A program made the position numbers and the translations under genes. Below, piece by piece: positions 1 to 64,000 of a DNA stretch of 64,000 bases (the first letter of the stretch is position 1; each line of letters begins with the position of its first letter). The notes under the pieces are model-generated. The model was given only the letters and a program-made list of their open reading frames with translations. It was not told the DNA's origin and made no database searches. The stretch spans positions 186,001 to 250,000 of the forward strand of contig CAJQUW010011531.1 in assembly GCA_907163375.1 (NCBI GenBank), in the 5' to 3' direction. Source of the DNA: Prostheceraeus crozeri (Eukaryota > Platyhelminthes > Polycladida > Euryleptidae).

Positions 1-240
1 GTTCTTCCTTCGACGGTTTTCAAAACCGGAGACGCATGCAAACTTTGTCTCTGAAGAATTTCTGGAGGCAGTTGACGCCAATGTCTCTTGCATTGTGCCC
101 ACCAGAGTGCATTTTTTGCCAGTAATTTTCTTGTCAACGGAACCGAGGTTGAAAAAGTTGTCACACATCACATGGTATCCTACAGTCCATTTCCTAAATC
201 GTTGCGCAGCCCAAAATATTCTTGCATCTTTTGTATATTC
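1..240 (-). pseudogene. piggyBac-like transposase remnant (cut by window start)
   Basis: On the minus strand the first 180 bases read as an open stretch containing CDNFF followed 20 residues later by TLVGTM. That is the layout around the second catalytic aspartate of piggyBac transposases, where (V/C)DNFF is followed by a (T)LVGT(M/I)R block. Just upstream (about 181-240) recognisable residues continue only after a change of frame, so the copy is degenerate. The rest of the transposase would lie before base 1. It is a different copy from the piggyBac at 41.3-46.8 kb. No terminal repeat can be seen. Assignment rests on this one motif block. Confidence 0.5.
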
Positions 241-2329
241 TCATCAAATTTAGTAGCAAGCTGATACTCGATTATTAAATTTATCTACTTGGTCAGCCTT
301 CACACCTGGTTTTGGGAGACATTGTGGCTTGCCTCAATGAAGTAATTGATGATTGTCTGCTTTCTTTCTTCCACGATGTTATTTCAGACATCAATATCAT
401 GTTGGCCTTGGCCCTCATGTCACTCACTGTCTCTGTCATCATTAATGAGCCGCTCCACTTATCGGACGCAAGCGTCAGCATTCCCATTCCCACGACACAA
501 AGGAAATGCTACTGTTTGCTGTGAACAGGTGCAGACGAGACAAGCCCTAGTCTGATTCGAGATTCGAAATTTTCTGACCGCAAGTGAGGGAAATAATGAC
601 TCATCCAATGACTGAATATGGGAATAATGCAAATTTGTAGTTTGTCGGTGAACGGATGGACCGATTTTGATAAAACTCACATATTCTTGGAGCTGATGAC
701 ACCAGCATTATCTTAAATCCAAGCTTGAAAACTCCAGCGTTAATACAACAAACACTATCAAGTTGCGTGCAGTTGACCGTTAAAAACATAATTTTATCCA
801 ACAAATAGCACAGAATCAGTGTAAGCTGAGTGATATTATACCAAATATTGTCGGAATTTGAAAAAAATTATGTTATCTGAAAGCTCATCAAAAGCGTGAT
901 TCAATGGGGATAATCTTGATTTTCTATAATGAGAAATTTCGTCTGTAGGCATCGGTGAAAAATTTTACCAAAAATTCATACATCTAAGTCTGCTGACCAC
1001 AGCTGACTCGACACAACCTAAACCCTCTGCCAAATTAAAGTGCATAAAATGACCTTTCACATGGTACAAAGTTTATTGAAATTGAGCATCTTCATCAATG
1101 AAAATATCGTGTCAGACTTTTTTAGCAACAATTTTTCGGTAAAGTTCATTATTACTGTATCCATAGAGTAAGTATATTAGGTAGAGTAGTAACTCCGCAT
1201 TTATTAAATCCCCAATGTGTATACAGTTTCGATTTTATTAAATGAAGTAGAGGTGAATATAGTTGGATATTGTTGCCAAATGTGAGATATGCCAATTTTG
1301 CAGCTTTGAAGAAATTACCACGGAATTGACTGATCATGATAAGTAATGCAGAAGGAATGATGGTATTTTACAGATCCTCCGTGTCGTGCCAGCCTTGGAG
1401 AGGCAATGTTTGTTAAAGTAACAATTCGATTACTTTCATGCTCAACCTGCAGAGTATTTTCTAAAGCGTGATCATATCACAGGCAACTGATAGAGCAACT
1501 GGTCACAATCAAAAACAATTATTTCAATTAAATTTAAAAGATGTAAGAGTCCACACATCGCAACTGATATTCAAGAAATGAAACATATAAATTTAGTAAA
1601 TCATAAAATCATGCCGATGAAAATACAATAAAAAACTTGAAACTTTAGCCAGGAAAGCACAATTAGAACTCGACTTTTTCATGAAGACTTCATGCTTACT
1701 TTGCTTCCATCAGAATGCGGTTCATGAAATTCCCTTGATAATCAGCTTAATTTCCGCCTGTTTATGATGCCTGTTAGCAAATATTCATTCCTTTGATATC
1801 CAACTTGTTTCACACTACTTATAAAGTGGACGTCATCGCGGTACTATATAAATACAGGAACAATTTGAAAAATTTTAGCTTTATAAAAACTGCTCAAATA
1901 ATTTTTTGGACTGCAGGAACGTAATCTCCATAAAGTAACTCCACTAGTAATCTCCATAAAGTAATAAAGTCCCACGTAATCTTGCATCAAAGAAAACGTC
2001 AAAATTTTTTATGAGGCCTACTGACGACGACTATGACCACTTATGAAAGTTAAGTGCTGTATCTGCCAAAATAATATATGGAACATAGGGGTTTTATGGT
2101 AAATCGTTTATCAAAGTTGAATCAGGACTTCAACACGAAAATTACATTTGAACATGAGTTGACTTTCTTGTGCAATTATTTTTGAAACGCTATGTATTAA
2201 ACAAGGAGAAGAGCAAGTAAATTCACTACTATGTCAGTGACGACACTACAATCAAGTTCTGTGGTAGCCATAAGGAAATCCATTGAACACATATTTATTC
2301 GCAACATCAGCAGCAAGTCAAAACTTTAT
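241..2329. other. AT-rich stretch without recognisable gene
   Basis: Only short open frames (about 60-75 codons) with no family signature and no consistent splice structure. Bases 300-500 may hold further decayed piggyBac sequence, but no motif confirms this. Likely intron or intergenic host DNA. Confidence 0.4.
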
Positions 2330-3190
2330 GCCTCCATCCAGCATTCATTTGATAGCTCAGAATGAGATTTGTCATTATTATGATTGACCTCTTAGGGTAG
2401 ATTTCTCCCGTAGTTTGTAGAAATGCAAAATTGCTGGGTACAGGTGGCTTGGCTAATTTGCCTATAAAGTAAATGAAAGTGTCATGACAGCGATTATTAT
2501 TTTTATAGTAGTTATCAAAGACATTTTTCTGCTAACAAAATGATATTCACAAAATTTCTTGCGGGCACAATACATTTCATTTAGTGACTGTGAGTTAAGT
2601 AGCAGATTGTAAATTTGAGACAGACATTTTTATTTCAACTTCAATTCGACTTCTTATTTCAATTGTATTCCGACAAGTGACATCGGTCACATCACTTGCG
2701 AGTGTGATGTTTAAATGAAAATCATCATCCTCTAGGAATTTCAGCTAACTACATAAAATAAGCTAAGATTAAGCCTACTGTACAAAATATTAAATCTATA
2801 ATGAACTTTGAAGAAAAGAAAATAAAATACATGTGAAACTACAGTATAGGTAGTGAACTTGCTAGAATCGACCGACAAAGTCTAACCTCGAACTGGAACT
2901 ACTCCATGAAGAAAATGAAATACGGAACTAGACTTGTTATTAATGGACCAATTGGTGACTAGCTATTCATGAAATTCAATCTACCTCTCAAGAGGACCGG
3001 TCAATGCACAGAGATCACAGAGATAAATTGCCTTCTCTGCGTGTTTCAGTCTAGAGATGACATTAATCAGCACTGGTTGTCACGGTCAGAACTAGTCGGG
3101 CAAGAAGATCAATTTCACATTGAAAGTAATACAAATTCAAGTCCTAATTCTGACGAACCAGGGGCGACCGCACAGAGACACTGCTAGGCT
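2330..3190. repeat. Unclassified dispersed repeat, inverted partner at 38580-39740
   Basis: The reverse complement of 39540-39730 aligns with about 2355-2550 at roughly three quarters identity. Shared stretches include GACCTCTTAGGG, CTAATTTGCCTATAA and CTGCTAACAAAATGA in the same order. The partner around 38585-38690 also matches 3020-3060 (GATAAATTGCCTT and TCTAGAGATGAC). No long frame is seen, so this is probably a non-autonomous element or old duplication. Boundaries are approximate. Confidence 0.5.
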
Positions 3191-3693
3191 AGCAAATCTG
3201 TAAAAGCATCACTAGCCCATTGGGGTGCGCACAGGGGACTGTTAAGTCATTATTGGTTACGGTCTTGGTTCTGTGATTGGTTTTTGTAAACATCAACAGG
3301 CTACCTACGCTTACCGATTACCTAGTCATGGTAATGACAATAGCACTCATTGAATGCTAATTGTGTTTCTGCTATGTGGTTGCTGACATTGCGGGCACAC
3401 GTGAATAAAGGATCTCTCCGTCAATATACTATTTATGAATGACTTATGGTTTCATGCCGCAATTTTCTTTGACTGGTGCATGTATATTAGAAAGCTTCAT
3501 TATCATAAATAGCACACTGATTTAACAAGTAAACAGTCAGCACAGAAACGAATAATCGTAACCCTGATATCATGATATGTCCACGACGATTTTCAATGTA
3601 TAACTGCAAGCAGGTTTGAGAGGAGAGAAATGACTATGTAATACGCATTGTTCAATAGAAATGCAAAAGTCATAGTTCTGACAATGCCAAAAG
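3191..3693. other. Non-coding flank left of the nested elements
   Basis: No gene is seen. The open frames crossing 3600-4160 are produced by the GC-rich terminal repeat of Polinton A and have no family signature. Confidence 0.4.
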
Positions 3694-3706
3694 GCGTGCA
3701 GACAAT
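3694..3706 (+). repeat. 13-bp direct repeat flanking the tyrosine-recombinase element (left copy)
   Basis: GCGTGCAGACAAT occurs here and again, in the same orientation, at 31374-31386. The two copies bracket the recombinase gene and the Polinton nested beside it. Short direct repeats at both ends are expected when a circular intermediate integrates through a tyrosine recombinase at a matching site. An inverted copy with one mismatch follows at 3708-3720, making a local hairpin. Confidence 0.5.
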
Positions 3707-3742
3707 CATTGTCCGCACGCTTTTTTTATTTTTCAAAAATGC

Positions 3743-3748
3743 CATAAA
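3743..3748 (+). repeat. Target-site duplication of Polinton A, left copy
   Basis: CATAAA directly precedes the first base of the left terminal repeat and recurs immediately after the right terminal repeat at 29560-29565. A 6-bp duplication is the known Polinton/Maverick hallmark. Confidence 0.9.
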
Positions 3749-4565
3749 AGTAGTAAGTAAAACTCCACTTCTGGACCGCGCAAGATGGCCGCCGTCGCTG
3801 ACGTCCCCCCCCTCTGGAACGGCAGAGTGTCGTGGTCGGCCGCCGTGGTGCTTTGAGTCTGACGTCCCCCCCTCTGGAACGACAGAGTGTCGTGGTGTGC
3901 CGGCCACGTGAGTCCGCAAGGTTCGCTGACGTCCCCCCCCTCTGGAACGGCAGAGTGTCGTGGTCGGCCGCCGTGGTGCTTTGAGTCAGACGTCCCCCCC
4001 CTCTGGAACGACAGAGTGTCGTGGTGTGCCGGCCAAGTGAGTCCGCAAGGTTCGCTGACGTCCCCCCCCTCTGGCCGGCCGTCGTATAGCGCGCGGTGAT
4101 GTGCTGTCGAGGTTGGCGTGGTGTGCCGGCCAGGTTGGGAGGGTGGACTGTTGTAGCTCACCTGAAAAAATCCGAAGTGTCAGAGTGGCTTTGTATGGGT
4201 AAAATTTCAAAAATTTTCCAAAGTGTGTCATTTCGACCTGGGACCTTCACCAAAACATTTTTCATCAAATTTCACTGACCTCCCCCCCCCCGACAGCAAT
4301 CTTCTAACTTTGGTTCTAGTGGACGGATTTTGTCTTACAGCTACTCGTTTGAAAGAGGAGAAAAAACTGCTCGACGCCATTTTTGCCGCGAGTCAATCGG
4401 ACCAGCCGTTCAAAAGTTAGAGCTGTTACAAGATTTTAGGTCGGAGCTCACCTGAAAAAATCCTAAGTGTCAGAGTGACTTTGTATGGGTAAAATTTTGA
4501 AAATTTTCCAAAGTGTCGCATTTCGACCTGGGACCTTCACCAAAACATTTTTCATCAAATTTCAC
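3749..4565 (+). repeat. Left terminal inverted repeat of Polinton A
   Basis: Matches the reverse complement of 28925-29559. The left copy is longer because a 128-bp GC-rich unit (starting at 3797 and 3925, each with the C-run and CTCTGGAACG motifs) is duplicated relative to the right arm. It then continues into a tandem array of a 295-bp unit. Runs of 8-11 C suggest slippage. Confidence 0.85.
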
Positions 4566-5340
4566 TGACCTCCCCCCCCCCCTCGGGAGAGCTAGCTTCG
4601 ATCTTGGCTTCTAGTGGACGGATTTTGTCGTGCTATAGCTCGTTTGAAAGCTAAGAGTGAGACAAATTCAGTGAAAAAAACGCCTTGTTCATATCTGTCT
4701 TCGTTCAAAAGTTAGAGCTGTTACAAGATTTTAGGTCGGAGCTCGCTCACCTGAAAAAATCCTAAGTGTCAGAGTGGCTTTGTATGGGTAAAATTTTGAA
4801 AATTTTCCAAAGTGTCGCATTTCGACCTGGGACCGTCACCAAAACATTTTTCATCAAATTTCACCGACCTCCCCCCCCTCGGGAGAGCTAGCTTCGATCT
4901 TGGCTTCTAGTGGACGGATTTTGTCGTGCTATAGCTCGTTTGAAAGCTAAGAGTGAGACAAATTCAGTGAAAGAAACGGCTTGTTCATATCTGTCTTCGT
5001 TCAAAAGTTAGAGCGGTTACAAGATTTTAGGTCGGAGCTCGCTCACCTGAAAAAATCCTAAGTGTCAGAGTGGCTTTGTATGGGTAAAATTTTGAAAATT
5101 TTCCAAAGTGTGTCATTTCGACCTGGGACCTTCACCAAAACATTTTTCATCAAATTTCACCGACCTCCCCCCCCTCGGGAGAACTAGCTTCGATCTTGGC
5201 TTCTAGTGGACGGATTTTGTCGTGCCATAGCTCGTTTGAAAGCTAAGAGTGAGACAAATTCAGTGAAAGAAACGGCTTGTTCATATCTGTCTTCGTTTAG
5301 ATGTGAGACGCCATTTAAGATTTTGGGACATTGGCGAAAA
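4155..5340 (+). repeat. Four tandem copies of a ~295-bp subterminal unit
   Basis: Units start with GCTCACCTGAAAAAATCC at about 4155, 4446, 4742 and 5040. Each contains TTTCGACCTGGGACC, a C-run and GTGGACGGATTTTGTC. One unit equivalent lies in the right terminal repeat, so the left arm has been expanded. No gene. Confidence 0.85.
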
Positions 5341-5660
5341 GCGACAGAGTTAGAATTTGGGACGTTTTGGTGTGTAGCGCCCAAACGAAGCATCGGATGG
5401 GAAAACGGAGGCCAGATTCGGATTCAGCGTGAAATTCTGCATCAGTATGGTGAATTTGAACGCAATCAGAGAGAAAAAATTTTCGCTGACGTCCCCCCCC
5501 CCGGCACCGATCTTCCAACTTTGGTTCTAGAGATCGTAGAAAGTCGTGCAATAGTTCGTTTGAAAGCTAAGAGTGAGACAAATTCACTGAAAGAATCGGC
5601 TTGTTCATATCTGTCTTCGTTTAGATGTGAGACGCCATTTAAGATTTTGGGAGATTGACG
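5219..5660 (+). repeat. Diverged direct repeat of ~120 bp inside the left arm
   Basis: The segment with TTTGAAAGCTAAGAGTGAG through GCCATTTAAGATTTTGGGA occurs at about 5219-5341 and again at 5541-5660. A 150-codon open frame across it is a product of the repeat rather than a gene. Confidence 0.7.
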
Positions 5661-5763
5661 AAAAACGACAGAGTTAGAATTTCCCAAGAAACAGCTCCAG
5701 CGGACGAATGAAGGCTCGGATTGGTAAACGGAGGCCAGATTTGGAATCAGCTTGATGTTATTG

Positions 5764-5812
5764 TCCAATGAGGATCATCATCCAATGAGAATCAAGCATT
5801 TCTATATAAATA
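5764..5812 (+). promoter_or_regulatory. CCAAT/CCAAT/TATA promoter of the spliced left-arm gene
   Basis: Two CCAAT boxes (5764-5768, 5782-5786) are followed by TCTATATAAATAG (TATA at about 5802-5809), about 100 bp before the ATG at 5911. The geometry is that of an RNA polymerase II core promoter. Initiation is expected around 5830. Confidence 0.65.
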
Positions 5813-5910
5813 GCGAGCCTTCCACAGTGAGAATCATTCCATCGTTGAATCACACGAGTGACGGACGCACATTTCCTCTCTCTAGTTCCCTATTCTATTA
5901 TCCAACTAAA

Positions 5911-6528
5911 ATGGTAAGTCGCTACTTTCCTCCCTCTCCTCCCTTGAACGTAAACGTAATACAATCTTTTCCATTTTCAGGCATCTACTCCATCTGCTGC
6001 ACTAGTAGGACAAAATGGCGGTCAAACGTTACAAGGTTCGCTACGATCAGATCATCTACAACTGAGGCCAGTGGAAGAAACATCCAAGGTACATAATCCT
6101 ACACTGATACAGCGTAAATTTAAACAAACTTGCGTTATGACGATCATGGCGTAGTACTCCAAACGGGAATGCTCCCTTCCACGGATGTCAAGATAATGCA
6201 CAATCAGTATGGGGACTACATACTGATCCCCGTGAGTCCGTACATTCGCCACCAACTTGATATTATTGAGGAGTACGTGACATTAAATATGGACATTCCT
6301 ACTCCTCTTGCTCAAGAGTGGAAGGCGAGAGATGACAAGGATACTTCCTATAGAAAGATTTGGGATGGTAATCAAATTTGCCTACCGGTATCACATTGGT
6401 GCACTTACTATAAGAAGGAGGGAGATCATTCAACACCCATCACATGCGACGAGCTCGGAGAAGGTACTTGGGATATCCTTTTCAAAGTGAATGGGCTATA
6501 TTATGGTCGGCATAAGGATAATAAATAG
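5911..6528 (+). pseudogene. Spliced Polinton A gene of unknown function; intron directly after the start codon
   Basis: The ATG at 5911-5913 is immediately followed by GTAAGT, and a pyrimidine-rich tract ends in TTTTCAG at 5980. A 67-bp intron therefore splits codon 1 from codon 2. Exon 2 stays open to a TAG at 6151. The conserved-looking remainder continues in another frame from about 6130 to 6528, so one indel near 6130 breaks the gene. The C-terminal part has IPVSPYIRHQLDI and GTWDILFKVNGLYYGRHKD. The promoter upstream has CCAAT and TATA boxes. I do not recognise the family. A beta-rich (OB-fold-like) DNA-binding role is a guess only. First gene of the left arm. Confidence 0.55.
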
Positions 6529-6545
6529 CCTCTCTCTCCATGCAT

Positions 6546-6843
6546 ATGGAATCCATCCTATATATTCCAAATCCACCCAACGTGGACGACATAATTGATC
6601 AAATCCTTAACAGCAGTGGTACGAAGCGCAAGTCGGAGAAGAATGCTGCCTCAAAACGCAAATAAAAGAAGGAGAATTACTAGTCCTTTCATAACTCTAC
6701 CCTATGACAATTCGCTTATGTGCTTTGAGTGTCGTAGACGTGGTCTTATTAGATACATTTTACTTCTTCGTTGCCATCATATCATTTGTGTATTTTGTCG
6801 TGAAAAGCATCGATGTAATTCTTCATTTTGTAATATGTTATAG
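6546..6843 (+). pseudogene. Small RING-like zinc-finger protein (frameshifted)
   Basis: The reading frame begins at ATG 6546 just after the previous gene and reaches a TAA at 6663 within a lysine/arginine-rich stretch. A second frame then carries CFECRRRG, RCHHIICVFC and CNSSFC up to 6840. This spacing (CxxC, CHH, xxC, CxxxxC) looks like a RING-type zinc finger. Small RING proteins in DNA viruses are often ubiquitin ligases or regulators of host factors; that role here is inference. The basic stretch before the break could be a nuclear localisation signal. Neighbours on both sides are also short plus-strand genes with narrow gaps. Confidence 0.45.
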
Positions 6844-6895
6844 AACGTTTCCTTAGATTTGTAAATTTCCGTTTTAGGCTTCTATCATCATTTTT

Positions 6896-7426
6896 ATGGA
6901 TTGTGAGGGTGAACCTGTACAGGAGCTCAGTGCTATTGCTATGAACAATTGGACATATCAGATTGTCAGTGTCTATCATCAACATGCCAACTGCAATCCC
7001 AATGTTGATCAATGGGCGAGAAAACACATTCATGGACTTAATCTGAAATATTTGCAAGACTATGGCTTTTCTTGTGAGAGTGCTCTTCTTATTGACTTTA
7101 AACGATGGTTAGCTGCTTTCAATGTTATACGCATCTTTTGTAATAATCCTGGTAAGGAGAGGAAAGTATTTCCCAATCTAATCATTGATGATATTTTGCT
7201 CCCACCTTGGGATAGTAGAGTGAATCAACATTATCATGAAGTCACGAAACGTTTTAAGGATTTGTCTGTTCCTATTTTGTCTGTTCGTTGTAGTAGCTAC
7301 GTTCATAACCAATGCTTCTTTCCTCCTTACCTCAACACTGCCAAAGTCCTGTATGGTTATCATTGCTCGCTGTATGATAGTTACCAGCTGTATCTATTTT
7401 ATCTCTTTCAAACCATTGATTTATAA
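6896..7426 (+). CDS. DEDDh-type exonuclease-like protein
   Basis: 176 residues. The start MDCEGEPVQELSAI has the DxE of exonuclease motif I of the DEDD superfamily. The C-terminus has HCSLYDSYQLYLF, an H-x4-D arrangement like motif III of the DEDDh subgroup. An aspartate in the middle (LIIDDILLPPWDS) could supply motif II. If correct, it removes nucleotides 3' to 5' and could proofread, process ends or degrade host nucleic acid. Hydrophobic residues expected before the DxE in this fold are missing at this ATG. A possible splice acceptor (TTTTAG) lies just upstream, so a short 5' exon may exist. Sits between two small RING-like genes. Confidence 0.45.
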   Translation: MDCEGEPVQELSAIAMNNWTYQIVSVYHQHANCNPNVDQWARKHIHGLNLKYLQDYGFSCESALLIDFKRWLAAFNVIRIFCNNPGKERKVFPNLIIDDILLPPWDSRVNQHYHEVTKRFKDLSVPILSVRCSSYVHNQCFFPPYLNTAKVLYGYHCSLYDSYQLYLFYLFQTIDL

Positions 7427-7513
7427 TGCATGCTTGTTACCGTTATTCAATAAATGTTACTATGAGAAGAGTTGTTGTTTTCATGCAATGGATGGGTTAG
7501 ATAAAGGGCGATC

Positions 7514-7925
7514 ATGTCTTTCTCAAACGACTGCGGAACATTACATTTTCATAGGCAAAGTTTAACAGGAGCTGTTCAAGATTTTGTGATAAATTTTCAT
7601 AAAGATGAGACCGACATCGAAGCAGTGGTTGATGATGCTAGCACTCTATTTCTAGCGTTAATAAATACATTCTCTGATAGCATTGTCATGGCGCGATTAG
7701 TTGCGAAAATTAAGTTTAGTCATTTTGGAAAGGAAGAGGTGGAAAGTCGCTCTTTCCATTTTGCTTCTTATTCAATGGAAGTGGTAGATCACCCCGAAGA
7801 ATTTTTTTAAAAGACATATGATAAAAATTGCTGAACGTCTTAACGCATTTAACCATCATGGTAGCAGTCTAGTGATTGAAGCGATTTCAGATATTCACAT
7901 TCAACTTTCCATAAAGAAAAATTGA
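7514..7925 (+). pseudogene. Polinton A protein of unknown function (frameshift in T-run)
   Basis: The ATG at 7514 opens 98 codons ending in a run of seven T at 7802-7808. A shift by one base there continues an open frame to TGA 7923. The break is therefore a probable slippage indel. The sequence has alternating hydrophobic strands (DFVINFHKDET, ARLVAKIKFSHF, VIEAISDIHIQLSI). It resembles in general shape the small N-terminal domain or separate ORF that often accompanies Polinton-type PolB genes, but no diagnostic residue allows a firm family call. Follows the exonuclease-like gene by 88 bp and precedes a membrane/RING gene by 3 bp. Confidence 0.4.
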
Positions 7926-7927
7926 AA

Positions 7928-8182
7928 ATGCAGTGGTACTTGATTGTAGCACAACTGGTTTTCGAGCTATGTCTGCTCACTCTCGAAGTATATTCCTTCT
8001 GTACATGCGTCTATTATTTAGAAAAGGCTAGCAAATTCATATCTTCAAAAAGACTTGCTATAGACATCAGTAACGGTGAAACTATGTGTTGTGATGTATG
8101 TAAGCGAAAGGATGGAAATGAAAAGCGCATCTTCAAGAGATGTAAGCACGCTTTTTGTCAACGCTGTTTCATACGTAATTAA
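7928..8182 (+). CDS. Membrane-anchored RING-like protein, C-terminally short
   Basis: 84 residues from ATG 7928. Residues about 3-35 form one hydrophobic segment (YLIVAQLVFELCLLTLEV), a likely signal anchor. The tail has CCDVC, then RCKHAFCQRC, six zinc-ligand positions of a RING. The final CxxC pair is absent before the stop. Either this is a minimal variant or the 3' end was lost when the LINE landed just downstream. By analogy with membrane RING proteins of DNA viruses it could act on membrane targets; this is inference. Confidence 0.4.
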   Translation: MQWYLIVAQLVFELCLLTLEVYSFCTCVYYLEKASKFISSKRLAIDISNGETMCCDVCKRKDGNEKRIFKRCKHAFCQRCFIRN

Positions 8183-8518
8183 TAATAATAAGCGTATATA
8201 TATTTGTTTCAGAATGAAAATCATACATTGCTTTGAGCAAAAAGACACAGGTTATAAGTGAAGAAAAGTAGTACAAATACAAACTCGCATAAGTCATTTA
8301 GCAAAATAAACGAAAATCACTTCAGTAGCACAATAACAGCATCATGGACGTCATCCTTGTTTTCTCGATCCAGAAAATGAAGTATTATAGAGAGGAATAC
8401 AATACGGAACAAATGATTTGATTCTACGATGTGTTTTACACATAGGCTGGCGAAGCAAACCAGAATAGGTGAGTCGCTGTGGAAATAGGTGATGCAGAAT
8501 GTTATTCGGGTTTTCAAG
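8183..8518. other. Junction between Polinton A left arm and 3' end of the LINE
   Basis: No gene. Holds the 3' untranslated region of the minus-strand LINE. The exact junction and target duplication could not be placed: no clear A- or microsatellite tail is visible in 8183-8330. Confidence 0.4.
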
Positions 8519-10963
8519 CTACTTGAATGTCTTTAATGCTTGCGAAACGCGTCTTTCCCTAGTAGATGGAAACATACCACAGTCACAATGAAAGCCACAT
8601 ATGATGTTATGGCAACGTCGACGAATTCTCTCAATTTTATTTGATTCTTTATTGTTAAGCGATACAAAAACAGCGGAATTGTATTCAAGTATACCAAGAA
8701 TCATATTATGATAAATTTGTATCAAATCGGCTTTCTGAAGTCCAGAATATTTCTTTAAACGTTTTAAGAGAAAAATACGACGGCTCGATTTTTTACATAT
8801 TGAGTCAACATGCTTACTCCAAGTGAGATCTCCTGAGAAAGTTACACCAAGGCAGTTTAGATGATCAACTTGCGGCATACACAATACGTTAATGATGGGA
8901 GTATTTCGCTTTTTGACAATCATTACTCTTGACTTCTGCTCATTTAATATCAGACCATGAACACGGCACCAGCTTTTTATGTTGGTTGCTTCCAGTTGAA
9001 TGGCATGGTTTACATCATCATTTGTAGAGAAAGGAATTGAAACTAAAACATCATCTGCGTACTTGATAAGCATCGTGTCATTAGAGAATGAGTTTAAGGA
9101 GCCCATGTAAGCAGCAAACATATGTGGTGAAATTATGCACCCCTGAGGAACGCCTGAAGTCACTTGACGGAAATTGCTATTTGCTATATGCTTCACACAA
9201 ACTCGCTGATATCGGTCTTTGAAATAATCTGCTAACCATTCCAGAAATTTAGTTGGCAAATGCTTTGATGTCAGATAAGCAAACAATTTGTCATACTGTA
9301 GGCGGTCAAATGCTCTGCTGAGATCGAATGATATCACTGCCACTCCTGATATATCTTCACGATCCAATTTAGATGTTATGAAGTCGTGTAATTGAATATT
9401 AGCGCATAAAGTCGATGATCCGCGACGAAAACCAAATTGGTTATCACCATACAGGGACAAGAATCTTTCTTCGATTGACATTAGTACGTACTTTTCTAGA
9501 AGCTTTGCCAAAATTGGAAGAACAGATATAGGCCTCAGTTCGTTGACACTGGGATTTGGATTTTTGGGGACAGGGATTACGTTCGCCAATTTCCATTGAG
9601 TAGGAACAACACCTACACTGACGGAGAGACAAAACATGTGAGATACAGGGCCTGATAGTATGCCTGCAGCCTCTCGCAGAAGTCGAGGAGAAAGAGAGTC
9701 ACAGCCTGACGACTTGTTGACTTTTAAAGAGCGTAGCACTTCATATGTCTTTGTAACACTAATATCTGGTAGCCATGGGTCAGTGATGGTTGGAAAGTGG
9801 GACTTAATATCGTTCCAACTTGGTGCAGCTGAAAACACACTCGAGAAGTAGCTGTTAATAGCCTCTGCTGCTGACTGATAATTTGGAAACTGCTGCAGTA
9901 ATTTATCTAGATTAGATCCAGCTTGCGAATTATTTGGATTTTCCGACCTCACAATTTTCCAAACACTACCTTTATTATTTTTCAGATGTTTGGACCAAAT
10001 ATATTTGGCTTTCGTGATCTCTGACTTCACTTTTACTTTATAATGATTGTACAGAGGGAGATCGTTGTTCCTGTAAGCTTGATATCGGCAGTTTATAAGG
10101 TGCTTCAAAAGAGGAGTTACCCATGCTTTGTCTATACTCATCATTTCAACGTACTTGAAAGGGATTTCTTTCAGCGCATCATTAATTATCTTATAAAACA
10201 AATCAGTTTTATGTTGTAACGGTACATCCAGTTTGTAAAAGTAGCTCCAATTAATTGATCTTAAAAAGTCACAGAATCTTCTCACGAATGTCTCGCGATA
10301 ATCATACAATTTGACGATAGATGTACAATATGACTTGGCATTTAGTGGCTTGACAAAAACAGTCGAATGGTCAGCATTGCCAAAATTAGGCCCAATAATA
10401 GCAGGGCAAAAATTTTCTTTCATGTGATTGTCGATAAGAACCTTGTCCAAAATACTTCCTCCTCTTGTCGCTACTTCAACAATCTGCGCTAGTCCCAAAT
10501 TTTGTTCGAGCAAGTCGGTAGGCAATTGATTAAGATCACCCGCGATCATGAATTTACAATCTGCAACATCATCAGAAGCTAGGTCATAGTTAGTGATGAT
10601 AAAGTCAATAATAAGACTGTAATCGGCAGATCTCAAATTCGGGGGTACATAAAGAACAAGTAGAATAATTTCACGCATCCGTATCCAAACACATTCAATA
10701 GATGAAGGAGGAGCTGGCAAATATTTGATTTCTTTGAAATAAATGTCATTACGAATATAAACACAGACCCCTCCTCCATGTCTACCATCTTGTCGATCAT
10801 AGCGAACAGGTACAGAATAGTACGGGAGGTGAATGTTGTTGCTGTCGATGCTAGCGTTCAGCCAAGACTCACAAATTGCGATAATTGATGGCTTGCAGGA
10901 AGATGCAAAAATCGTCAGTTCGTCGATTTTGGGGCGTAGGGATTGAATATTTGTCAGGAACAA
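8519..10963 (-). CDS. LINE ORF2: endonuclease-reverse transcriptase
   Basis: 814 residues, uninterrupted. The N-terminal third is an apurinic-type endonuclease: NIQSL, ICESWLN (catalytic Glu), AGDLNQLP (Asp/Asn), a GGSILDKVLID block typical of CR1/L2 relatives, and ADHSTVFV (catalytic His). The reverse transcriptase follows: RPISVLPILAKLLEK, QFGFRRGSSTL, ISFDLSRAFDRL (motif A), SGVPQGCIISP (motif B) and KYADDVLVSIP (catalytic YADD). No RNase H domain is seen after the thumb. The enzyme would nick target DNA and reverse transcribe LINE RNA at the nick. The first Met lies within the endonuclease N-terminus, so the true start may be slightly upstream. Confidence 0.85.
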   Translation of the reverse strand: MFLTNIQSLRPKIDELTIFASSCKPSIIAICESWLNASIDSNNIHLPYYSVPVRYDRQDGRHGGGVCVYIRNDIYFKEIKYLPAPPSSIECVWIRMREIILLVLYVPPNLRSADYSLIIDFIITNYDLASDDVADCKFMIAGDLNQLPTDLLEQNLGLAQIVEVATRGGSILDKVLIDNHMKENFCPAIIGPNFGNADHSTVFVKPLNAKSYCTSIVKLYDYRETFVRRFCDFLRSINWSYFYKLDVPLQHKTDLFYKIINDALKEIPFKYVEMMSIDKAWVTPLLKHLINCRYQAYRNNDLPLYNHYKVKVKSEITKAKYIWSKHLKNNKGSVWKIVRSENPNNSQAGSNLDKLLQQFPNYQSAAEAINSYFSSVFSAAPSWNDIKSHFPTITDPWLPDISVTKTYEVLRSLKVNKSSGCDSLSPRLLREAAGILSGPVSHMFCLSVSVGVVPTQWKLANVIPVPKNPNPSVNELRPISVLPILAKLLEKYVLMSIEERFLSLYGDNQFGFRRGSSTLCANIQLHDFITSKLDREDISGVAVISFDLSRAFDRLQYDKLFAYLTSKHLPTKFLEWLADYFKDRYQRVCVKHIANSNFRQVTSGVPQGCIISPHMFAAYMGSLNSFSNDTMLIKYADDVLVSIPFSTNDDVNHAIQLEATNIKSWCRVHGLILNEQKSRVMIVKKRNTPIINVLCMPQVDHLNCLGVTFSGDLTWSKHVDSICKKSSRRIFLLKRLKKYSGLQKADLIQIYHNMILGILEYNSAVFVSLNNKESNKIERIRRRCHNIICGFHCDCGMFPSTRERRVSQALKTFK

Positions 10964-11004
10964 ACTCGGCAGCGTATAGCTTACTTCTTTATAGCGTAAA
11001 AAAG

Positions 11005-11699
11005 TTAATGAAAATTTTTTATTTGACTTCTCAAAACAACGGCACCCTTATGAATTACCCAATCATTCCCATCTTTTTTCTTCGAATTCAGTTCTTCTCT
11101 TAGTCTTTTGTTTTCATTTTGCTGTATAAGGGTTAAGTCTGGATTGATATAGATATGCTTTCTCAAGTTTGAAGCTCTTAGATTTTTCCCTTTCCTCAAG
11201 ATTTCGAACTTTTTGTCTGCATCATCACATATCACTTTCAATAATCTCGGAGCTCCGTTTCTCGGTTTTCCAATTCTTATTACTTGAAGCAACTTGAAAT
11301 CTTCAACGTCTATGGACTCGAAGACACTTTCTACTTCTTGACGATCGTGTTCGCTTCGTTCGGTAATAGTTCCATCAATTTTCTCGGATATACCTGATAT
11401 GATCAGATTCGGCCTACGACGAAGACGATCTTCCATCTCGTGGAACATCTTATTCGGAAATTCAGTATTAAATGTCATTAAAACATCCTGTATACACTTT
11501 ATTTCTTGTTTATGCTTTACTTTTTTTGTTCAATGTCATCAATTCGTTGTGAAATGACGTCGAGACGGTCATTTATCTTGTTTAAAGCCTGTATAAGCGT
11601 CGAGTTGGAATCTTGTATAAGTTGTTTTATATCAACTAGGCTTATTGTTGATTCTACTAGGTTATTTGTTGAATTCGAGCGTGTACTTCGCTTATCCAT
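11005..11699 (-). pseudogene. LINE ORF1 (RNA-binding protein), frameshifted
   Basis: The start at 11699 gives a 60-residue leader with a coiled-coil heptad pattern (IKQLIQDSNSTLIQALNKI) ending at an A-run near 11518-11525. After a one-base shift the frame continues through RRRPNLIISGI and LLQVIRIGKPRNGAPRLLKV, the RRM-like core of L1/CR1-type ORF1 proteins. A basic C-terminal part (LRASNLRKHIYINPDL) follows. Such proteins trimerise and coat LINE RNA. The break at the homopolymer is the only defect seen. It ends 41 bp before ORF2. Confidence 0.6.
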
Positions 11700-12372
11700 G
11701 ACAGTTAAAGTTCACAACAGAGATCGCGATTATCTGGGACAGTTTGGCTGTATGGCTGACGTATTGAGAACGTAATTAATTCGCACTGAGATGACGTTGA
11801 TCACGAGATGAAAAATCAATATTTCACTGAAAACGCGATAGCAGCTGATTCAATTGCTGGACAATACCCAAGCCTGCAAACAAGCGAACATGCACTGCAT
11901 CATACGGACGAGGAAGCACTGACGTTTAGATTCCAATTTTAGAATCACTCGCTGTTGCAGGGACACTGCGGAAATCCAATAACCTCAAGAGACCAAATAG
12001 CAACCGAAGTGATGTTTTGAACACTACTCGAGGCCAACAGCGAAAAAATATGCAAAAACTGAGATTGTCTTTAATTGATCCAACCAGGGAGAATGTAAAT
12101 AACACGATCAGAAAGACGACGACCAAAGGAACCAAACGATACCAAACACTTTCACTGAAGGTGACAGAAAACCATCCAAATCATGAAATTTTCACTGATA
12201 TCAGAGAGAGAGAAGAGCGACACAACCAGCACTGACAGACCAATGTTATTGCATTCAACTTTGCAAATGTAACCACTGTGATATTGCTCATTTCGAGTGT
12301 CACTTATGTCGCAATAGTTAGTACCTATGTAAATGTGGTAAAGATAGGTTTTAGCAAAGACTAACACGGAAA
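11700..12372. other. LINE 5' region and resumption of Polinton A
   Basis: No gene with a recognisable product. The 5' untranslated region of the LINE presumably fills most of 11700-12235. From about 12240 the sequence is the leader of the core-protein gene at 12373. Confidence 0.35.
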
Positions 12373-12723
12373 ATGGCGAAACGTAAAAGTCAAAAGTCTT
12401 CAAAGTTTTCTTCAGCCATTCAAGCTCTCCGACGAATGAAAGCAAATCAGCGATACAATGCTATACGACATGCCAACGATAAATTCATTCGTGAAATTAT
12501 TTCTCATGTCAGAAAGTTGAGGACGAAGAAATTAGCGCCAAAACAACGAAAGTTACTTAAGCGATATGCTACGAAATTGCGTTTCATCTCCAATCCTAAA
12601 GTCACCCTTCAAAGAAAGAGGGAAACTCTAACACAAAAGGGCGGTTTCCTTTCAGCAATACTTCCGATGTTAGCTCCTGTCGTGGGTAACCTATTGGGTA
12701 ATATCTTTGGCTCTAAGCGTTAA
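12373..12723 (+). CDS. Basic core/pX-like virion protein
   Basis: 116 residues. The first 90 are very rich in Lys/Arg (MAKRKSQKSSK, RKLRTKKLAPKQRKLLKRY), suiting DNA binding. The C-terminus is a glycine-rich hydrophobic segment (GGFLSAILPMLAPVVGNLL) followed by a basic tail. Polintons and adintoviruses carry small proteins of this build, compared with adenovirus core protein X or the membrane-active segment of protein VI. Expected roles are condensing packaged DNA or disrupting membranes on entry; this is inference from composition. It directly precedes the packaging ATPase. Confidence 0.6.
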   Translation: MAKRKSQKSSKFSSAIQALRRMKANQRYNAIRHANDKFIREIISHVRKLRTKKLAPKQRKLLKRYATKLRFISNPKVTLQRKRETLTQKGGFLSAILPMLAPVVGNLLGNIFGSKR

Positions 12724-12754
12724 TTATGCAAATGTTGAATCTTTAAGTTTTATA

Positions 12755-13372
12755 ATGGATTTCAGACTTCAATGTGATAAAGTTCTGACTGTATCAGGTC
12801 CATTTCATGCAGGTAAAACTGTTTTCACGCTGAATTTATTGGATAAAAGAAGGGAGTTGTTTAAGGAACCTATCAATCGAGTGATTTGGTGTTATGGTAT
12901 TTATCAACCGTCGCTGTTTCAGGAATTGCAAAGTCGCAACTTTATTCGACATGAAGGAATTATTGCAGTGGATAAACTTCAGTCTAATGATGTTGTTGTA
13001 TTGGATGATTTATTAAAAGAAAGTAAGAATTCAAAAGATGTTACAGATATGTTCACTCGTGCAGCACATCATAAAAGGTGTTTTATCATCTATACCACAC
13101 AAAATTTGTCTCCTGATGGAAAAGAAGCTCGTACACGAAACCTGAATACACACTATTATGCTATTTTCAAGAATCCGCGAGATAAAAGTCAATTTGAAAT
13201 TTTAGCGCGACAAGTTGCACCCAGAGGATCAAAAGCCTTAATTGAAATTTTTCAAGCAGCTACTGAAAAACCATACGGTTACTTATTCATTGACTTTACG
13301 CAAGAGTGTCCGGAAGAATTTAGATTTCGAAGTGATATTTTGAAAACTCCCATGATTATCTACAAACTATGA
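12755..13372 (+). CDS. DNA packaging ATPase (A32/FtsK-HerA family)
   Basis: 205 residues from ATG 12755, the first Met after the stop of the core gene. Walker A is VSGPFHAGKTVF near residue 14; Walker B is DVVVLDDLLKES near residue 90. A sensor-like stretch CFIIYTTQNLSP follows with a polar residue before the QN. This is the order in the A32-like genome-packaging ATPases of Polintons and nucleocytoplasmic DNA viruses. It would pump the element genome into a capsid using ATP. The last codons overlap the next ATG (13369) by 4 bases, a sign of compact virus-like organisation. Appears intact. Confidence 0.85.
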   Translation: MDFRLQCDKVLTVSGPFHAGKTVFTLNLLDKRRELFKEPINRVIWCYGIYQPSLFQELQSRNFIRHEGIIAVDKLQSNDVVVLDDLLKESKNSKDVTDMFTRAAHHKRCFIIYTTQNLSPDGKEARTRNLNTHYYAIFKNPRDKSQFEILARQVAPRGSKALIEIFQAATEKPYGYLFIDFTQECPEEFRFRSDILKTPMIIYKL

Positions 13373-14115
13373 GTTCTTATTCTCGCATGATTGTTATTCC
13401 TCAGGATGAATATGTACAATTGACTGCCATGCAGCAAGTAAAGCAACCTCTTGCAAATCAAATGTATAGGAAAGAAATAGATTATCAGCAAAATGTTCAC
13501 ATCAAAGATCCACATCGTGCTGTATTATTACAATCGGAAACTGTTGAGCAATTGAAAAACTTGAAGAATAAGATGCGTGACTCTGTATCGACTGCTACAC
13601 CTTTAGCATCTCGCGCACATGCCATATCTCTTTTCAACAGTATTGAACCCCATCTCAATGTAAATGATAGAGGAGAAATCATTACAGATGAAAATAAAGT
13701 GATTGATGCTTCACGTTATGAAGACTTGATTCAGTATGCGACACGTAGAAAGCGCCGTCAGGGCTATGTTCCACCTGGTTGGTCATACTTTCTTAAACTA
13801 TTGAAAAAGCATAATGTACCAAAATTTGCTTTGAATAATGAGACATTGAAAGAACTTGATTCAACAGTGGCTACTGCTCCAATGCTTCAGGCGATGAAAA
13901 TGCCAACAAATTGGTTTAAGACGTCACCTGGTACATCCCCTCCCACACTCACTAAGCAAACAAGAGGAAGAACTCGACGTAGATCTACATCACCACTAAA
14001 ACTAGTAAAAGGAAAACGTAAAACAGCTCCTCCCAGGAAATACATGTTCTCGAAGGTCGCATTCCAAAAAGAATTCGGAGTGATCAAGGAAAAGAGTTTG
14101 AAAATCAGCATGTGA
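13369..14115 (+). CDS. Conserved-type Polinton protein of unknown function
   Basis: 248 residues, overlapping the ATPase end by 4 bases. A long helical N-terminal half (VEQLKNLKNKMRDSVSTATP) is followed by a central segment DLIQYATRRKRRQGYVPPGW and LKLLKKHNVPKFALNN. The tail is strongly basic and Ser/Pro-rich (TRGRTRRRSTSPLKLVKGKR), suggesting nucleic-acid binding or nuclear import. I do not recognise a named family. Its place between ATPase and integrase/capsid genes suggests a virion or packaging role. No defect is seen. Confidence 0.5.
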   Translation: MSSYSRMIVIPQDEYVQLTAMQQVKQPLANQMYRKEIDYQQNVHIKDPHRAVLLQSETVEQLKNLKNKMRDSVSTATPLASRAHAISLFNSIEPHLNVNDRGEIITDENKVIDASRYEDLIQYATRRKRRQGYVPPGWSYFLKLLKKHNVPKFALNNETLKELDSTVATAPMLQAMKMPTNWFKTSPGTSPPTLTKQTRGRTRRRSTSPLKLVKGKRKTAPPRKYMFSKVAFQKEFGVIKEKSLKISM

Positions 14116-14120
14116 GATGA

Positions 14121-14744
14121 TTATTTGAGAGGCATGACATTGAGTTGTTTAGTGTAAAGAGTGCTTATAAAGCTGCACTCGTTGAACGTTTTAATCGCAC
14201 ATTAAAAAATCGCTTGTGGCGACGTTTAACTGCCAACTTGACACAAAATTGGACAAAGGTTCTACAAGATACACTCCATGCCTACAATCACTCTATCCAT
14301 CGTTCTATTGGACTCAGACCAGTAGATGCAAATGCTGACAATGTAGATAAAGTGCGCGAATCATTCCAACGTAAACGCACTCATGTGAAAAGTGATGTGA
14401 AAATTGGTGATAAAGTTCGTATCTCAAAAGTGAAAAGTGTTTTTGCTAAAGGGTACCTTCCGAATTGGACAGAGGAGGTAATTACAGTATCAAGGATTGA
14501 TCAAAAAGACTCTCCGACCACCTATAAGTTGAAAGATTACGATAATGAAGAAATTGAGGGTAGCTTTTACCGCGATGAGATTGAGGTAGTCACTGAAAGT
14601 GAAACATATTTGGTAGAGAAAATCATTCGATGTAAAAAACGGCAAGGTGAAGAATGGTGTCTTGTTAAATGGACTGGTTATCCTTCAAGTATGAACTCTT
14701 GGATGCGTCGTGCCGACATCTTTCATCTAAGTGATCGACAGTGA
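14121..14744 (+). pseudogene. Retroviral-type integrase, C-terminal half only, with chromodomain
   Basis: The frame opens after a TGA at 14118-14120 and starts inside the catalytic core just before the third catalytic residue (Glu in LVERFNRTLKNRLW). The first two catalytic aspartates and the zinc-binding N-terminus are missing and are not found elsewhere in Polinton A. The SH3-like domain follows (KIGDKVRISKVK, WTEEVITVSRI, GSFYRDEIE). A C-terminal chromodomain comes last (YLVEKIIRCKK, WCLVKWTGYPSSMNSWM). Chromodomains steer integration to modified histones in chromoviruses. Half the enzyme is lost, so this copy cannot integrate itself. A removed upstream exon cannot be excluded, but no donor site is visible. 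Confidence 0.8.
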
Positions 14745-14785
14745 TTCATGCAAAGTTGTAACTAACAATGTTTAGGGTTTGAGCT

Positions 14786-15242
14786 ATGAATCCAACTGCC
14801 TCATTTTATTCACGACCCTCCTATGTAAGTGGTGGAGGACAAATTTACATCGGCGCTCGCCGCCAACGTGGAGGTAGCATACTTGGTGCACTGAAATCTG
14901 TTGTAGCACCTCTCATATCCAATGTCGGTAGATCTTTAAAACGAAATGTTTTAAGTAATGCCGTTGGCTTTGCTGGTGATGTTGCTAGTGATCTTTCCAG
15001 AGGTAGAAGTTTTAAGAGCAGTTTGTTGAATCGTGGGAAGGAAGGCGGTTTAAAAAACATTGAAGCAGACCTTTGCTGGTGTTACTCAAGGAAAGAAATC
15101 ACCTAAACGAATGAAAAAAGGAAGGAGGAAACATCGCGGAGCTGGTAAGGTGCGATCTTCAGTCAAAAGGCATTCACGCAAACGTCGCAGAGGCTCTAAT
15201 CATTCATCAGGCGCTAAACGACGACGCTGCCATAACTTCTAA
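14786..15242 (+). pseudogene. Minor capsid/core protein (pVI/pVII-like), frameshifted
   Basis: The first part (14786 to about 15060) has YIGARRQRGGSILGALKS and a hydrophobic/glycine stretch (LISNVGRSLKRNVLSNAVGF) like adenovirus VI/VII-type Polinton proteins. Near 15060 the frame changes. The next open frame carries a very basic tail (RMKKGRRKHRGAGK, SVKRHSRKRRRGSNHSS) ending TAA 15242, three bases before the capsid ATG. The combined length of about 150 residues suits the family. The order core protein then major capsid then protease is typical. Confidence 0.55.
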
Positions 15243-15244
15243 TC

Positions 15245-16522
15245 ATGGAGTGTAAAACTTCCGGTTTTTGTTTGTTCGATCAACAAGCCATACAGACAGA
15301 TATTCTTAGTTCAAGTATTGTAGATTATCATCCTCGAACAGCTGAGAATGCTGGCCCCATTGAATTTGTTATTCCTGGTGGTAGTGATGACTACATAGAT
15401 TTGAGTTATGCGATGGTTGATTTGAGGTTTAGAATTCAGCAAGCAGATGGAACTGCTATTGACGATACACATAAAGTTGGACTGAACAATTTACCATTGA
15501 CTACATTACTTCGTGATGTTTCTCTAACGATTGGAGAGCAGCAGGTGGAAGGTGGTCAAAGCGATTATCCCTATAAATCATATTTCAATCATGTATCACA
15601 GTTTCATCCAGCAGCACAAAAAAGTCATATGGAAGCCATGGGATGGTACAGAGATGAAGCAGGAAAATTTGATGTTGAAACAAACAGTGGCTTTGTAAAG
15701 CGATCTGCTATGATTAAAGATAGTAGAGTATGTCAGCTATATGGTCCGCTGAATTTAGACTTCTTTAGACAGTCAAAGTTTTTACTCTGTAATACCAGCA
15801 TGCGACTCAAGCTGACATTGAATAAGCCTGAATTTGCGCTGAATGCATTTGCTAAAGTTGACAATTTTAGAATTCATGTGGAAGATATTGCACTTTACAT
15901 TCGTCGAGTAGTACCGAATCCAAGTGTCATTAGAGGACATGCTGAAGGTCTTAACCGCCAAAATGCCATTTACCCCGTTCAGCATACAAAGCATCTCACC
16001 TTTACAATTCCGAAAGATCAAAAGAGTTTCATGAAAGATGGCCTCTTTCCATCGGAAGCACCGAAGCTCCTCATGGTGGCAATGGTTGAAAATGATGCAT
16101 TTAATGATAATATAAAGAAGAATCCTTTCAATTTTAAACACAATCAGTTAAGTGAAATTGCTTTACGTGTAAATGGTGTGAGTCATCCTGGTCCACCCTA
16201 CAAACCAGATTTTGCTTCGGATCAATTTATGCGCAGTTATGTTGATTTTATGGATGTCTTTGGCTTTTACAATACGGATGACACCAACGGACTCACTATG
16301 AAAGAGTTTAAGAGAGGATATACTATTTATGCATTTGATTTTACTGCTGACAGCGATATTAGTGCCCCCTATCGTCAAGCGAACGTGCCTCATAATATTC
16401 GTTTGGATTTGACGTTCAAAAGAACACTACCTGAGACGATCAATGTATTAATTTATGCAGTCTTCGATTCAAATATTGAAATTACAAAGTATCGTGATGT
16501 GATTCTTCAGTATAATCGTTAA
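15245..16522 (+). CDS. Major capsid protein (double jelly-roll, hexon-like)
   Basis: 425 residues, uninterrupted. The pattern is that of the Polinton major capsid family (the proteins often named after C. elegans F54H12.2). Beta-strand blocks include IEFVIPGGSDDYIDLSYAMV near residue 45, LPLTTLLRDVSLTIGEQQV, YGPLNLDFFRQSKFLLCNTS and SMRLKLTLNKPEFAL. The C-terminal end is ITKYRDVILQYNR. Trimers of such proteins build icosahedral shells. The stop overlaps the protease ATG (16522), as expected of a tightly packed virion operon-like block. No disrupting mutation is seen. Confidence 0.85.
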   Translation: MECKTSGFCLFDQQAIQTDILSSSIVDYHPRTAENAGPIEFVIPGGSDDYIDLSYAMVDLRFRIQQADGTAIDDTHKVGLNNLPLTTLLRDVSLTIGEQQVEGGQSDYPYKSYFNHVSQFHPAAQKSHMEAMGWYRDEAGKFDVETNSGFVKRSAMIKDSRVCQLYGPLNLDFFRQSKFLLCNTSMRLKLTLNKPEFALNAFAKVDNFRIHVEDIALYIRRVVPNPSVIRGHAEGLNRQNAIYPVQHTKHLTFTIPKDQKSFMKDGLFPSEAPKLLMVAMVENDAFNDNIKKNPFNFKHNQLSEIALRVNGVSHPGPPYKPDFASDQFMRSYVDFMDVFGFYNTDDTNGLTMKEFKRGYTIYAFDFTADSDISAPYRQANVPHNIRLDLTFKRTLPETINVLIYAVFDSNIEITKYRDVILQYNR

Positions 16523-16929
16523 TGAGTTGGTTGACTGCTGACGATATTAAGACTAAAGTGAAGCGTAATGCAGACGAAGCGACGTTGAAAGCTTTCGATA
16601 ATGTCTATTCACTCGATACCTTACCACCTGCAGTAAATCACTATCCCATCTTTATTGTGCTAAACACTCATTCGCAGAATTTAGGCGGTGAGCATTGGAA
16701 AGCGATCTTTATTGGAGAAAACCGACGTGGTGAACTATTTGACTCTCTTGCTCAACCTCCAAATATACCAACACAGCAGTGGTTGAGAAAACATACGCGT
16801 CAATATCAGCGAAATGAACGCATACTACAACATCCACTTTCACTTTTGTACTGTACTTCATCTCGATTTGTATCTGTTATTCAAAAATTTTCATGTAATC
16901 CATCCTCTAATGAAAAAAAATGATTTGTA
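16522..16929 (+). pseudogene. Adenain-like (Ulp1-fold) cysteine protease, frame lost at the catalytic Cys
   Basis: The start overlaps the capsid stop. Catalytic His and Asp are visible: GGEHWKAIFIG (His near residue 57) and GELFDSLAQPP (Asp near residue 73). After QHPLS (about 16840) the annotated frame loses the family pattern. One frame over, from about 16844, a cysteine-containing stretch continues in register to TAA 16927-16929. The frame therefore slips by one base exactly before the catalytic cysteine region. Adenain relatives mature virion proteins. This copy should be inactive. Polinton B encodes an intact counterpart at 49240. Confidence 0.65.
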
Positions 16930-16978
16930 AGTTCTATCATGATCTGAAATAAAAACATCATGTTGGAAAAATTGTTTT

Positions 16979-17845
16979 TTATTTTACAATCCGCTGGATG
17001 CCTACATACTCGACGAGATAGTCTAGGATCACATTTGCTTGTACATGAGATTTTAGTCCAGTAATGATCACTTTACTATTATGAAAGATTGCCACATGCA
17101 CAGGTAACCAACAACTAATGAGAGCTGCAGGAAAAAGTTCGGGTTCATAACACAAATTGTAACTGCTGGTGCGAATCTTCAAAAATGATACACTGTCACT
17201 CAATTGAGTAGAGATCACCATATTGTCCACAGTCAGATTCGGCATCACACACCTCTCCCTCTTCCATATCCGACGTAGTAGTCTCTGTAGCTCTAAGCGC
17301 ATTGACTGCGCCGATGAATGAGAAAGGGCGCCGAGAATCTGTACAGTCCCATTTGGGAAGAGTTGAGGATTCCGTGAATTGTTCATCTTCACCACTAACA
17401 TTTGAGGTCGGCCCGGGTAATACTTGCTGTTGGGAAGGTGTTGGTGTAATGTTGCGAGATCGATTTTGGTGTAGAGTCTGAAGCGACGGAGAATGTTGAC
17501 GATGGTGTAGCGAGGCGCTTCATGATGAAAAAATGAGTAAATTGAGCGATGTACCTTCCTTTTATACTTTTCCCAACTACCTTGATGAAATGTGAAGTTA
17601 GTATGAAGTTGGGAATGATAGAGTTGAATTCGCCGATTGTTGACGCGCAGCCAGATGCGATTTCCAATACGTGAATGTCTTTTCATATAGAAGTATTTCA
17701 AATCCTTCATGATATGATGTAGAGATTGAAAATGACGATAAGATAAAGCAAACTCTCTTCTCACATTTCAAGTTGAATCTTTGAAATAGACGTTTCGATC
17801 ATGATCCGTTTCAATACGTTGTAGGGAATCTAATTTCCAACTCAT
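16979..17845 (-). pseudogene. PC4-like domain fused to TATA-binding protein (TBP); one in-frame TGA
   Basis: Read from ATG 17845 on the minus strand: 288 codons with a TGA at codon 26 (17768-17770). Codons 1-110 align without gaps to the neighbouring PC4-like protein. The TGA lies exactly at a glycine codon of the paralogue, so one base change explains it. From about codon 112 the protein matches the two-repeat saddle of TBP. Repeat 1 has TIVNILRRFRL, LFPNGTVQILGALSHSSAQS. Repeat 2 has VDNMVIST, CYEPELFP (17129-17149) and VAIFHNSKVIITGLKS. Three of the four DNA-intercalating phenylalanines of TBP appear kept; the first (in NPKRF of cellular TBP) is not. Predicted role: element-encoded promoter recognition. 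Lies between protease and a divergent virion gene. Confidence 0.75.
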
Positions 17846-17867
17846 GGTGCGTGGTAGTCATGTCTGA

Positions 17868-18236
17868 TTAAGATTTGCATAGTAGGGCGATGAACTCACG
17901 ACGAATAAATGTCATGATGGAGCGATGTATGTATCTTCTATACTTCTCCCAATTGTATTTGCGAAATGAGAAACAGTTTGCGGAATGAGAATGGCAGATT
18001 TGAATTTCATTGTTGCGACGTTGAAGCCAAACTTGATCACCCAAGGAGATGAATCTTAATGTTTCAAAATATTCCAAATCCCTCATGATATCATTGAGGT
18101 TGACAAATTGTCGCCATGTTAATGTAATACCTCTTGATGAATGACCATGAGAATTTTTGAAATGTACGTTTCCATCACGATCAACTCTGATATATTGTAG
18201 AGAGTCCAAAATCCAAGTCTTCATGATGTTATGCAA
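17868..18236 (-). CDS. PC4/p15-like single-stranded DNA-binding coactivator homologue
   Basis: 122 residues, intact. It contains two half-similar blocks: YIRVDRDGNVHFKNS with GITLTWRQFVNLNDIM, then SLGDQVWLQRRNNEIQI with WEKYRRYIHRSI. The arrangement of beta strands, then a G-I-x-L turn and a helix resembles the C-terminal domain of transcriptional coactivator PC4. The resemblance is moderate and no search was run. It is 22 bp upstream of the PC4-TBP gene on the same strand and clearly its tandem paralogue, ending where the TBP part would begin. It is divergent from the virion gene at 18260, separated by only 23 bp. Confidence 0.5.
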   Translation of the reverse strand: MHNIMKTWILDSLQYIRVDRDGNVHFKNSHGHSSRGITLTWRQFVNLNDIMRDLEYFETLRFISLGDQVWLQRRNNEIQICHSHSANCFSFRKYNWEKYRRYIHRSIMTFIRREFIALLCKS

Positions 18237-18259
18237 AGTCGCAGATCAGCAATATAAAA

Positions 18260-19657
18260 ATGTCGTTTTATCATATTTTGCTTAGCAATGCGGCTACAAA
18301 GAGATTTACTAGTAATCGAGCCGCACTCTTTTCTACTCCCATTGATCATACACAACAGCTAAATGGAAATTGGGAAGTGGGTGTCACTCAACTTGTTTAT
18401 AGCAACTGTGTCTATACTTTTGATCATGAGGTGATGACTATTGATATGAGACGCACAGCTGCTTACCAATGTGAAAAGGGCTGCCGAGTATACATTCCAC
18501 AGTGGCCAAAGGAAGATCTCTTATCATGTAAAAAGTTTATATATGATTTCTTGAATAAAGCGTGTAAACATATCATCCAATTTACTCCGCACAATGATGA
18601 TTATAATTATGTACATCATGTAGTTGAGAAAGATTGGATCGTTGGTTTAAGTCCAAGTTTAAGAAATGATTTAGGTAACCTCGCTAGCGCCTTAACAAGA
18701 TATGATAATTTTAACGTTAATTACCACATAAGTGGTCATAAACAGTTAATATATCGAGAGGAAGCTTATTATGTAGATCTTATTCCAAGAAATGAGAAGA
18801 CGTTGGTGAAGAAGATTGTGATTAAGGCAAGAAAGACAAACATGACTCCTGAAACATTATTGAAGAAATTTAATTATCTCCTTCGAGTTGATGGCAAACA
18901 AGTGGCAACATTGACTCATATTAAATCATCTAATCATATTGCAATAAGTAAATTAAATGATGATGATCTAGTATTAGTTTGTTCAAAAGATTTTCATCAG
19001 TTCATACGACATCATTCTGCAGCTGTTCATGGAAAATTTGATATGCAACATTTACCATGTGAAAGGTCAAATCAATTTGATACAGAATGGACCGTATCTT
19101 TATACAGAAAGTGTGTAGAGCCTTTAGGTGGTATCTTACATGAAACAAGAGTGTTGATGCCTCGCATTATTACTTCGGTTAAATTGGTTGTAGATTATTT
19201 AAATGAAGTGATTAATGAGCAAAATATTTTATTTTCTGAAAAAGAAGGTGTTTTGTCTCTTACTATAAGTGGAAAAGGTATTGAACTAATTATGGATAAA
19301 ACTCTAATGGACATTTTGGGTTTTGATCAAAATATCTTTAAAAGTGGTACTGTAACCAAAGCTAGCGCAGACATGTCGCTATCGCGTCGTATTAACTATT
19401 TTCAGATATATTCCAATATTGGTGAAGATGTACGTGTGGGAGATGTTGAAGCTCCATTGCTAGCAATGATACCATACCAGCCAAAAAGCTGCAGTATTTT
19501 ATCTGAGCATACTTTCAAGAAAGTGCATTATACAAAGCTGAAATCAAACTACATCCCACAAATTGATATTGCAATTTATGACGATGCTGGTGCGTTGATT
19601 CCTTTTCATAAAGATGCTGTGACAGGTATCACACTCCATTTCCGAATGAAGAGTTAA
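18260..19657 (+). CDS. Conserved Polinton virion protein (penton/fibre candidate), copy 1
   Basis: 465 residues, intact. The N-terminus FYHILLSNAATKRFTSN with LNGNWEVGVTQLVY is the hallmark of a large structural protein found in most Polintons (a short strand, then L-x-G-x-WEVGL-type motif). The C-terminus has VGDVEAPLLAMIPYQP and IDIAIYDDAGALIPF then GITLHFRMKS, also characteristic. The family is thought to form vertex or surface structures; the exact role is unproven. The short divergent intergenic region (18237-18259) contains AATATAAAA close to the ATG. It is followed 9 bp later by a paralogue. Confidence 0.65.
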   Translation: MSFYHILLSNAATKRFTSNRAALFSTPIDHTQQLNGNWEVGVTQLVYSNCVYTFDHEVMTIDMRRTAAYQCEKGCRVYIPQWPKEDLLSCKKFIYDFLNKACKHIIQFTPHNDDYNYVHHVVEKDWIVGLSPSLRNDLGNLASALTRYDNFNVNYHISGHKQLIYREEAYYVDLIPRNEKTLVKKIVIKARKTNMTPETLLKKFNYLLRVDGKQVATLTHIKSSNHIAISKLNDDDLVLVCSKDFHQFIRHHSAAVHGKFDMQHLPCERSNQFDTEWTVSLYRKCVEPLGGILHETRVLMPRIITSVKLVVDYLNEVINEQNILFSEKEGVLSLTISGKGIELIMDKTLMDILGFDQNIFKSGTVTKASADMSLSRRINYFQIYSNIGEDVRVGDVEAPLLAMIPYQPKSCSILSEHTFKKVHYTKLKSNYIPQIDIAIYDDAGALIPFHKDAVTGITLHFRMKS

Positions 19658-19666
19658 TGCAAAAGT

Positions 19667-21215
19667 ATGCTAATATATTTTTCCAATGTGAATAATAGGG
19701 AAAGTGAAAATAAGGACTCGTTTCTAATCTACTTGCCCAGTAATGCTTCTATGAATAAATTTCCCAAAAATAAACCATCAGACTATCGAGTAGAATTAAA
19801 TCGTCCACTACATTTAGAAGGTGAATGGGTGGTTGGCGTTTCTAGTATTTGCTATGACAGCAATATTCAGAATGTGAATGATTTGGAAGAAATGATATTG
19901 ACTCCTCGCACCCATGATGGAATAACGATGAATAATGCATTCCAGTTCCCATACAATTTAACATCAGATGGAAAGTGGAACTATGAATGGATTCAGATAA
20001 AATCAGATTATTATGAACCATTTGGGAATGAGAAAATTATTAAGGCATTCAGTAGTGGTAATACTTCCATCATGAAGAATAAGGATCAGAAAGTTTATGA
20101 GTTTACTATCTATCATTGGAGTGGGAGACAGTTCCTTCGCTTTCATTCTTTTACTAAAGGTCTTACACTGAGGTTGGATAGTGAATTCTATCCACATCTT
20201 GGTTTTGGTCATGGACTACATCTAACGTCAATTGCTACTGCAAATGTTAAAAAAGTTTATTCAAATCGAATCAACAAATTTCATTATAGATTTAAAATAT
20301 TTGATGACGACGTTGTAGAATGCGAAGAACGCATCATTTTGAAAAAGCGTGGTGTTCAACCTTTATCACTTATTGAGTTAGTAAAACGATGGGATGAGAC
20401 TGTGGGTAAGAAGTATGGAGAGAAAATTATGGCGGACAAAAATAAGTTGGTTATTCAGAAATATAATGACAAACTTACAGTCTATTTCTCTCCAACCTTG
20501 CGTCATTTTGTAAGACATTATACACCTATTATTGGAAGCGGTGTGGTGTATGGTTCTCATGAATATCACACTAAAGCTGATTCAGTTAATGATGAATGGT
20601 GGGTGGACATCTATGGTGATCGCATCAAGAAAATTTACCAGTCTTACGAAGAATCGAAAGTTGCTATCAATATAATGCCGCGTCTATATCATACAGTTGA
20701 AAGCTTCATTCATGTAGTAAATCCTTATATACAACAGAAGTTGAAGCATGTGATGAAAAGTAAATATGATGTAGACACACCACATTTCGTTTTCAATTGA
20801 AAATCAACGCGTTGTTCTGAAACTGGGCGATGACATTCAATGTCAATTGAGTAAAAATTTGAAAAAACTCTTTGGTTTTTCAATGCTACAAACTGTGTTT
20901 ACTGCTGCGCATACGATTGGTATAGAAACACCAATGGCACTTGATAAACATGAAAAGCACCTTTACATTCAAAGTGATTTGATTCTACCTATTTCTGTTG
21001 GTGAGAAAAAAGAATACATTTTACGCGATTTCATTCATGATAAAGACGCTTCATATGGAATAGTCGAGAAGATGTTTGAATCTATTTTCTATCATCCCGT
21101 CGTCAAACAAACTATGCCCTCTATTGCTATCAAAATTACCAATGGTTTACAAGAGTGCATCCATGTGAAAGATACTAAATCCCTCTTAACTTTAGTGTTT
21201 CGGAAAACAAAGTGA
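19667..21215 (+). pseudogene. Conserved Polinton virion protein, copy 2 (frameshift near 20800)
   Basis: Shares with the preceding gene the N-terminal FLIYLPSNASMNKFPKNK and LEGEWVVGVSSICY. It also shares the block FVRHYTPIIG (copy 1: FIRHHSAAVHG), so the two are tandem paralogues. The first frame stops at 20800; the family sequence continues one frame over (KLGDDIQCQLSKNL onward) to 21215, so one indel near 20795-20805 breaks it. Copy 2 matches the canonical LPSN motif better than copy 1, suggesting copy 1 diverged after duplication. Last plus-strand gene of the element. Confidence 0.6.
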
Positions 21216-21395
21216 AGTCATTGTGATATGTTTATTGAAATAAAAATATGTATATGAAAAAGTCTTTTCACAGATATAGGGGGAATGAGCTAACTGTAGG
21301 CATATATTCACAAGGAAGAAACGATCTCATGCGATACATAAAACAACCATGTATATCTACAAAAAGCAACATCAAAAATACTGAGTTAAAGTTGA

Positions 21396-24300
21396 TTATG
21401 TCAATACATCTCCTGAATGTGGTAGCGTGAGTTTTATTCTTTTGGGTGGAGGTATGTTTGTGTCAGGATGTTCATGTGGAAGAGATGTGTTATGTCCTAT
21501 CCAACACCTCTTATCTTCCCATGCTGAAAGTGCTCGTTTCTTGAACGTGTACGTTTTCACAGTATGAACTTGAGATTTTAAGATTGTCATATTGACAAAC
21601 GTTATAGTTTTATTTTTATAGGCCTTCTTATAGGACCGATGTTTCATTTTGTGAACAATGGATTTTGATATACCTTTACCACGCTTAATACTATCTGCAC
21701 ATCCTTTAAAATTCATGGAATACATTTTAGGACGGAGGAGAATCATTTCATCTATTTCCTTTCCTGCTGTTTCATCCTTAAAACAACCAAGTTTGGCTTT
21801 ATTCTGTATGGAATAGAGTGGATGAGTGGGATTGTAGTTAGATGTGTCGAACTATTTTTCTAATGACTTGCCTACTTCATTAAAATTTAAATCTTTTTGA
21901 GTGGTAATTCCTAAAAAGAAACTATCTGTATCACCACCCAGCAAGCCAACCTCTTTTACGAGAGGGCATGGTTTTAATATTTTGTAGAAGAGTTGATACA
22001 TTTCAAGCTTGGAATAATCTAAAACGGCTTGCCCAATATAGATGGGTTTGCACAACTCAACTTCTGATTTTATCATTTTAACACCTACAAGATCCTTATC
22101 GATGATGTCTCTATCAATGAAAAGAGGTGATGAGGTCAATTTGTGATATTTTTGTTCATCAACGACTAGTTTGTAGTTCATACGTTTTCTAACATCCTCC
22201 ATGGTCTTTCCGAAAAGACTGTTATTCTTATATTTATAAAAATCCTTTTCAAAATTATTTTGGGCGAGTGCACGTTTTTGACTGTTACTATCTATGTAGG
22301 GTTTGAGGAAGGCTTTCTGTCTAAATTTGATAATGCGTTGAACTGACTTTAGAAGCATGCCCATTTCTAAATAGAATTTTAGTATGCAGAAGTGTACGAG
22401 ATAATTTTTCTTATCGTATTGGGTGAGTAAAAGTTTGCGGCATGGTTTGTACCTTGGCTTTCCACACTCTGTTAAGTTATTATGAAATTGTGACATGAAT
22501 GGTGAAAACATATCTTCAGTCACTTCACCAGATTCAGGTGCGAGTGGGAAATCAGCAGTTTTATTTTTAATGCTATTTGGATAAATCAAATCCACTTCAA
22601 AATAATATCCCCAATCACCTTCATCTGGAATCTTCAGTATGTTTGAAGGGTTGGAGTAATACTCAAGCTCATCTTGATTTAACCAACTAAACTCGGAATG
22701 AGGTAGTGGTTTAGACAGTGAACTGCCATATAAATTATTTTGGTCATAGTACTTTAGGTGGATATGATCATCACCTACTGTTTCAGATTTTATATGATGT
22801 TTATTTACAAATGTGAGACCACCGCGTATTCCGCGCTCAAATATGTTATACATCTCCGGGTCTTGTAAGAGATGAATGGTCTCACCAGTCATTTTAAAGG
22901 CTGATTTAAAGGACATGGCTGGTAGACTGACAAAGTGGACAGGATCTAATTTGTCTTCTTCTAATGCCACTCGTCGAAATTCCTGAAAGACATCAGCCAG
23001 CAAAATGACATCTAATTCTAAGTAAGCGATCATATAATCGCCAAACGTTTTACAATCAAATTTTAACAATGCCTCTTGAGTATGTTCATAATCTTCTACT
23101 GGACAATCTTCACCCGTCAAATCGTTTTGGAATTTGTCAATGGAAGGAAGGGTTGTTTCATTTAGTTTAGATATTGAGCTAAAATACGCATAAGGAAAGA
23201 CTCCTTTGCGAGTGATTATTTCATCCGTTAAGTTTGGATAGTGTTTCTTCAAAGTTTAACTATGGGGAAGAAACTTCAGATTACGAACGAGAGAAGCTAG
23301 TGACGCTGACATGAATTGGAATGAATCTAAAAATTTTACTTCGAAGAAGACTGTCTTATTTTCTTTAGTTTTATCTACTGGTACTTTTGCTGTCATTGAC
23401 ATGAATTTTTCTCTCGTTTGCGCTATTACATTAAACTGCCACGATTTCATCTGGCTCAACCTCCTTTTATGAGCATATGACTGTCATAGCCCTTAAAGTT
23501 ATGAAAAATGACGGGTAGTACGCGACGTCTCAACCTATGTGAAAAGTTACATTTGGAGCAGAGTGCGTTTCTAAATTTACCAGTAATGTGATCATGATCA
23601 CGCAATTTCTTGATTTTATCGTCATCAAACGCTTTATGACATTTAGGACAGGATGTGCAACTTTCAAATTTTTGTTTGTCTTCATCTGACATATGTAGTG
23701 ACTTACGCTGCAATTGGGAATCATATGATTGTTGAAATTTAGCAGCTTTATCGAGAAATTCTAGAAATTTTGAAATGCAATCTTCACCTTGCCAAGTATG
23801 CATTTTGTTTTGTCTATTCCTAAAGTGGTCATGCCATACTTCATAGCAGGATATGGCTGCTGGCTTGTGGATGATATCATCAATGTAGCATTCTATGTCT
23901 GCGTAAATGACACGCAGGGGACTTAATTCGTCACCATTTTCCCTATGTGAAAATATTTTATCTTTGGGCATGCGTTCCATTTGTAATTTACCTCGCTTGC
24001 ACCATTCATAGTGAGTTTCAAATTCATCTTTACTCCAAAAGGAGCGGATGCAGCGGTCGCATACAAAATGTTCACCTCTTTTAGAGTGCCCCAAGTGAGT
24101 GTACAAGCGAGAGATTTTGGGAATACCACAGTAGTGCCATTCCTCGCTATCATCTTGTTTTACTAATAAGAGGTTGACTACACGTTCATAACAAGTTGAA
24201 CGTGAATTATAGCGGGCACCCTTCAACCCCTTCTCCCACACGTGAACGACAATTTTAATCTTATTATGTTTTTCGAACGTTTCTACATCTTTGATTTTCA

Positions 24301-24751
24301 TGTTGTTACTATCACAACCTTCAAAGTCTAGTTCATCCTCCCACTGTCTATAGCTATAGGTGCGATCTCGGTGCGCGTTGATATCATTATAGTGAAGGAT
24401 GGATAGGACTGCATATTTGAAACACTGTGATTTACAATCGACATTGATGACAGCTTTCTTATTATACAACGTTTTTGGTAGTTTGAATGTGCCTCGAGCT
24501 GCATGACTTTCTAATAGTGAAATTTTGAATATGGCTGAGTCCACGGCATCAAAAATGAGAGCGCTGTCGCGTTGATTGAATTTATCTACATTTGATTTTA
24601 AACATTGAAAGTGAAAATTGAAACATTGAATGTGACAAAGTGAGGCTGGCAGTGGAAGAACGATTAAAGCAAGTGAACTGTTTTTGTTATCTATGTGAAG
24701 CCAGACTCTGGGACGATATTGACGATGAAGACCTTTTGAAATACATGCCAT
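21396..24751 (-). pseudogene. Protein-primed family B DNA polymerase (Polinton PolB), multiply broken
   Basis: About 1,100 codons from ATG 24751. N-terminal part: CKSQCFKYAVLSI with a later HYCGIPKISRLY, a Cys/His domain often preceding Polinton PolB, then a CDRCIRSF...H...C zinc motif. Exo I is VIYADIECY; an endonuclease VII-like insert follows (CPKCHKAF, LRDHDHITGKFR, CSKCN); Exo II is FHNFKGYDSHML; Exo III is YLELDVILLADVF. Polymerase motifs: YYDQNNLYGSSL (A), KNNSLFGKTMEDV (B), GGDTDSFFLG (C). Breaks: a frameshift near 23457, an in-frame TAA near 23248-23250 and an in-frame TAG near 21849-21851. The C-terminal piece ends after SAWEDKRCWI. It would replicate the element from protein-primed ends. 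Confidence 0.85.
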
Positions 24752-25555
24752 AATAAATTTTTATTTCGTATTATCTTTGCTTTCATACTGACTTACTTGA
24801 ACGGGGCTTCAGTGGATGATTTAACCATGTATACTTTTTCATTTGGAAATAGTACCACGCTTAGTCTAACTTGTAAATCTTATAACATTCCATATTGGCG
24901 ATGATGGTAGATGAAATAGTGTTAAATAAAATTAAGATGGCTTACACTTCTGATACAGGGATAGCAATCGACTGCGATCCATGTGTAAAGAGCTTGTTAG
25001 ACTACGGATGGGCTTAAGTGGATGATTTAACCATTTATACTTTTTCATTTGGAAATAGTAGCACACTTAGTTTAACTTGTAAATCTTAAAACATTTCATA
25101 TGGGCGATGATGATAGTTGAAATAGTGTCAAATAAAATTAAGATAGCTTACACTTCTGATGCAGGGATAGCAATCGACTGCGATCCATGTGTAAAGAGCT
25201 TGTTAGACTACGGAAGAGAGAAGTGTGTTATGTTGCGTGTGGCGCGTGAGTGTCCTCCCATTTCATTCCATTCATCAATTCGTCTCATTGATAGAGACAG
25301 GTAGAACTCATGGTTCCCATAACGTATGCAATGGAAAGTTTTAGGCAACCTTCGACAGTTGGCTAAATGTCGCCCTGACGCGAATGCATACTACGTTGAG
25401 ACAGAGGCAATCACTTGCAAACATGACGCAGAGAGGTTAAACAAGATTGACCATTGCCGAATGTCCCTTGCGGTATACATAGGTACGGGTTTCACCGCCG
25501 CCCTTTACAGGAACGCCCGTCGAAAGGAAGTATTACACCGAACTTCATTTGCAAT
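24752..25555. repeat. Tandem duplication of ~205 bp beyond the PolB start
   Basis: 24812-25013 and 25017-25218 are near-identical, each with GATGATTTAACCAT, CATTTGGAAATAGTA and the tail CAGGGATAGCAATCGACTGC. That tail recurs at 26060, so the family is dispersed in this arm. A 137-codon plus-strand open frame from 25326 runs into the 140-bp cassette and has no family signature. No convincing gene here. Confidence 0.6.
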
Positions 25556-25697
25556 GTTCAAGTTGACTGATAGCAGATTCAACTTAATGATAGTATTCGC
25601 CAGTCCGAAGACTGCCCAGGGCAAACCGCGTGGAGGTTCTATCATGTCTTGCCCCATGGTGGCCCTTAAGAGAGCCGATGGTTCGTTCTCGGGGTGT
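25556..25697. repeat. 140-bp intergenic cassette, copy 1
   Basis: Starts GTTCAAGTTGACTGATAGCAG, ends TTCGTTCTCGGG. Near-identical copies lie at 26085-26222 and 26559-26699, each between minus-strand genes. The start folds as an imperfect hairpin (AAGTTGA...TCAACTT around CTG-ATAG-CAG). On the minus strand CCACCATGG, a Kozak-like start, is present in copies 1 and 2 and lost in copy 3. Confidence 0.75.
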
Positions 25698-25710
25698 GAA
25701 TTTAAGTTGA

Positions 25711-25968
25711 CTATTGGCTGGAATAGTCAATGGGTATGACGGTTAGGTTGTCATAGACCCTATACCGCCTAGGTCGTGCTGGTGCATCAGGCACCTTTCG
25801 GATGCGAGTGGTATTTGGAGTCCACACCCCATCCGTCCAAAAGATCTTCTTGATCTTCCCCTTTTTATCATCCTCTTCATCCCACTCGTCGAGGATGATG
25901 AACTCGGGAATGGCATTGTCTTCATCGATGAAGACGGGAATGCTGTTGGTAGGAGACGTTGCTTCCAT
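25711..25968 (-). CDS. Small acidic protein, unknown (right-arm gene A)
   Basis: 85 residues from ATG 25968. The sequence is acidic in the middle (DEWDEEDDKKGKIKK) and basic/Pro-rich later (DAPARPRRYRVYDNL). No family is recognised. A TATA box (CCCTATATAAGCC on the minus strand, 26008-26021) stands about 45 bp before the ATG, implying a very short leader. It is followed by cassette copy 1. Intact. GC content is higher than in the capsid block. Confidence 0.45.
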   Translation of the reverse strand: MEATSPTNSIPVFIDEDNAIPEFIILDEWDEEDDKKGKIKKIFWTDGVWTPNTTRIRKVPDAPARPRRYRVYDNLTVIPIDYSSQ

Positions 25969-26007
25969 CGTGACTTGAAATTGAATGAGAAGCGCTACAC
26001 TCTTCTG

Positions 26008-26021
26008 GCTTATATAGGGTT
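26008..26021 (-). promoter_or_regulatory. TATA box of right-arm gene A
   Basis: Minus-strand CTATATAAG about 45 bp before ATG 25968. Confidence 0.55.
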
Positions 26022-26084
26022 TTCAACAATGAATTGCTCAACAGCGAATCAGAATGTTTCAGGGATAGCAATCGACTGCATAAC

Positions 26085-26222
26085 GTTCAAGTTGACTGAT
26101 AGCAGATTCAACTTATTGATAGTATTCGCCAGTCCGAAGACTGCCCAGGGCAAACCGCGTGGAGGTTCTATCAAATCTTGCCCCATGGTGGCCCTTAAGA
26201 GAGCCGGTGGTTCGTTCTCGGG
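26085..26222. repeat. 140-bp intergenic cassette, copy 2
   Basis: Same unit as 25556-25697; preceded by CAGGGATAGCAATCGACTGC, which also ends the tandem repeats at 24.8-25.2 kb. Confidence 0.75.
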
Positions 26223-26234
26223 AGTAACGTCATC

Positions 26235-26501
26235 TTACACCCTACCAATTCTGCTGAGAGAGTCTTTGACTCTCTCTTTGGTAGCAGTGTCGACTTCCAC
26301 ACTAACTGGTACATGGCTAAAAAGTGGAATGTAGTGCCATTCCGTTGGATTGACAACAGTTGCTGTCATCGGATTGCCAATCCGAGCAAGATTATTGTGG
26401 ACTCTGTCTTGCTCCTCTAGCCTGACAAACGCCTCAAATAAATTTCGCGGCCTTTACTGCGGTCCGCGAGGAGAGCTGACTTGACTGTTCGGCGTCTGCA
26501 T
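26235..26501 (-). pseudogene. Small unknown protein (right-arm gene B), one in-frame stop
   Basis: From ATG 26501 the minus-strand frame runs 89 codons to TAA 26235-26237, interrupted only by TAA at codon 16 (26454-26456). Beyond the stop it reads EAFVRLEEQDRVHNN, WHYIPLFSHVPVSVEV and KERVKDSLSRIG, a plausible folded protein of unknown family. A TATA box lies about 35 bp upstream and cassette copy 2 directly downstream. That repeats the layout of gene A and supports this being a real, recently broken gene. Confidence 0.45.
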
Positions 26502-26529
26502 GATTGAAATGAAATGAAATGAGAGGCAG

Positions 26530-26542
26530 TGGTTTATATACC
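26530..26542 (-). promoter_or_regulatory. TATA box of right-arm gene B
   Basis: Minus-strand GGGGTATATAAACC about 35 bp before ATG 26501, with CATTTCATTTCATTTC between. Confidence 0.55.
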
Positions 26543-26558
26543 CCTCTAACACGATGCA

Positions 26559-26699
26559 ACGTTCAAGTTGACTGATAGCAGATTCAACTTAATGATAGTA
26601 TTCGCCAGTCCGAAGACTGCCCAGGGCAAACCGCGTGGAGGTTCTATCATGTCTTGCCCCTAGGTGGCCCTTAAGAGAGCCGATGGTTCGTTCTCGGGA
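26559..26699. repeat. 140-bp intergenic cassette, copy 3
   Basis: Same unit as 25556-25697; the CCACCATGG of the other copies reads CCACCTAGG here. Confidence 0.75.
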
Positions 26700-26797
26700 G
26701 TGAATTGATGGGGTGGTGAAGGCGGGCAAAGATCTGCAATGAAAATGATATGTATTAGAATAGGATATACTATCTAATTTACTTTTCACTTACCAAG

Positions 26798-27988
26798 TTA
26801 GCCATCCTTTGGCAGTCTCGCGCGCTTCCGAATAGAAAATTTGTGCAAGTGACCGCGCATTCGTAGGCTGGCATGCAAACATTTCTTGGTCGGATGGCCG
26901 TTGTAACATATTATTGACTCGTCTAAATTCTGGTTTACGAGTACTTCGCCGGCCAAATGATTATCCCGAATAGGGATGTGAAATTCAAACAACCTATCCT
27001 CATTCACACGATTCCACTCATCCCTCATGCGCTCCAACTTCTCATACGCCTGCCTCTCATCACCCCGCCGAGCCACAGTCCTCTCCAACTCAACATTCCT
27101 CTCTCTCAGCACACTCATCTCCTACATCATCTCCTCAACCTTCGCTTCTGCATCTCTCATTCTTCTCTCTGCAGCACTCGCCCTCTTCTCACACTCATCA
27201 TTCTTCTCTTCCAACTCTCGCGTCTTATTCTTCAAATCAGTCACACTACGCCTCATTCGAATATTCTCGTCCGCTACCTCCTTCGACTTCAGTTCCTTCT
27301 TTTTCAACTCATCCAACTCCTTCACAACTTCATCCTTCACCTTCTTCAAACTCTCATACTTATTCACCAACAAATCATGCGCCATCTGCTGCGAAACATG
27401 CCTCTTCTCTTCATCCTTCAACCACCTCGCCGACTGCTTACGTATCCCACCACTCTTCACTTTTGGGGAAGATGAGCTCTTCGGGGGGTCGGTGATGACA
27501 ATGTTTGACACCTCCGACGACGAAGAGCTCAACTTCCTCACACGCTTCCTCACACGCTCCCTATCTAAATCCACATCATCCTCGTCATCACTCTCAAGCA
27601 CTCTCTTTCGCCCAATCTCAGCCTCCAACGACGCAACTGCTCTCGCCAACTCATCATTCTCAACAACATTCTCAACAACATTCTCAACAACATTCTCAAC
27701 CTTACCCTCTCGCTCTATCGCCAACATATGCTTCCTCTCTTCCACAATCAACTGCGTGAATCTCAAGTCATTCACCAAACCTCCACTACAGTCAGCATGC
27801 ACTCTGTAAAAACGCGCCTCATCCTCATCACCCTTCAACACTCTACACTTCACACACGCAACCCTATTCAGGATAATCATGTGGTCGGTGCCCGCCTTCT
27901 TGACATAAGCCTTGGCGTCCGCACTGCGATTAATTCGCCCACATGTGCACATCTTGATATGAAATTTACGGTTCTTGTCATTAGCCAT
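26798..27988 (-). pseudogene. Coiled-coil protein with Cys-rich N-terminus (right-arm gene C), one in-frame TAG
   Basis: About 395 codons from ATG 27988. The N-terminal 80 residues hold Cys/His pairs (KMCTCGR, ACVKCRVLKG, HADCSGG) suggesting a zinc-binding module. A 15-bp repeat gives VENVVENVVENVVEN. Then come an acidic/basic linker with a serine run and a long heptad coiled coil. A TAG (27119-27121) interrupts the coiled coil; the same frame then continues to 26798 with a second Cys/His-rich tail (ICYNGHPTKKC, RMRGHLHKF). No family recognised. The first open part alone is 288 residues. Upstream lie a possible leader intron (28008-28568) and a TATA box near 28610. Confidence 0.5.
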
Positions 27989-28007
27989 GCCTGAGATTTC
28001 TTGTTAA

Positions 28008-28568
28008 CTGTAAGATAATGAAATTTGTATAAGTTTGGAATCATGTAGTACAGTCATATTCCTAAAGCATTACACTTAGTCAGGAATGATAGATTTGAGT
28101 ATAGTGAGTGGCACTCGATCCCGTCGACAGCCCGAAGGCCTTGTACTGATCACTAGGGAAGTGAGAGATCTTCCCCGATACCCGCTCTTTACAGCTGAAG
28201 ACATCATTGTCACTGCCCCGAAGTGGTAACAGCAACGCCGAGTCAAAGGTAGTGATCAGTAGCTGGGATCTAACCCCTCAAAGCTGCCTTAGACTTAGTT
28301 AAATTTCAAATCTGATAGCAGATTTGAACTCAGCATACTTGAAAACCTTAGTCTACATGTAAACTTTGAAAAAACTGAAAATTAAGAATTTTTAAAAAAT
28401 TCCGCATTTTACTACTCATACTACTTTTAAAAAATTTTATCAGTAGTAAAGACACTATCAAACTCTATCATACAAACTTTGAAGTAAGAAGATAGCTTGC
28501 CTACTTCAAAAGATAGAGTCCTTTGAAACACCCGATATCGGGAGCTCAGAGCGACGACTGTCGCTTAC
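28008..28568 (-). other. Possible leader intron of gene C, containing inverted repeats
   Basis: On the minus strand GACGAG/GTAAGC at 28568 and TTATCTTACAG/TT at 28008 match splice consensus. They place a 561-bp intron between a TATA-driven leader and the ATG at 27988. Inside are a 12-bp inverted repeat (TACTGATCACTA at 28143-28154, mate near 28245-28257) and a perfect hairpin at 28306-28327 (9-bp arms, loop ATAG). No coding function is seen. Confidence 0.35.
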
Positions 28569-28606
28569 CTCGTCTTTCGATGAAGTGATCAGACTTACGT
28601 TGTCGG

Positions 28607-28620
28607 GGGTTTATATATGC
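28607..28620 (-). promoter_or_regulatory. TATA box upstream of gene C
   Basis: Minus-strand GCATATATAAACCCCC, similar to the TATA of gene B; suits initiation near 28585, just before the proposed splice donor. Confidence 0.45.
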
Positions 28621-28797
28621 TCGGAAGAAAACTTAAAATGGCTCTATCTCCGAAAGTATTCATCGTAGCGACATGCGGTTTGTTGCAAACGATTCGTCTC
28701 ATCATTCTCTATCATATGACACCTGAACCATTCTCATATGACCAAGGAAAGTTGGTGGGTCAGCACATGTCCATGTAACATGCCACAAGTGAAAAAA

Positions 28798-29010
28798 TTC
28801 CTAAGTGTGAGAGCTCCAGTGTGGTGAAAATTTTGAAAAATTTAAAACTTCCGAATTTCGACCTGGGACCTTTACCAAAACATTTTTCATCAAATTTCAC
28901 GGACCCCCCCTCCCCCCCTCGTTCAGAGAAATTTGATGAAAAATGTTTTGGTGACGGTCCCAGGTCGAAATGCGACACACTTTGGAAAATTTTCAAAATT
29001 TTACCCATAC
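28798..29010. repeat. Head-to-head inverted copies at inner edge of right terminal repeat
   Basis: CCTGGGACCTTTACC...CATCAAATTTCACGGACC (to about 28908) is mirrored by GAAATTTGATG...GGTCCCAGGTCG (28928-28967). A diverged copy of the 295-bp unit is thus oriented opposite to the terminal repeat, forming a large palindrome. Confidence 0.65.
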
Positions 29011-29559
29011 AAAGTCACTCTGACACTTAGGATTTTTTCAGGTGAGCTCCGACCTAAAATCTTGTAACAGCTCTAACTTTTGAACGGCTGGTCCGATTGA
29101 CTCGCGGCAAAAATGGCGTCGAGCAGTTTTTTCTCCTCTTTCAAACGAGTAGCTGTAAGACAAAATCCGTCCACTAGAACCAAAGTTAGAAGATTGCTGT
29201 CGGGGGGGGGGGGGGAGGTCAGTGAAATTTGATGAAAAATGTTTTGGTGAAGGTCCTAGGTCGAAATGACACACTTTGGAAAATTTTCAAAATTTTACCC
29301 ATACAAAGCCACTCTGACACTTAGGATTTTTTCAGGTGAGCTACAACAGTCCACCCTCCCAACCTGGCCGGCACACCACGCCAACCTCGACAGCACATCA
29401 TCGCGCGCTATACGACGGCCGGCCAGAGGGGGGGGACGTCAACGAACCTTGCGGACTCACTTGGCCGGCACACCACGACACTCTGTCGTTCCAGAGGGGG
29501 GGGACGTCAGCGACGGCGGCCATCTTGCGCGGTCCAGAAGTGGAGTTTTACTTACTACT
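28925..29559 (-). repeat. Right terminal inverted repeat of Polinton A
   Basis: Reverse complement matches 3749-4565, minus the duplicated 128-bp unit. The outer end is ACTTACTACT at 29550-29559, followed by CATAAA. Confidence 0.88.
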
Positions 29560-29565
29560 CATAAA
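29560..29565 (+). repeat. Target-site duplication of Polinton A, right copy
   Basis: CATAAA, identical to 3743-3748. Confidence 0.9.
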
Positions 29566-29617
29566 AAACACATGATGACATCAAATTACACCATCTGTGC
29601 AAAAAACACAGAAATGT

Positions 29618-31304
29618 CTAAAGAAAAAACATTAGCCTGGCACCATTATTTTCAAGAACGGCAGTCGGCATTCTTTCAACGGTCTTTTGCACTATTTCTT
29701 CCGATTCACATATGATCACGTCTTGTGAACTTTGCACATCTATTGCTCTTTTGACCATCACACTGACTTGTTTCTCTTCCTCTTTATCTTCTTCTTCCGA
29801 TTTCTCTTGATGCAAACTTCTTTTCAAACTTTGGCTCATTCTCTTCATTTCTGACTTTCGTCGACATCCATATTGCAGATATCTCTCTACAGTCTTCGTC
29901 TGCTTATGACCAGTTATTTTGCAAATATCCGTCAATTTATAACCGGCTTGGGATAGTTCGGAGATAACTGTCGGTCGGATACTGTCAGCTGTGTAAGACT
30001 TTCCTAACTGAGCCTCATTTGAAATAATACTCATAAGTTTCCCGAGAGTATTTACACCTATGGGCTGCTTCTCGCAATACCAAGAATTGCTCGAAAATTA
30101 TTTTCTGGCTTTAAGGAAAAAAGGGGTGGATAATGAATCACCATCAACAATTGATTCACGGCGCTTTTCTAAAAATAATTTCAGGCATGTAACAGGGCAT
30201 TCAGCCTTGTTTTCACTTGATACAATCAACGCTTCCTTCACATTCTCCATCCCTTCCCGTGTGAGAACATTACCTACGTTTTTAATTTTTCCTTCGTTAA
30301 AACTAGCGATATCGAGTCCCTCAGAGTCCTTATCAAGTATGAAACGATCCTCCCTCAAATTACGGAACCATTCTCTCCTTCTAGTCCCGAAATAGTAGAT
30401 GATGTTATAATACGTCTCGTGTAATAGAACTGTCGGATTACTGCGATCAAAATAAACCGATAATTTACTGAGGTCTTCAGATTCGATGGCTTGAAAATGC
30501 TTAACTTGACCTCCGCATGCGATGAATTTACGGGCCAAGCATTTCGATGTTTTATTCGCATCGTAAAATCTATCGTCAGTAATTATGTTTATCTTTCTCG
30601 ACCTCATAAAATACCGAAAGATGCTCGCTCTAATACATATGAGGCTGGTGGGGGCATAATTATTATTATCATTTTTCTTCAAAGATCCATAAAACAAACG
30701 TAATACTTTTGCTAATTCACTCTCAGTACACTGTTTAAAATCAATGCTTAAAGCAGGATACTTTTCCAAGAAGTTATGAAACATCTTCATGTGATGCTTT
30801 TCTTGTTTGATGCTTGATTCAATTTGCATTGATTTTTCCATTGCGGTTACATCATCTGAAATGGAATAACAATATTTTGAGGATGCAGTTTAATTAGCAA
30901 GTTGTCATTTACAGAAATATCGATTAAAATATAGTATTGTAATTATATGTACATTAGTTAGTGTAATTAGTGGATGAACCACGTTTTTATTGTTTTATCG
31001 ACTCAACACAGAAATTCATTTTGTTCTGCATATTTACCGATATATTGTTATGGAATATTGGTAAGGAATAAAACGTCTACTTACCTTCAAGATCTTTGAT
31101 ACTATTTTCATCATTGAGATCCGGTGCAAGTCCAAAAAGTGGTTCTACATGTATGTCGTCAATATAATGTTCGGAGAAGTCATCATCACAAATGACGTTA
31201 TCCTCTATATACTGTTTGTCTATTTCAGCCCAAATTTGATCACTGGTAAGCCCACTTATCATGTTGTTGGGAAATCTGCTCAAATTAATCAGTCTGGCAT
31301 CCAT
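29618..31304 (-). pseudogene. Tyrosine recombinase (Crypton/KIAA1958-like), two exons, one in-frame stop
   Basis: Exon 1 is 31085-31304, starting MDARLINLSRFPNN; exon 2 is 29618-30855. The 229-bp intron (30856-31084) has GTAAGT and TTCCATTTCAG, and joining keeps the frame. N-terminal core-binding part: YAPTSLICIRASIFRYFM. Catalytic domain: YYFGTRRREWFRNL (Arg), WYCEKQPIGVNTLGK, TADSIRPTVISELSQAG (second Arg), ITGHKQTKTVERYLQYG (His and Tyr). This layout is that of eukaryotic tyrosine recombinases of the KIAA1958/ZMYM/Crypton group. An acidic/basic tail follows. A TAA about 60 bases before 30034 (near 30095-30097) is the only interruption. Polinton A lies 58 bp beyond its 3' end. Confidence 0.75.
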
Positions 31305-31373
31305 AATGATAGCGTAATAACGTTGAACTGAGATGACTAAATGATGTGAGATATTTCAAATAGATTTGAAAAA

Positions 31374-31386
31374 GCGTGCAGACAAT
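31374..31386 (+). repeat. 13-bp direct repeat, right copy
   Basis: GCGTGCAGACAAT preceded by GAAAAA; same orientation as 3694-3706. Confidence 0.5.
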
Positions 31387-31523
31387 ACTATGTCACGGAT
31401 TGACTACATAGATTATCCAGAATATTAGCTTAGAAATCAGAATTAGAGCTATCGATAAGCCTGTCAAGTAAATATCCATTTCATGACTTCCATAGATTTC
31501 TATTGAACAATGTGATTATCATA

Positions 31524-31608
31524 CTGGTTTGGCGTGCGGCAATGACCATAGATACTCATGCGCTAACGCGCATTCGTATCTCATGGTCATTGCCGCACTT
31601 CAAACCAG
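31524..31608. repeat. 85-bp hairpin element (short palindromic MITE)
   Basis: Arms CTGGTTTG...GTGCGGCAATGACCAT (from 31524) and ATGGTCATTGCCGCAC...CAAACCAG (to 31608) pair almost completely around a short GCGCTAACGCGC centre. Confidence 0.7.
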
Positions 31609-32269
31609 CATAACAATCATACATTGATTACTATGTACAGTAATACGGTACATATTGCGCAATGATATTACCATAGAATCATATTACAATACAACTAGGA
31701 GCATATTTGAATTCAGACAGCAATTTGACTATCAAAATTTTTAAATTCGTCATCACATCCAGTTGATTTAGCAGATGCCCTTAGCTTTAAAACATGGTAT
31801 TTCACTTGAATTATGATGCTTTGTGCCTTTCGAAATGGGTCTATTTTAATTTTGACGGCCTCATTGACATTGTTCATCACATTTGATTCCTTTAGTTTGA
31901 CCTCTAAATCAAACTTTGTTGTACTAAAGTCACTCACTTGGAACGAATCTAACAATGATGAAATTAAGCACTTTGGCTTACTTGGTACATTGCGGTCAGC
32001 TTTTTTGAATTCAAGCTATCAGATTTCATTACAATATTGGAAAATCATACTTCATCATAGAAAGTGATCTATAATCTGTGAAGCTCCATTAAGGTTTGGT
32101 TAGAGGAAAAATCCGGTTCTATGTACTGCATGACTAGCACGTATTTTGAAAGCATTCTGAATGCGAATTATGCCACATCAAATACCCAGGACTCTGTGAT
32201 TGATAGCCCAACTCGGAAAGGTTTGGACATCTAAATATCTAGGAGCATGAATGAAGGCAAGCTGCTCTG
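31609..32269. other. No recognised gene
   Basis: One minus-strand open frame of 80 codons (31713-31955) has balanced composition (SDFSTTKFDLEVKLKES) but no family signature, start context or splice evidence. Otherwise AT-rich. Confidence 0.3.
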
Positions 32270-33606
32270 CATAAAAAGCGTGCATAAATTTAAAGTAGCA
32301 TAACTTTCTAATTATACAACAGAAATTAGCAAATAAGGTCTGATTTTGAAGCCAATGTACATCTTTATTACCATAATCAACATTGCAATGATTACATCTA
32401 AGGATGAGAGTATAATGTACATGCAAAGCAGAAAAACTCGAAAGCCAAGAAACTATGTGAAAAGAAAAACGACTGAATGGAATAGAAAGCCTGCTTCCAA
32501 TTCTTCACTTAAACGATAATCATCATGGCGAAGTCTTGCTGCAAATAATCACACAACATCAATTGGGTGATGACTGGATCAACCTTCAGCAGAAACGCCT
32601 TGCAACCGAACTCCAGAAATTTCGTATTTTCCGGTTTTATTTCTTCCAAAGTCTCAACGTCTCTTCCAAGTTGAACTCCTAACATTTTCATTTAGAAAAA
32701 ACGTCATCACACTTACTTTTGACCATTAAACTACATTCAATGTGTTCATGATCGATCATTGAGCTCTTCATCACGGGATCTCTTTAGCTTAAGAAATAGG
32801 CACTTTAAACATCGTTTAATTAACTTTTTTCTCTCTACTGAGTTGTGACATAGTCAGTGACAAAATTGAACAAAGATTTCCAGCTATAGGCCCGACTGTA
32901 ATTACTTCTCATTCTAAATTTGAAATTCTATTTTCATAGATAGCTCATAGATAAGTATATGCAAATTATATTGTTTTTCTAATGAAAGCCACATGATGCT
33001 CTGAGCATTGATTTTTATATGAAAAATATCTTCCCTAAAGACATTTGATTCAATCTAATGATCCCTTTATGTACCTACAAATATCCAGTATTGCATGATT
33101 GAAATGAAAGCTGTTTGGTCATCTGCAACAATGGTGAAAGACTCTACCATGATGAATAGCATATAAGTGAAGAATTGGAAGCAGTAAATGAAAATGTTTG
33201 GGATTTAGCATGTAGAGACGTTGAGACTTTGGAAGAAATAAAACCGGAAAATACGAAATTTCTGGAGTTCGGTTGCAAGGCGTTTCTGCTGAAGGTTGAT
33301 CCAGTCATCACCCAATTGATGTTGTGTGATCATTTGCAGCAAGACTTCGCCATGATGATTATCGTTTAAGTGAGGAATTGGAAGCAGGCTTGCTATTCCA
33401 TTCAGTCGTTATTCTTTTCACATAGTTTCTTGGCTTTCGAGTTTTTCTGCTTTGCATGTACATTATACTCTCATCCCTAGATGTAATCATTGCAATGTTG
33501 ATTATGGTAATAAAGATGTACATTGGCTTCAAAATCAGACCTTATTTGCTAATTTCTGTTGTATAATTAGAAAGTTATGCTACTTTAAAATTTATGCACG
33601 CTTTTT
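32270..33606. mobile_element. Foldback-type element with ~430-bp inverted arms
   Basis: 32270-32696 and 33184-33606 are near-identical inverted copies. Each arm contains an open frame reading RDVETLEEIKPENTKFLEF and LLKVDPVITQLMLCD. The outer ends are ATAAAAAGCGTGCATAAATT and its complement. A 490-bp unique AT-rich middle separates the arms. The motif AAAAAGCGTGCA at its ends also borders the tyrosine-recombinase direct repeat at 31369-31380. The arm-encoded peptide is not recognised and may be captured host exon sequence. Confidence 0.6.
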
Positions 33607-33889
33607 ATTCCGCACCCTGTATTACAATGCAACTGTGAGCAGGTTTGAATTCCATGTCCATGAATGTCCATGGCCGTTCTCGTCCTTAATTATTATAGTG
33701 TCGGATTTCTATGGTGTCATACATTGACTATGATCGGTGTCCACGATCATTATTGTTACACGCTTTGTCAACATCAGTGATGCGCTTTTAGAGTTTCAGT
33801 TTATCACTTGACAATTGATGCTAAAAGCGGAATTCCTATCCATACAAATTGTTACACAAAGGGGTGTCATGCGTGGATTGCGACAAAAC
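33607..33889. other. Short unassigned spacer
   Basis: No gene seen between the foldback element and the second LINE. Confidence 0.4.
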
Positions 33890-34072
33890 TCTAACAACTC
33901 CTCTGTGCGCACCATACTCCTCTGTGCGGTCGCCGCAGAGGATTGACACCACATAAATAGAGCGGACTAGACATTGTATGCAATAGTAGCAGGCGATAGA
34001 CTCCCAGCATCTAATTCCCAACAGCCGCCGCGAGACCTCGACCGACATAATAATTGATTACGTGAACCCAGA

Positions 34073-34783
34073 ATGGCTTCAAAGAATGACTCATGCAAAC
34101 ATTGCTCCATGGATGATTGTATGGCCATGATGAAATCATTCATGGAAAATATGACCCAACTTCTAAAAGACAGCTTCGAGAGACACACACAAGCCCTGCA
34201 AGCCGATATATCTACCATCAAACGGGAAATGGAAAATGATAAAGTACAACGGCAGATGCTGGAAGCGGAGAATCAGTCTCTACGACGAGAAATACAGAAC
34301 ATAAACGACGATTATAACTACCTCTCCAGTAAGCTCGACGACAATGAACAACAACAGTTGAATAGAGACCTCGTGCTAGAGAATGTGAGGTGTGATCAAG
34401 GTGAGATCATCGACAGTGAGAAGTTTTCTTCAATTGTTAACTCTGTTCTTAGGGGTAGCGTGATTAAAAAAGAAGACATAAAAAAAACAACGGCGATAAG
34501 AACTCTACGTAATCGAGGAACTGTGACGGTGATCGCAACACTCCGCACTGTGCTGCTCAAAAGGGCCGCCCTGAGCAAGAAAAGATTATTCAAAGAGAAG
34601 GAGATGTACGCGAAGGAAAATTTGACCAGCTATAGGTACAATTTGCTACGCAGAACCAGGGAGTTCGCCAGATCCAACGACTACAACTATGTTTGGACCA
34701 AGGACGGTAAGATCTATCTCCGTAAAGACGATCAGTGTAGTGCAATTTTAGTGCGTAATTTTTCTTCCCTTCCTGAAATCTAG
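34073..34783 (+). CDS. LINE ORF1 RNA-binding protein
   Basis: 236 residues, uninterrupted. A short Cys motif near the start (CKHCSMDDC) is followed by a long heptad coiled coil (residues about 40-110: ALQADISTIKREMEN, LRREIQNINDDYNYL). A basic C-terminal domain (KKTTAIRTLRNRGTVTVIA, YAKENLTSYRYNLLRRTREF, NYVWTKDGKIYLRKDD) has the layout of insect and echinoderm LINE ORF1 proteins, in which this tail binds RNA. Precedes ORF2 by 128 bp. Confidence 0.6.
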   Translation: MASKNDSCKHCSMDDCMAMMKSFMENMTQLLKDSFERHTQALQADISTIKREMENDKVQRQMLEAENQSLRREIQNINDDYNYLSSKLDDNEQQQLNRDLVLENVRCDQGEIIDSEKFSSIVNSVLRGSVIKKEDIKKTTAIRTLRNRGTVTVIATLRTVLLKRAALSKKRLFKEKEMYAKENLTSYRYNLLRRTREFARSNDYNYVWTKDGKIYLRKDDQCSAILVRNFSSLPEI

Positions 34784-34910
34784 ACATATTTTGTTGGAAT
34801 AACATTGGTGGTTTATAGGACAACAAAATAACATTTCTGTATGATGGACAGGACGTCTTCACAAATACATAGAAGAATTTAGAAGATTTTGCAAGGCAGA
34901 TAAGAGCAAC

Positions 34911-37749
34911 TTGCGTGTAGTTCATATGAACATACGGTCGCTAAAAGCTAATTTTTTAGAATTCGAACACGTATTTAAAATTATACTTAAAAATATTGAC
35001 GTAATAGTGCTAAGTGAATGCTGGATAAATAACATAGATATGTACAAAAACTCACTCCCGGACTACGGAATAGTGTACTCAAGTAAATTAAATAGGTCGG
35101 GAGGAGTAGCCTAGTATTATTCTATCGTAAAGAAACTATCTCGCTAATATACAGTGGTTGCGATTTTATAACAGGAGCAGATTCAGTTAGTATCACATTC
35201 GATTACGCCAAACTAAAATGTCAAACTATAATAGGAATTTATAGATCACCATCCGAGAATGCAAAGAACTTCATAGAAAACATGAATACATGGCTAAGAA
35301 ATCATAATACCACAAATGTTTTTGCAGTGTTGGGTGATATGAACTTGTGTAGAATGAAATATGATAATGATACGAATGTAGAAGATTTTTATGACTCATT
35401 ATTAGAATATGCATTGTATCCTACAATCAATTCATATACCAGGAGTTCAACTACGGGAACCACTAGTTTGATTGACCAAATTTTCATTAACTATAGAAAT
35501 ATTGTTGGAAATAAAGTGTTCTCCGGCAATGTCGAGTTAAATATCACTGACCATAGACTCCAATATGTCTTTATACATTTAAATAGGTTGAAAGCGAACT
35601 TGTATGAAAACGAAAGGCCCTTAATAAGGATATATAATGAGTCCAACCAACTGAAATTCATTGAGATACTAAATTCTTGCATTTTTCTCGATAACCGACA
35701 CGCTGACATAAGTTCTCTAAACTTATATGAAGATTTCCAAAAGCAAATTCATGAAGCTCTTAAGGAAGCTTTTCCGTTAATACGCTTATCGAAGAAGAAA
35801 GCAAACAGTAAGACCTGGTTTGACAGTGCCTGCACAAAAGCACTACAAAAGAAGCAAAAATTGTACAAGTGTACAAGGCCAGTCAAAACTGCTCCGATAA
35901 AGAACGGTATCATAAATACAATAAGTATTATAAAGCAGTTATTCAACAGAAAAAAGATGAGTATAACAGAAATATGATTGAGAACTGCAAAAGTGACTCC
36001 AGAGCTTCCTGGAAATTTATTAATAAACTATTAGGAAAATCGTCAGACAGACCAATGATTCGAATACTAAATAACGACGAAATGATAACCAACACGACTA
36101 GAATTTGTAACTCTTTTAATTCCCATTTTAACGAAGTTGGGAAACTGTATGGAACTCAACCTAGCAAATGAAACGATTTCGCAGAATATTTGGGAAAGCG
36201 CATAGACAAGTCCTTTTTCTTTAGAGAAATAGAGTCAAAAGAAATAAAAGACATACTAATTAAAATGAATGATAAAAAAGCTACAAATGACAAAATACCA
36301 TTGAAAATCTTTAAACTATGTCCGGACCATGTGATCGTTAGACTTACTTACATTTTAAACAAAATAGTACGTGATGGTAACATGCCAACTACTTTAAAAA
36401 CCTCCAAAATTATGCCAGTCTATTAAAAAGGATCAAGATTGAACATAAACAATTACAGACCAATCTCTTTACTTAGCTACGTAGACAAGATTCTCGAAAA
36501 GGTTATACACTCCAGATTATACAGTTATTTAGATAAAATAGAGTTTCTCAGTTCAAATCAATTCGGTTTCAGAGAACATCACTCAACAGAGCTATCACTA
36601 CTTTCCGTCATGAATAGAATATATACAGCAGTAGAAGCTAAAGAATTCATAATGCTATTATCAGTAGATTTTCGGAAGGCCTTTGAAATAATAAGACATG
36701 ACATACTAATAGAGAAGTTAGAGCATATAGGAATAAGGGGATTTACCTTAGACTGGTTCAAGTCGTATTTAAACAGCAGAAGTCATCAGATTGTAGTAAA
36801 TGGTGTTCTCTCTGAAGCATTATATACCAAAACAGGAGTACCTGAAGGTTCAACTTTAGGTCCTCTTCTATTTCTTATCTACATTAATGATATGCATAAC
36901 ATCTTCCCCAAAGACGAATTGAATATATTTGCTGATGACACCACTCTTATACTTCAGAGCAGAAGCCTAGAAAGTCTCTTTTCCACGGCAAAAAGCAGAT
37001 TAGACTCACTGGAAAAATTCAGTAAGGCAAATGGCATCCGTCTTAATGATAGCAAGACGGAATATATGATAACTCATCCCCATCGCTCTAAAGAAATAGA
37101 ACAAGATTTGTACCAAAGCCAAACAAAGATTAATAGAGTAAATTGCTTAAAACTATTGGGTGTACATATAGACATGAATTTGAGTTTCACTTCACATGCA
37201 AATACGATACTTAATACCAAATTAAGAAAATTCTTACCTATATTTTACAACTTAAGACGATGCCTTCCACTAGAATGTCTATTAAAGATATATTTTGCCA
37301 ATATACATTGCATATTAAACTATTGCATTCTTATCTTTCACCAAGGAAAACGAAGTAACATAATTAAACTAGAAAAACTTCAAAGGAGATTACTTAAGGT
37401 TACATTTAGAGTTAAGGCCAATGAAGTAGATTCACACATGACGAAACATAGAATATTAACGGTCAGCGATATGTATCGCTACAAAATGCTGAGTCTCTGC
37501 CATAAGATGATTTATAAGGTCGATGATTTACCGCATTTTCTTGGAAACATCCACAAACCCCAGAGTGGCAGCTCATTAAGAAATAAAGTTAACCTCCGGA
37601 TACCATTTCATAGGACAAGCTTAGGGCAACGTAGTATTGACTTTGCCTCAGCGATTGAATGGAATTTGCTTCCTCGTAGCATTAAAGAAATAAGAGAATA
37701 TGATAAGTTCCAAAAAAAGCTTAAACAAATACTAGTCAGCAAATACTAA
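34911..37749 (+). pseudogene. LINE ORF2: endonuclease-reverse transcriptase, frameshifted
   Basis: Endonuclease pieces: VVHMNIRSLKANFLE, VLSECWINNID, VLGDMNLCR and ITDHRLQYVF. Reverse transcriptase (36439-37749, one clean frame): NNYRPISLLSYVDKILEK, NQFGFREHHST, VDFRKAFEIIRH (motif A), TGVPEGSTLGPLLFLIY (motif B), FADDTTLI (motif C). Breaks: a frameshift near 35110, another near 35970, a stop at 36169-36171 and a stop at 36424-36426. No RNase H domain is evident. Confidence 0.75.
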
Positions 37750-38247
37750 CAGAAACGAAAGTTGCAATATCTGAGGTAACTAAGAGAGATGATAGTGTGC
37801 GAATGGAAAATATCAAATGCTATTCCAACCCTGATATTGTATCCTGGACATTGGCGTATAATAGCCCAAGTATGTGATTTGTAAATATATGTGTATGTGG
37901 ACTTTCATGAATGTATCTTGTATGACGACCACTAACCTGTTGTTTGGCTGTACATACCTTGTGTGAGAGTATCTAGGATATATGTTTATATGTATAATGT
38001 AAATGATTTTGATGTGTGAGTAATTTTAATCTGAACTTTTGTTAGCGGGGCTAGGTTCCTACTGTCCCACAGTGCTCTGGCCCCGCCCACCTCTACATTT
38101 ATCTGTATTTGTATTATATTTAGTATTTTGTAAAAGTAATAAATGTATATATCTGTATTTATCTACGAGTATATATAAATGTAACGATCCTTGTACAGAT
38201 TTTGTATTGGTGGAAAATATATTTCTATTTCCATTTCTATTTCTATA

Positions 38248-38579
38248 GAGATTGACATAGATATTCGTCTCTCTTTGGCATGTGTGTGATTGGACAAGCG
38301 CGCGCATTGCAGATATAGCTCTCATCAGAGAACACACGAACTTCAACGGCAAGATTGCAGGCAGGCCTACTAAGTGAAAAGTGCGTATTTTTAACTCAAT
38401 TCTTTCCGTGATAAATCCGTCAAATGAAGATGTCACACCGACTCTTGACGATCTAAATTTACTGACTGTGTCGGTTTAATGTGGTGTCAATCTTATCGCT
38501 CGTCAGAATTCAAGCTTGAATTTTCATTACGTTCAATGGAGGATTGGTATTCTTACCCCCTGACTCTGGCCATGAAAAT
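38248..38579. other. Unassigned spacer
   Basis: No gene or clear repeat boundary seen. Confidence 0.35.
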
Positions 38580-39740
38580 CAGTATTAAGGAAAGTCATCT
38601 CTAGACCCAAACACACAGACAAAGCAATTTGCAATTTACCTCTGCGCACTAGACCCTAAAAACCTGACAAGGCAATTTATCTCTGTGGATGTGATGTTTT
38701 GCATTTGGTTTCAAATTACAGGTGTCATATTTGTCTGGGAATGGTCACATTTGTCTTGGAAGAGTTACATCTGGTTTGGAATGAGGATATTTGCTTTCAC
38801 AATATCGCATTTGGATTTACAACGTTCACATTTGGGTCGCAAATCCTATACTCTTATCAGGATGTGTGACCACAAAATGTGGTAGACAATTGCTAGTGCT
38901 GACAGAGTTACAGTGTGGTATAGATTAATATTCAGTCAAAATCGCCACTTGGTCATGCCAACTCATGACCTGACAAATGTTTGATTGCAAACAATTCTAT
39001 AGATATCGATTTCCTTAACGACCAAGGCGATTTCAAATATCACAAATTTGATTCCAAATATGTGACCACAAAGTGTGGTTATAGCATTAAACAGAATTTC
39101 TATGTTGAATCCGCAAGGTAATTGTATGAATTTCTATGTCATGAGCGAGATATTTTGTTCATCGTTTCATGTCATATTTTAATCACATGTAACTAGCCCG
39201 AAAAAAGCAGACAAGGCAATTTATCTCCATGGATGTTATGTACTTCGGTCATTATTGGTTATTGTTTGAGTCTCTGGCATGCTAGCTCATTTCGTAAGAT
39301 CAACGCTATGAATCGGTTCAATTTCTATTCAACAAAAGTCCTATTTTTGGCATTTATTTCAAGTGGCAGATTTATCCGTAGAAATTCAACTTTTCGCTAG
39401 TGGGGGTGGAATGAACAATAGATGTTTGTTCATGGCAATTTCAACTGCTCGGTCAGACATCGATCGAAGTCAATGCATCTAGACCTTATGAAGAATCAAA
39501 TCACTGAAACCGCGTTGTGCCTAAAGGAAATTCTATGTCTGTCATTTTGTTAGCAGAAACACATACCTGTTTAGCTGCAATAATAACATCTGTTGTCATG
39601 ACGCCTTCACGAACCTTATAGGCAAATTAGTCAAACCACCTGCACCCAGAAATATCGCATTTCCACAAACTATAAGGGCAATCTGCCCTAAGAGGTCTAT
39701 CATAATCATAACAATGACAAATTTCATTACAAGTTATTAA
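38580..39740. repeat. Unclassified dispersed repeat, inverted partner of 2330-3190
   Basis: See the partner entry. It also holds two internal near-copies of CAAGGCAATTTATCTC (38665 and 39207), so the unit is internally repetitive. No coding frame. Confidence 0.45.
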
Positions 39741-40186
39741 ATGAATGTTAGATCATTGCGCTGTTAAGTGTACCAACCTCGTAAGTATTTGTGGAAAGAT
39801 TTATAAACAAATGTAATTTTGTGATGCTTGACGCTCCGTAACTTACAAGACGACTGAAAGCATATCGAATTAATAATTGTCGTTTTTCTGATGTTGGATG
39901 ACAATGGAGAAGTTAAAAATAACAAGAAGCTCGTGCGCGAATTTAGGAAAGGAATGTCAGCAACTCTCAAACCAAATGTACATGTTTGATAATTCAACAT
40001 TTTTCACTTCCAACATCAAGAAGCGGAACAGTGAGAGCATCATTTCATATCCATATTTTTTCTGGATACGAGTACTTATTTGCATGCTTAAGGTGATCAT
40101 ACTAAATATGATACTTTCTAAAGGATCGAAAGTAAATGCGAGCACTATGTTGTTATGATCGGTGCTACTTCTCGTTAATGACTCAC
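39741..40186. other. Intron sequence of the CNBD gene
   Basis: Follows the splice donor (minus-strand CA/GTGAGT at 40186). Small open frames on both strands have no signature. The next exon is not identified. Confidence 0.4.
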
Positions 40187-40720
40187 TGTAGTATGAAAAA
40201 CATCGCATTCACTTTTTGGCATTGTTTAACAACGACTGATTGGAAATCATAATGCATAATTTCAAGAGACATCGCCAGTTGGTTTTTGAATTTAAGATTC
40301 CATTGTTGAAATAACGGATTATTATTGATGAAGTTAAGTTTCGTTTGAAACTCAGCTTCGACAACAGTTCGAACTGTTCTGTTGTAAAGATCCCGTTGAA
40401 CTAGTAGAAGTACAGCTGATGAATCCGTAACAATACTTGCAGTTCTAGGACAATCTTCAATCAATGCCACTTCTCCAAACACTGTCCCTGGTGTATCTGA
40501 AAAAATATATATGACTTAGATAAATGCAAATAATGCACTTGCTATATACGTACTTAAAACGACAATATCTTCACCAAGAGTACTGCGATCAGGATAGAGC
40601 AAAACTGAAGTGTCGCCAACTGGTCCATCTTTTTTTCTGACTGACTTTTTGTTTTCTTCTGATTCGGCATAATCGTGTTTCCGATATATATGGAGAAATC
40701 CAGACATCAGGATGTACATG
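40187..40720 (-). CDS. Host gene fragment: cyclic-nucleotide-binding-domain protein, two exons
   Basis: Exon b (40554-40720) and exon a (40187-40496) are separated by a 57-bp intron with GTACGT and TTTTTTCAG. Exon b has an acceptor ATATTTTAG; exon a ends at a GTGAGT donor. The joined frame reads the end of a cyclic-nucleotide-binding fold: YILMSGFLHIYRK, then the phosphate-binding cassette VFGEVALIEDCPRTASI with its conserved Glu and Arg. Next come LLLVQRDLYNRTV and a linker LNFINNNPLFQQW, which usually starts a second such domain. Ligand is probably cAMP or cGMP. The build resembles the CNBD2 group. Remaining exons lie outside or beyond the transposon block to the right. Confidence 0.75.
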
Positions 40721-41299
40721 CTAAAATATGATTACAAATGGTAGGATTGAAAGAAAGAAATGACAATGAAAAATATAATTGACATTAAATAGCCAATCAT
40801 GACTTATTAGAGTCGGTTGACAATAATTTGATTAACCGTTCTCTTACGTGAATTTTGAAGATCGTTAGTTTATATTTGGGGTGAATTATCCACCCCTTAC
40901 TGTTTTTCTATCAAAACACCTACGAGACTTTTTCTGTGATCGCTTTATGTAAGCTTATTTCACAAATATGGTTACAGCTATATTCGTGAATTAATTTCTA
41001 AACAGGTCTGATCATTTGAAATCATTTGAATATCATTTTACATGTGCATGTAGGCCTAACATATGCAAGCTGTAATCGGTAGCTGCATCCTACATTTTGA
41101 TATTATAAATGAATGTGCGGCAATCTTGATATTTGATTTTAGTAGCTTTATAATATTTTGATATTTAAACTTGTTTAATTATCTATAGTCATGAAAAATC
41201 TAAAAAGAAAACAAAAAAATCATTCACATTTAAATTCTATTCAAAAATACATCCAGCTGGTATTGAACGCTACAATTAGACAAGTGAAATCAGAGTTCA
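40721..41299. other. Intron/flank without recognised gene
   Basis: AT-rich, no coding signal. The right part (about 41200-41300) is probably the 3' flank of the piggyBac copy. Confidence 0.35.
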
Positions 41300-41350
41300 T
41301 TAATAATAATCATCACATTCCACTTTGTCAGACGAATGCTTTTTGCAAAC
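41300..41350 (-). pseudogene. C-terminal end of piggyBac transposase, detached by the gypsy insertion
   Basis: On the minus strand this 51-bp piece reads VCKKHSSDKVECDDYY and a stop (41300-41302). It continues in frame the Cys-rich tail that ends abruptly at 45670 on the other side of the gypsy element. Cys and His here complete the zinc-binding tail expected of piggyBac transposases. Confidence 0.6.
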
Positions 41351-41568
41351 TGTAGTGATATCACTGTCTATGTTTTGCTATGTTACGTCACTGTCTATGT
41401 TAACAGTTACTAGATGTCTAGGTGATTTGTAATATCATTGATATAGCCCCTCTGCAAATGTAGATATTAGAAGTCAATATAAAATTTGAATCTTTGTAAA
41501 GCATTCACAACTAATACAGATCTCACAATATCAAGTTGTCTGATTTTGCCTCTTCGCTGTCCGCTACA
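41351..41568 (+). repeat. 5' LTR of the gypsy element
   Basis: TG at 41351, CA at 41567-41568 just before the primer-binding-like site. The first 136 bp match 45534-45669 with two mismatches visible. Confidence 0.65.
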
Positions 41569-41590
41569 TATTGGTGAGCCCGACTTCAAA

Positions 41591-42415
41591 ATGTCTACTG
41601 GCGATATAATGGAAATAAATGCAGCCACTGTGAAATTGCCTACATTTACGTCTGCGGATCCTTTCACCTGGTTTGTTCGCTCCGAAGCACAATTCCGATC
41701 TAAAAACATTACGCGCTCCCAAACGAAGTCAGATTACATCTTGCAAGCACTTCCAGAACATGTGTGCAACAAAATAGCATCATTTATACGAAGACATCCA
41801 TCTGACATCGATTATGATGAACTCAAAAACGAGATTTTGAAGAAATACTCCCTACAGCCATCGGAAAGAGTGCATATGCTTCTGGAAATGATTTCCCAAC
41901 CACTCGGTGATCGTACTCCAAGATGTGCATGGGATGAAATGAACCATCTTCTACAACTAGATGAAGTTGATGAGCAAGGGAATTTTAAAGAAATTGACCT
42001 GAAACGTGAACTTTGGTTGCAACATTTGCCTGAGCCTATTCGAGCTGCTCTCCACGATTCATCAAATCTCTCGATTGAACATTTGCTGACTAAAGCTGAC
42101 AACCTCCAAATCTCGAATCGTGCTATTCTTCGTAATCGAGGCAGCGAGCCAGTTATTGCATCTATAAATGAATCCTCCATTCACAAAATTGAATCTCAAT
42201 ATGCAAATTTGAGTGATGGTGAAATGAGCAATGACCAAAATGTGTCATATGTCTCAAGAACAAAGCCGAGATTTTCCAAAATTTTTCAAAAAAGAACGCC
42301 TGAATTTCAAAGGACACCCGATCGAAAAGGACTGTGCTATTACCACATACGATGGGGACAAAATGCGCGATCGTGTGTTCAAGGATGTACGTGGCAAGTT
42401 CACTCAAAAAACTAA
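41591..42415 (+). CDS. Gag polyprotein of the gypsy element
   Basis: 275 residues from ATG 41591, seven bases after the primer-binding-like site. The N-terminus (TVKLPTFTSADPFTWFVRSE) and central capsid-like helices (RVHMLLEMISQPLGDRTPRC, LKRELWLQHLPEPIRAALHD) are typical of mag-type Ty3/gypsy Gag. The C-terminal LCYYHIRWGQNARSC is a degenerate zinc knuckle of the CxxxH...C kind found in this lineage. Gag packages RNA into virus-like particles. It overlaps pol in another frame. Confidence 0.75.
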   Translation: MSTGDIMEINAATVKLPTFTSADPFTWFVRSEAQFRSKNITRSQTKSDYILQALPEHVCNKIASFIRRHPSDIDYDELKNEILKKYSLQPSERVHMLLEMISQPLGDRTPRCAWDEMNHLLQLDEVDEQGNFKEIDLKRELWLQHLPEPIRAALHDSSNLSIEHLLTKADNLQISNRAILRNRGSEPVIASINESSIHKIESQYANLSDGEMSNDQNVSYVSRTKPRFSKIFQKRTPEFQRTPDRKGLCYYHIRWGQNARSCVQGCTWQVHSKN

Positions 42416-45400
42416 TCAACGGCCCTACACGGGGCCAACAATTAAGGATGAAAATGCTCAAGGTACTTCGTATTAACAGCATCAACAGCACTAAATCTAA
42501 CGCCCTCACTGTTCATGACAAATTTTCTGAACATGATTTTCTTGTTGATACTGGAGCCTATGTTTCCCTTTTTCCAATTTCTCGCCTCGATTCAAATAGA
42601 AATGACTTTACTTGTGAAAACATTCCTACACTGATAGCTGCGAATGGGTCAAAAATTGCAACATTTGGTCGAAAGGAAATAACTCTACGCCTTTCTGAAA
42701 CCAATTATACATGGAACTTTATTATTGCTGACATTCAGCAACCACTTCTAGGAGCAGATTTTCTCGCGTACTTTCGCCTCCTTGTTGATGTAGCGGGTCA
42801 ACGACTTCTCAATATGGATACTTTCTCATCTTTACCATTAATTCCTGTGAACACGATTGAAATTGCACCCATTCATGTATCAGGTGAATATTCTTATATT
42901 TTTGAGGATTTCAAGGACGTTTTCAAAGCTGAACTGAAGCAGAATCCTCAAGATGTATCAAAGCATGGAATTTTTCATTATATTTCCACAACAGGAGCCC
43001 CCGTTCATTCTAGGTATCGACGATTAGGCCTACCTCCTGCAAAATTAGAAGCTGCAAAAGCTGCATTTTCAGAGATGGAAAGAATGGGCATCTGCAAGAA
43101 AGCCAGCAGTCCTTGGATCTCTCCCTTGCATATGGTTCCTAAAGCCGATGGTTCTTGGCGACCTTGTGGTGACTACCGCAGACTGAATTTGAAAACAATT
43201 CCCGACCACTATCCACTTCCAAATATTCAAGACATTATGGCATCAGTAAAAGGAGAAAAATTTTCTCAAAACTAGATTTACTAAAAGGATACTTTCAGGT
43301 ACCAGTGAATCCCGAGGACGTTGATAAGACTTGCATCATCACTCCGTTCGGTAGCTATGTATTCCTCTATTCAACGTTTGGATTGCGTAATTCAGGTGCA
43401 ACATTTCAACGACTAATGGATACTATATTTGGTCATATCACTTTTTGTATTGTGTACGTTGACGATATTCTCGTATTTTCAAAGACAACTGATGAACACC
43501 ACAACCATTTATAGGAGGTTCTGAAACTCCTGCGGCAGAATGGACTCGTTGTAAGAACAGATAAATGCACTTTTGGTGTGTCCTCCGTCACTTTCTTAGG
43601 CCATCACATTAATGAAAATGGAGTTTGCCCGACTAAAGAAAAGGTGAAAGCTGTTGAAAATTACCCAAAACCGACTTCAATCAAAGATTTGCAGAAGTAC
43701 CTTGGTTTAGTTAACTACTATCACAGATTTATTCCTCATTATGCAGAGATCTTGAAACCACTACGATGTGCTAACAGGAAAACCCAAGAGTTTGTTATGG
43801 GGACCAGAGCAAGAAAAATCCTTCATTCGGTCAAAATCCGCATTGGCTTCTTCCTCGTGTTTGCATCATCCCAATCCAAACGCTCCTATAGTAGTTACTA
43901 CTGACGCTAGTGCTACCGCAGTCGGGGCGGTTCTTGAACAAATTGTCAATGGTATTAATCAGCCAATAGCCTTTTTCAGCAAAAAACTGCGTTCAAACGA
44001 AATGCACTATAGCACATTTGACAGGGAACTTTTGGCAATTTATCTTGCTCTTCGCCATTTCAAGCATCATTTGGAAGGAGTTGAATTCAAAGTAAGAACT
44101 GATCATCGCCCTTTAATAACAGCTTTAACAAAGAAATCTGAAGCTTTCTCTTCTCGACAACAAAGACAATTATCCGCAATAACAGAATTTGCATGTGAGG
44201 TTGAATACATCCCAGGTAGAAATAACCCTGCGGCTGACGCATTATCCCGTGCAGCTATAGGCTCAATCCAACTCGGTCTTGATTATCGAAAATTGGCATT
44301 GGAACAGGTATCCGATCCTGACATACAAAACTCTCAAAATTTATTGGCTTCACTGAAACTGCAAAATGTTTCATTTGATCATGATACTCATATTCTTTGT
44401 GATGTTAGCACTGGAAGACCTCGCCCTGTAGTTCCACATACTTTCAGAAAAGAAGTGTTTGAGTTGATACATGGACTAAACCATCCATCAATTCGATCGA
44501 CGCTGCGTCTTATTACGTCAAAATTTGTATGGCATGGCATTTCTCGAGACGTTCGTGCTTGGGCCCGTGCCTGTGAAAGATGTCAAAAGTCTAAAGTCGT
44601 TCGTCATATCGAATCTGGAATCGGCAATTATTCAATCCCACGTCGAAGATTTTGTCATATTCATGTTGACATTGTCGAACCCCTACCCATAAGTAATGGT
44701 CATCGGTATCCTTTTACCATTATTGACAGATCAACTCGTTGGCCAGAAGCAGTACCCTTGGTAGAAGCAACTTCAGCTTCTTGTTCATATGCCCTTTTGG
44801 ATAATTGGATCTCCCGATTCGGAGTTCCAAGTGATATCACATCCGATAGAGGCTCGACATTTGTTTCCGACTTATGGAAAAATTTGGCATCTGTTATGGG
44901 TTCAAGAGTTCACTATACTACAGCTTATAATCCAGAAAGCAATGGTATGATAGAACGTTTTCATAGATCATTGAAGCAGTCATTAACAGCCTGTTGTTCA
45001 ACTTCTGATTGGTTTCATCAATTACCATGGACACTTCTTGGTCTACGAACTACCCCAAAAGTCGATATCGGATCATCTCCCGCAGAAATGGTGTTTGGCG
45101 AGGCCATTGTCGTTCCAGGGGAGTTTTTTCCTGATGATTCAAACTCCGAATCTTTGGAATTACTTCGAGCTCGAAATGCTGCTGCTCAATTTCGACCAAT
45201 TTCTCCTCGATCCAACCCGAGAGGTATTCAAATTCCCACCGAAATAAAGACATGTGAATTCGTATTTATACGAGATGATTCATACCGCCCACCACTTGCA
45301 CCTCCTTATAAAGGCCCATTCAAGGTAACTCAACGTTCAGACAAAGCTTATAAAATTCAATTGAATTCAGGTCGTGAGGACTGGGCCAAACCGATCGACC

Positions 45401-45615
45401 AATCGATCGTCCCAAACCGGCGTACATTGACTCAGACATTTCTTCGCCGCGTTCAAGTTTCGGACGACCTCTTCGTTCTCCTAATTTTTTTATGTCTTGA
45501 AATATTTATAACCTTTGTCTTGGGGGAGAGTATTGTAGTGATATCACTGTCTATGTTTTGCTATGTTACGTCACTGTCTATGTTAACAGTTACTAGATGT
45601 CTAGGTGATTTGTAA
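42334..45615 (+). pseudogene. Pol polyprotein (protease-RT-RNase H-integrase), broken
   Basis: Order: aspartic protease FLVDTGAYVSLFP and LLGADFLAYFRLLVD; RT with [38 protein letters not shown] and [12 protein letters not shown] (YVDD); RNase H with VVTTDASATAVGAVL, FDRELLAIYLALRHF and RTDHRPLI; integrase with HVDIVEPLP, DITSDRGSTFVS and NGMIERFHRSLK. Breaks: a frameshift near 43270 in an A/T run, a stop at 43512-43514 and a frameshift near 43790. The last 1.8 kb (43768-45615) is one clean frame that runs into the LTR. No envelope gene. Confidence 0.8.
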
Positions 45616-45669
45616 TGTCATTGATATAGTCCCTCTGCAAATGTAGATATTAGAAGTCAATATAAAATT
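45534..45669 (+). repeat. 3' LTR of the gypsy element, truncated
   Basis: Matches 41351-41486, then ends; piggyBac sequence follows at once. Confidence 0.75.
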
Positions 45670-46780
45670 ATTGACTTGCATAAACATGCACGACGAGCAT
45701 GTTCGTGAAGTCTTAAAGTCATCATTTCTAGGACACAGCTTGCACCGCTTTTGTTTTGGTCTCTTTGTCCCTCTGATAGGTCTTTCAATCGCAGGACCAG
45801 TCTGATAACCCAAAAGTTTGAAAGCTATCGAGATTTGAGCATTCAAAGATTTTGTCATCATCCGATGTTTTATGAGACGATCGACTAGCTCATAACCACA
45901 CTTCAATATAAAGTCAGAACGAAAGGAAGCTGGAGAAGAATCAGCTAGGCCTATTCCAAGAGATGCGACTTTTGCAATAATGCATGCATTCAACAGTGCA
46001 ACATCAATCATGTTACAAAAAATGTATAAGGCCATCGTCGGCACTTTCTTTTGCACGTAGACAGTCTGATCATATGGTCTGCCGAATCAACACCTGATTT
46101 GGTTATGTTGTAATCCTCAACAATTTCTGGAAGTCCACTCTCGTTGTTTCTTGCATCAGTATGCATAGTAGATATCAGAAGCACCGGAACTTTCTTCTTG
46201 TCCCAATAGGAGACCAGAAGGATTTTGCCGGACTTGAAATATTTTGCCGATTTCTTTTCCCTATCAGTGAGATCTTTTGCCTTCGGTGGTATACCCTTCC
46301 TATTAGATCGAATTGTACCAATCAGAGTAGTATTTCTATCGCATAACGTTCCAGCCAAATCACAACAGCTGAACCAATTATCACAAGTCACGTTAAAACC
46401 TTTATCGAGATAAGGCTTCAAAATAGTCATAGTGAACGCCTCTGTAACTGGCATATCCTTTTTGTCCTCAGGTGACAAGCTACGTTCTCCTATATAAGGT
46501 ATTCCGTTCAGAATGTAACCAGTATCAGCTTCACACAACCATATTATTTTGATACCATACTTGCCTGGCTTTGAACCAATATTTTGCCTAAAGCCAACAC
46601 GACAGTGGTACCCTAGGAGCTGCTCATCAATTGCTTAGGACAGTAAAATTGAGAATCTTTCATTCAACATTCTCCAAACTTGTCTTACTGGACTCAAAGG
46701 ATCAACAGGATCTCTTCGGGTCCTATCGTCAACTCTAAAGAATCGTTCCCTGCTCACAGTCGCTAGTAATGGGAAAAAGA
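45670..46780 (-). pseudogene. piggyBac transposase, split by gypsy and truncated by Polinton B
   Basis: Minus-strand frames read, from the N side, FRVDDRTRRDPVDPLSPVRQ, a stop near 46634, LLGYHCRVGFRQNIG and KYGIKIIWLCEADTGYI. Then come VTCDNWFSCCDLAGTL (second catalytic Asp), TLIGTIRSNRKGIPP, GVDSADHMIRLSTCKRK (third Asp) and a Cys-rich tail KRCKLCPRNDDFKTSRTCSSC. Where most relatives have CD at the first catalytic Asp, this copy reads CE. A frameshift lies near 46040. The tail continues across the gypsy at 41300-41350. The N-terminal end stops at 46780, where Polinton B begins. Confidence 0.8.
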
Positions 46781-46812
46781 CCGTTCCAGGACACCATAAA
46801 ATCAAAAAAATT

Positions 46813-47015
46813 AGTACTTTTAAAAACGACATAAATTCATGAATTTAGACCCTTTTTCAGGTTTTTAAGACCTAAATTCATGAATTTGGTTCATTCAAAA
46901 AGTACCATTTTTTTCAAAAATGGTACTTTTAAAAACGACATAAATTCATGAATTTAGGTCTTAAAAACCTGAAAAAGGGTCTAAATTCATGAATTTATGT
47001 CGTTTTTAAAAGTAC
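46813..47015. repeat. ~200-bp palindrome near the Polinton B terminus
   Basis: Arms from GTACTTTTAAAAACGACATA (46814) to its complement ending 47015 pair over most of their length around a centre near 46910 (TACCATTTTTTTCAAAAATGGTA). The module TTCATGAATTT...TTTTTCAGGTTTTTA recurs at 47310-47345. Could be a terminal hairpin or a nested MITE. Confidence 0.75.
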
Positions 47016-47218
47016 CCAATTTTCAAATTTTTCAAAATCTCAAAATTTGAGAATTACAATTTTCACCCCCAAAATCATGACCGTTCCAGGACACCGAAAA
47101 ATCAGAAAAGTTAAGAATCTCAAATTTGTGAATTACAATTTTTACCTTGAAAATCATGACCGTTCTAGGACACCAAAAATTATAAAAGTTGAGTATCTCA
47201 AATTTGAGAATTACAATC

Positions 47219-47390
47219 GGGCGAAGCCCTAGAACCTTCGGTTCGATTTTCATTGCTTAAATCATGACCGTTCTAGGACACCGAAAATCAATCATAAAAG
47301 TTGAGAATTTCAAATTCATGAATTTTATCCATCTTTCAGGTTTTTAAAATATATCATGTGACTAGCGAACCGAAGGTTCAGGGCTTCGCC
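47219..47390. repeat. GC mini-hairpins in the left terminal repeat
   Basis: GGGC-GAA-GCCC (47219-47229), GAACC-TTC-GGTTC (47232-47244), GAACC-GAA-GGTTC (47367-47379) and GGGC-TTC-GCCg (47381-47391). Confidence 0.8.
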
Positions 47391-47750
47391 GTTAAAAATA
47401 TTTCTTTAAAAATGGAAGAAACAAAAGTGGAAGGAACTTCAGAAATGGATGAAACAAAAATGGAAGGAACTTCAGAAATGGAAGAAACAAAAGTGGAAGG
47501 AACCTCAAGAATATATCCTTCGTTATCTCAATTAAAAATAAGTGAATTAAATATTGAAAAACACAAAGATAGAGTTAGGTATATGAAAGATAAAGAATCT
47601 CAATTATTATTAAGATTAGAGCATTATAAAAAGTTAAGAAAGAGATGGTCTAATGCTTTAACAATTGTCATTTCATCTGGCGTTCTTACAATTCCAGTAG
47701 TTGCTACTGCTTTAACTCGATACAAAATGAAAACACATTTCCATCTTTGA
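47358..47750 (+). pseudogene. TIR-borne gene, left copy (deleted and truncated)
   Basis: Same gene as 62959-63668. The left copy has a 36-bp unit repeated three times (METKVEGTSE-type peptide), lacks about 18 residues after KRWS, and diverges after VVATAL where foreign DNA begins. Conserved core: KHKDRVRYMKDKESQLLLRL then a hydrophobic Val/Ile/Gly stretch, a likely membrane hairpin. No function is known to me; similar coiled-coil/membrane proteins occur in other Polintons. GC mini-hairpins overlap its start region. Confidence 0.5.
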
Positions 47751-47772
47751 AATATTTTATTCACATCACAGA

Positions 47773-48145
47773 CAAGTACTATGTACAAGTAGCATGGTTT
47801 ACAACGAATAAAATATGTTGACTAGAAAATGTATTATGCCATGATACAATTGTTTCTGTATGAGTAAAATAAGGTAAGGCTCATAGAACTATAAAACCAA
47901 TGAGGACAAGTAGCATGGTTTACAACGAATAAAATATGTTGACTAGAAAATGTATTATGCCATGATACAATTGTTTCTGTATGAGTAAAATAAGGTAAGG
48001 CTCATAGAACTATAAAACCAATGAGGACAAGTAGTATGGTTTACAACGAATAATATATATGTTACTAAAATGTATTATGGCATGATACATTTGTTTCTCG
48101 TAAATAGAAATAAGGTAATACTCATAGTACTATTATCCATTGCGA
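47773..48145 (+). repeat. Three tandem ~120-bp repeats
   Basis: GACAAGTAGCATGGTTTAC begins units at about 47784, 47906 and (diverged) 48026. The first two are near-identical over 122 bp. They lie in the segment absent from the right terminal repeat. Confidence 0.75.
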
Positions 48146-48158
48146 GTAGCTTACCGTT

Positions 48159-48749
48159 TCAATTGATTGAGTTTAGTATTTCATCAAGGGTTGGGCGGTG
48201 TCTCCCATGGCGAAGATACGAGTCAATAATAGCGAAGTTCCTTTTGAAAAATGATATAGATTCCGTCGAGTTCTTAATAAACGGAAATCGTAAATATAGT
48301 TTATAAAATTTTCTTAAAAAGATGCTATAGCCTCTCGAATAACCTAATTGTTTACAAACATGGCCACTTCCCCGGATTGCAGTCAAAGCTCTTCCTTTTA
48401 ACAACGATAACTTCACAGTATTGTTCACCGAAATGTCTTCTTCTCTTCTTAAATGTGCTAAATAATTAGTTAGCTCTGATGCCAAGATGTCTCTTTGAAT
48501 TTCTTCTTCAAAATTATCGTTTGAACTGATATTGATGGCGTTATCTTGCAATGTGTCTTCAAATCGATTTATCACTAAAAATTCTCTGAATGTTTTTGAT
48601 GCGTGGATGTCTTCTTCTTCCCTTGGTTTAAGATATTTCTCCTGAAATTCTGTTAGCATCTCAATACACTTCTTCCGTTGATCTTCGTTCACAATAGTGT
48701 CTGAAATTTTTCTTTTCAAATCGGCAAAGGCGATGCTTGAACGTGCCAT
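48159..48749 (-). CDS. Unknown protein in a foreign segment of the left arm
   Basis: 196 residues, intact. The N-terminal half is acidic and helical (EKYLKPREEEDIHASK). The C-terminal half has LLKGRALTAIRGSGHVCKQL and YSIFLRKFYKLYLRFPFI, then SISFFKRNFAIIDSYL, a compact helical domain with a conserved-looking aromatic pattern. I cannot name it. Its base composition is less AT-rich than Polinton B genes, and it sits in 47718-49190, which has no counterpart in the right arm, so it may have arrived separately. Confidence 0.45.
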   Translation of the reverse strand: MARSSIAFADLKRKISDTIVNEDQRKKCIEMLTEFQEKYLKPREEEDIHASKTFREFLVINRFEDTLQDNAINISSNDNFEEEIQRDILASELTNYLAHLRREEDISVNNTVKLSLLKGRALTAIRGSGHVCKQLGYSRGYSIFLRKFYKLYLRFPFIKNSTESISFFKRNFAIIDSYLRHGRHRPTLDEILNSIN

Positions 48750-49239
48750 TTTCGTTAAAACGTAGTGAATTAATTATGATAAAAAATAAAATTGTTGAAA
48801 GTCGCTGATGAAATTGACCAAAATAGATAAAGGTCACAGATGATTCGTAAGCAGTCACAGTCTCGTAGAACGCTCGCAGAATGAATGCACGCAGTAATAC
48901 GTGGAATAATGGCAGCAGCTGTTCAAGTGAAAAGTTGAGTTATGCGGGTCACAAAGAATTCTCTCATACTGAATAGCTTAAACTGCTAGCAGCTGTTCAT
49001 GTTGTGAAATTTGGTAACAGATGTTGCTAATGTCTTAATACAGATAAAACAGTCAATATTCTCTTAACAAGAGTTCATAAGAATAAAATGGAACAATGTA
49101 ACGTTTTAATTTAGATTGAATTAAATCATTTCAAAATCGAATAAGTAGTAAAGAAAGACATCATTAGAGAACAGTTTTAAATCAATACCCCCTCCCTTCT
49201 GTCTTCTAGGGGTCCCTTAAGAAATTTTTTTATTATAAA
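48750..49239. other. Spacer before the protease gene
   Basis: No gene. From about 49200 the AT-rich Polinton B composition resumes, with a leader ending at ATG 49240. Confidence 0.35.
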
Positions 49240-49701
49240 ATGAGCAACATAAATGAGTTTTTGAAATTATATGGAACACAGACAACAACGAATTTCGACC
49301 TAAAGAAAATCGCAAATGAATTAGGAATAAAGAATTTTCACATATTGATGAGGGATGAATTACAATTCCTAAAAAATAGGCCAACAGGAACCTTCAGTTC
49401 CCGGAACAAAGTTCCATCAATAACTGTAAATTTCATAACGAATCTTCACACTTCAGACCAAAACGGCGTACATTGGTCAGCAGGTATCTTTAGTAAAAAC
49501 GGAGATAATTATTATTTTGACTCATACGGGCTTCCACCTACAAATGAAGTAAAAGAATTACTTGGAACGGGAACATACAATACGTTTCAAATTCAAACAC
49601 CAGGCACTACTTATTGTGGACAATTATGTCTTTATGTTTTATTTAAATTACAAAAAGGAGTACCATTTCTAGATATTATGTTAGAGTTAAACAATCTATA
49701 A
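49240..49701 (+). CDS. Adenain-like cysteine protease, intact
   Basis: 153 residues. The catalytic triad is readable: His in NGVHWSAGIF (near residue 87), Asp in YYFDSYGLPP (near residue 102), Cys in TTYCGQLCLYVLF (near residue 131). This matches the Ulp1/adenain protease that matures Polinton virion proteins. Two GC mini-hairpins (49387-49401, 49403-49415) lie inside the coding sequence, at the segment GTFSSRNKVPS, without breaking the frame. It converges on the integrase gene, 34 bp apart. Confidence 0.8.
   Translation: MSNINEFLKLYGTQTTTNFDLKKIANELGIKNFHILMRDELQFLKNRPTGTFSSRNKVPSITVNFITNLHTSDQNGVHWSAGIFSKNGDNYYFDSYGLPPTNEVKELLGTGTYNTFQIQTPGTTYCGQLCLYVLFKLQKGVPFLDIMLELNNL
49387..49415. repeat. 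GC mini-hairpin pair inside the protease gene
   Basis: GGAAC-CTTCA-GTTCC (49387-49401) and GGAAC-AAA-GTTCC (49403-49415), back to back. Confidence 0.7.
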
Positions 49702-49735
49702 CTCAAGCGAAGCTAGCTAAAGCGCCACCTAAAGG

Positions 49736-51007
49736 TTAAAAATCAGTTCGTTGTAATTCATTTTGATAAAAACGGCCTCTGATATCCTCATTATCTAAAT
49801 CTTTAATTTCATAAGTAATCGGATAAGTTTGATTTATTTTGCAAACTTCAAATATTTCTTTAGTCCAATAGCCAACAAAGCCTTTTTCAAATTTGTTCTT
49901 ATATTTAAATATTCTAACTCTATCTCCAATTTTAAATTTCGGCCTAAGTTTCTGCAAATTCGGATTACTCTCATTCGAATTATTATTCTCGAATATTTTC
50001 TTTCGTATCAAATCAGGGTCGTCAGAAGCATTCTTTGGAGTTTCTTCAATACCTGAATGAACTTTATTATTGCACTCTTCCACAATTCCTGGTAATATTT
50101 TTAACCATTTCTGATTTCCTTGCTGAGTAAATTTCTTGAAAATTTTATTTTTTAACGTCCGATTGAATCTTTCTATCACTACGGCCTTCCCAGCGTTTTC
50201 AGTTGAATAAACAGTTTCAAATAGTGGCTGAACGTTTCGGTTATAAAATTCCGACCCTTTATCAACAAACAATTTCCTTGGCTTTCTATTACTTTCTTTA
50301 AAGATTTCTTCAAACGCATATTTAACTGATAGACCACTTTTATTTTTTAAAGGTTTTACCCAAGCGTATCGTGTATATAAATCTATAACTGTCAATGCAG
50401 ATTTGTAGTCCCTTTCATTCGGCATATGAATAAGATCAGCACTCCAAATATCATCTTTATTAAATACTTTTACTTTTAATAAATATTTAGGCTTTCTATA
50501 TTCTTTATGAATTTCAGATGCATAAACGTCTGAATTATGATTTTCATTTAAACCCTGACCGAATAATATTTTAGCTTGTAAAGCTTTCTTAACAAACATT
50601 CTTTCAATTCTTTCTCTAAAGGAAGGATTTTGAATACTATCTAATTCTTGAATCATTTTCTTATCAGCTGCATGTCGAGAACTTAGATCATGATTTCGAT
50701 AAGCTAAATCATGCCTGTAAGCGGCGGCATCTACTCTATTTATTGGTTCTTCACCTGGTTTCGGATTATTATTCTCATCTAGTCTTATATCTAATCGAGT
50801 TCCTGGCCGAGTATATGGATGACCAGGAAGATGTTTTTCTTTCGAATATTTACTCCAAATAAATCCAGGAAAGTTTTCTAATGTTTTTTGTATGTCACCT
50901 CCAATATGCTGACAGTTTGAGTTTTTATTTTTGTTTAATAGATAATTCAATAAATCTAAATTAGAAATTTTTAATTTAATTAAATTTTCGGAATTTTTAG
51001 TATTCAT
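49736..51007 (-). CDS. Phospholipase A2-like domain fused to retroviral-type integrase
   Basis: 423 residues from ATG 51007; the upstream ATG at 51067 would add only a hydrophobic run in an AT-rich leader. Residues 60-125 resemble the phospholipase A2 domain of parvovirus VP1: a calcium-loop-like HPYTRPGTRLD, then VDAAAYRHDLAY with the catalytic His99-Asp100, and HAADKKMIQEL. The integrase core follows: D191 (IWSADLIHMP), D249 (LFVDKGSEFYN), E279 (VIERFNRTLKN). The D249-E279 gap is 29 residues, shorter than the usual 35. The SH3-like tail (FKIGDRVRIFKYK, RFYQNELQ) has no chromodomain. The zinc N-terminal domain is absent, apparently replaced by the lipase-like part. No stop interrupts it. Confidence 0.75.
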   Translation of the reverse strand: MNTKNSENLIKLKISNLDLLNYLLNKNKNSNCQHIGGDIQKTLENFPGFIWSKYSKEKHLPGHPYTRPGTRLDIRLDENNNPKPGEEPINRVDAAAYRHDLAYRNHDLSSRHAADKKMIQELDSIQNPSFRERIERMFVKKALQAKILFGQGLNENHNSDVYASEIHKEYRKPKYLLKVKVFNKDDIWSADLIHMPNERDYKSALTVIDLYTRYAWVKPLKNKSGLSVKYAFEEIFKESNRKPRKLFVDKGSEFYNRNVQPLFETVYSTENAGKAVVIERFNRTLKNKIFKKFTQQGNQKWLKILPGIVEECNNKVHSGIEETPKNASDDPDLIRKKIFENNNSNESNPNLQKLRPKFKIGDRVRIFKYKNKFEKGFVGYWTKEIFEVCKINQTYPITYEIKDLDNEDIRGRFYQNELQRTDF

Positions 51008-51081
51008 TTTAAAAGATAAAAAAAAATTAAGAAGATAAAAAAAAATTGTTTTACCGAAAAGAACCAAAGGTCCTGAGGTTA

Positions 51082-51609
51082 TTACCGAATCATACTAGGA
51101 CTTAGATATATTCCAGAACCATCTTTAGTTTCTTTAATTTCAATTAAATCATCAACATTGTGGAGAATATTTTTAAGAACTCGTTTTCCTTCATCAACTA
51201 ATTTTAATTTACTAATAAAATTATCTACTACTCCTTTTCCTTCGGGCGAAGCCCTGGAAGACATCTCCGATGCCCCTTCTCCCCTAGCAACTTTCTCTAA
51301 CTCCCTATTATGACGTTTTTGTTCTTCTAATGCTGCCTTCTCTGATTTATTTTTATTTACTGCTTGGACAATACCAGCTGTTCCACCTGCAACACTTCCT
51401 GCAGCTGCTATGCCACCTATTATTAGTGGAATTAATGGGAGAATCCCGCCATTCTTTTCTTCTTGTAATTGAATATTCTCTATCATTGGTTTACTTATAT
51501 AATACTTTTTTTTGTTAATCGTAATAGTTTTAGGGGTATTTTTGTCAACAATATTACGTAATTTTAATTCAACAGTTTTATTATTAATATTACTTTTCGC
51601 TTGCGACAT
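51082..51609 (-). CDS. Minor capsid protein (pVI-like, membrane-active segment)
   Basis: 175 residues. The centre is a hydrophobic glycine-rich stretch (GGILPLIPLIIGGIAAAGS) leading to a helix ending in NKNKSEKAALEEQKRHN, the typical build of Polinton pVI/pX-like proteins. In adenovirus the related protein lines the hexon cavity and disrupts endosomal membranes. A 27-bp GC repeat (51243-51269) encodes SEMSSRASP here and occurs in the same frame in PolB. Lies between integrase and major capsid genes on the same strand. Confidence 0.65.
   Translation of the reverse strand: MSQAKSNINNKTVELKLRNIVDKNTPKTITINKKKYYISKPMIENIQLQEEKNGGILPLIPLIIGGIAAAGSVAGGTAGIVQAVNKNKSEKAALEEQKRHNRELEKVARGEGASEMSSRASPEGKGVVDNFISKLKLVDEGKRVLKNILHNVDDLIEIKETKDGSGIYLSPSMIR
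51243..51269. repeat. 27-bp GC repeat with mini-hairpin, copy in minor capsid gene
   Basis: Exact reverse complement of 56605-56631; contains GGGC-GAA-GCCC (51244-51254). Confidence 0.85.
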
Positions 51610-51746
51610 TTTTAATAAAAAATTTTAAGTTAAGAATTTAAAGTTATCAAAAAATTTAAATCTATTCTAGTTATGAAAAATTTTTAGTTAAGAAATTTTA
51701 AGTTAACAAAAATTTTAATCTATTCTAGTTATGAAAAAAATTTTAA

Positions 51747-52991
51747 TTAACCTATCCTAACCATCTTTCCATTAAGAATTTCAATAGAATATTTTGCATC
51801 TTCTAGCAATAAACCATAAGCCATCAATGAAGTTGTAGAATCTTTCTTTTCAATATTAATTGTTACATCACAACCATTTTTAATAATATCTTCAGATTGT
51901 GCACTTAAATCGAAACAGAAAATTGGATATAAATGTCTCCAATCTCCAGGAGTTAATTGTGGTTCAACTCCAAATTCTATACAAAGATTTCTATAAGAAT
52001 CATATCCTTCCATAAATTGATTATTGGTATCATCGAATCTTAATGGATCAATTGGATATCGAGTTTGATTTAATGAAACTTGTAAACTTCGAATTGTATT
52101 AATATGAAAAATATTATTGTTCTTATCAAAACTTGGAGAATTATTTCTTTGAAATGTTAGTAATAAATATCTTGGGGTATTCGCAGTTCTAGTAAAATGC
52201 CAGTTAAATCTTTGTTCGGAAAAAGTTACTGAACTAGCAGTACGCTTTAGAAAATTTACTGGAATTGGTTTGTTAGTATTTAATCTTTTTGCAATAGCTG
52301 TTTCAACCTCTAAACTAGGAGTAATATGCGTAATCCACCATTCAAGTCTATCAATTTTTAAATATGCTTTTTTTCCAGTTTTGCCAAAAAAGATTAATTC
52401 ATTATTTGCCGTACGATGAATTATTAATTTAAATTTAAATTGATATGATATTTTGTCATAATCTAAATATCCGAATAATGGAGACAATGACCAATTTACT
52501 GTCTGTTTACTTTTCTTGTTAAATTCACGTCTTTCTTTATATGCAGTATTGTTTGTTTTATTTAAATGTTTTGCAATATTTTCTACATCTTTCGCAATTC
52601 CTGCGGCATCTGTTCCGGCGTGAGTTAAATCATCAATAATTATACCATCATTAGTATCAGGAAACCAACCTTCGATTTCATGCTTTTTATTATTTTCACC
52701 AATTGTTACAAATCTAAGCATTGTATCAATTACACCTGGGGAATCACTTATTGTTTCTATATTTTGAGTTGCAACATCTAAACGCATTTGTGTAAATAAT
52801 CTTGGAAAAAAATTATTTTCTAGTGTAATATTATCGGTATCTGGTAATGGTGTTGTAAAATTAGCATCACTATATAAAGAATATTCACAGTGTAAAAATG
52901 AATCAGGTAAATATAAATAGCTCTGCTGATTATCAACTTCAAAAATTAAATCACCTCCAGTGTTTACTCTACTGGAAGATCCGGGATTCAT
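51747..52991 (-). CDS. Major capsid protein (double jelly-roll)
   Basis: 414 residues, intact. Strand-rich pattern of the Polinton capsid family: LIFEVDNQQSYLYLPDSFLH near residue 15, ITLENNFFPRLFTQMRL, VNWSLSPLFGYLDYDK and YQFKFKLIIHRTANNELIF in the middle. The C-terminal part has FCFDLSAQSEDIIKNG, the conserved D-L-S-x-Q block, and TSLMAYGLLLEDAKYSIE. It is clearly a different lineage from the Polinton A capsid. Trimers would form the icosahedral shell. Confidence 0.8.
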   Translation of the reverse strand: MNPGSSSRVNTGGDLIFEVDNQQSYLYLPDSFLHCEYSLYSDANFTTPLPDTDNITLENNFFPRLFTQMRLDVATQNIETISDSPGVIDTMLRFVTIGENNKKHEIEGWFPDTNDGIIIDDLTHAGTDAAGIAKDVENIAKHLNKTNNTAYKERREFNKKSKQTVNWSLSPLFGYLDYDKISYQFKFKLIIHRTANNELIFFGKTGKKAYLKIDRLEWWITHITPSLEVETAIAKRLNTNKPIPVNFLKRTASSVTFSEQRFNWHFTRTANTPRYLLLTFQRNNSPSFDKNNNIFHINTIRSLQVSLNQTRYPIDPLRFDDTNNQFMEGYDSYRNLCIEFGVEPQLTPGDWRHLYPIFCFDLSAQSEDIIKNGCDVTINIEKKDSTTSLMAYGLLLEDAKYSIEILNGKMVRIG

Positions 52992-53343
52992 AGCAATTCT
53001 TATATAGTCATTCTTTTTTGATTGTAACTGGTGAACGGAGGATCATCTAATCTAAATTTATTTTCGATAAGCGAAGGCATTTTTATAAGAAATAATGACT
53101 TTTTGTTTTTCTCACAGACAGAAAAAAAATTTTTACTAAAATATAATTTTAGAATTTTACTAAATATAATTTTAGAATTTTACTAAATATAATTTTAGAA
53201 TTTTGCTAGACCAGCTCCGCTACAGCTTTGCTGGTTAGACCGAAGGTTGCTGCTCACGCCATTACCTCTTATTTCTTCAATTGTTTTTTCATTATGTTTA
53301 CTATTAGACGGAGCTCCGCTCCTCAAGGTTTCACCCTCTACAG
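52992..53343. other. Intergenic AT-rich spacer with GC mini-hairpins
   Basis: Three direct copies of a TTTTACTAAATATAAT-like unit (53140-53200). Then CAGC-TTT-GCTG (53223-53233) nested in CCAGC...GCTGG (53211-53235), ACC-GAA-GGT (53239-53247) and GGAGC-TCC-GCTCC (53310-53322). No gene. Confidence 0.6.
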
Positions 53344-53742
53344 CTATGTTAGCAATTTTTTTTTTGTTTCATCTGAAAGTTTTTTTAATTTTTTTAGTTC
53401 TTCAGAATCATTCCTAAGTTTACGAATAGCTTCTAGTTGTTTTAATTCGTTTTGTGATTTAACAGCATTTGATATTGCACTAGCTGTACTACCTATAGCA
53501 GCTGCTCCTTTTGCAGCAGATGTAATCAAATCTTTATTATTTTTAATTAAGTTAACGATACTACCAATACCAGAAAAGATGCCATCTCCTTCTTTTTGGA
53601 CGGCACCTGCGGTGCCTAGGAACTTTTGTGTTCCGACAGTTTCTACACTATCATAATGGTACACAGGTTTCATAGATGGTTCATGAGCAATTTTATTATT
53701 TGATGCAAAATGTTTAAGATTGTGTTTATAAATTATAGGCAT
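53344..53742 (-). CDS. Small virion protein with glycine/alanine hydrophobic segment
   Basis: 132 residues. GDGIFSGIGSIVNLIKNNKD then AAKGAAAIGSTASAISNAVK and a charged helix (ELKQLEAIRKLRNDSEELKK) is a build seen repeatedly beside Polinton capsid genes. Probably a second membrane-active or cement protein; role inferred from position and composition. Two mini-hairpins (GGCACC-TGC-GGTGCC at 53602-53616, GGAAC...GTTCC at 53619-53634) lie in its coding sequence at GTQKFLGTAGA. Confidence 0.55.
   Translation of the reverse strand: MPIIYKHNLKHFASNNKIAHEPSMKPVYHYDSVETVGTQKFLGTAGAVQKEGDGIFSGIGSIVNLIKNNKDLITSAAKGAAAIGSTASAISNAVKSQNELKQLEAIRKLRNDSEELKKLKKLSDETKKKLLT
53602..53634. repeat. GC mini-hairpin pair inside a virion gene
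   Basis: Stems of 6 and 5 bp, loops TGC and TTTTGT. Confidence 0.65.
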
Positions 53743-53799
53743 TTTTTAGGATTGAATTTGACTTTTGGGAAAAATATCTACGATCGGCTAAAACCTCGA

Positions 53800-53843
53800 G
53801 GAGCTTCGCTCCGATTGGTTAGTAACCTGAGGACCTTTGGTCC
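53800..53843. repeat. GC mini-hairpin pair in the intergenic gap
   Basis: GGAGC-TTC-GCTCC (53800-53812) and GGACC-TTT-GGTCC (53831-53843) between two convergently compact minus-strand genes. Confidence 0.7.
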
Positions 53844-53845
53844 GT

Positions 53846-54733
53846 TTAAGATTTACGTTTGTGAATGGACAACAACTTCGAGATAACTTTATTAATTGCT
53901 TGTTGCACTTTATCTATTGCGTCAAGCAGCGTGTGATGTACTTTAATTTCTCTTCTATTAACTTGCATTTTCTGCTGATTAATCTTCAACGCCGTTTTAA
54001 GAGCATTTAACTTAATTTTAAGAACATCTAATTGTCTTTTAACAGAATCTAACTGTTCTTTATTTTCTTTAGAGTTTTCTTGTAAATTTTTCTTTAATTC
54101 ATTTTCTAAATTGATTTTCAGAGTTTTCATTTTATCAACTTTTTGATTAAGTGAGTTTACTTCATTTATTATTCTATTCATCTTTTTCATTTGTTGAGTA
54201 ATTTTAGAACTTAATTCATCAACACTTTTTTGGAATGTAGTTTGTAACTGCTTTAAATTTTTTTTAATTCTTTCAGGTAGTTTTTCTATTTCATCTTCTA
54301 ATTGTTCTTTTAACATTTTTATCTGATGTTTATTTTTAATTACAGCAGATTTTAAATTTAAAGAAAGTAATATTAAAATTTTTGATTGTTCAGAAATCTT
54401 TTTAAAAAGTTTTGCTATATCTGCTTCTAGCTCTCTATCCTTTTTATCAAGTTTTAATAATTTTTCGTTTAATGATTTGTCATTAAGTTTTAGCAACTTT
54501 AATTCATTCATCAGTGGAACCAAAACATCGTTTATATATTTTTCCTTTAAATCATTGATTTGTGTATCAACATATTGTTTATTTGTTAACTCTGTATTTT
54601 GTTGCGGAAGAATAGAAAGATGTAATGGACCAGATAAAACGTCTCCAGTTTTCATGATATAATTTTCTATCTCTATTTCTAATTCACGATTATTCGGGAT
54701 ATATGCACCTCCACCAACATTTGGTAACATCAT
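53846..54733 (-). CDS. Fibre-like coiled-coil protein
   Basis: 295 residues. Near the N-terminus MKTGDVLSGPLHLSI and TNKQYVDTQINDLKE copy the M-x-G-x-(L)-x-G-P-L...K-x-YVD motif common in trimeric tail-fibre proteins of bacteriophages. The rest is one long heptad coiled coil (residues about 70-270: LLKLDKKDRELEADIAKLF, VKRQLDVLKIKLNALKTAL). It ends in a basic tail SIHKRKS. It suits a trimeric surface fibre or spike for attachment, which is inference. It is the last minus-strand gene before a divergent promoter region. Intact. Confidence 0.6.
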   Translation of the reverse strand: MMLPNVGGGAYIPNNRELEIEIENYIMKTGDVLSGPLHLSILPQQNTELTNKQYVDTQINDLKEKYINDVLVPLMNELKLLKLNDKSLNEKLLKLDKKDRELEADIAKLFKKISEQSKILILLSLNLKSAVIKNKHQIKMLKEQLEDEIEKLPERIKKNLKQLQTTFQKSVDELSSKITQQMKKMNRIINEVNSLNQKVDKMKTLKINLENELKKNLQENSKENKEQLDSVKRQLDVLKIKLNALKTALKINQQKMQVNRREIKVHHTLLDAIDKVQQAINKVISKLLSIHKRKS

Positions 54734-54737
54734 TTTT

Positions 54738-54862
54738 TAACAATAAAAAAATAAAATTTTTTCTAATAAAAATAAAAAATAAAATTTTTTCTAATAAAAA
54801 TAAAAAATAAAATTTTTTCTAATAAAAATAAAAAATAAAATTTTTTCTAATAAAAATAAAAA
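54738..54862. repeat. Tandem ~31-bp AT repeat in the divergent promoter region
   Basis: AATAAAATTTTTTCTAATAA repeats four times at about 54764, 54795, 54826 and earlier, filling the gap between the fibre-like gene (minus) and the next gene (plus). Candidate bidirectional promoter or origin. Confidence 0.65.
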
Positions 54863-54863
54863 A

Positions 54864-56168
54864 ATGGAAAATCCAAATTTAAAAAAATCATATTCGCCCG
54901 CATCATCCTGTTCTTCTTATTCGACGAGATCAACGGGATTTGATAATAAATGTTTTGATAATAATAATAATAATACTATTACAAATCCATGTATAGATGT
55001 TAATATTTTATTTCTATTACAAGCCGAAATATTTAGAGAACAGATTAAAGGTTTACCTTCTATAGAAACTAATTATTGTTTATTTCCCGGGGATCCATTT
55101 ATTAAATTTATGGAGATTGTAAGTAAATATAATGATGTAGCTTATGTTGAATTAAATAAAGAAAATATGGTTATAATAGGTCATAATAATGTTTATGGAT
55201 TTATTAGAGCAGTTTTACCGATTAGTAATACTGAGTGGATAGAAAATAAAATTATTAATTATATCAATATCAAAGAATTAGTTAAAAAATTAAAATCGTT
55301 TTCCAAGGAAAAAATTAGATTATTTGTTGATGAACAAAACCAATATAATATTCATATCGAGAGTAAAAAACATAATGAAGAATTATTATGTCAAGTTTAT
55401 TATAGAGACACAATTTATAAACAAGAAACATTAGAAATGCCGCAAAGATATGATGATGATACTTATATAGGATTATATTCAAACTTAAATATTAATTTGT
55501 TAAAATCTTATATAAATGGTTTAGCTCAACAAGAGAAAATTTATATGTGGACTACACCTTATACTATTAACAATGACCATAATCATATTCATAATAAACG
55601 AACTGAAGGTTCTAGGGCTTTGCCCGATCTTAAAGAATCTTATGATAATAATGATGATTCTGTAACATCTGAAAATGGTGTATATGGTAAAAAAGATTAT
55701 AAAAATATTAGTAATTATAAAAATTTATCTAAATTTCATTTTCTTACAATTGAAAATAATAATGATGGTATAGTTGAAGATACTGTTAGACAACTATGCG
55801 TCGGGTCTACAAAATTTAAATTAGGATTTACATCTAATCAATTTAAAATTTTATCATCTTTAATAAAAACTAAAAGTGATTCAGATTATGGTGGTGTTAT
55901 TAAATTTTCCAAAAGAGATCAAAGACCAATATTTTTCTCTATTATATTATTATCAGATCAAAGATGTAATTTAGAGTTAGATATTCCAATAAGAGAATGG
56001 TATCCTATCATGGAAGGGCATCCTATACCAAAAAGTGTAATTTATGATGATGAAGAAACAATTTATGATGATGATGAAGAAACAATTTATGATGATGATG
56101 ATGAATCAATAGTTAGTGAAAAAAAATTTAAATTATCTTTTGATAAAACATTATATGATGAAACTTAA
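54864..56168 (+). CDS. Unknown acidic-tailed protein upstream of PolB (possible sliding-clamp relative)
   Basis: 434 residues, intact. The N-terminus is Ser/Asn-rich and disordered. A mixed domain from residue 45 (FLLQAEIFREQIKGL, FMEIVSKYNDVAYVEL, NMVIIGHNNVYGFIRAVL) has the alternation expected of a PCNA-type clamp domain; a second half (FKLGFTSNQFKILSSLI) could be another. This is a weak structural guess. The tail has an imperfect 24-bp repeat giving YDDDEET copies. A mini-hairpin pair (55600-55625) encodes RTEGSRALPD in frame. Position next to PolB on the same strand suggests a replication role. Confidence 0.45.
   Translation: MENPNLKKSYSPASSCSSYSTRSTGFDNKCFDNNNNNTITNPCIDVNILFLLQAEIFREQIKGLPSIETNYCLFPGDPFIKFMEIVSKYNDVAYVELNKENMVIIGHNNVYGFIRAVLPISNTEWIENKIINYINIKELVKKLKSFSKEKIRLFVDEQNQYNIHIESKKHNEELLCQVYYRDTIYKQETLEMPQRYDDDTYIGLYSNLNINLLKSYINGLAQQEKIYMWTTPYTINNDHNHIHNKRTEGSRALPDLKESYDNNDDSVTSENGVYGKKDYKNISNYKNLSKFHFLTIENNNDGIVEDTVRQLCVGSTKFKLGFTSNQFKILSSLIKTKSDSDYGGVIKFSKRDQRPIFFSIILLSDQRCNLELDIPIREWYPIMEGHPIPKSVIYDDEETIYDDDEETIYDDDDESIVSEKKFKLSFDKTLYDET
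55600..55625. repeat. GC mini-hairpin pair inside the clamp-like gene
   Basis: GAACT-GAA-GGTTC (55600-55612) and GGGC-TTT-GCCC (55615-55625), same order and spacing as in the terminal repeats. Confidence 0.7.
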
Positions 56169-56342
56169 TAAGATAAAACTTAATATGATAAAACTTAATA
56201 TGATAAAACTTAATGTGATAAAGAAAAAAATAACTAAAGAACGTGAAATATATAATAATATAAAATGACACTCAAGTCCTTGATATTAGAATGTTTATAT
56301 CTAAAATTAAAACACAAATTTTTCCTTAAAAAATAAAAAAAA

Positions 56343-59300
56343 ATGGAAAATACCAAGTTTTATTGTGTCTTATGTAAAAAAAAGTTGCAAACAAAAAGAA
56401 GTTATCAATCTCATTTAAATAGTAAATTGCATTTACAAAATGTAGAACGAGTTGATGAAGGAAATATATTAAAATTAAATAGTTATAAAAACTATCTAGA
56501 AACATTGCCTACTGATATAAAAGTTAAAAAAATGTTTGATGATTACTCACATTCGGAATATAAAAAAGTTTTTAATAGTGAAGATGAGACCATACATGTG
56601 ACATCGGAGATGTCTTCCAGGGCTTCGCCCGTACCAGATGGAAGATATTTATTTAGCGATACTGATGAATTTAACGAAATAGATGAATTTGATGAAGCCT
56701 TAGCAAATATAAAATATTTATTTAATCAGTCTTTTGAATATAATGAAACCGATGAAACTTTTTATAATGTATTAACAAACTTTTATAATATATTTAAGAA
56801 ATCTTTCAAATGTTATATGAATGTAGAAGTACTTTATACAAAAAATGGACCTGATGGAATTCCTGAAGAAATAATACAAGGACATTTTACAAATTCACAA
56901 GAAATTCATAATGTAAATGATATACAACCCATATTTGAATCGATGATACTTAAATTAGAAAATTGTATAATTGAAGCCCAGTTACGTGAATCTGGTTGGA
57001 GATTTGTTAAAATACTATCTAAGAAAATAGTAATTGATAAATATAAAAATAATACTGGTGGTAGTTATGTTCCTTTGCCTTTCAGTTCACCACAAATAAT
57101 CAACATAAAAAATGAAGATGATTATTGTTTTCTGTGGAGTATTATAGCACATTTACATCCTGCAGAATATCATAAAGAAAGACTAAGTCATTATAATAAA
57201 GAAGAATACATAAATGAATTTGATCTTTCTGATGGCTTAGATGAATTTCCATATGATTATAATAGGTTAATAAAGTTTCATAAAAAGAATAAAAATTTAA
57301 TTGAAGTAAATGTTTTTGAATTAAATGTGAATTATGTTTCTATTGGTAAAATTATTCCACTTTACTCAGATTCAAAAAAATTTTATTTGAATAATAAAAA
57401 TTTATGTCAATCAGAAATAGTATATAATGATAGAGGAAATTACATGCATCATAATATTTTTTACCAAGGAAATATAATATGTACTGAAAAATTTGAACTT
57501 GTTAAAACACTATCACCAATAATGATAAATCACAATAATTATAAAGGACGTACTGATGATTATAATTACAAATATTCATCTTTATCTTCAGAATACCAAC
57601 AAAAATTAGAAAATTTAAATAAAAGTTTACAAAAATGTAAAATAGATTATCAACAACAAACAAAAATGTTACTACAAGAATATCACCATAAATATCAAAA
57701 TAAGATAGAAACAATTCAAAAATTAAATGAAGAAAATAATAAAAAATTAAATAATGAAGAATTAAATAATGAAGAAAATGAAACCAAACAAAAAATAAAT
57801 GAATGTTTAAAAAAATGTCTACAACAATATAAAGAACAATATGATAAAGAATATATTTATCAGCTAAAAATATTAAATCAAAATTATCATCAAAATACAT
57901 TTAATATTACAAAAGAAATTAATGAAACGCATGAAATATATCAAGATAAATTTGAAAAACTAGAACAGTCAAAACAACCAGCACAAGCGAATATATTATA
58001 TTATCAGGGACATTTTATATTGTGTAAAGATGTTTCTATATTTACAAAAACTTCAGATAATAAAAATTTTCCTTGTCTTCAATGTATGACAAGTTTTAGA
58101 ACTTTAGAAGAAATGAATAGACATTTGGAAAATTGTCAACAAAACGAAGCAGTTCAAAATACTTTTCCTAAAGATGATTATTTAGAATATAATAAATGGT
58201 ATTTTAAAAATAAAGTACCCTTTACTATTTATTGTGATTTTGAAGCATATAATGTTAATATGACACAAAATCAAACGGAAAGTTCCAGGGCTTCACCCGA
58301 TTCTGAAAATTATAATTCTGAAAAAAGTGCACCTGGAAAAAGTTCAGCTGAACAAAGTAAAGAAAAATATTTATTTGAACAAAAACCATTATGTTGGGGA
58401 ATGTACATTCATTCAAATTATCCTGAATTATTTAAATCAGAATATTTACAATACTATGGTGAAGATAGTTCAGAAATGTTTACAAAGAAAGTAGAAGAAT
58501 TACAAGGACGTTTTTCACAATTGCTTGAAACAAATAAACCAATGATACCATTAACAAATGAAGAAAGAAAAGAATTTTATGATGAAATAAATTGTTATTA
58601 CTGTGGAAAATGTTTTATAAATAAATATAAAACTGGCAGAGGTAGATATATTGATAAAGTAAAAGATCATGATCATCTAAATGGATTATATAGAGGTGCA
58701 GCACATAATTCTTGTAATCTTAATGCTAACAAATTTAAATATAACTTTGTTCCTCTATATTTCTACAATGGTTCTAAATATGATTTCCATCTAGTAATGA
58801 AAGATTTATTTTCATCTGAAAAATTACATCAACAAAAAATAAATGTACTATGTAAACAAGAAGAAGAATATTTTTCAATGCAATTAGGTTGTATTAGAAT
58901 TTTAGATGCATTTAGATTTTTTACTCCTTATTCATTAGATGTTATGGGAAAAACTTTGAAACCTGAACAATGTAAAATATTAAATAAATATAATTTAAAA
59001 CCTTTAAAAGGAATATTTCCGTATGAGTATATAACCTGTGGCTCACAGTCGGAGACTGATATAACTGGAGATAAAACCTGTAGTTCACAGTCGAAGACTG
59101 ATTTTAATTCTGTGAATAAAATTATGGAAGAAGAACAACTTCCTCCAATAAATAAATTTAAATCAACATTAAAACAATCACAATTATCTGAAGAAGATTA
59201 TGCAGAAGCTGAAAAAAATTGGAGAGAGTTAAATTGTAAAACAATGTATGATTATACAATGAAATATCTACAGATAGATGTATTAATACTAGCTGATCTT

Positions 59301-60875
59301 TTTGAAAACTTTCGTGATATGTGTTTAGAATATTACGGAATAGATCCATGTTATTGTTATTCTACACCAGGTTTAACATGGTTAGCAGGATTAAAACATA
59401 CAAATGTTAAACTTAAACATTATAAAGAAAATACATATGATAAATTATTATTTTTTGAATCTGGAATTAGAGGTGGAGTTTCATCAGTTTTAGGTAATAG
59501 ATATGTTAAATGTTATAATAAGAAAGTAAATCCACAAGAATATGGAATAATGAAACCTTTATCTCCAGAAGAAAAAGAAAAAATATTAGAAATTTTTCGA
59601 ACGAAACGAGAAGGAGTAGAACGTGAAAAAGCAATTGATGAATTCATGAGAGAAAACTATTTGTTATATTATGATTTTAATAGCTTATATTCTTCTTGCA
59701 TGATACAAGAATTACCAACAGGTGAGATGACATGGTGTAATAATCTTGATTATCAAAAAACATATGATGGAAATCGTAATTCTGGTTATATATATGAAGT
59801 TGATTTAGTATACCCTGATTATATAAAAGATGCAACAAAATATTATCCTTTCTGTCCAGAAAACAAAATTCCCAATATAGAAGATTTTTCAGATTATCAA
59901 AAATCTTTAATTCCTAAGAAATATAGGCCAACAAAAAAACTTATGTTAACACAAAGCAATAAAGGAAAGTATGTTGTTGAAGGAAGAATGCTAGATTGGT
60001 ATTTAGATCATGGAATGATTCTCACAAAAATTCACCGGAAACTAGTGTATAAAAAATCTAAATGGTTAAAAGATTATATTGAGTTCAATATTGAAAAACG
60101 CAAAATATCTAAAAGAAATAAAGATGATTTTGGAAACGTGTTCTTCAAATTAATGAATAATGCATTTTATGGTAAGACTTTAGAAAATGTGCGTAATAGA
60201 CAAAATATTGAAATAGTTTATGATAAAGATAGGTTTCAAAATTTAACAAGGAAACCTACATATAAAAGAACTACTGGATTTAGTGATGAACTATGTGCTG
60301 TACATCTAAGAAGAAGCATTGTAAAACATGATAAGTTTAATTTTATAGGTTTCACTATATTAGAATTAGCTAAACTATTTATGTATAGTTTTATATATGA
60401 TTATTTAGCACCTGCTTATGGCAAAAACTATAAATTACACTTTACAGATACCGATTCTATTTTCTTAGAATTAACAGTACCATATGGTTCTTCACTAGAT
60501 AAAGAAATTAATAACATACCAGATATTATTCATCCTTCTGATTTATGTAAAGTAAAAGATGAACTAGAAGGAAATGAAGATTTCATAACAGAAGCTATAT
60601 TTCTAAAATCTAAATGTTACTGTTATAATACAACTAATAATATTAAAACACATAAAACATTAAAAGGAATTTCAAAGGCATCAGTGGCTAATCAAATAAC
60701 ATTTCAAGATTATAAAAATGCATTATTTAATACTGAAATAAAAACAGCATGTAATTATAGACTTAATTCAAAAAAACATAAAATGTATTTAAAAGAAGAA
60801 CATAAATTAGCATTAGATCCATTTGATGATAAAAGAAAAATTTTACCTGATGGAATAACTACTTTACCTTTTTAA
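56343..60875 (+). CDS. Protein-primed family B DNA polymerase (PolB), intact, 1510 residues
   Basis: Residues 6-29: C2H2 finger (FYCVLCKKKL...H...H). Near 262: DDYCFLWSIIAHL, start of the Cys/His domain seen before Polinton polymerases. A coiled coil of about 130 residues (about 413-545) intervenes before its second half (HFILCKD near 556) and a CLQC...H...C finger. Exonuclease: D632/E634 (CDFEAY), Exo II near D814 (NGSKYDFH), Exo III near D979 (YLQIDVLILADLF). An endonuclease VII-like insert (CYYCGKCF, KDHDHLNGLYRG at 775) lies within. Polymerase: A at D1111 (YYDFNSLYSSC), B near 1274 (MNNAFYGKTLENV), C at 1369-1371 (FTDTDSIFLE). Mini-hairpin insertions lie at residues 88-97, 645-652 and 902-920. 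Length exceeds the usual 1,000-1,300. Confidence 0.9.
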   Translation: MENTKFYCVLCKKKLQTKRSYQSHLNSKLHLQNVERVDEGNILKLNSYKNYLETLPTDIKVKKMFDDYSHSEYKKVFNSEDETIHVTSEMSSRASPVPDGRYLFSDTDEFNEIDEFDEALANIKYLFNQSFEYNETDETFYNVLTNFYNIFKKSFKCYMNVEVLYTKNGPDGIPEEIIQGHFTNSQEIHNVNDIQPIFESMILKLENCIIEAQLRESGWRFVKILSKKIVIDKYKNNTGGSYVPLPFSSPQIINIKNEDDYCFLWSIIAHLHPAEYHKERLSHYNKEEYINEFDLSDGLDEFPYDYNRLIKFHKKNKNLIEVNVFELNVNYVSIGKIIPLYSDSKKFYLNNKNLCQSEIVYNDRGNYMHHNIFYQGNIICTEKFELVKTLSPIMINHNNYKGRTDDYNYKYSSLSSEYQQKLENLNKSLQKCKIDYQQQTKMLLQEYHHKYQNKIETIQKLNEENNKKLNNEELNNEENETKQKINECLKKCLQQYKEQYDKEYIYQLKILNQNYHQNTFNITKEINETHEIYQDKFEKLEQSKQPAQANILYYQGHFILCKDVSIFTKTSDNKNFPCLQCMTSFRTLEEMNRHLENCQQNEAVQNTFPKDDYLEYNKWYFKNKVPFTIYCDFEAYNVNMTQNQTESSRASPDSENYNSEKSAPGKSSAEQSKEKYLFEQKPLCWGMYIHSNYPELFKSEYLQYYGEDSSEMFTKKVEELQGRFSQLLETNKPMIPLTNEERKEFYDEINCYYCGKCFINKYKTGRGRYIDKVKDHDHLNGLYRGAAHNSCNLNANKFKYNFVPLYFYNGSKYDFHLVMKDLFSSEKLHQQKINVLCKQEEEYFSMQLGCIRILDAFRFFTPYSLDVMGKTLKPEQCKILNKYNLKPLKGIFPYEYITCGSQSETDITGDKTCSSQSKTDFNSVNKIMEEEQLPPINKFKSTLKQSQLSEEDYAEAEKNWRELNCKTMYDYTMKYLQIDVLILADLFENFRDMCLEYYGIDPCYCYSTPGLTWLAGLKHTNVKLKHYKENTYDKLLFFESGIRGGVSSVLGNRYVKCYNKKVNPQEYGIMKPLSPEEKEKILEIFRTKREGVEREKAIDEFMRENYLLYYDFNSLYSSCMIQELPTGEMTWCNNLDYQKTYDGNRNSGYIYEVDLVYPDYIKDATKYYPFCPENKIPNIEDFSDYQKSLIPKKYRPTKKLMLTQSNKGKYVVEGRMLDWYLDHGMILTKIHRKLVYKKSKWLKDYIEFNIEKRKISKRNKDDFGNVFFKLMNNAFYGKTLENVRNRQNIEIVYDKDRFQNLTRKPTYKRTTGFSDELCAVHLRRSIVKHDKFNFIGFTILELAKLFMYSFIYDYLAPAYGKNYKLHFTDTDSIFLELTVPYGSSLDKEINNIPDIIHPSDLCKVKDELEGNEDFITEAIFLKSKCYCYNTTNNIKTHKTLKGISKASVANQITFQDYKNALFNTEIKTACNYRLNSKKHKMYLKEEHKLALDPFDDKRKILPDGITTLPF
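56605..56631. repeat. 27-bp GC repeat with mini-hairpin, copy in PolB
   Basis: Identical to the complement of 51243-51269; encodes SEMSSRASP in the same frame as in the minor capsid gene. Confidence 0.85.
58277..58298. repeat. GC mini-hairpin inside PolB (second site)
   Basis: GGAA-AG-TTCC and GGGC-TTC-ACCC (last stem pair mutated); encodes ESSRASP. Confidence 0.6.
59046..59100. repeat. Two GC mini-hairpins inside PolB (third site)
   Basis: CAGTC-GGA-GACTG (59046-59058) and CAGTC-GAA-GACTG (59088-59100), encoding SQSETD and SQSKTD. Confidence 0.7.
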
Positions 60876-60999
60876 TTTTCTAATTTCTATTTTCTAAATA
60901 TAACAATATAACAATATAAAAAATATAAAATATTATAAAATAAAATAAAATAATAATATAACATTATTTAGACAAAATTAATAATCATTTTAGCAAAAT
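60876..60999. other. AT-rich spacer after PolB
   Basis: ATATAACAATATAAC-type low-complexity repeats; nothing else seen. Confidence 0.4.
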
Positions 61000-61790
61000 T
61001 TAACTGAGATTTTGGGTTCATCACAATTTCGTACGACGTAAAATATAACAACTACTCATCACAACTTGTAATTAGATACCCATTCTACATTTAGACAAAA
61101 TAAAAAATTATCAAATTGCATTGATATTTTCTCTACATTTAACACTATTCAAAACGTTATCAAAAGATGTGAATGATCCATTTGATATTCTACTGATAAA
61201 GAAAATACTGGAAATACTAACTTTCTTCTGGTTCTTACGAAGTTGAAACAATATCAATTGAAATTAAGAGCATTTAGGATATTACCATTTAAGATAAGCA
61301 ACAATTTAAATTTTGCAGTTGAACCGGCAGTTTAATAAATTTTCCTCTTACTTTTAGACGAAAAGTCATCAAGTTTGATTATAATCATGATAGATTCATT
61401 GTCAAAGCTATTAGGATATAATAAAACAAACTTACAGTCAAGGTTATCATTTAGGTGAGAAGATTCCAAAAATAACTGAAATAAATTCAATTGTTGTACC
61501 TTGTGACATTATTGAAGGAGGATATATAACTGGTAAATTATCAAATTTAATATTCAGTTTTCCAGCTTTTACATGACCATTGGTTATAGATTAAATGTGT
61601 AATTCCACAAACATTAATTATATTTTCCTATTAAAGAAAAAAAACTATTTAACAAATTGGCATTAGAATCACTGATGAAAAAAGGAAAGAAATAAATTTT
61701 GGAGATGAAAGGATTATGATAGATCTTTTGGTTAGGGAGGTTATAAATTTTACGCTTACAATAGAGAAGTTTTAATTTTTTTTATCATTT
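61000..61790 (+). pseudogene. Degenerate penton/minor-capsid-like gene
   Basis: Pieces in several frames match the C-terminal part of a conserved Polinton virion protein. LGEKIPKITEINSIVVPCDI and EGGYITGKLSNLIFSFPA lie near 61455-61570, and GIRITDEKRKEINFGDERI near 61660-61720. An upstream LSKLLGYNKT-like piece lies near 61395-61425. At least four frame changes or stops separate them. The order relative to PolB and ATPase fits a virion gene. The counterpart in Polinton A would be one of the genes at 18260/19667. No functional product is expected. Confidence 0.45.
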
Positions 61791-61984
61791 TCATTATTAT
61801 CTTATTAATTTATTCTCTTATTATTAGAAACAAAAAATAAACTTAAATAAAATTTTAATTTTTTTTTTTTTTTGTTTCTAAAAAATCACTAATTCAATAA
61901 TGGATTGATTTATTAACTCTTTTACAAAATGAATGAAATGTCTTTAAATATAAAAATAAAACTTAAAATTTAATCATCATCCAA

Positions 61985-62690
61985 TTTATCTATTAACGTT
62001 TTTAGCAGTTATTTGCGGAAGATCAGGATGTGGAAAAACATTCTTATTATTTAAAATTTTAACGATCAAATTTTTTGGATTATAACAATTTATCATTATA
62101 CAACACGGCAGACAACCCCGTCTATCAATTTTTAAAATATGGATTTGACAATATTCTTACAAAACAGCAATTGCTTCACTATTGAAGAATACGAAAAAAT
62201 CTGAAGATGAAGAAGAAATAAGTTCGTGGTGTGAAGAAGCAGCAAAAAATAATCAGTTAGTAGAATCTAATAAAAATAACCATATAAAGATACAATTAAT
62301 AGATGATAGTGGTAATATGCAAGATCCTAGTAACTAGATAAAACAATGAAACATTGTGTAATTTTTGATGATTGTGTTAATGATAGAAATCAGTCAGTTC
62401 AGAGAAATTATTTCACAAGAGGTAGAATAATAAACTGTAGTGTATTTTATTTAACACAAAGTATGTATTCATTAGATGGAAGTGTATTAGAAAGATGCTA
62501 CTATATTTTATATTTGAAATAAATGCAAGAAACTTAAGTGATTTGTTAGAGATTATGTATAAGAGATAAGATGAATTGAAACAATAGTGTTTAATTATGC
62601 TTGGTCAAAATGATAATGGATTTATCACAATTAATATGATAAAAAAAATTCATGAAAGAGGTATCGAACAAATTGTTTACGAGTAATAAA
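61985..62690 (+). pseudogene. Degenerate packaging ATPase (A32/FtsK-HerA)
   Basis: Walker A reads VICGRSGCGKTFLLFK at about 62005-62055. Walker B reads HCVIFDDCVNDRNQS near 62350-62390, followed by NCSVFYLTQSMYSLD near 62435-62475, the sensor region with a polar residue of this ATPase group. Stops and frameshifts between and after (for example at 62337 and near 62500) break the gene. Polinton A has an intact homologue at 12755. Confidence 0.6.
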
Positions 62691-62958
62691 AATATTTCAA
62701 AAGATAAAAAATTGTTTTAATATTTATTTTTATTATCAGCTTTATATTTTAGGTCTATTTTTGTTTTTAAAATATAATATCTTGAATTTTGTGTGTAACA
62801 TTGGTATACAGCACAAAAACATTTTACTCGATACAAATTATTTTTTTATTGCTTTTGTTGTTTGTAATCTTTTACGTTTAAAAGTTTTCACGTTTAACAA
62901 GTTTTCACGTTTTAAAATTGTTCTCGTTTTAAAAATTTTCCTCGTATTATAGTTTTGT
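62691..62958. other. AT-rich spacer
   Basis: A short plus-strand open frame here has no signature. Confidence 0.35.
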
Positions 62959-63668
62959 TTAATAAAGTTTTGTTAATAAAGTTTTTAGCTCTTCTAAAAA
63001 AATTTTATCATTTTCTTCATTAAAAATTTTATCATCAATAAAAGTTTTACCATCACTAGAAATTTTACCATCCTTTTTATTTTTATCATTAACTTTTTTC
63101 TGTCTGTGATTGAAATGATATTTGATTTACTTCATTAGCTATTTGATCAAATTTTTCAATCTCATCTAACGTAATAACATTTACATCATCCCCAACATAC
63201 TCTTTGAAAGTAGTAGTGTAGTTTATCATAGACTTCTTTAATATGTAAATGCTTAGTTTTTAATGATTTTCGTTTCTTAGTTATTAAAGATTTATCTAAC
63301 ATTGTAACAAGTGAAGTTGCAAAAACACCCGTACCTGTTAAAGCTGTAGCAACTACTGGAATTACTAAAACACCTGAAGATATAATAATTGTTAAAGCAC
63401 CTAAACTTATTGTTAAGAATATGCCAATTCCTTGTGTTACATTCTTAACTTTAGACCATCTCTTTCTTAATTTATTATAATGTTCTAATCTAAGTAATAA
63501 TTGCGATTCCTTATCTTTCATATAACGTACTCTATCTTTGTGTTTTGCAATATCCATTTCATATGATAATGAAGGATATATTCTTGCGGTTTCATCCACT
63601 TTTGTTTCTTCCATTTTTAAAGAAATATTTTTAACGGCGAAGCCCTGAACCTTCGGTTCGCTAGTCAC
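62959..63668 (-). pseudogene. TIR-borne gene, right copy (two frameshifts near the 3' end)
   Basis: The start at 63668 inside the terminal repeat reads MTSEPKVQGFAV, the last residues being encoded by mini-hairpin DNA. A heptad segment (KDRVRYMKDKESQLLLRLEH) is followed by two hydrophobic stretches (IGIFLTISLGALTIIISSGV, VIPVVATALTGTGVFATSLV), likely membrane segments. A basic helix comes next. The first frame stops at 63186. Coding character continues in a second frame (LDEIEKFDQIANEVNQISFQ) and a third (KDGKISSDGKTFIDDK) to a stop at 62959, so two small indels are likely, one in an A-run near 63095. The function is unknown. Confidence 0.5.
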
Positions 63669-64000
63669 ATGATATATTTTAAAAACCTGAAAGATGGATA
63701 AAATTCATGAATTTGAAATTCTCAACTTTTATGATTTTCGGTGTCCTAGAACGGTCATGATTTAAGCAATGAAAATCGAACCGAAGGTTCTAGGGCTTCG
63801 CCCGATTGTAATTCTCAAATTTGAGATACTCAACTTTTATAATTTTTGGTGTCCTAGAACGGTCATGATTTAAGCGAGAAAATTGTAATTCTCAAATTTG
63901 AGATTCTTAACTTTTCTGATTTTTCGGTGTCCTGGAACGGTCATGATTTTGGGGGTGAAAATTGTAATTCTCAAATTTTGAGATTTTGAAAAATTTGAAA
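63337..64000 (-). repeat. Right terminal inverted repeat of Polinton B (cut by window end)
   Basis: Reverse complement of 47021-47717, with small differences and without the triple 36-bp expansion. Contains mini-hairpins at 63636-63659 and 63780-63805. Confidence 0.85.
63636..63805. repeat. GC mini-hairpins in the right terminal repeat
   Basis: GGC-GAA-GCC (63636-63644), GAACC-TTC-GGTTC (63647-63659), GAACC-GAA-GGTTC (63780-63792) and GGGC-TTC-GCCC (63795-63805). Confidence 0.8.

Follow-up and report, generated by a model that had tools for sequence, protein, structure and literature searches.

Polintons are ~15-20 kb long, and elements of that size are generally taken to rely on the host for transcription. 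Genes for the TATA-binding protein (TBP) are known from larger viruses; in the parts of the published reports that we consulted, TBP occurs in 59% of mirusvirus genomes versus 0% in Nucleocytoviricota (PMC10132985), a megavirus TBP adjoins the RNA polymerase genes of that virus (PMC11464507), and CpV-BQ1 carries one TBP and two TFIIB, which are thought to redirect the host polymerase (PMC12085832). Giant viruses and mirusviruses are large, and some have their own polymerase or TFIIB genes, whereas the element described here spans at least 12.4 kb. It shares a double jelly roll (DJR) capsid candidate, an adenain-type protease, a chromodomain integrase and a type B DNA polymerase (PolB) with Polinton/Maverick elements and adintoviruses; its TBP and an overlapping PUR-like gene set it apart from them. 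In those parts of the open-licence literature that we consulted, we found no description of a TBP or of an overlapping PUR-like gene in a Polinton, Maverick, adintovirus or virophage, and an earlier description is possible.

The window is a stretch of 64,000 nucleotides from the genome of Prostheceraeus crozeri. Besides the element with the TBP, it contains a second, different Polinton (49240-60875) with an adenain-like protease, a DJR capsid protein (PF21738 3.5e-19) and an intact 1510-aa PolB ORF; no TBP match was present among the seven ORFs scanned in this second element. A genome-wide PF00352 search recovered TBPs more divergent than copies of the window's family (F1), of which we read three, L080 from family F2 and two from family F3, L081 and L082. 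The features of the TBP-bearing element in the window are as follows.

12755..13372, plus strand: candidate for an FtsK/HerA packaging ATPase (Walker A motif GPFHAGKT by eye; weak AAA_14 match, 0.047; in 10/10 copies)
14145..14744, plus strand: C-terminal part of the integrase, with chromodomain (Chromo 2.2e-7, rve_3 0.0029; BLASTP 3e-32 to the second integrase; 5' part outside the ORF)
15245..16522, plus strand: major capsid protein (MCP) candidate, double jelly roll (DJR-like_dom, PF21738, in 3/29 aligned sequences, the best at 5e-4; no match for the sequence from the window itself)
16522..16923, plus strand: adenain-type protease (BLASTP 4e-6 to the protease of the second element, a single-comparison value; in 10/10 copies)
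16979..17512, minus strand: TBP coding frame with both saddle repeats and stop codon (in most sampled copies the start lies upstream, at TBP's own ATG)
17196..17523, minus strand: overlap, in normal copies, of the PUR2 C-terminal tail (~110 codons) with TBP repeat I in another frame (approximate in the window copy)
17513..17845, minus strand: folded part of PUR2, PUR/PC4-like gene 2 (TGA at codon 26, 17768-17770, in the window copy; open in other copies)
17521..17523, minus strand: position of the ATG that belongs to TBP (not in frame with TBP in the window copy; in frame in 21/30 copies sampled blind to the junction)
17868..18224, minus strand: PUR1, PUR/PC4-like gene 1, a paralogue without TBP overlap
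18260..19657, plus strand: ORF465, divergent from PUR1 (a relative at the same place in F3)
19667..20800, plus strand: ORF377
21852..24751, minus strand: PolB of Polinton type, here in two ORFs (C-terminal piece BLASTP 8e-64 to the PolB of the second element; N-terminal piece Endonuclease_7 6.2e-6)

The gene set contains several hallmarks of a Polinton/Maverick: a DJR MCP with moderate support, an RVE integrase with a chromodomain, an adenain-type protease and a Polinton PolB that is putatively protein-primed, recognized by its homology to the second element's intact PolB ORF. The window's MCP candidate aligned to the MCP of the second element using hhalign (4e-6, probability 87), and its longest match is 96-99% identical in ten other copies. 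These ten 9.9-kb copies were drawn from the list of unfused junctions described below; in all 10, TBLASTN matched the ATPase, integrase, MCP, protease, TBP and PUR-like genes (in L073, PUR2 has its longest match to the paralogue), in agreement with the first-pass annotation, which had assigned the TBP to a Polinton. The end of PolB, where the 9.9-kb stretches stop, is present in 7/10 copies. In family F3, an MCP (54% identical), a protease (39%) and a relative of ORF465 adjoin the TBP. In the protein database, the source-contig sizes 7106 and 5810 (≥5 kb) were common to TBP and MCP matches (expected 0.08, P 0.0025; 49 TBP matches and the 120 of 240 MCP matches listed); three sizes were shared overall, the third of which, 2041, was between matches of different sources. 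Among the matches listed, PUR-like and MCP proteins share contig sizes 12876 and 11119. The TBP matches P0015, P0017, P0018, P0021 and P0035 come from metagenomic contigs of 15-25 kb. An inverted repeat spanning the element was not found between 10000 and 40000 in the decayed window copy, and no relatives were found in the viral-contig or genome-contig databases, from which records near the window's genome were possibly left out. ORF465 and ORF377 (18260-20800) are maybe paralogues of each other, as the ORF465 query matches the ORF377 place of L070 (21% identity, 3e-13). The window's family has two PUR-like genes (17868-18224 and 17513-17845). The F3 stretch read in L081 shows one PUR-like ORF, flanked immediately by TBP on one side and by the relative of ORF465 on the other, so PUR1 may have arisen by duplication.

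Both repeats of a TBP-like saddle, as read by eye in the first-pass annotation, were recovered by profile search: PF00352 matched two stretches at 68.1 bits, against a curated cut-off of 22.9, and the structure predicted for the element TBP has the saddle fold. We used MAFFT to align 51 TBPs (the window's, 48 of 52 protein-database matches, F2 and F3), leaving out P0004, P0026 and P0038, which are PUR-like and have no TBP domain, and P0052 (29% identical, 4.9e-4). Residues F52, F127, F143, E123 and E125 are invariant in 51/51 TBPs, which confirms the earlier count of three intercalating Phe kept out of four. The fourth position, which is Phe in the host TBP, is occupied by Pro in 50 of the 51 and by Gln in the remaining one, such that the full set of four found in a canonical TATA-box-binding TBP is reduced to 3/4. 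In yeast numbering, we take the kept Phe to be 116, 190 and 207, the lost Phe to be 99, and the acidic residues to be E186 and E188 of the TFIIB contact. The element TBPs have 24-29% identity to the host TBP piece, in a partial comparison that covers repeat I and a small part of repeat II.

The element TBP shares the two-repeat saddle, three intercalating Phe and acidic TFIIB-facing residues with eukaryotic and archaeal TBPs (PF00352); however, it differs from them in the replacement of the N-terminal-stirrup Phe by Pro or Gln, in being encoded by a mobile element and in sharing its coding sequence with a second gene. The TBPs of giant viruses and mirusviruses are likewise virus-encoded, and giant-virus proteins named TBP are among the best BFVD matches; the top BFVD match is an unnamed 189-aa viral protein with 22% identity. 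Because the TFIIB-facing Glu and three Phe are invariant and the fourth Phe is replaced, the alignment fits a TBP that would still meet TFIIB yet read DNA differently. The element TBP is thus a natural TBP variant without one intercalating Phe, and it may bear on the origin of viral TBPs. Elsewhere in the same genome, C3829:151570-151938 also matched the TBP profile (best 1.0e-14, one stretch, internal TGA), with a score above those of the Polinton copies.

The N-terminal part of the window's frame had been called PC4-like and a paralogue of its neighbor. The paralogy stands, the neighbor being PUR1, and the predicted fold is of a single-strand DNA binder type; PC4 matches to the PUR-like protein were absent in Pfam and PDB sequence searches, and PC4 proper was rejected as lacking sequence support. 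More broadly, the PUR-like proteins had no significant sequence match to the single-strand DNA binders PUR-alpha, PC4 and Whirly. Foldseek with the PUR-like model returned nothing at E≤0.001, and the match of this model to a PUR-type fold was obtained in the VIA second look. Single-strand binding is a property of PUR and Whirly proteins. PUR2 of the element differs from PUR-alpha, PC4 and Whirly in its long tail, which is overprinted on TBP.

According to the first-pass annotation, 16979-17845 encodes a single PC4-like/TBP fusion protein. The window copy is instead frameshifted and contains a stop; its apparent fusion is decay, with a stop in the PUR-like gene and TBP cut off from its own ATG, and in the usual state two separate genes overlap, each in its own frame. 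We searched the assembly from which the window comes (2.05 Gb, 14,165 contigs) with the fused query, which matched 146 scored places; this set is biased because a fused query puts fused copies on top. The eight best fused copies (L001-L008, window included) reach the joined frame by seven different indels, with one shared by L002 and L003. The unfused 28-base junction exceeds that of the window by one base and was counted at 2840+2703 = 5,543 genome sites (≤3 mismatches), against 2930+2784 = 5,714 sites for a TBP repeat II marker; the host genome is large, and copies of the element number in the thousands. We also sampled 30 copies by the repeat II marker, blind to the junction; these were the first by contig among zero-mismatch places, and the sample therefore favors young copies. 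The longer, unfused junction is present in 29/30, and TBP is in frame with its own ATG in 21/30. A TBP ORF of 175-190 aa is kept in 21 of these copies and the overlapping tail in 23, with both full-length in 18. Pairwise difference among the 30 copies and the window has a median of 2.3% and a maximum of 15.1%; because the median is this low, the family looks young.

The two-gene arrangement was characterized in 30 loci picked by the unfused junction (L009-L038). The TBP ORF is exactly 181 codons from its own ATG in 21/30, and in 24/30 the PUR-like frame stays open for 110 codons beyond the junction and ends near YGDLYSIE. The complete PUR-like ORF is then ~216 codons, and database proteins P0004 (216 aa) and P0026 (222 aa) have the same long form. 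In the divergent families, TBP identity to the window's is 42% (L080) and 43% (L081), and the PUR-like ORF overlaps TBP by 341 nt and 308 nt, respectively, in the same relative frame; in L082, the second F3 copy, the PUR-like ORF is in pieces. For one copy per family (L013, L080, L081), we held the TBP protein fixed and shuffled synonymous codons 2,000 times. The open second-frame lengths of 108, 112 and 101 codons were reached in 0, 0 and 2 of 2,000 shuffles, whose mean open lengths were 17, 16 and 9 codons, and the second frame closes past the overlap, with 7-8 stops. As synonymous shuffles so rarely reach the open length, both frames are probably coding. Tail similarity between F1 and F2 and between F2 and F3 exceeds all 2,000 shuffles; between F1 and F3 it is weak (value reached by 85/2,000). 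The PUR-like tails have in common an FSF..A...L motif and an acidic end. Thus, evidence from the sequences is strong for overlapping genes and weaker for conservation of the tail between F1 and F3. A general transcription factor gene that doubles as coding sequence for the tail of its probable partner would be unusual overprinting on a very conserved fold, and it is kept across families at 42-43% TBP identity. In all three families, the PUR-like start and the TBP start are separated by several ATGs, which makes leaky scanning to the TBP ATG unlikely and suggests a separate TBP transcript.

Two readings of this arrangement depart from an overlapping pair. The chance that the fusion is a genuine, selected single protein appears slight, and this idea is largely refuted: a ~292-codon frame runs through both parts in most of the 146 scored matches, some with internal stops, and 4/30 junction-blind copies read >200 codons N-ward of the marker; however, those four do so via other indels, the fused query itself ranks fused copies first, the eight fused copies compared use seven different indels, the window copy has an internal stop, and the common junction is unfused, as are the divergent families F2 and F3. 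We dropped the fusion as a functional unit on the junction counts and the divergent families. Scarcely more credible is that the overlap codes for TBP alone, with the open second frame a by-product of TBP codon use. The F1-F3 tail similarity is not strong, which would agree with this; the similar numbers of junction-blind copies with an open tail (23/30) and an open TBP (21/30) do not separate the readings. Against it stand the open length in three families and its near absence from the shuffles, the stops in the same frame after the overlap, and the F1-F2 and F2-F3 tail similarities with their common motif.

Computation shows a TBP profile and predicted fold, gene overlap, presence in three families and linkage to capsid genes. 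On balance, we favor the reading that two overlapping genes of a Polinton/Maverick-type lineage encode a divergent TBP of its own and a tandem PUR/PC4-class protein, with the TBP recruiting host machinery. With its acidic TFIIB-facing motif and three Phe but no fourth, the element TBP would bring TFIIB and RNA polymerase II of the host to those promoters of the element that are poorly read by the host's TBP. The PUR-like protein would assist in melting DNA or in holding single strands, and TBP would probably be translated from its own mRNA. The overlapping TBP gene hints that the elements bring their own transcription-start factor, which, as proposed earlier, could free late genes from host TBP supply. 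It is unlikely, though worth weighing, that the element TBP serves as a decoy, sequestering host TFIIB or other partners of TBP and depressing transcription of the host instead of initiating the element's own. Invariant acidic residues that presumably face TFIIB, combined with a missing intercalating Phe in 51/51 TBPs, would suit a decoy; however, the other three Phe, which we assume to intercalate DNA, and both saddle halves are strictly kept, as expected of a DNA binder. A role for both proteins in genome replication or packaging, bending DNA and holding strands, seems more improbable still: the PUR-type fold match and the single-strand binding of PUR and Whirly proteins speak for it, but conserved acidic residues of the TFIIB type would then lack a reason to persist. 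Because this Polinton lineage has a TBP of its own, the timing of virus-like element genes becomes directly testable.

A more specific form of the transcriptional reading is tentative, and we consider it possible rather than probable. A TBP with a rebuilt N-terminal stirrup and a PUR-like strand-binding partner, encoded by overlapping genes, would form a self-made initiation switch. This switch would redirect the RNA polymerase II of the host away from TATA and toward promoter words of the element such as TATGCAAA, and within each family the promoter and the TBP would co-evolve. The candidate promoter motif ATGCAAA lies upstream of the following starts in the window.

12726..12732, plus strand: ATGCAAA at -29 of the ATPase ATG
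14748..14754, plus strand: ATGCAAA at -38 of a 106-aa ORF at 14786
17874..17880, minus strand: ATGCAAA at -35 of the PUR2 ATG
18231..18237, plus strand: ATGCAAA at -29 of ORF465
19657..19663, plus strand: ATGCAAA at -10 of ORF377

This motif was first spotted by eye. It occurs six times on both strands of 12240-25000. Thirteen starts were tested, and five of the occurrences lie on the sense strand no more than 50 nt before one of them; when all 7-mers were considered, the best attained five in 2/5,000 random placements and in 0/1,795 shifts. ATGCAAA is absent at matching places upstream of F2 and F3 genes, and we rejected it as a lineage-wide promoter despite its enrichment in the window's family. 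Each of the three families has a TATAAA 43-46 nt before the ATG of TBP; this is expected by chance (625/5,000 permutations hit all three), and a TATA box for TBP's own gene was set aside.

The window has further features. Within the second Polinton, an ORF on the minus strand (49736-51067) joins a phospholipase A2-like domain (PF08398 2.2e-7) to an integrase core (PF00665 1.4e-8). An inverted repeat at 32271-33608 has arms of ~425 nt that are 97% identical and ~490 nt apart. Beside the TBP-bearing element, an ORF on the minus strand (8519-10963) resembles, by eye, a non-LTR retrotransposon endonuclease/reverse transcriptase.
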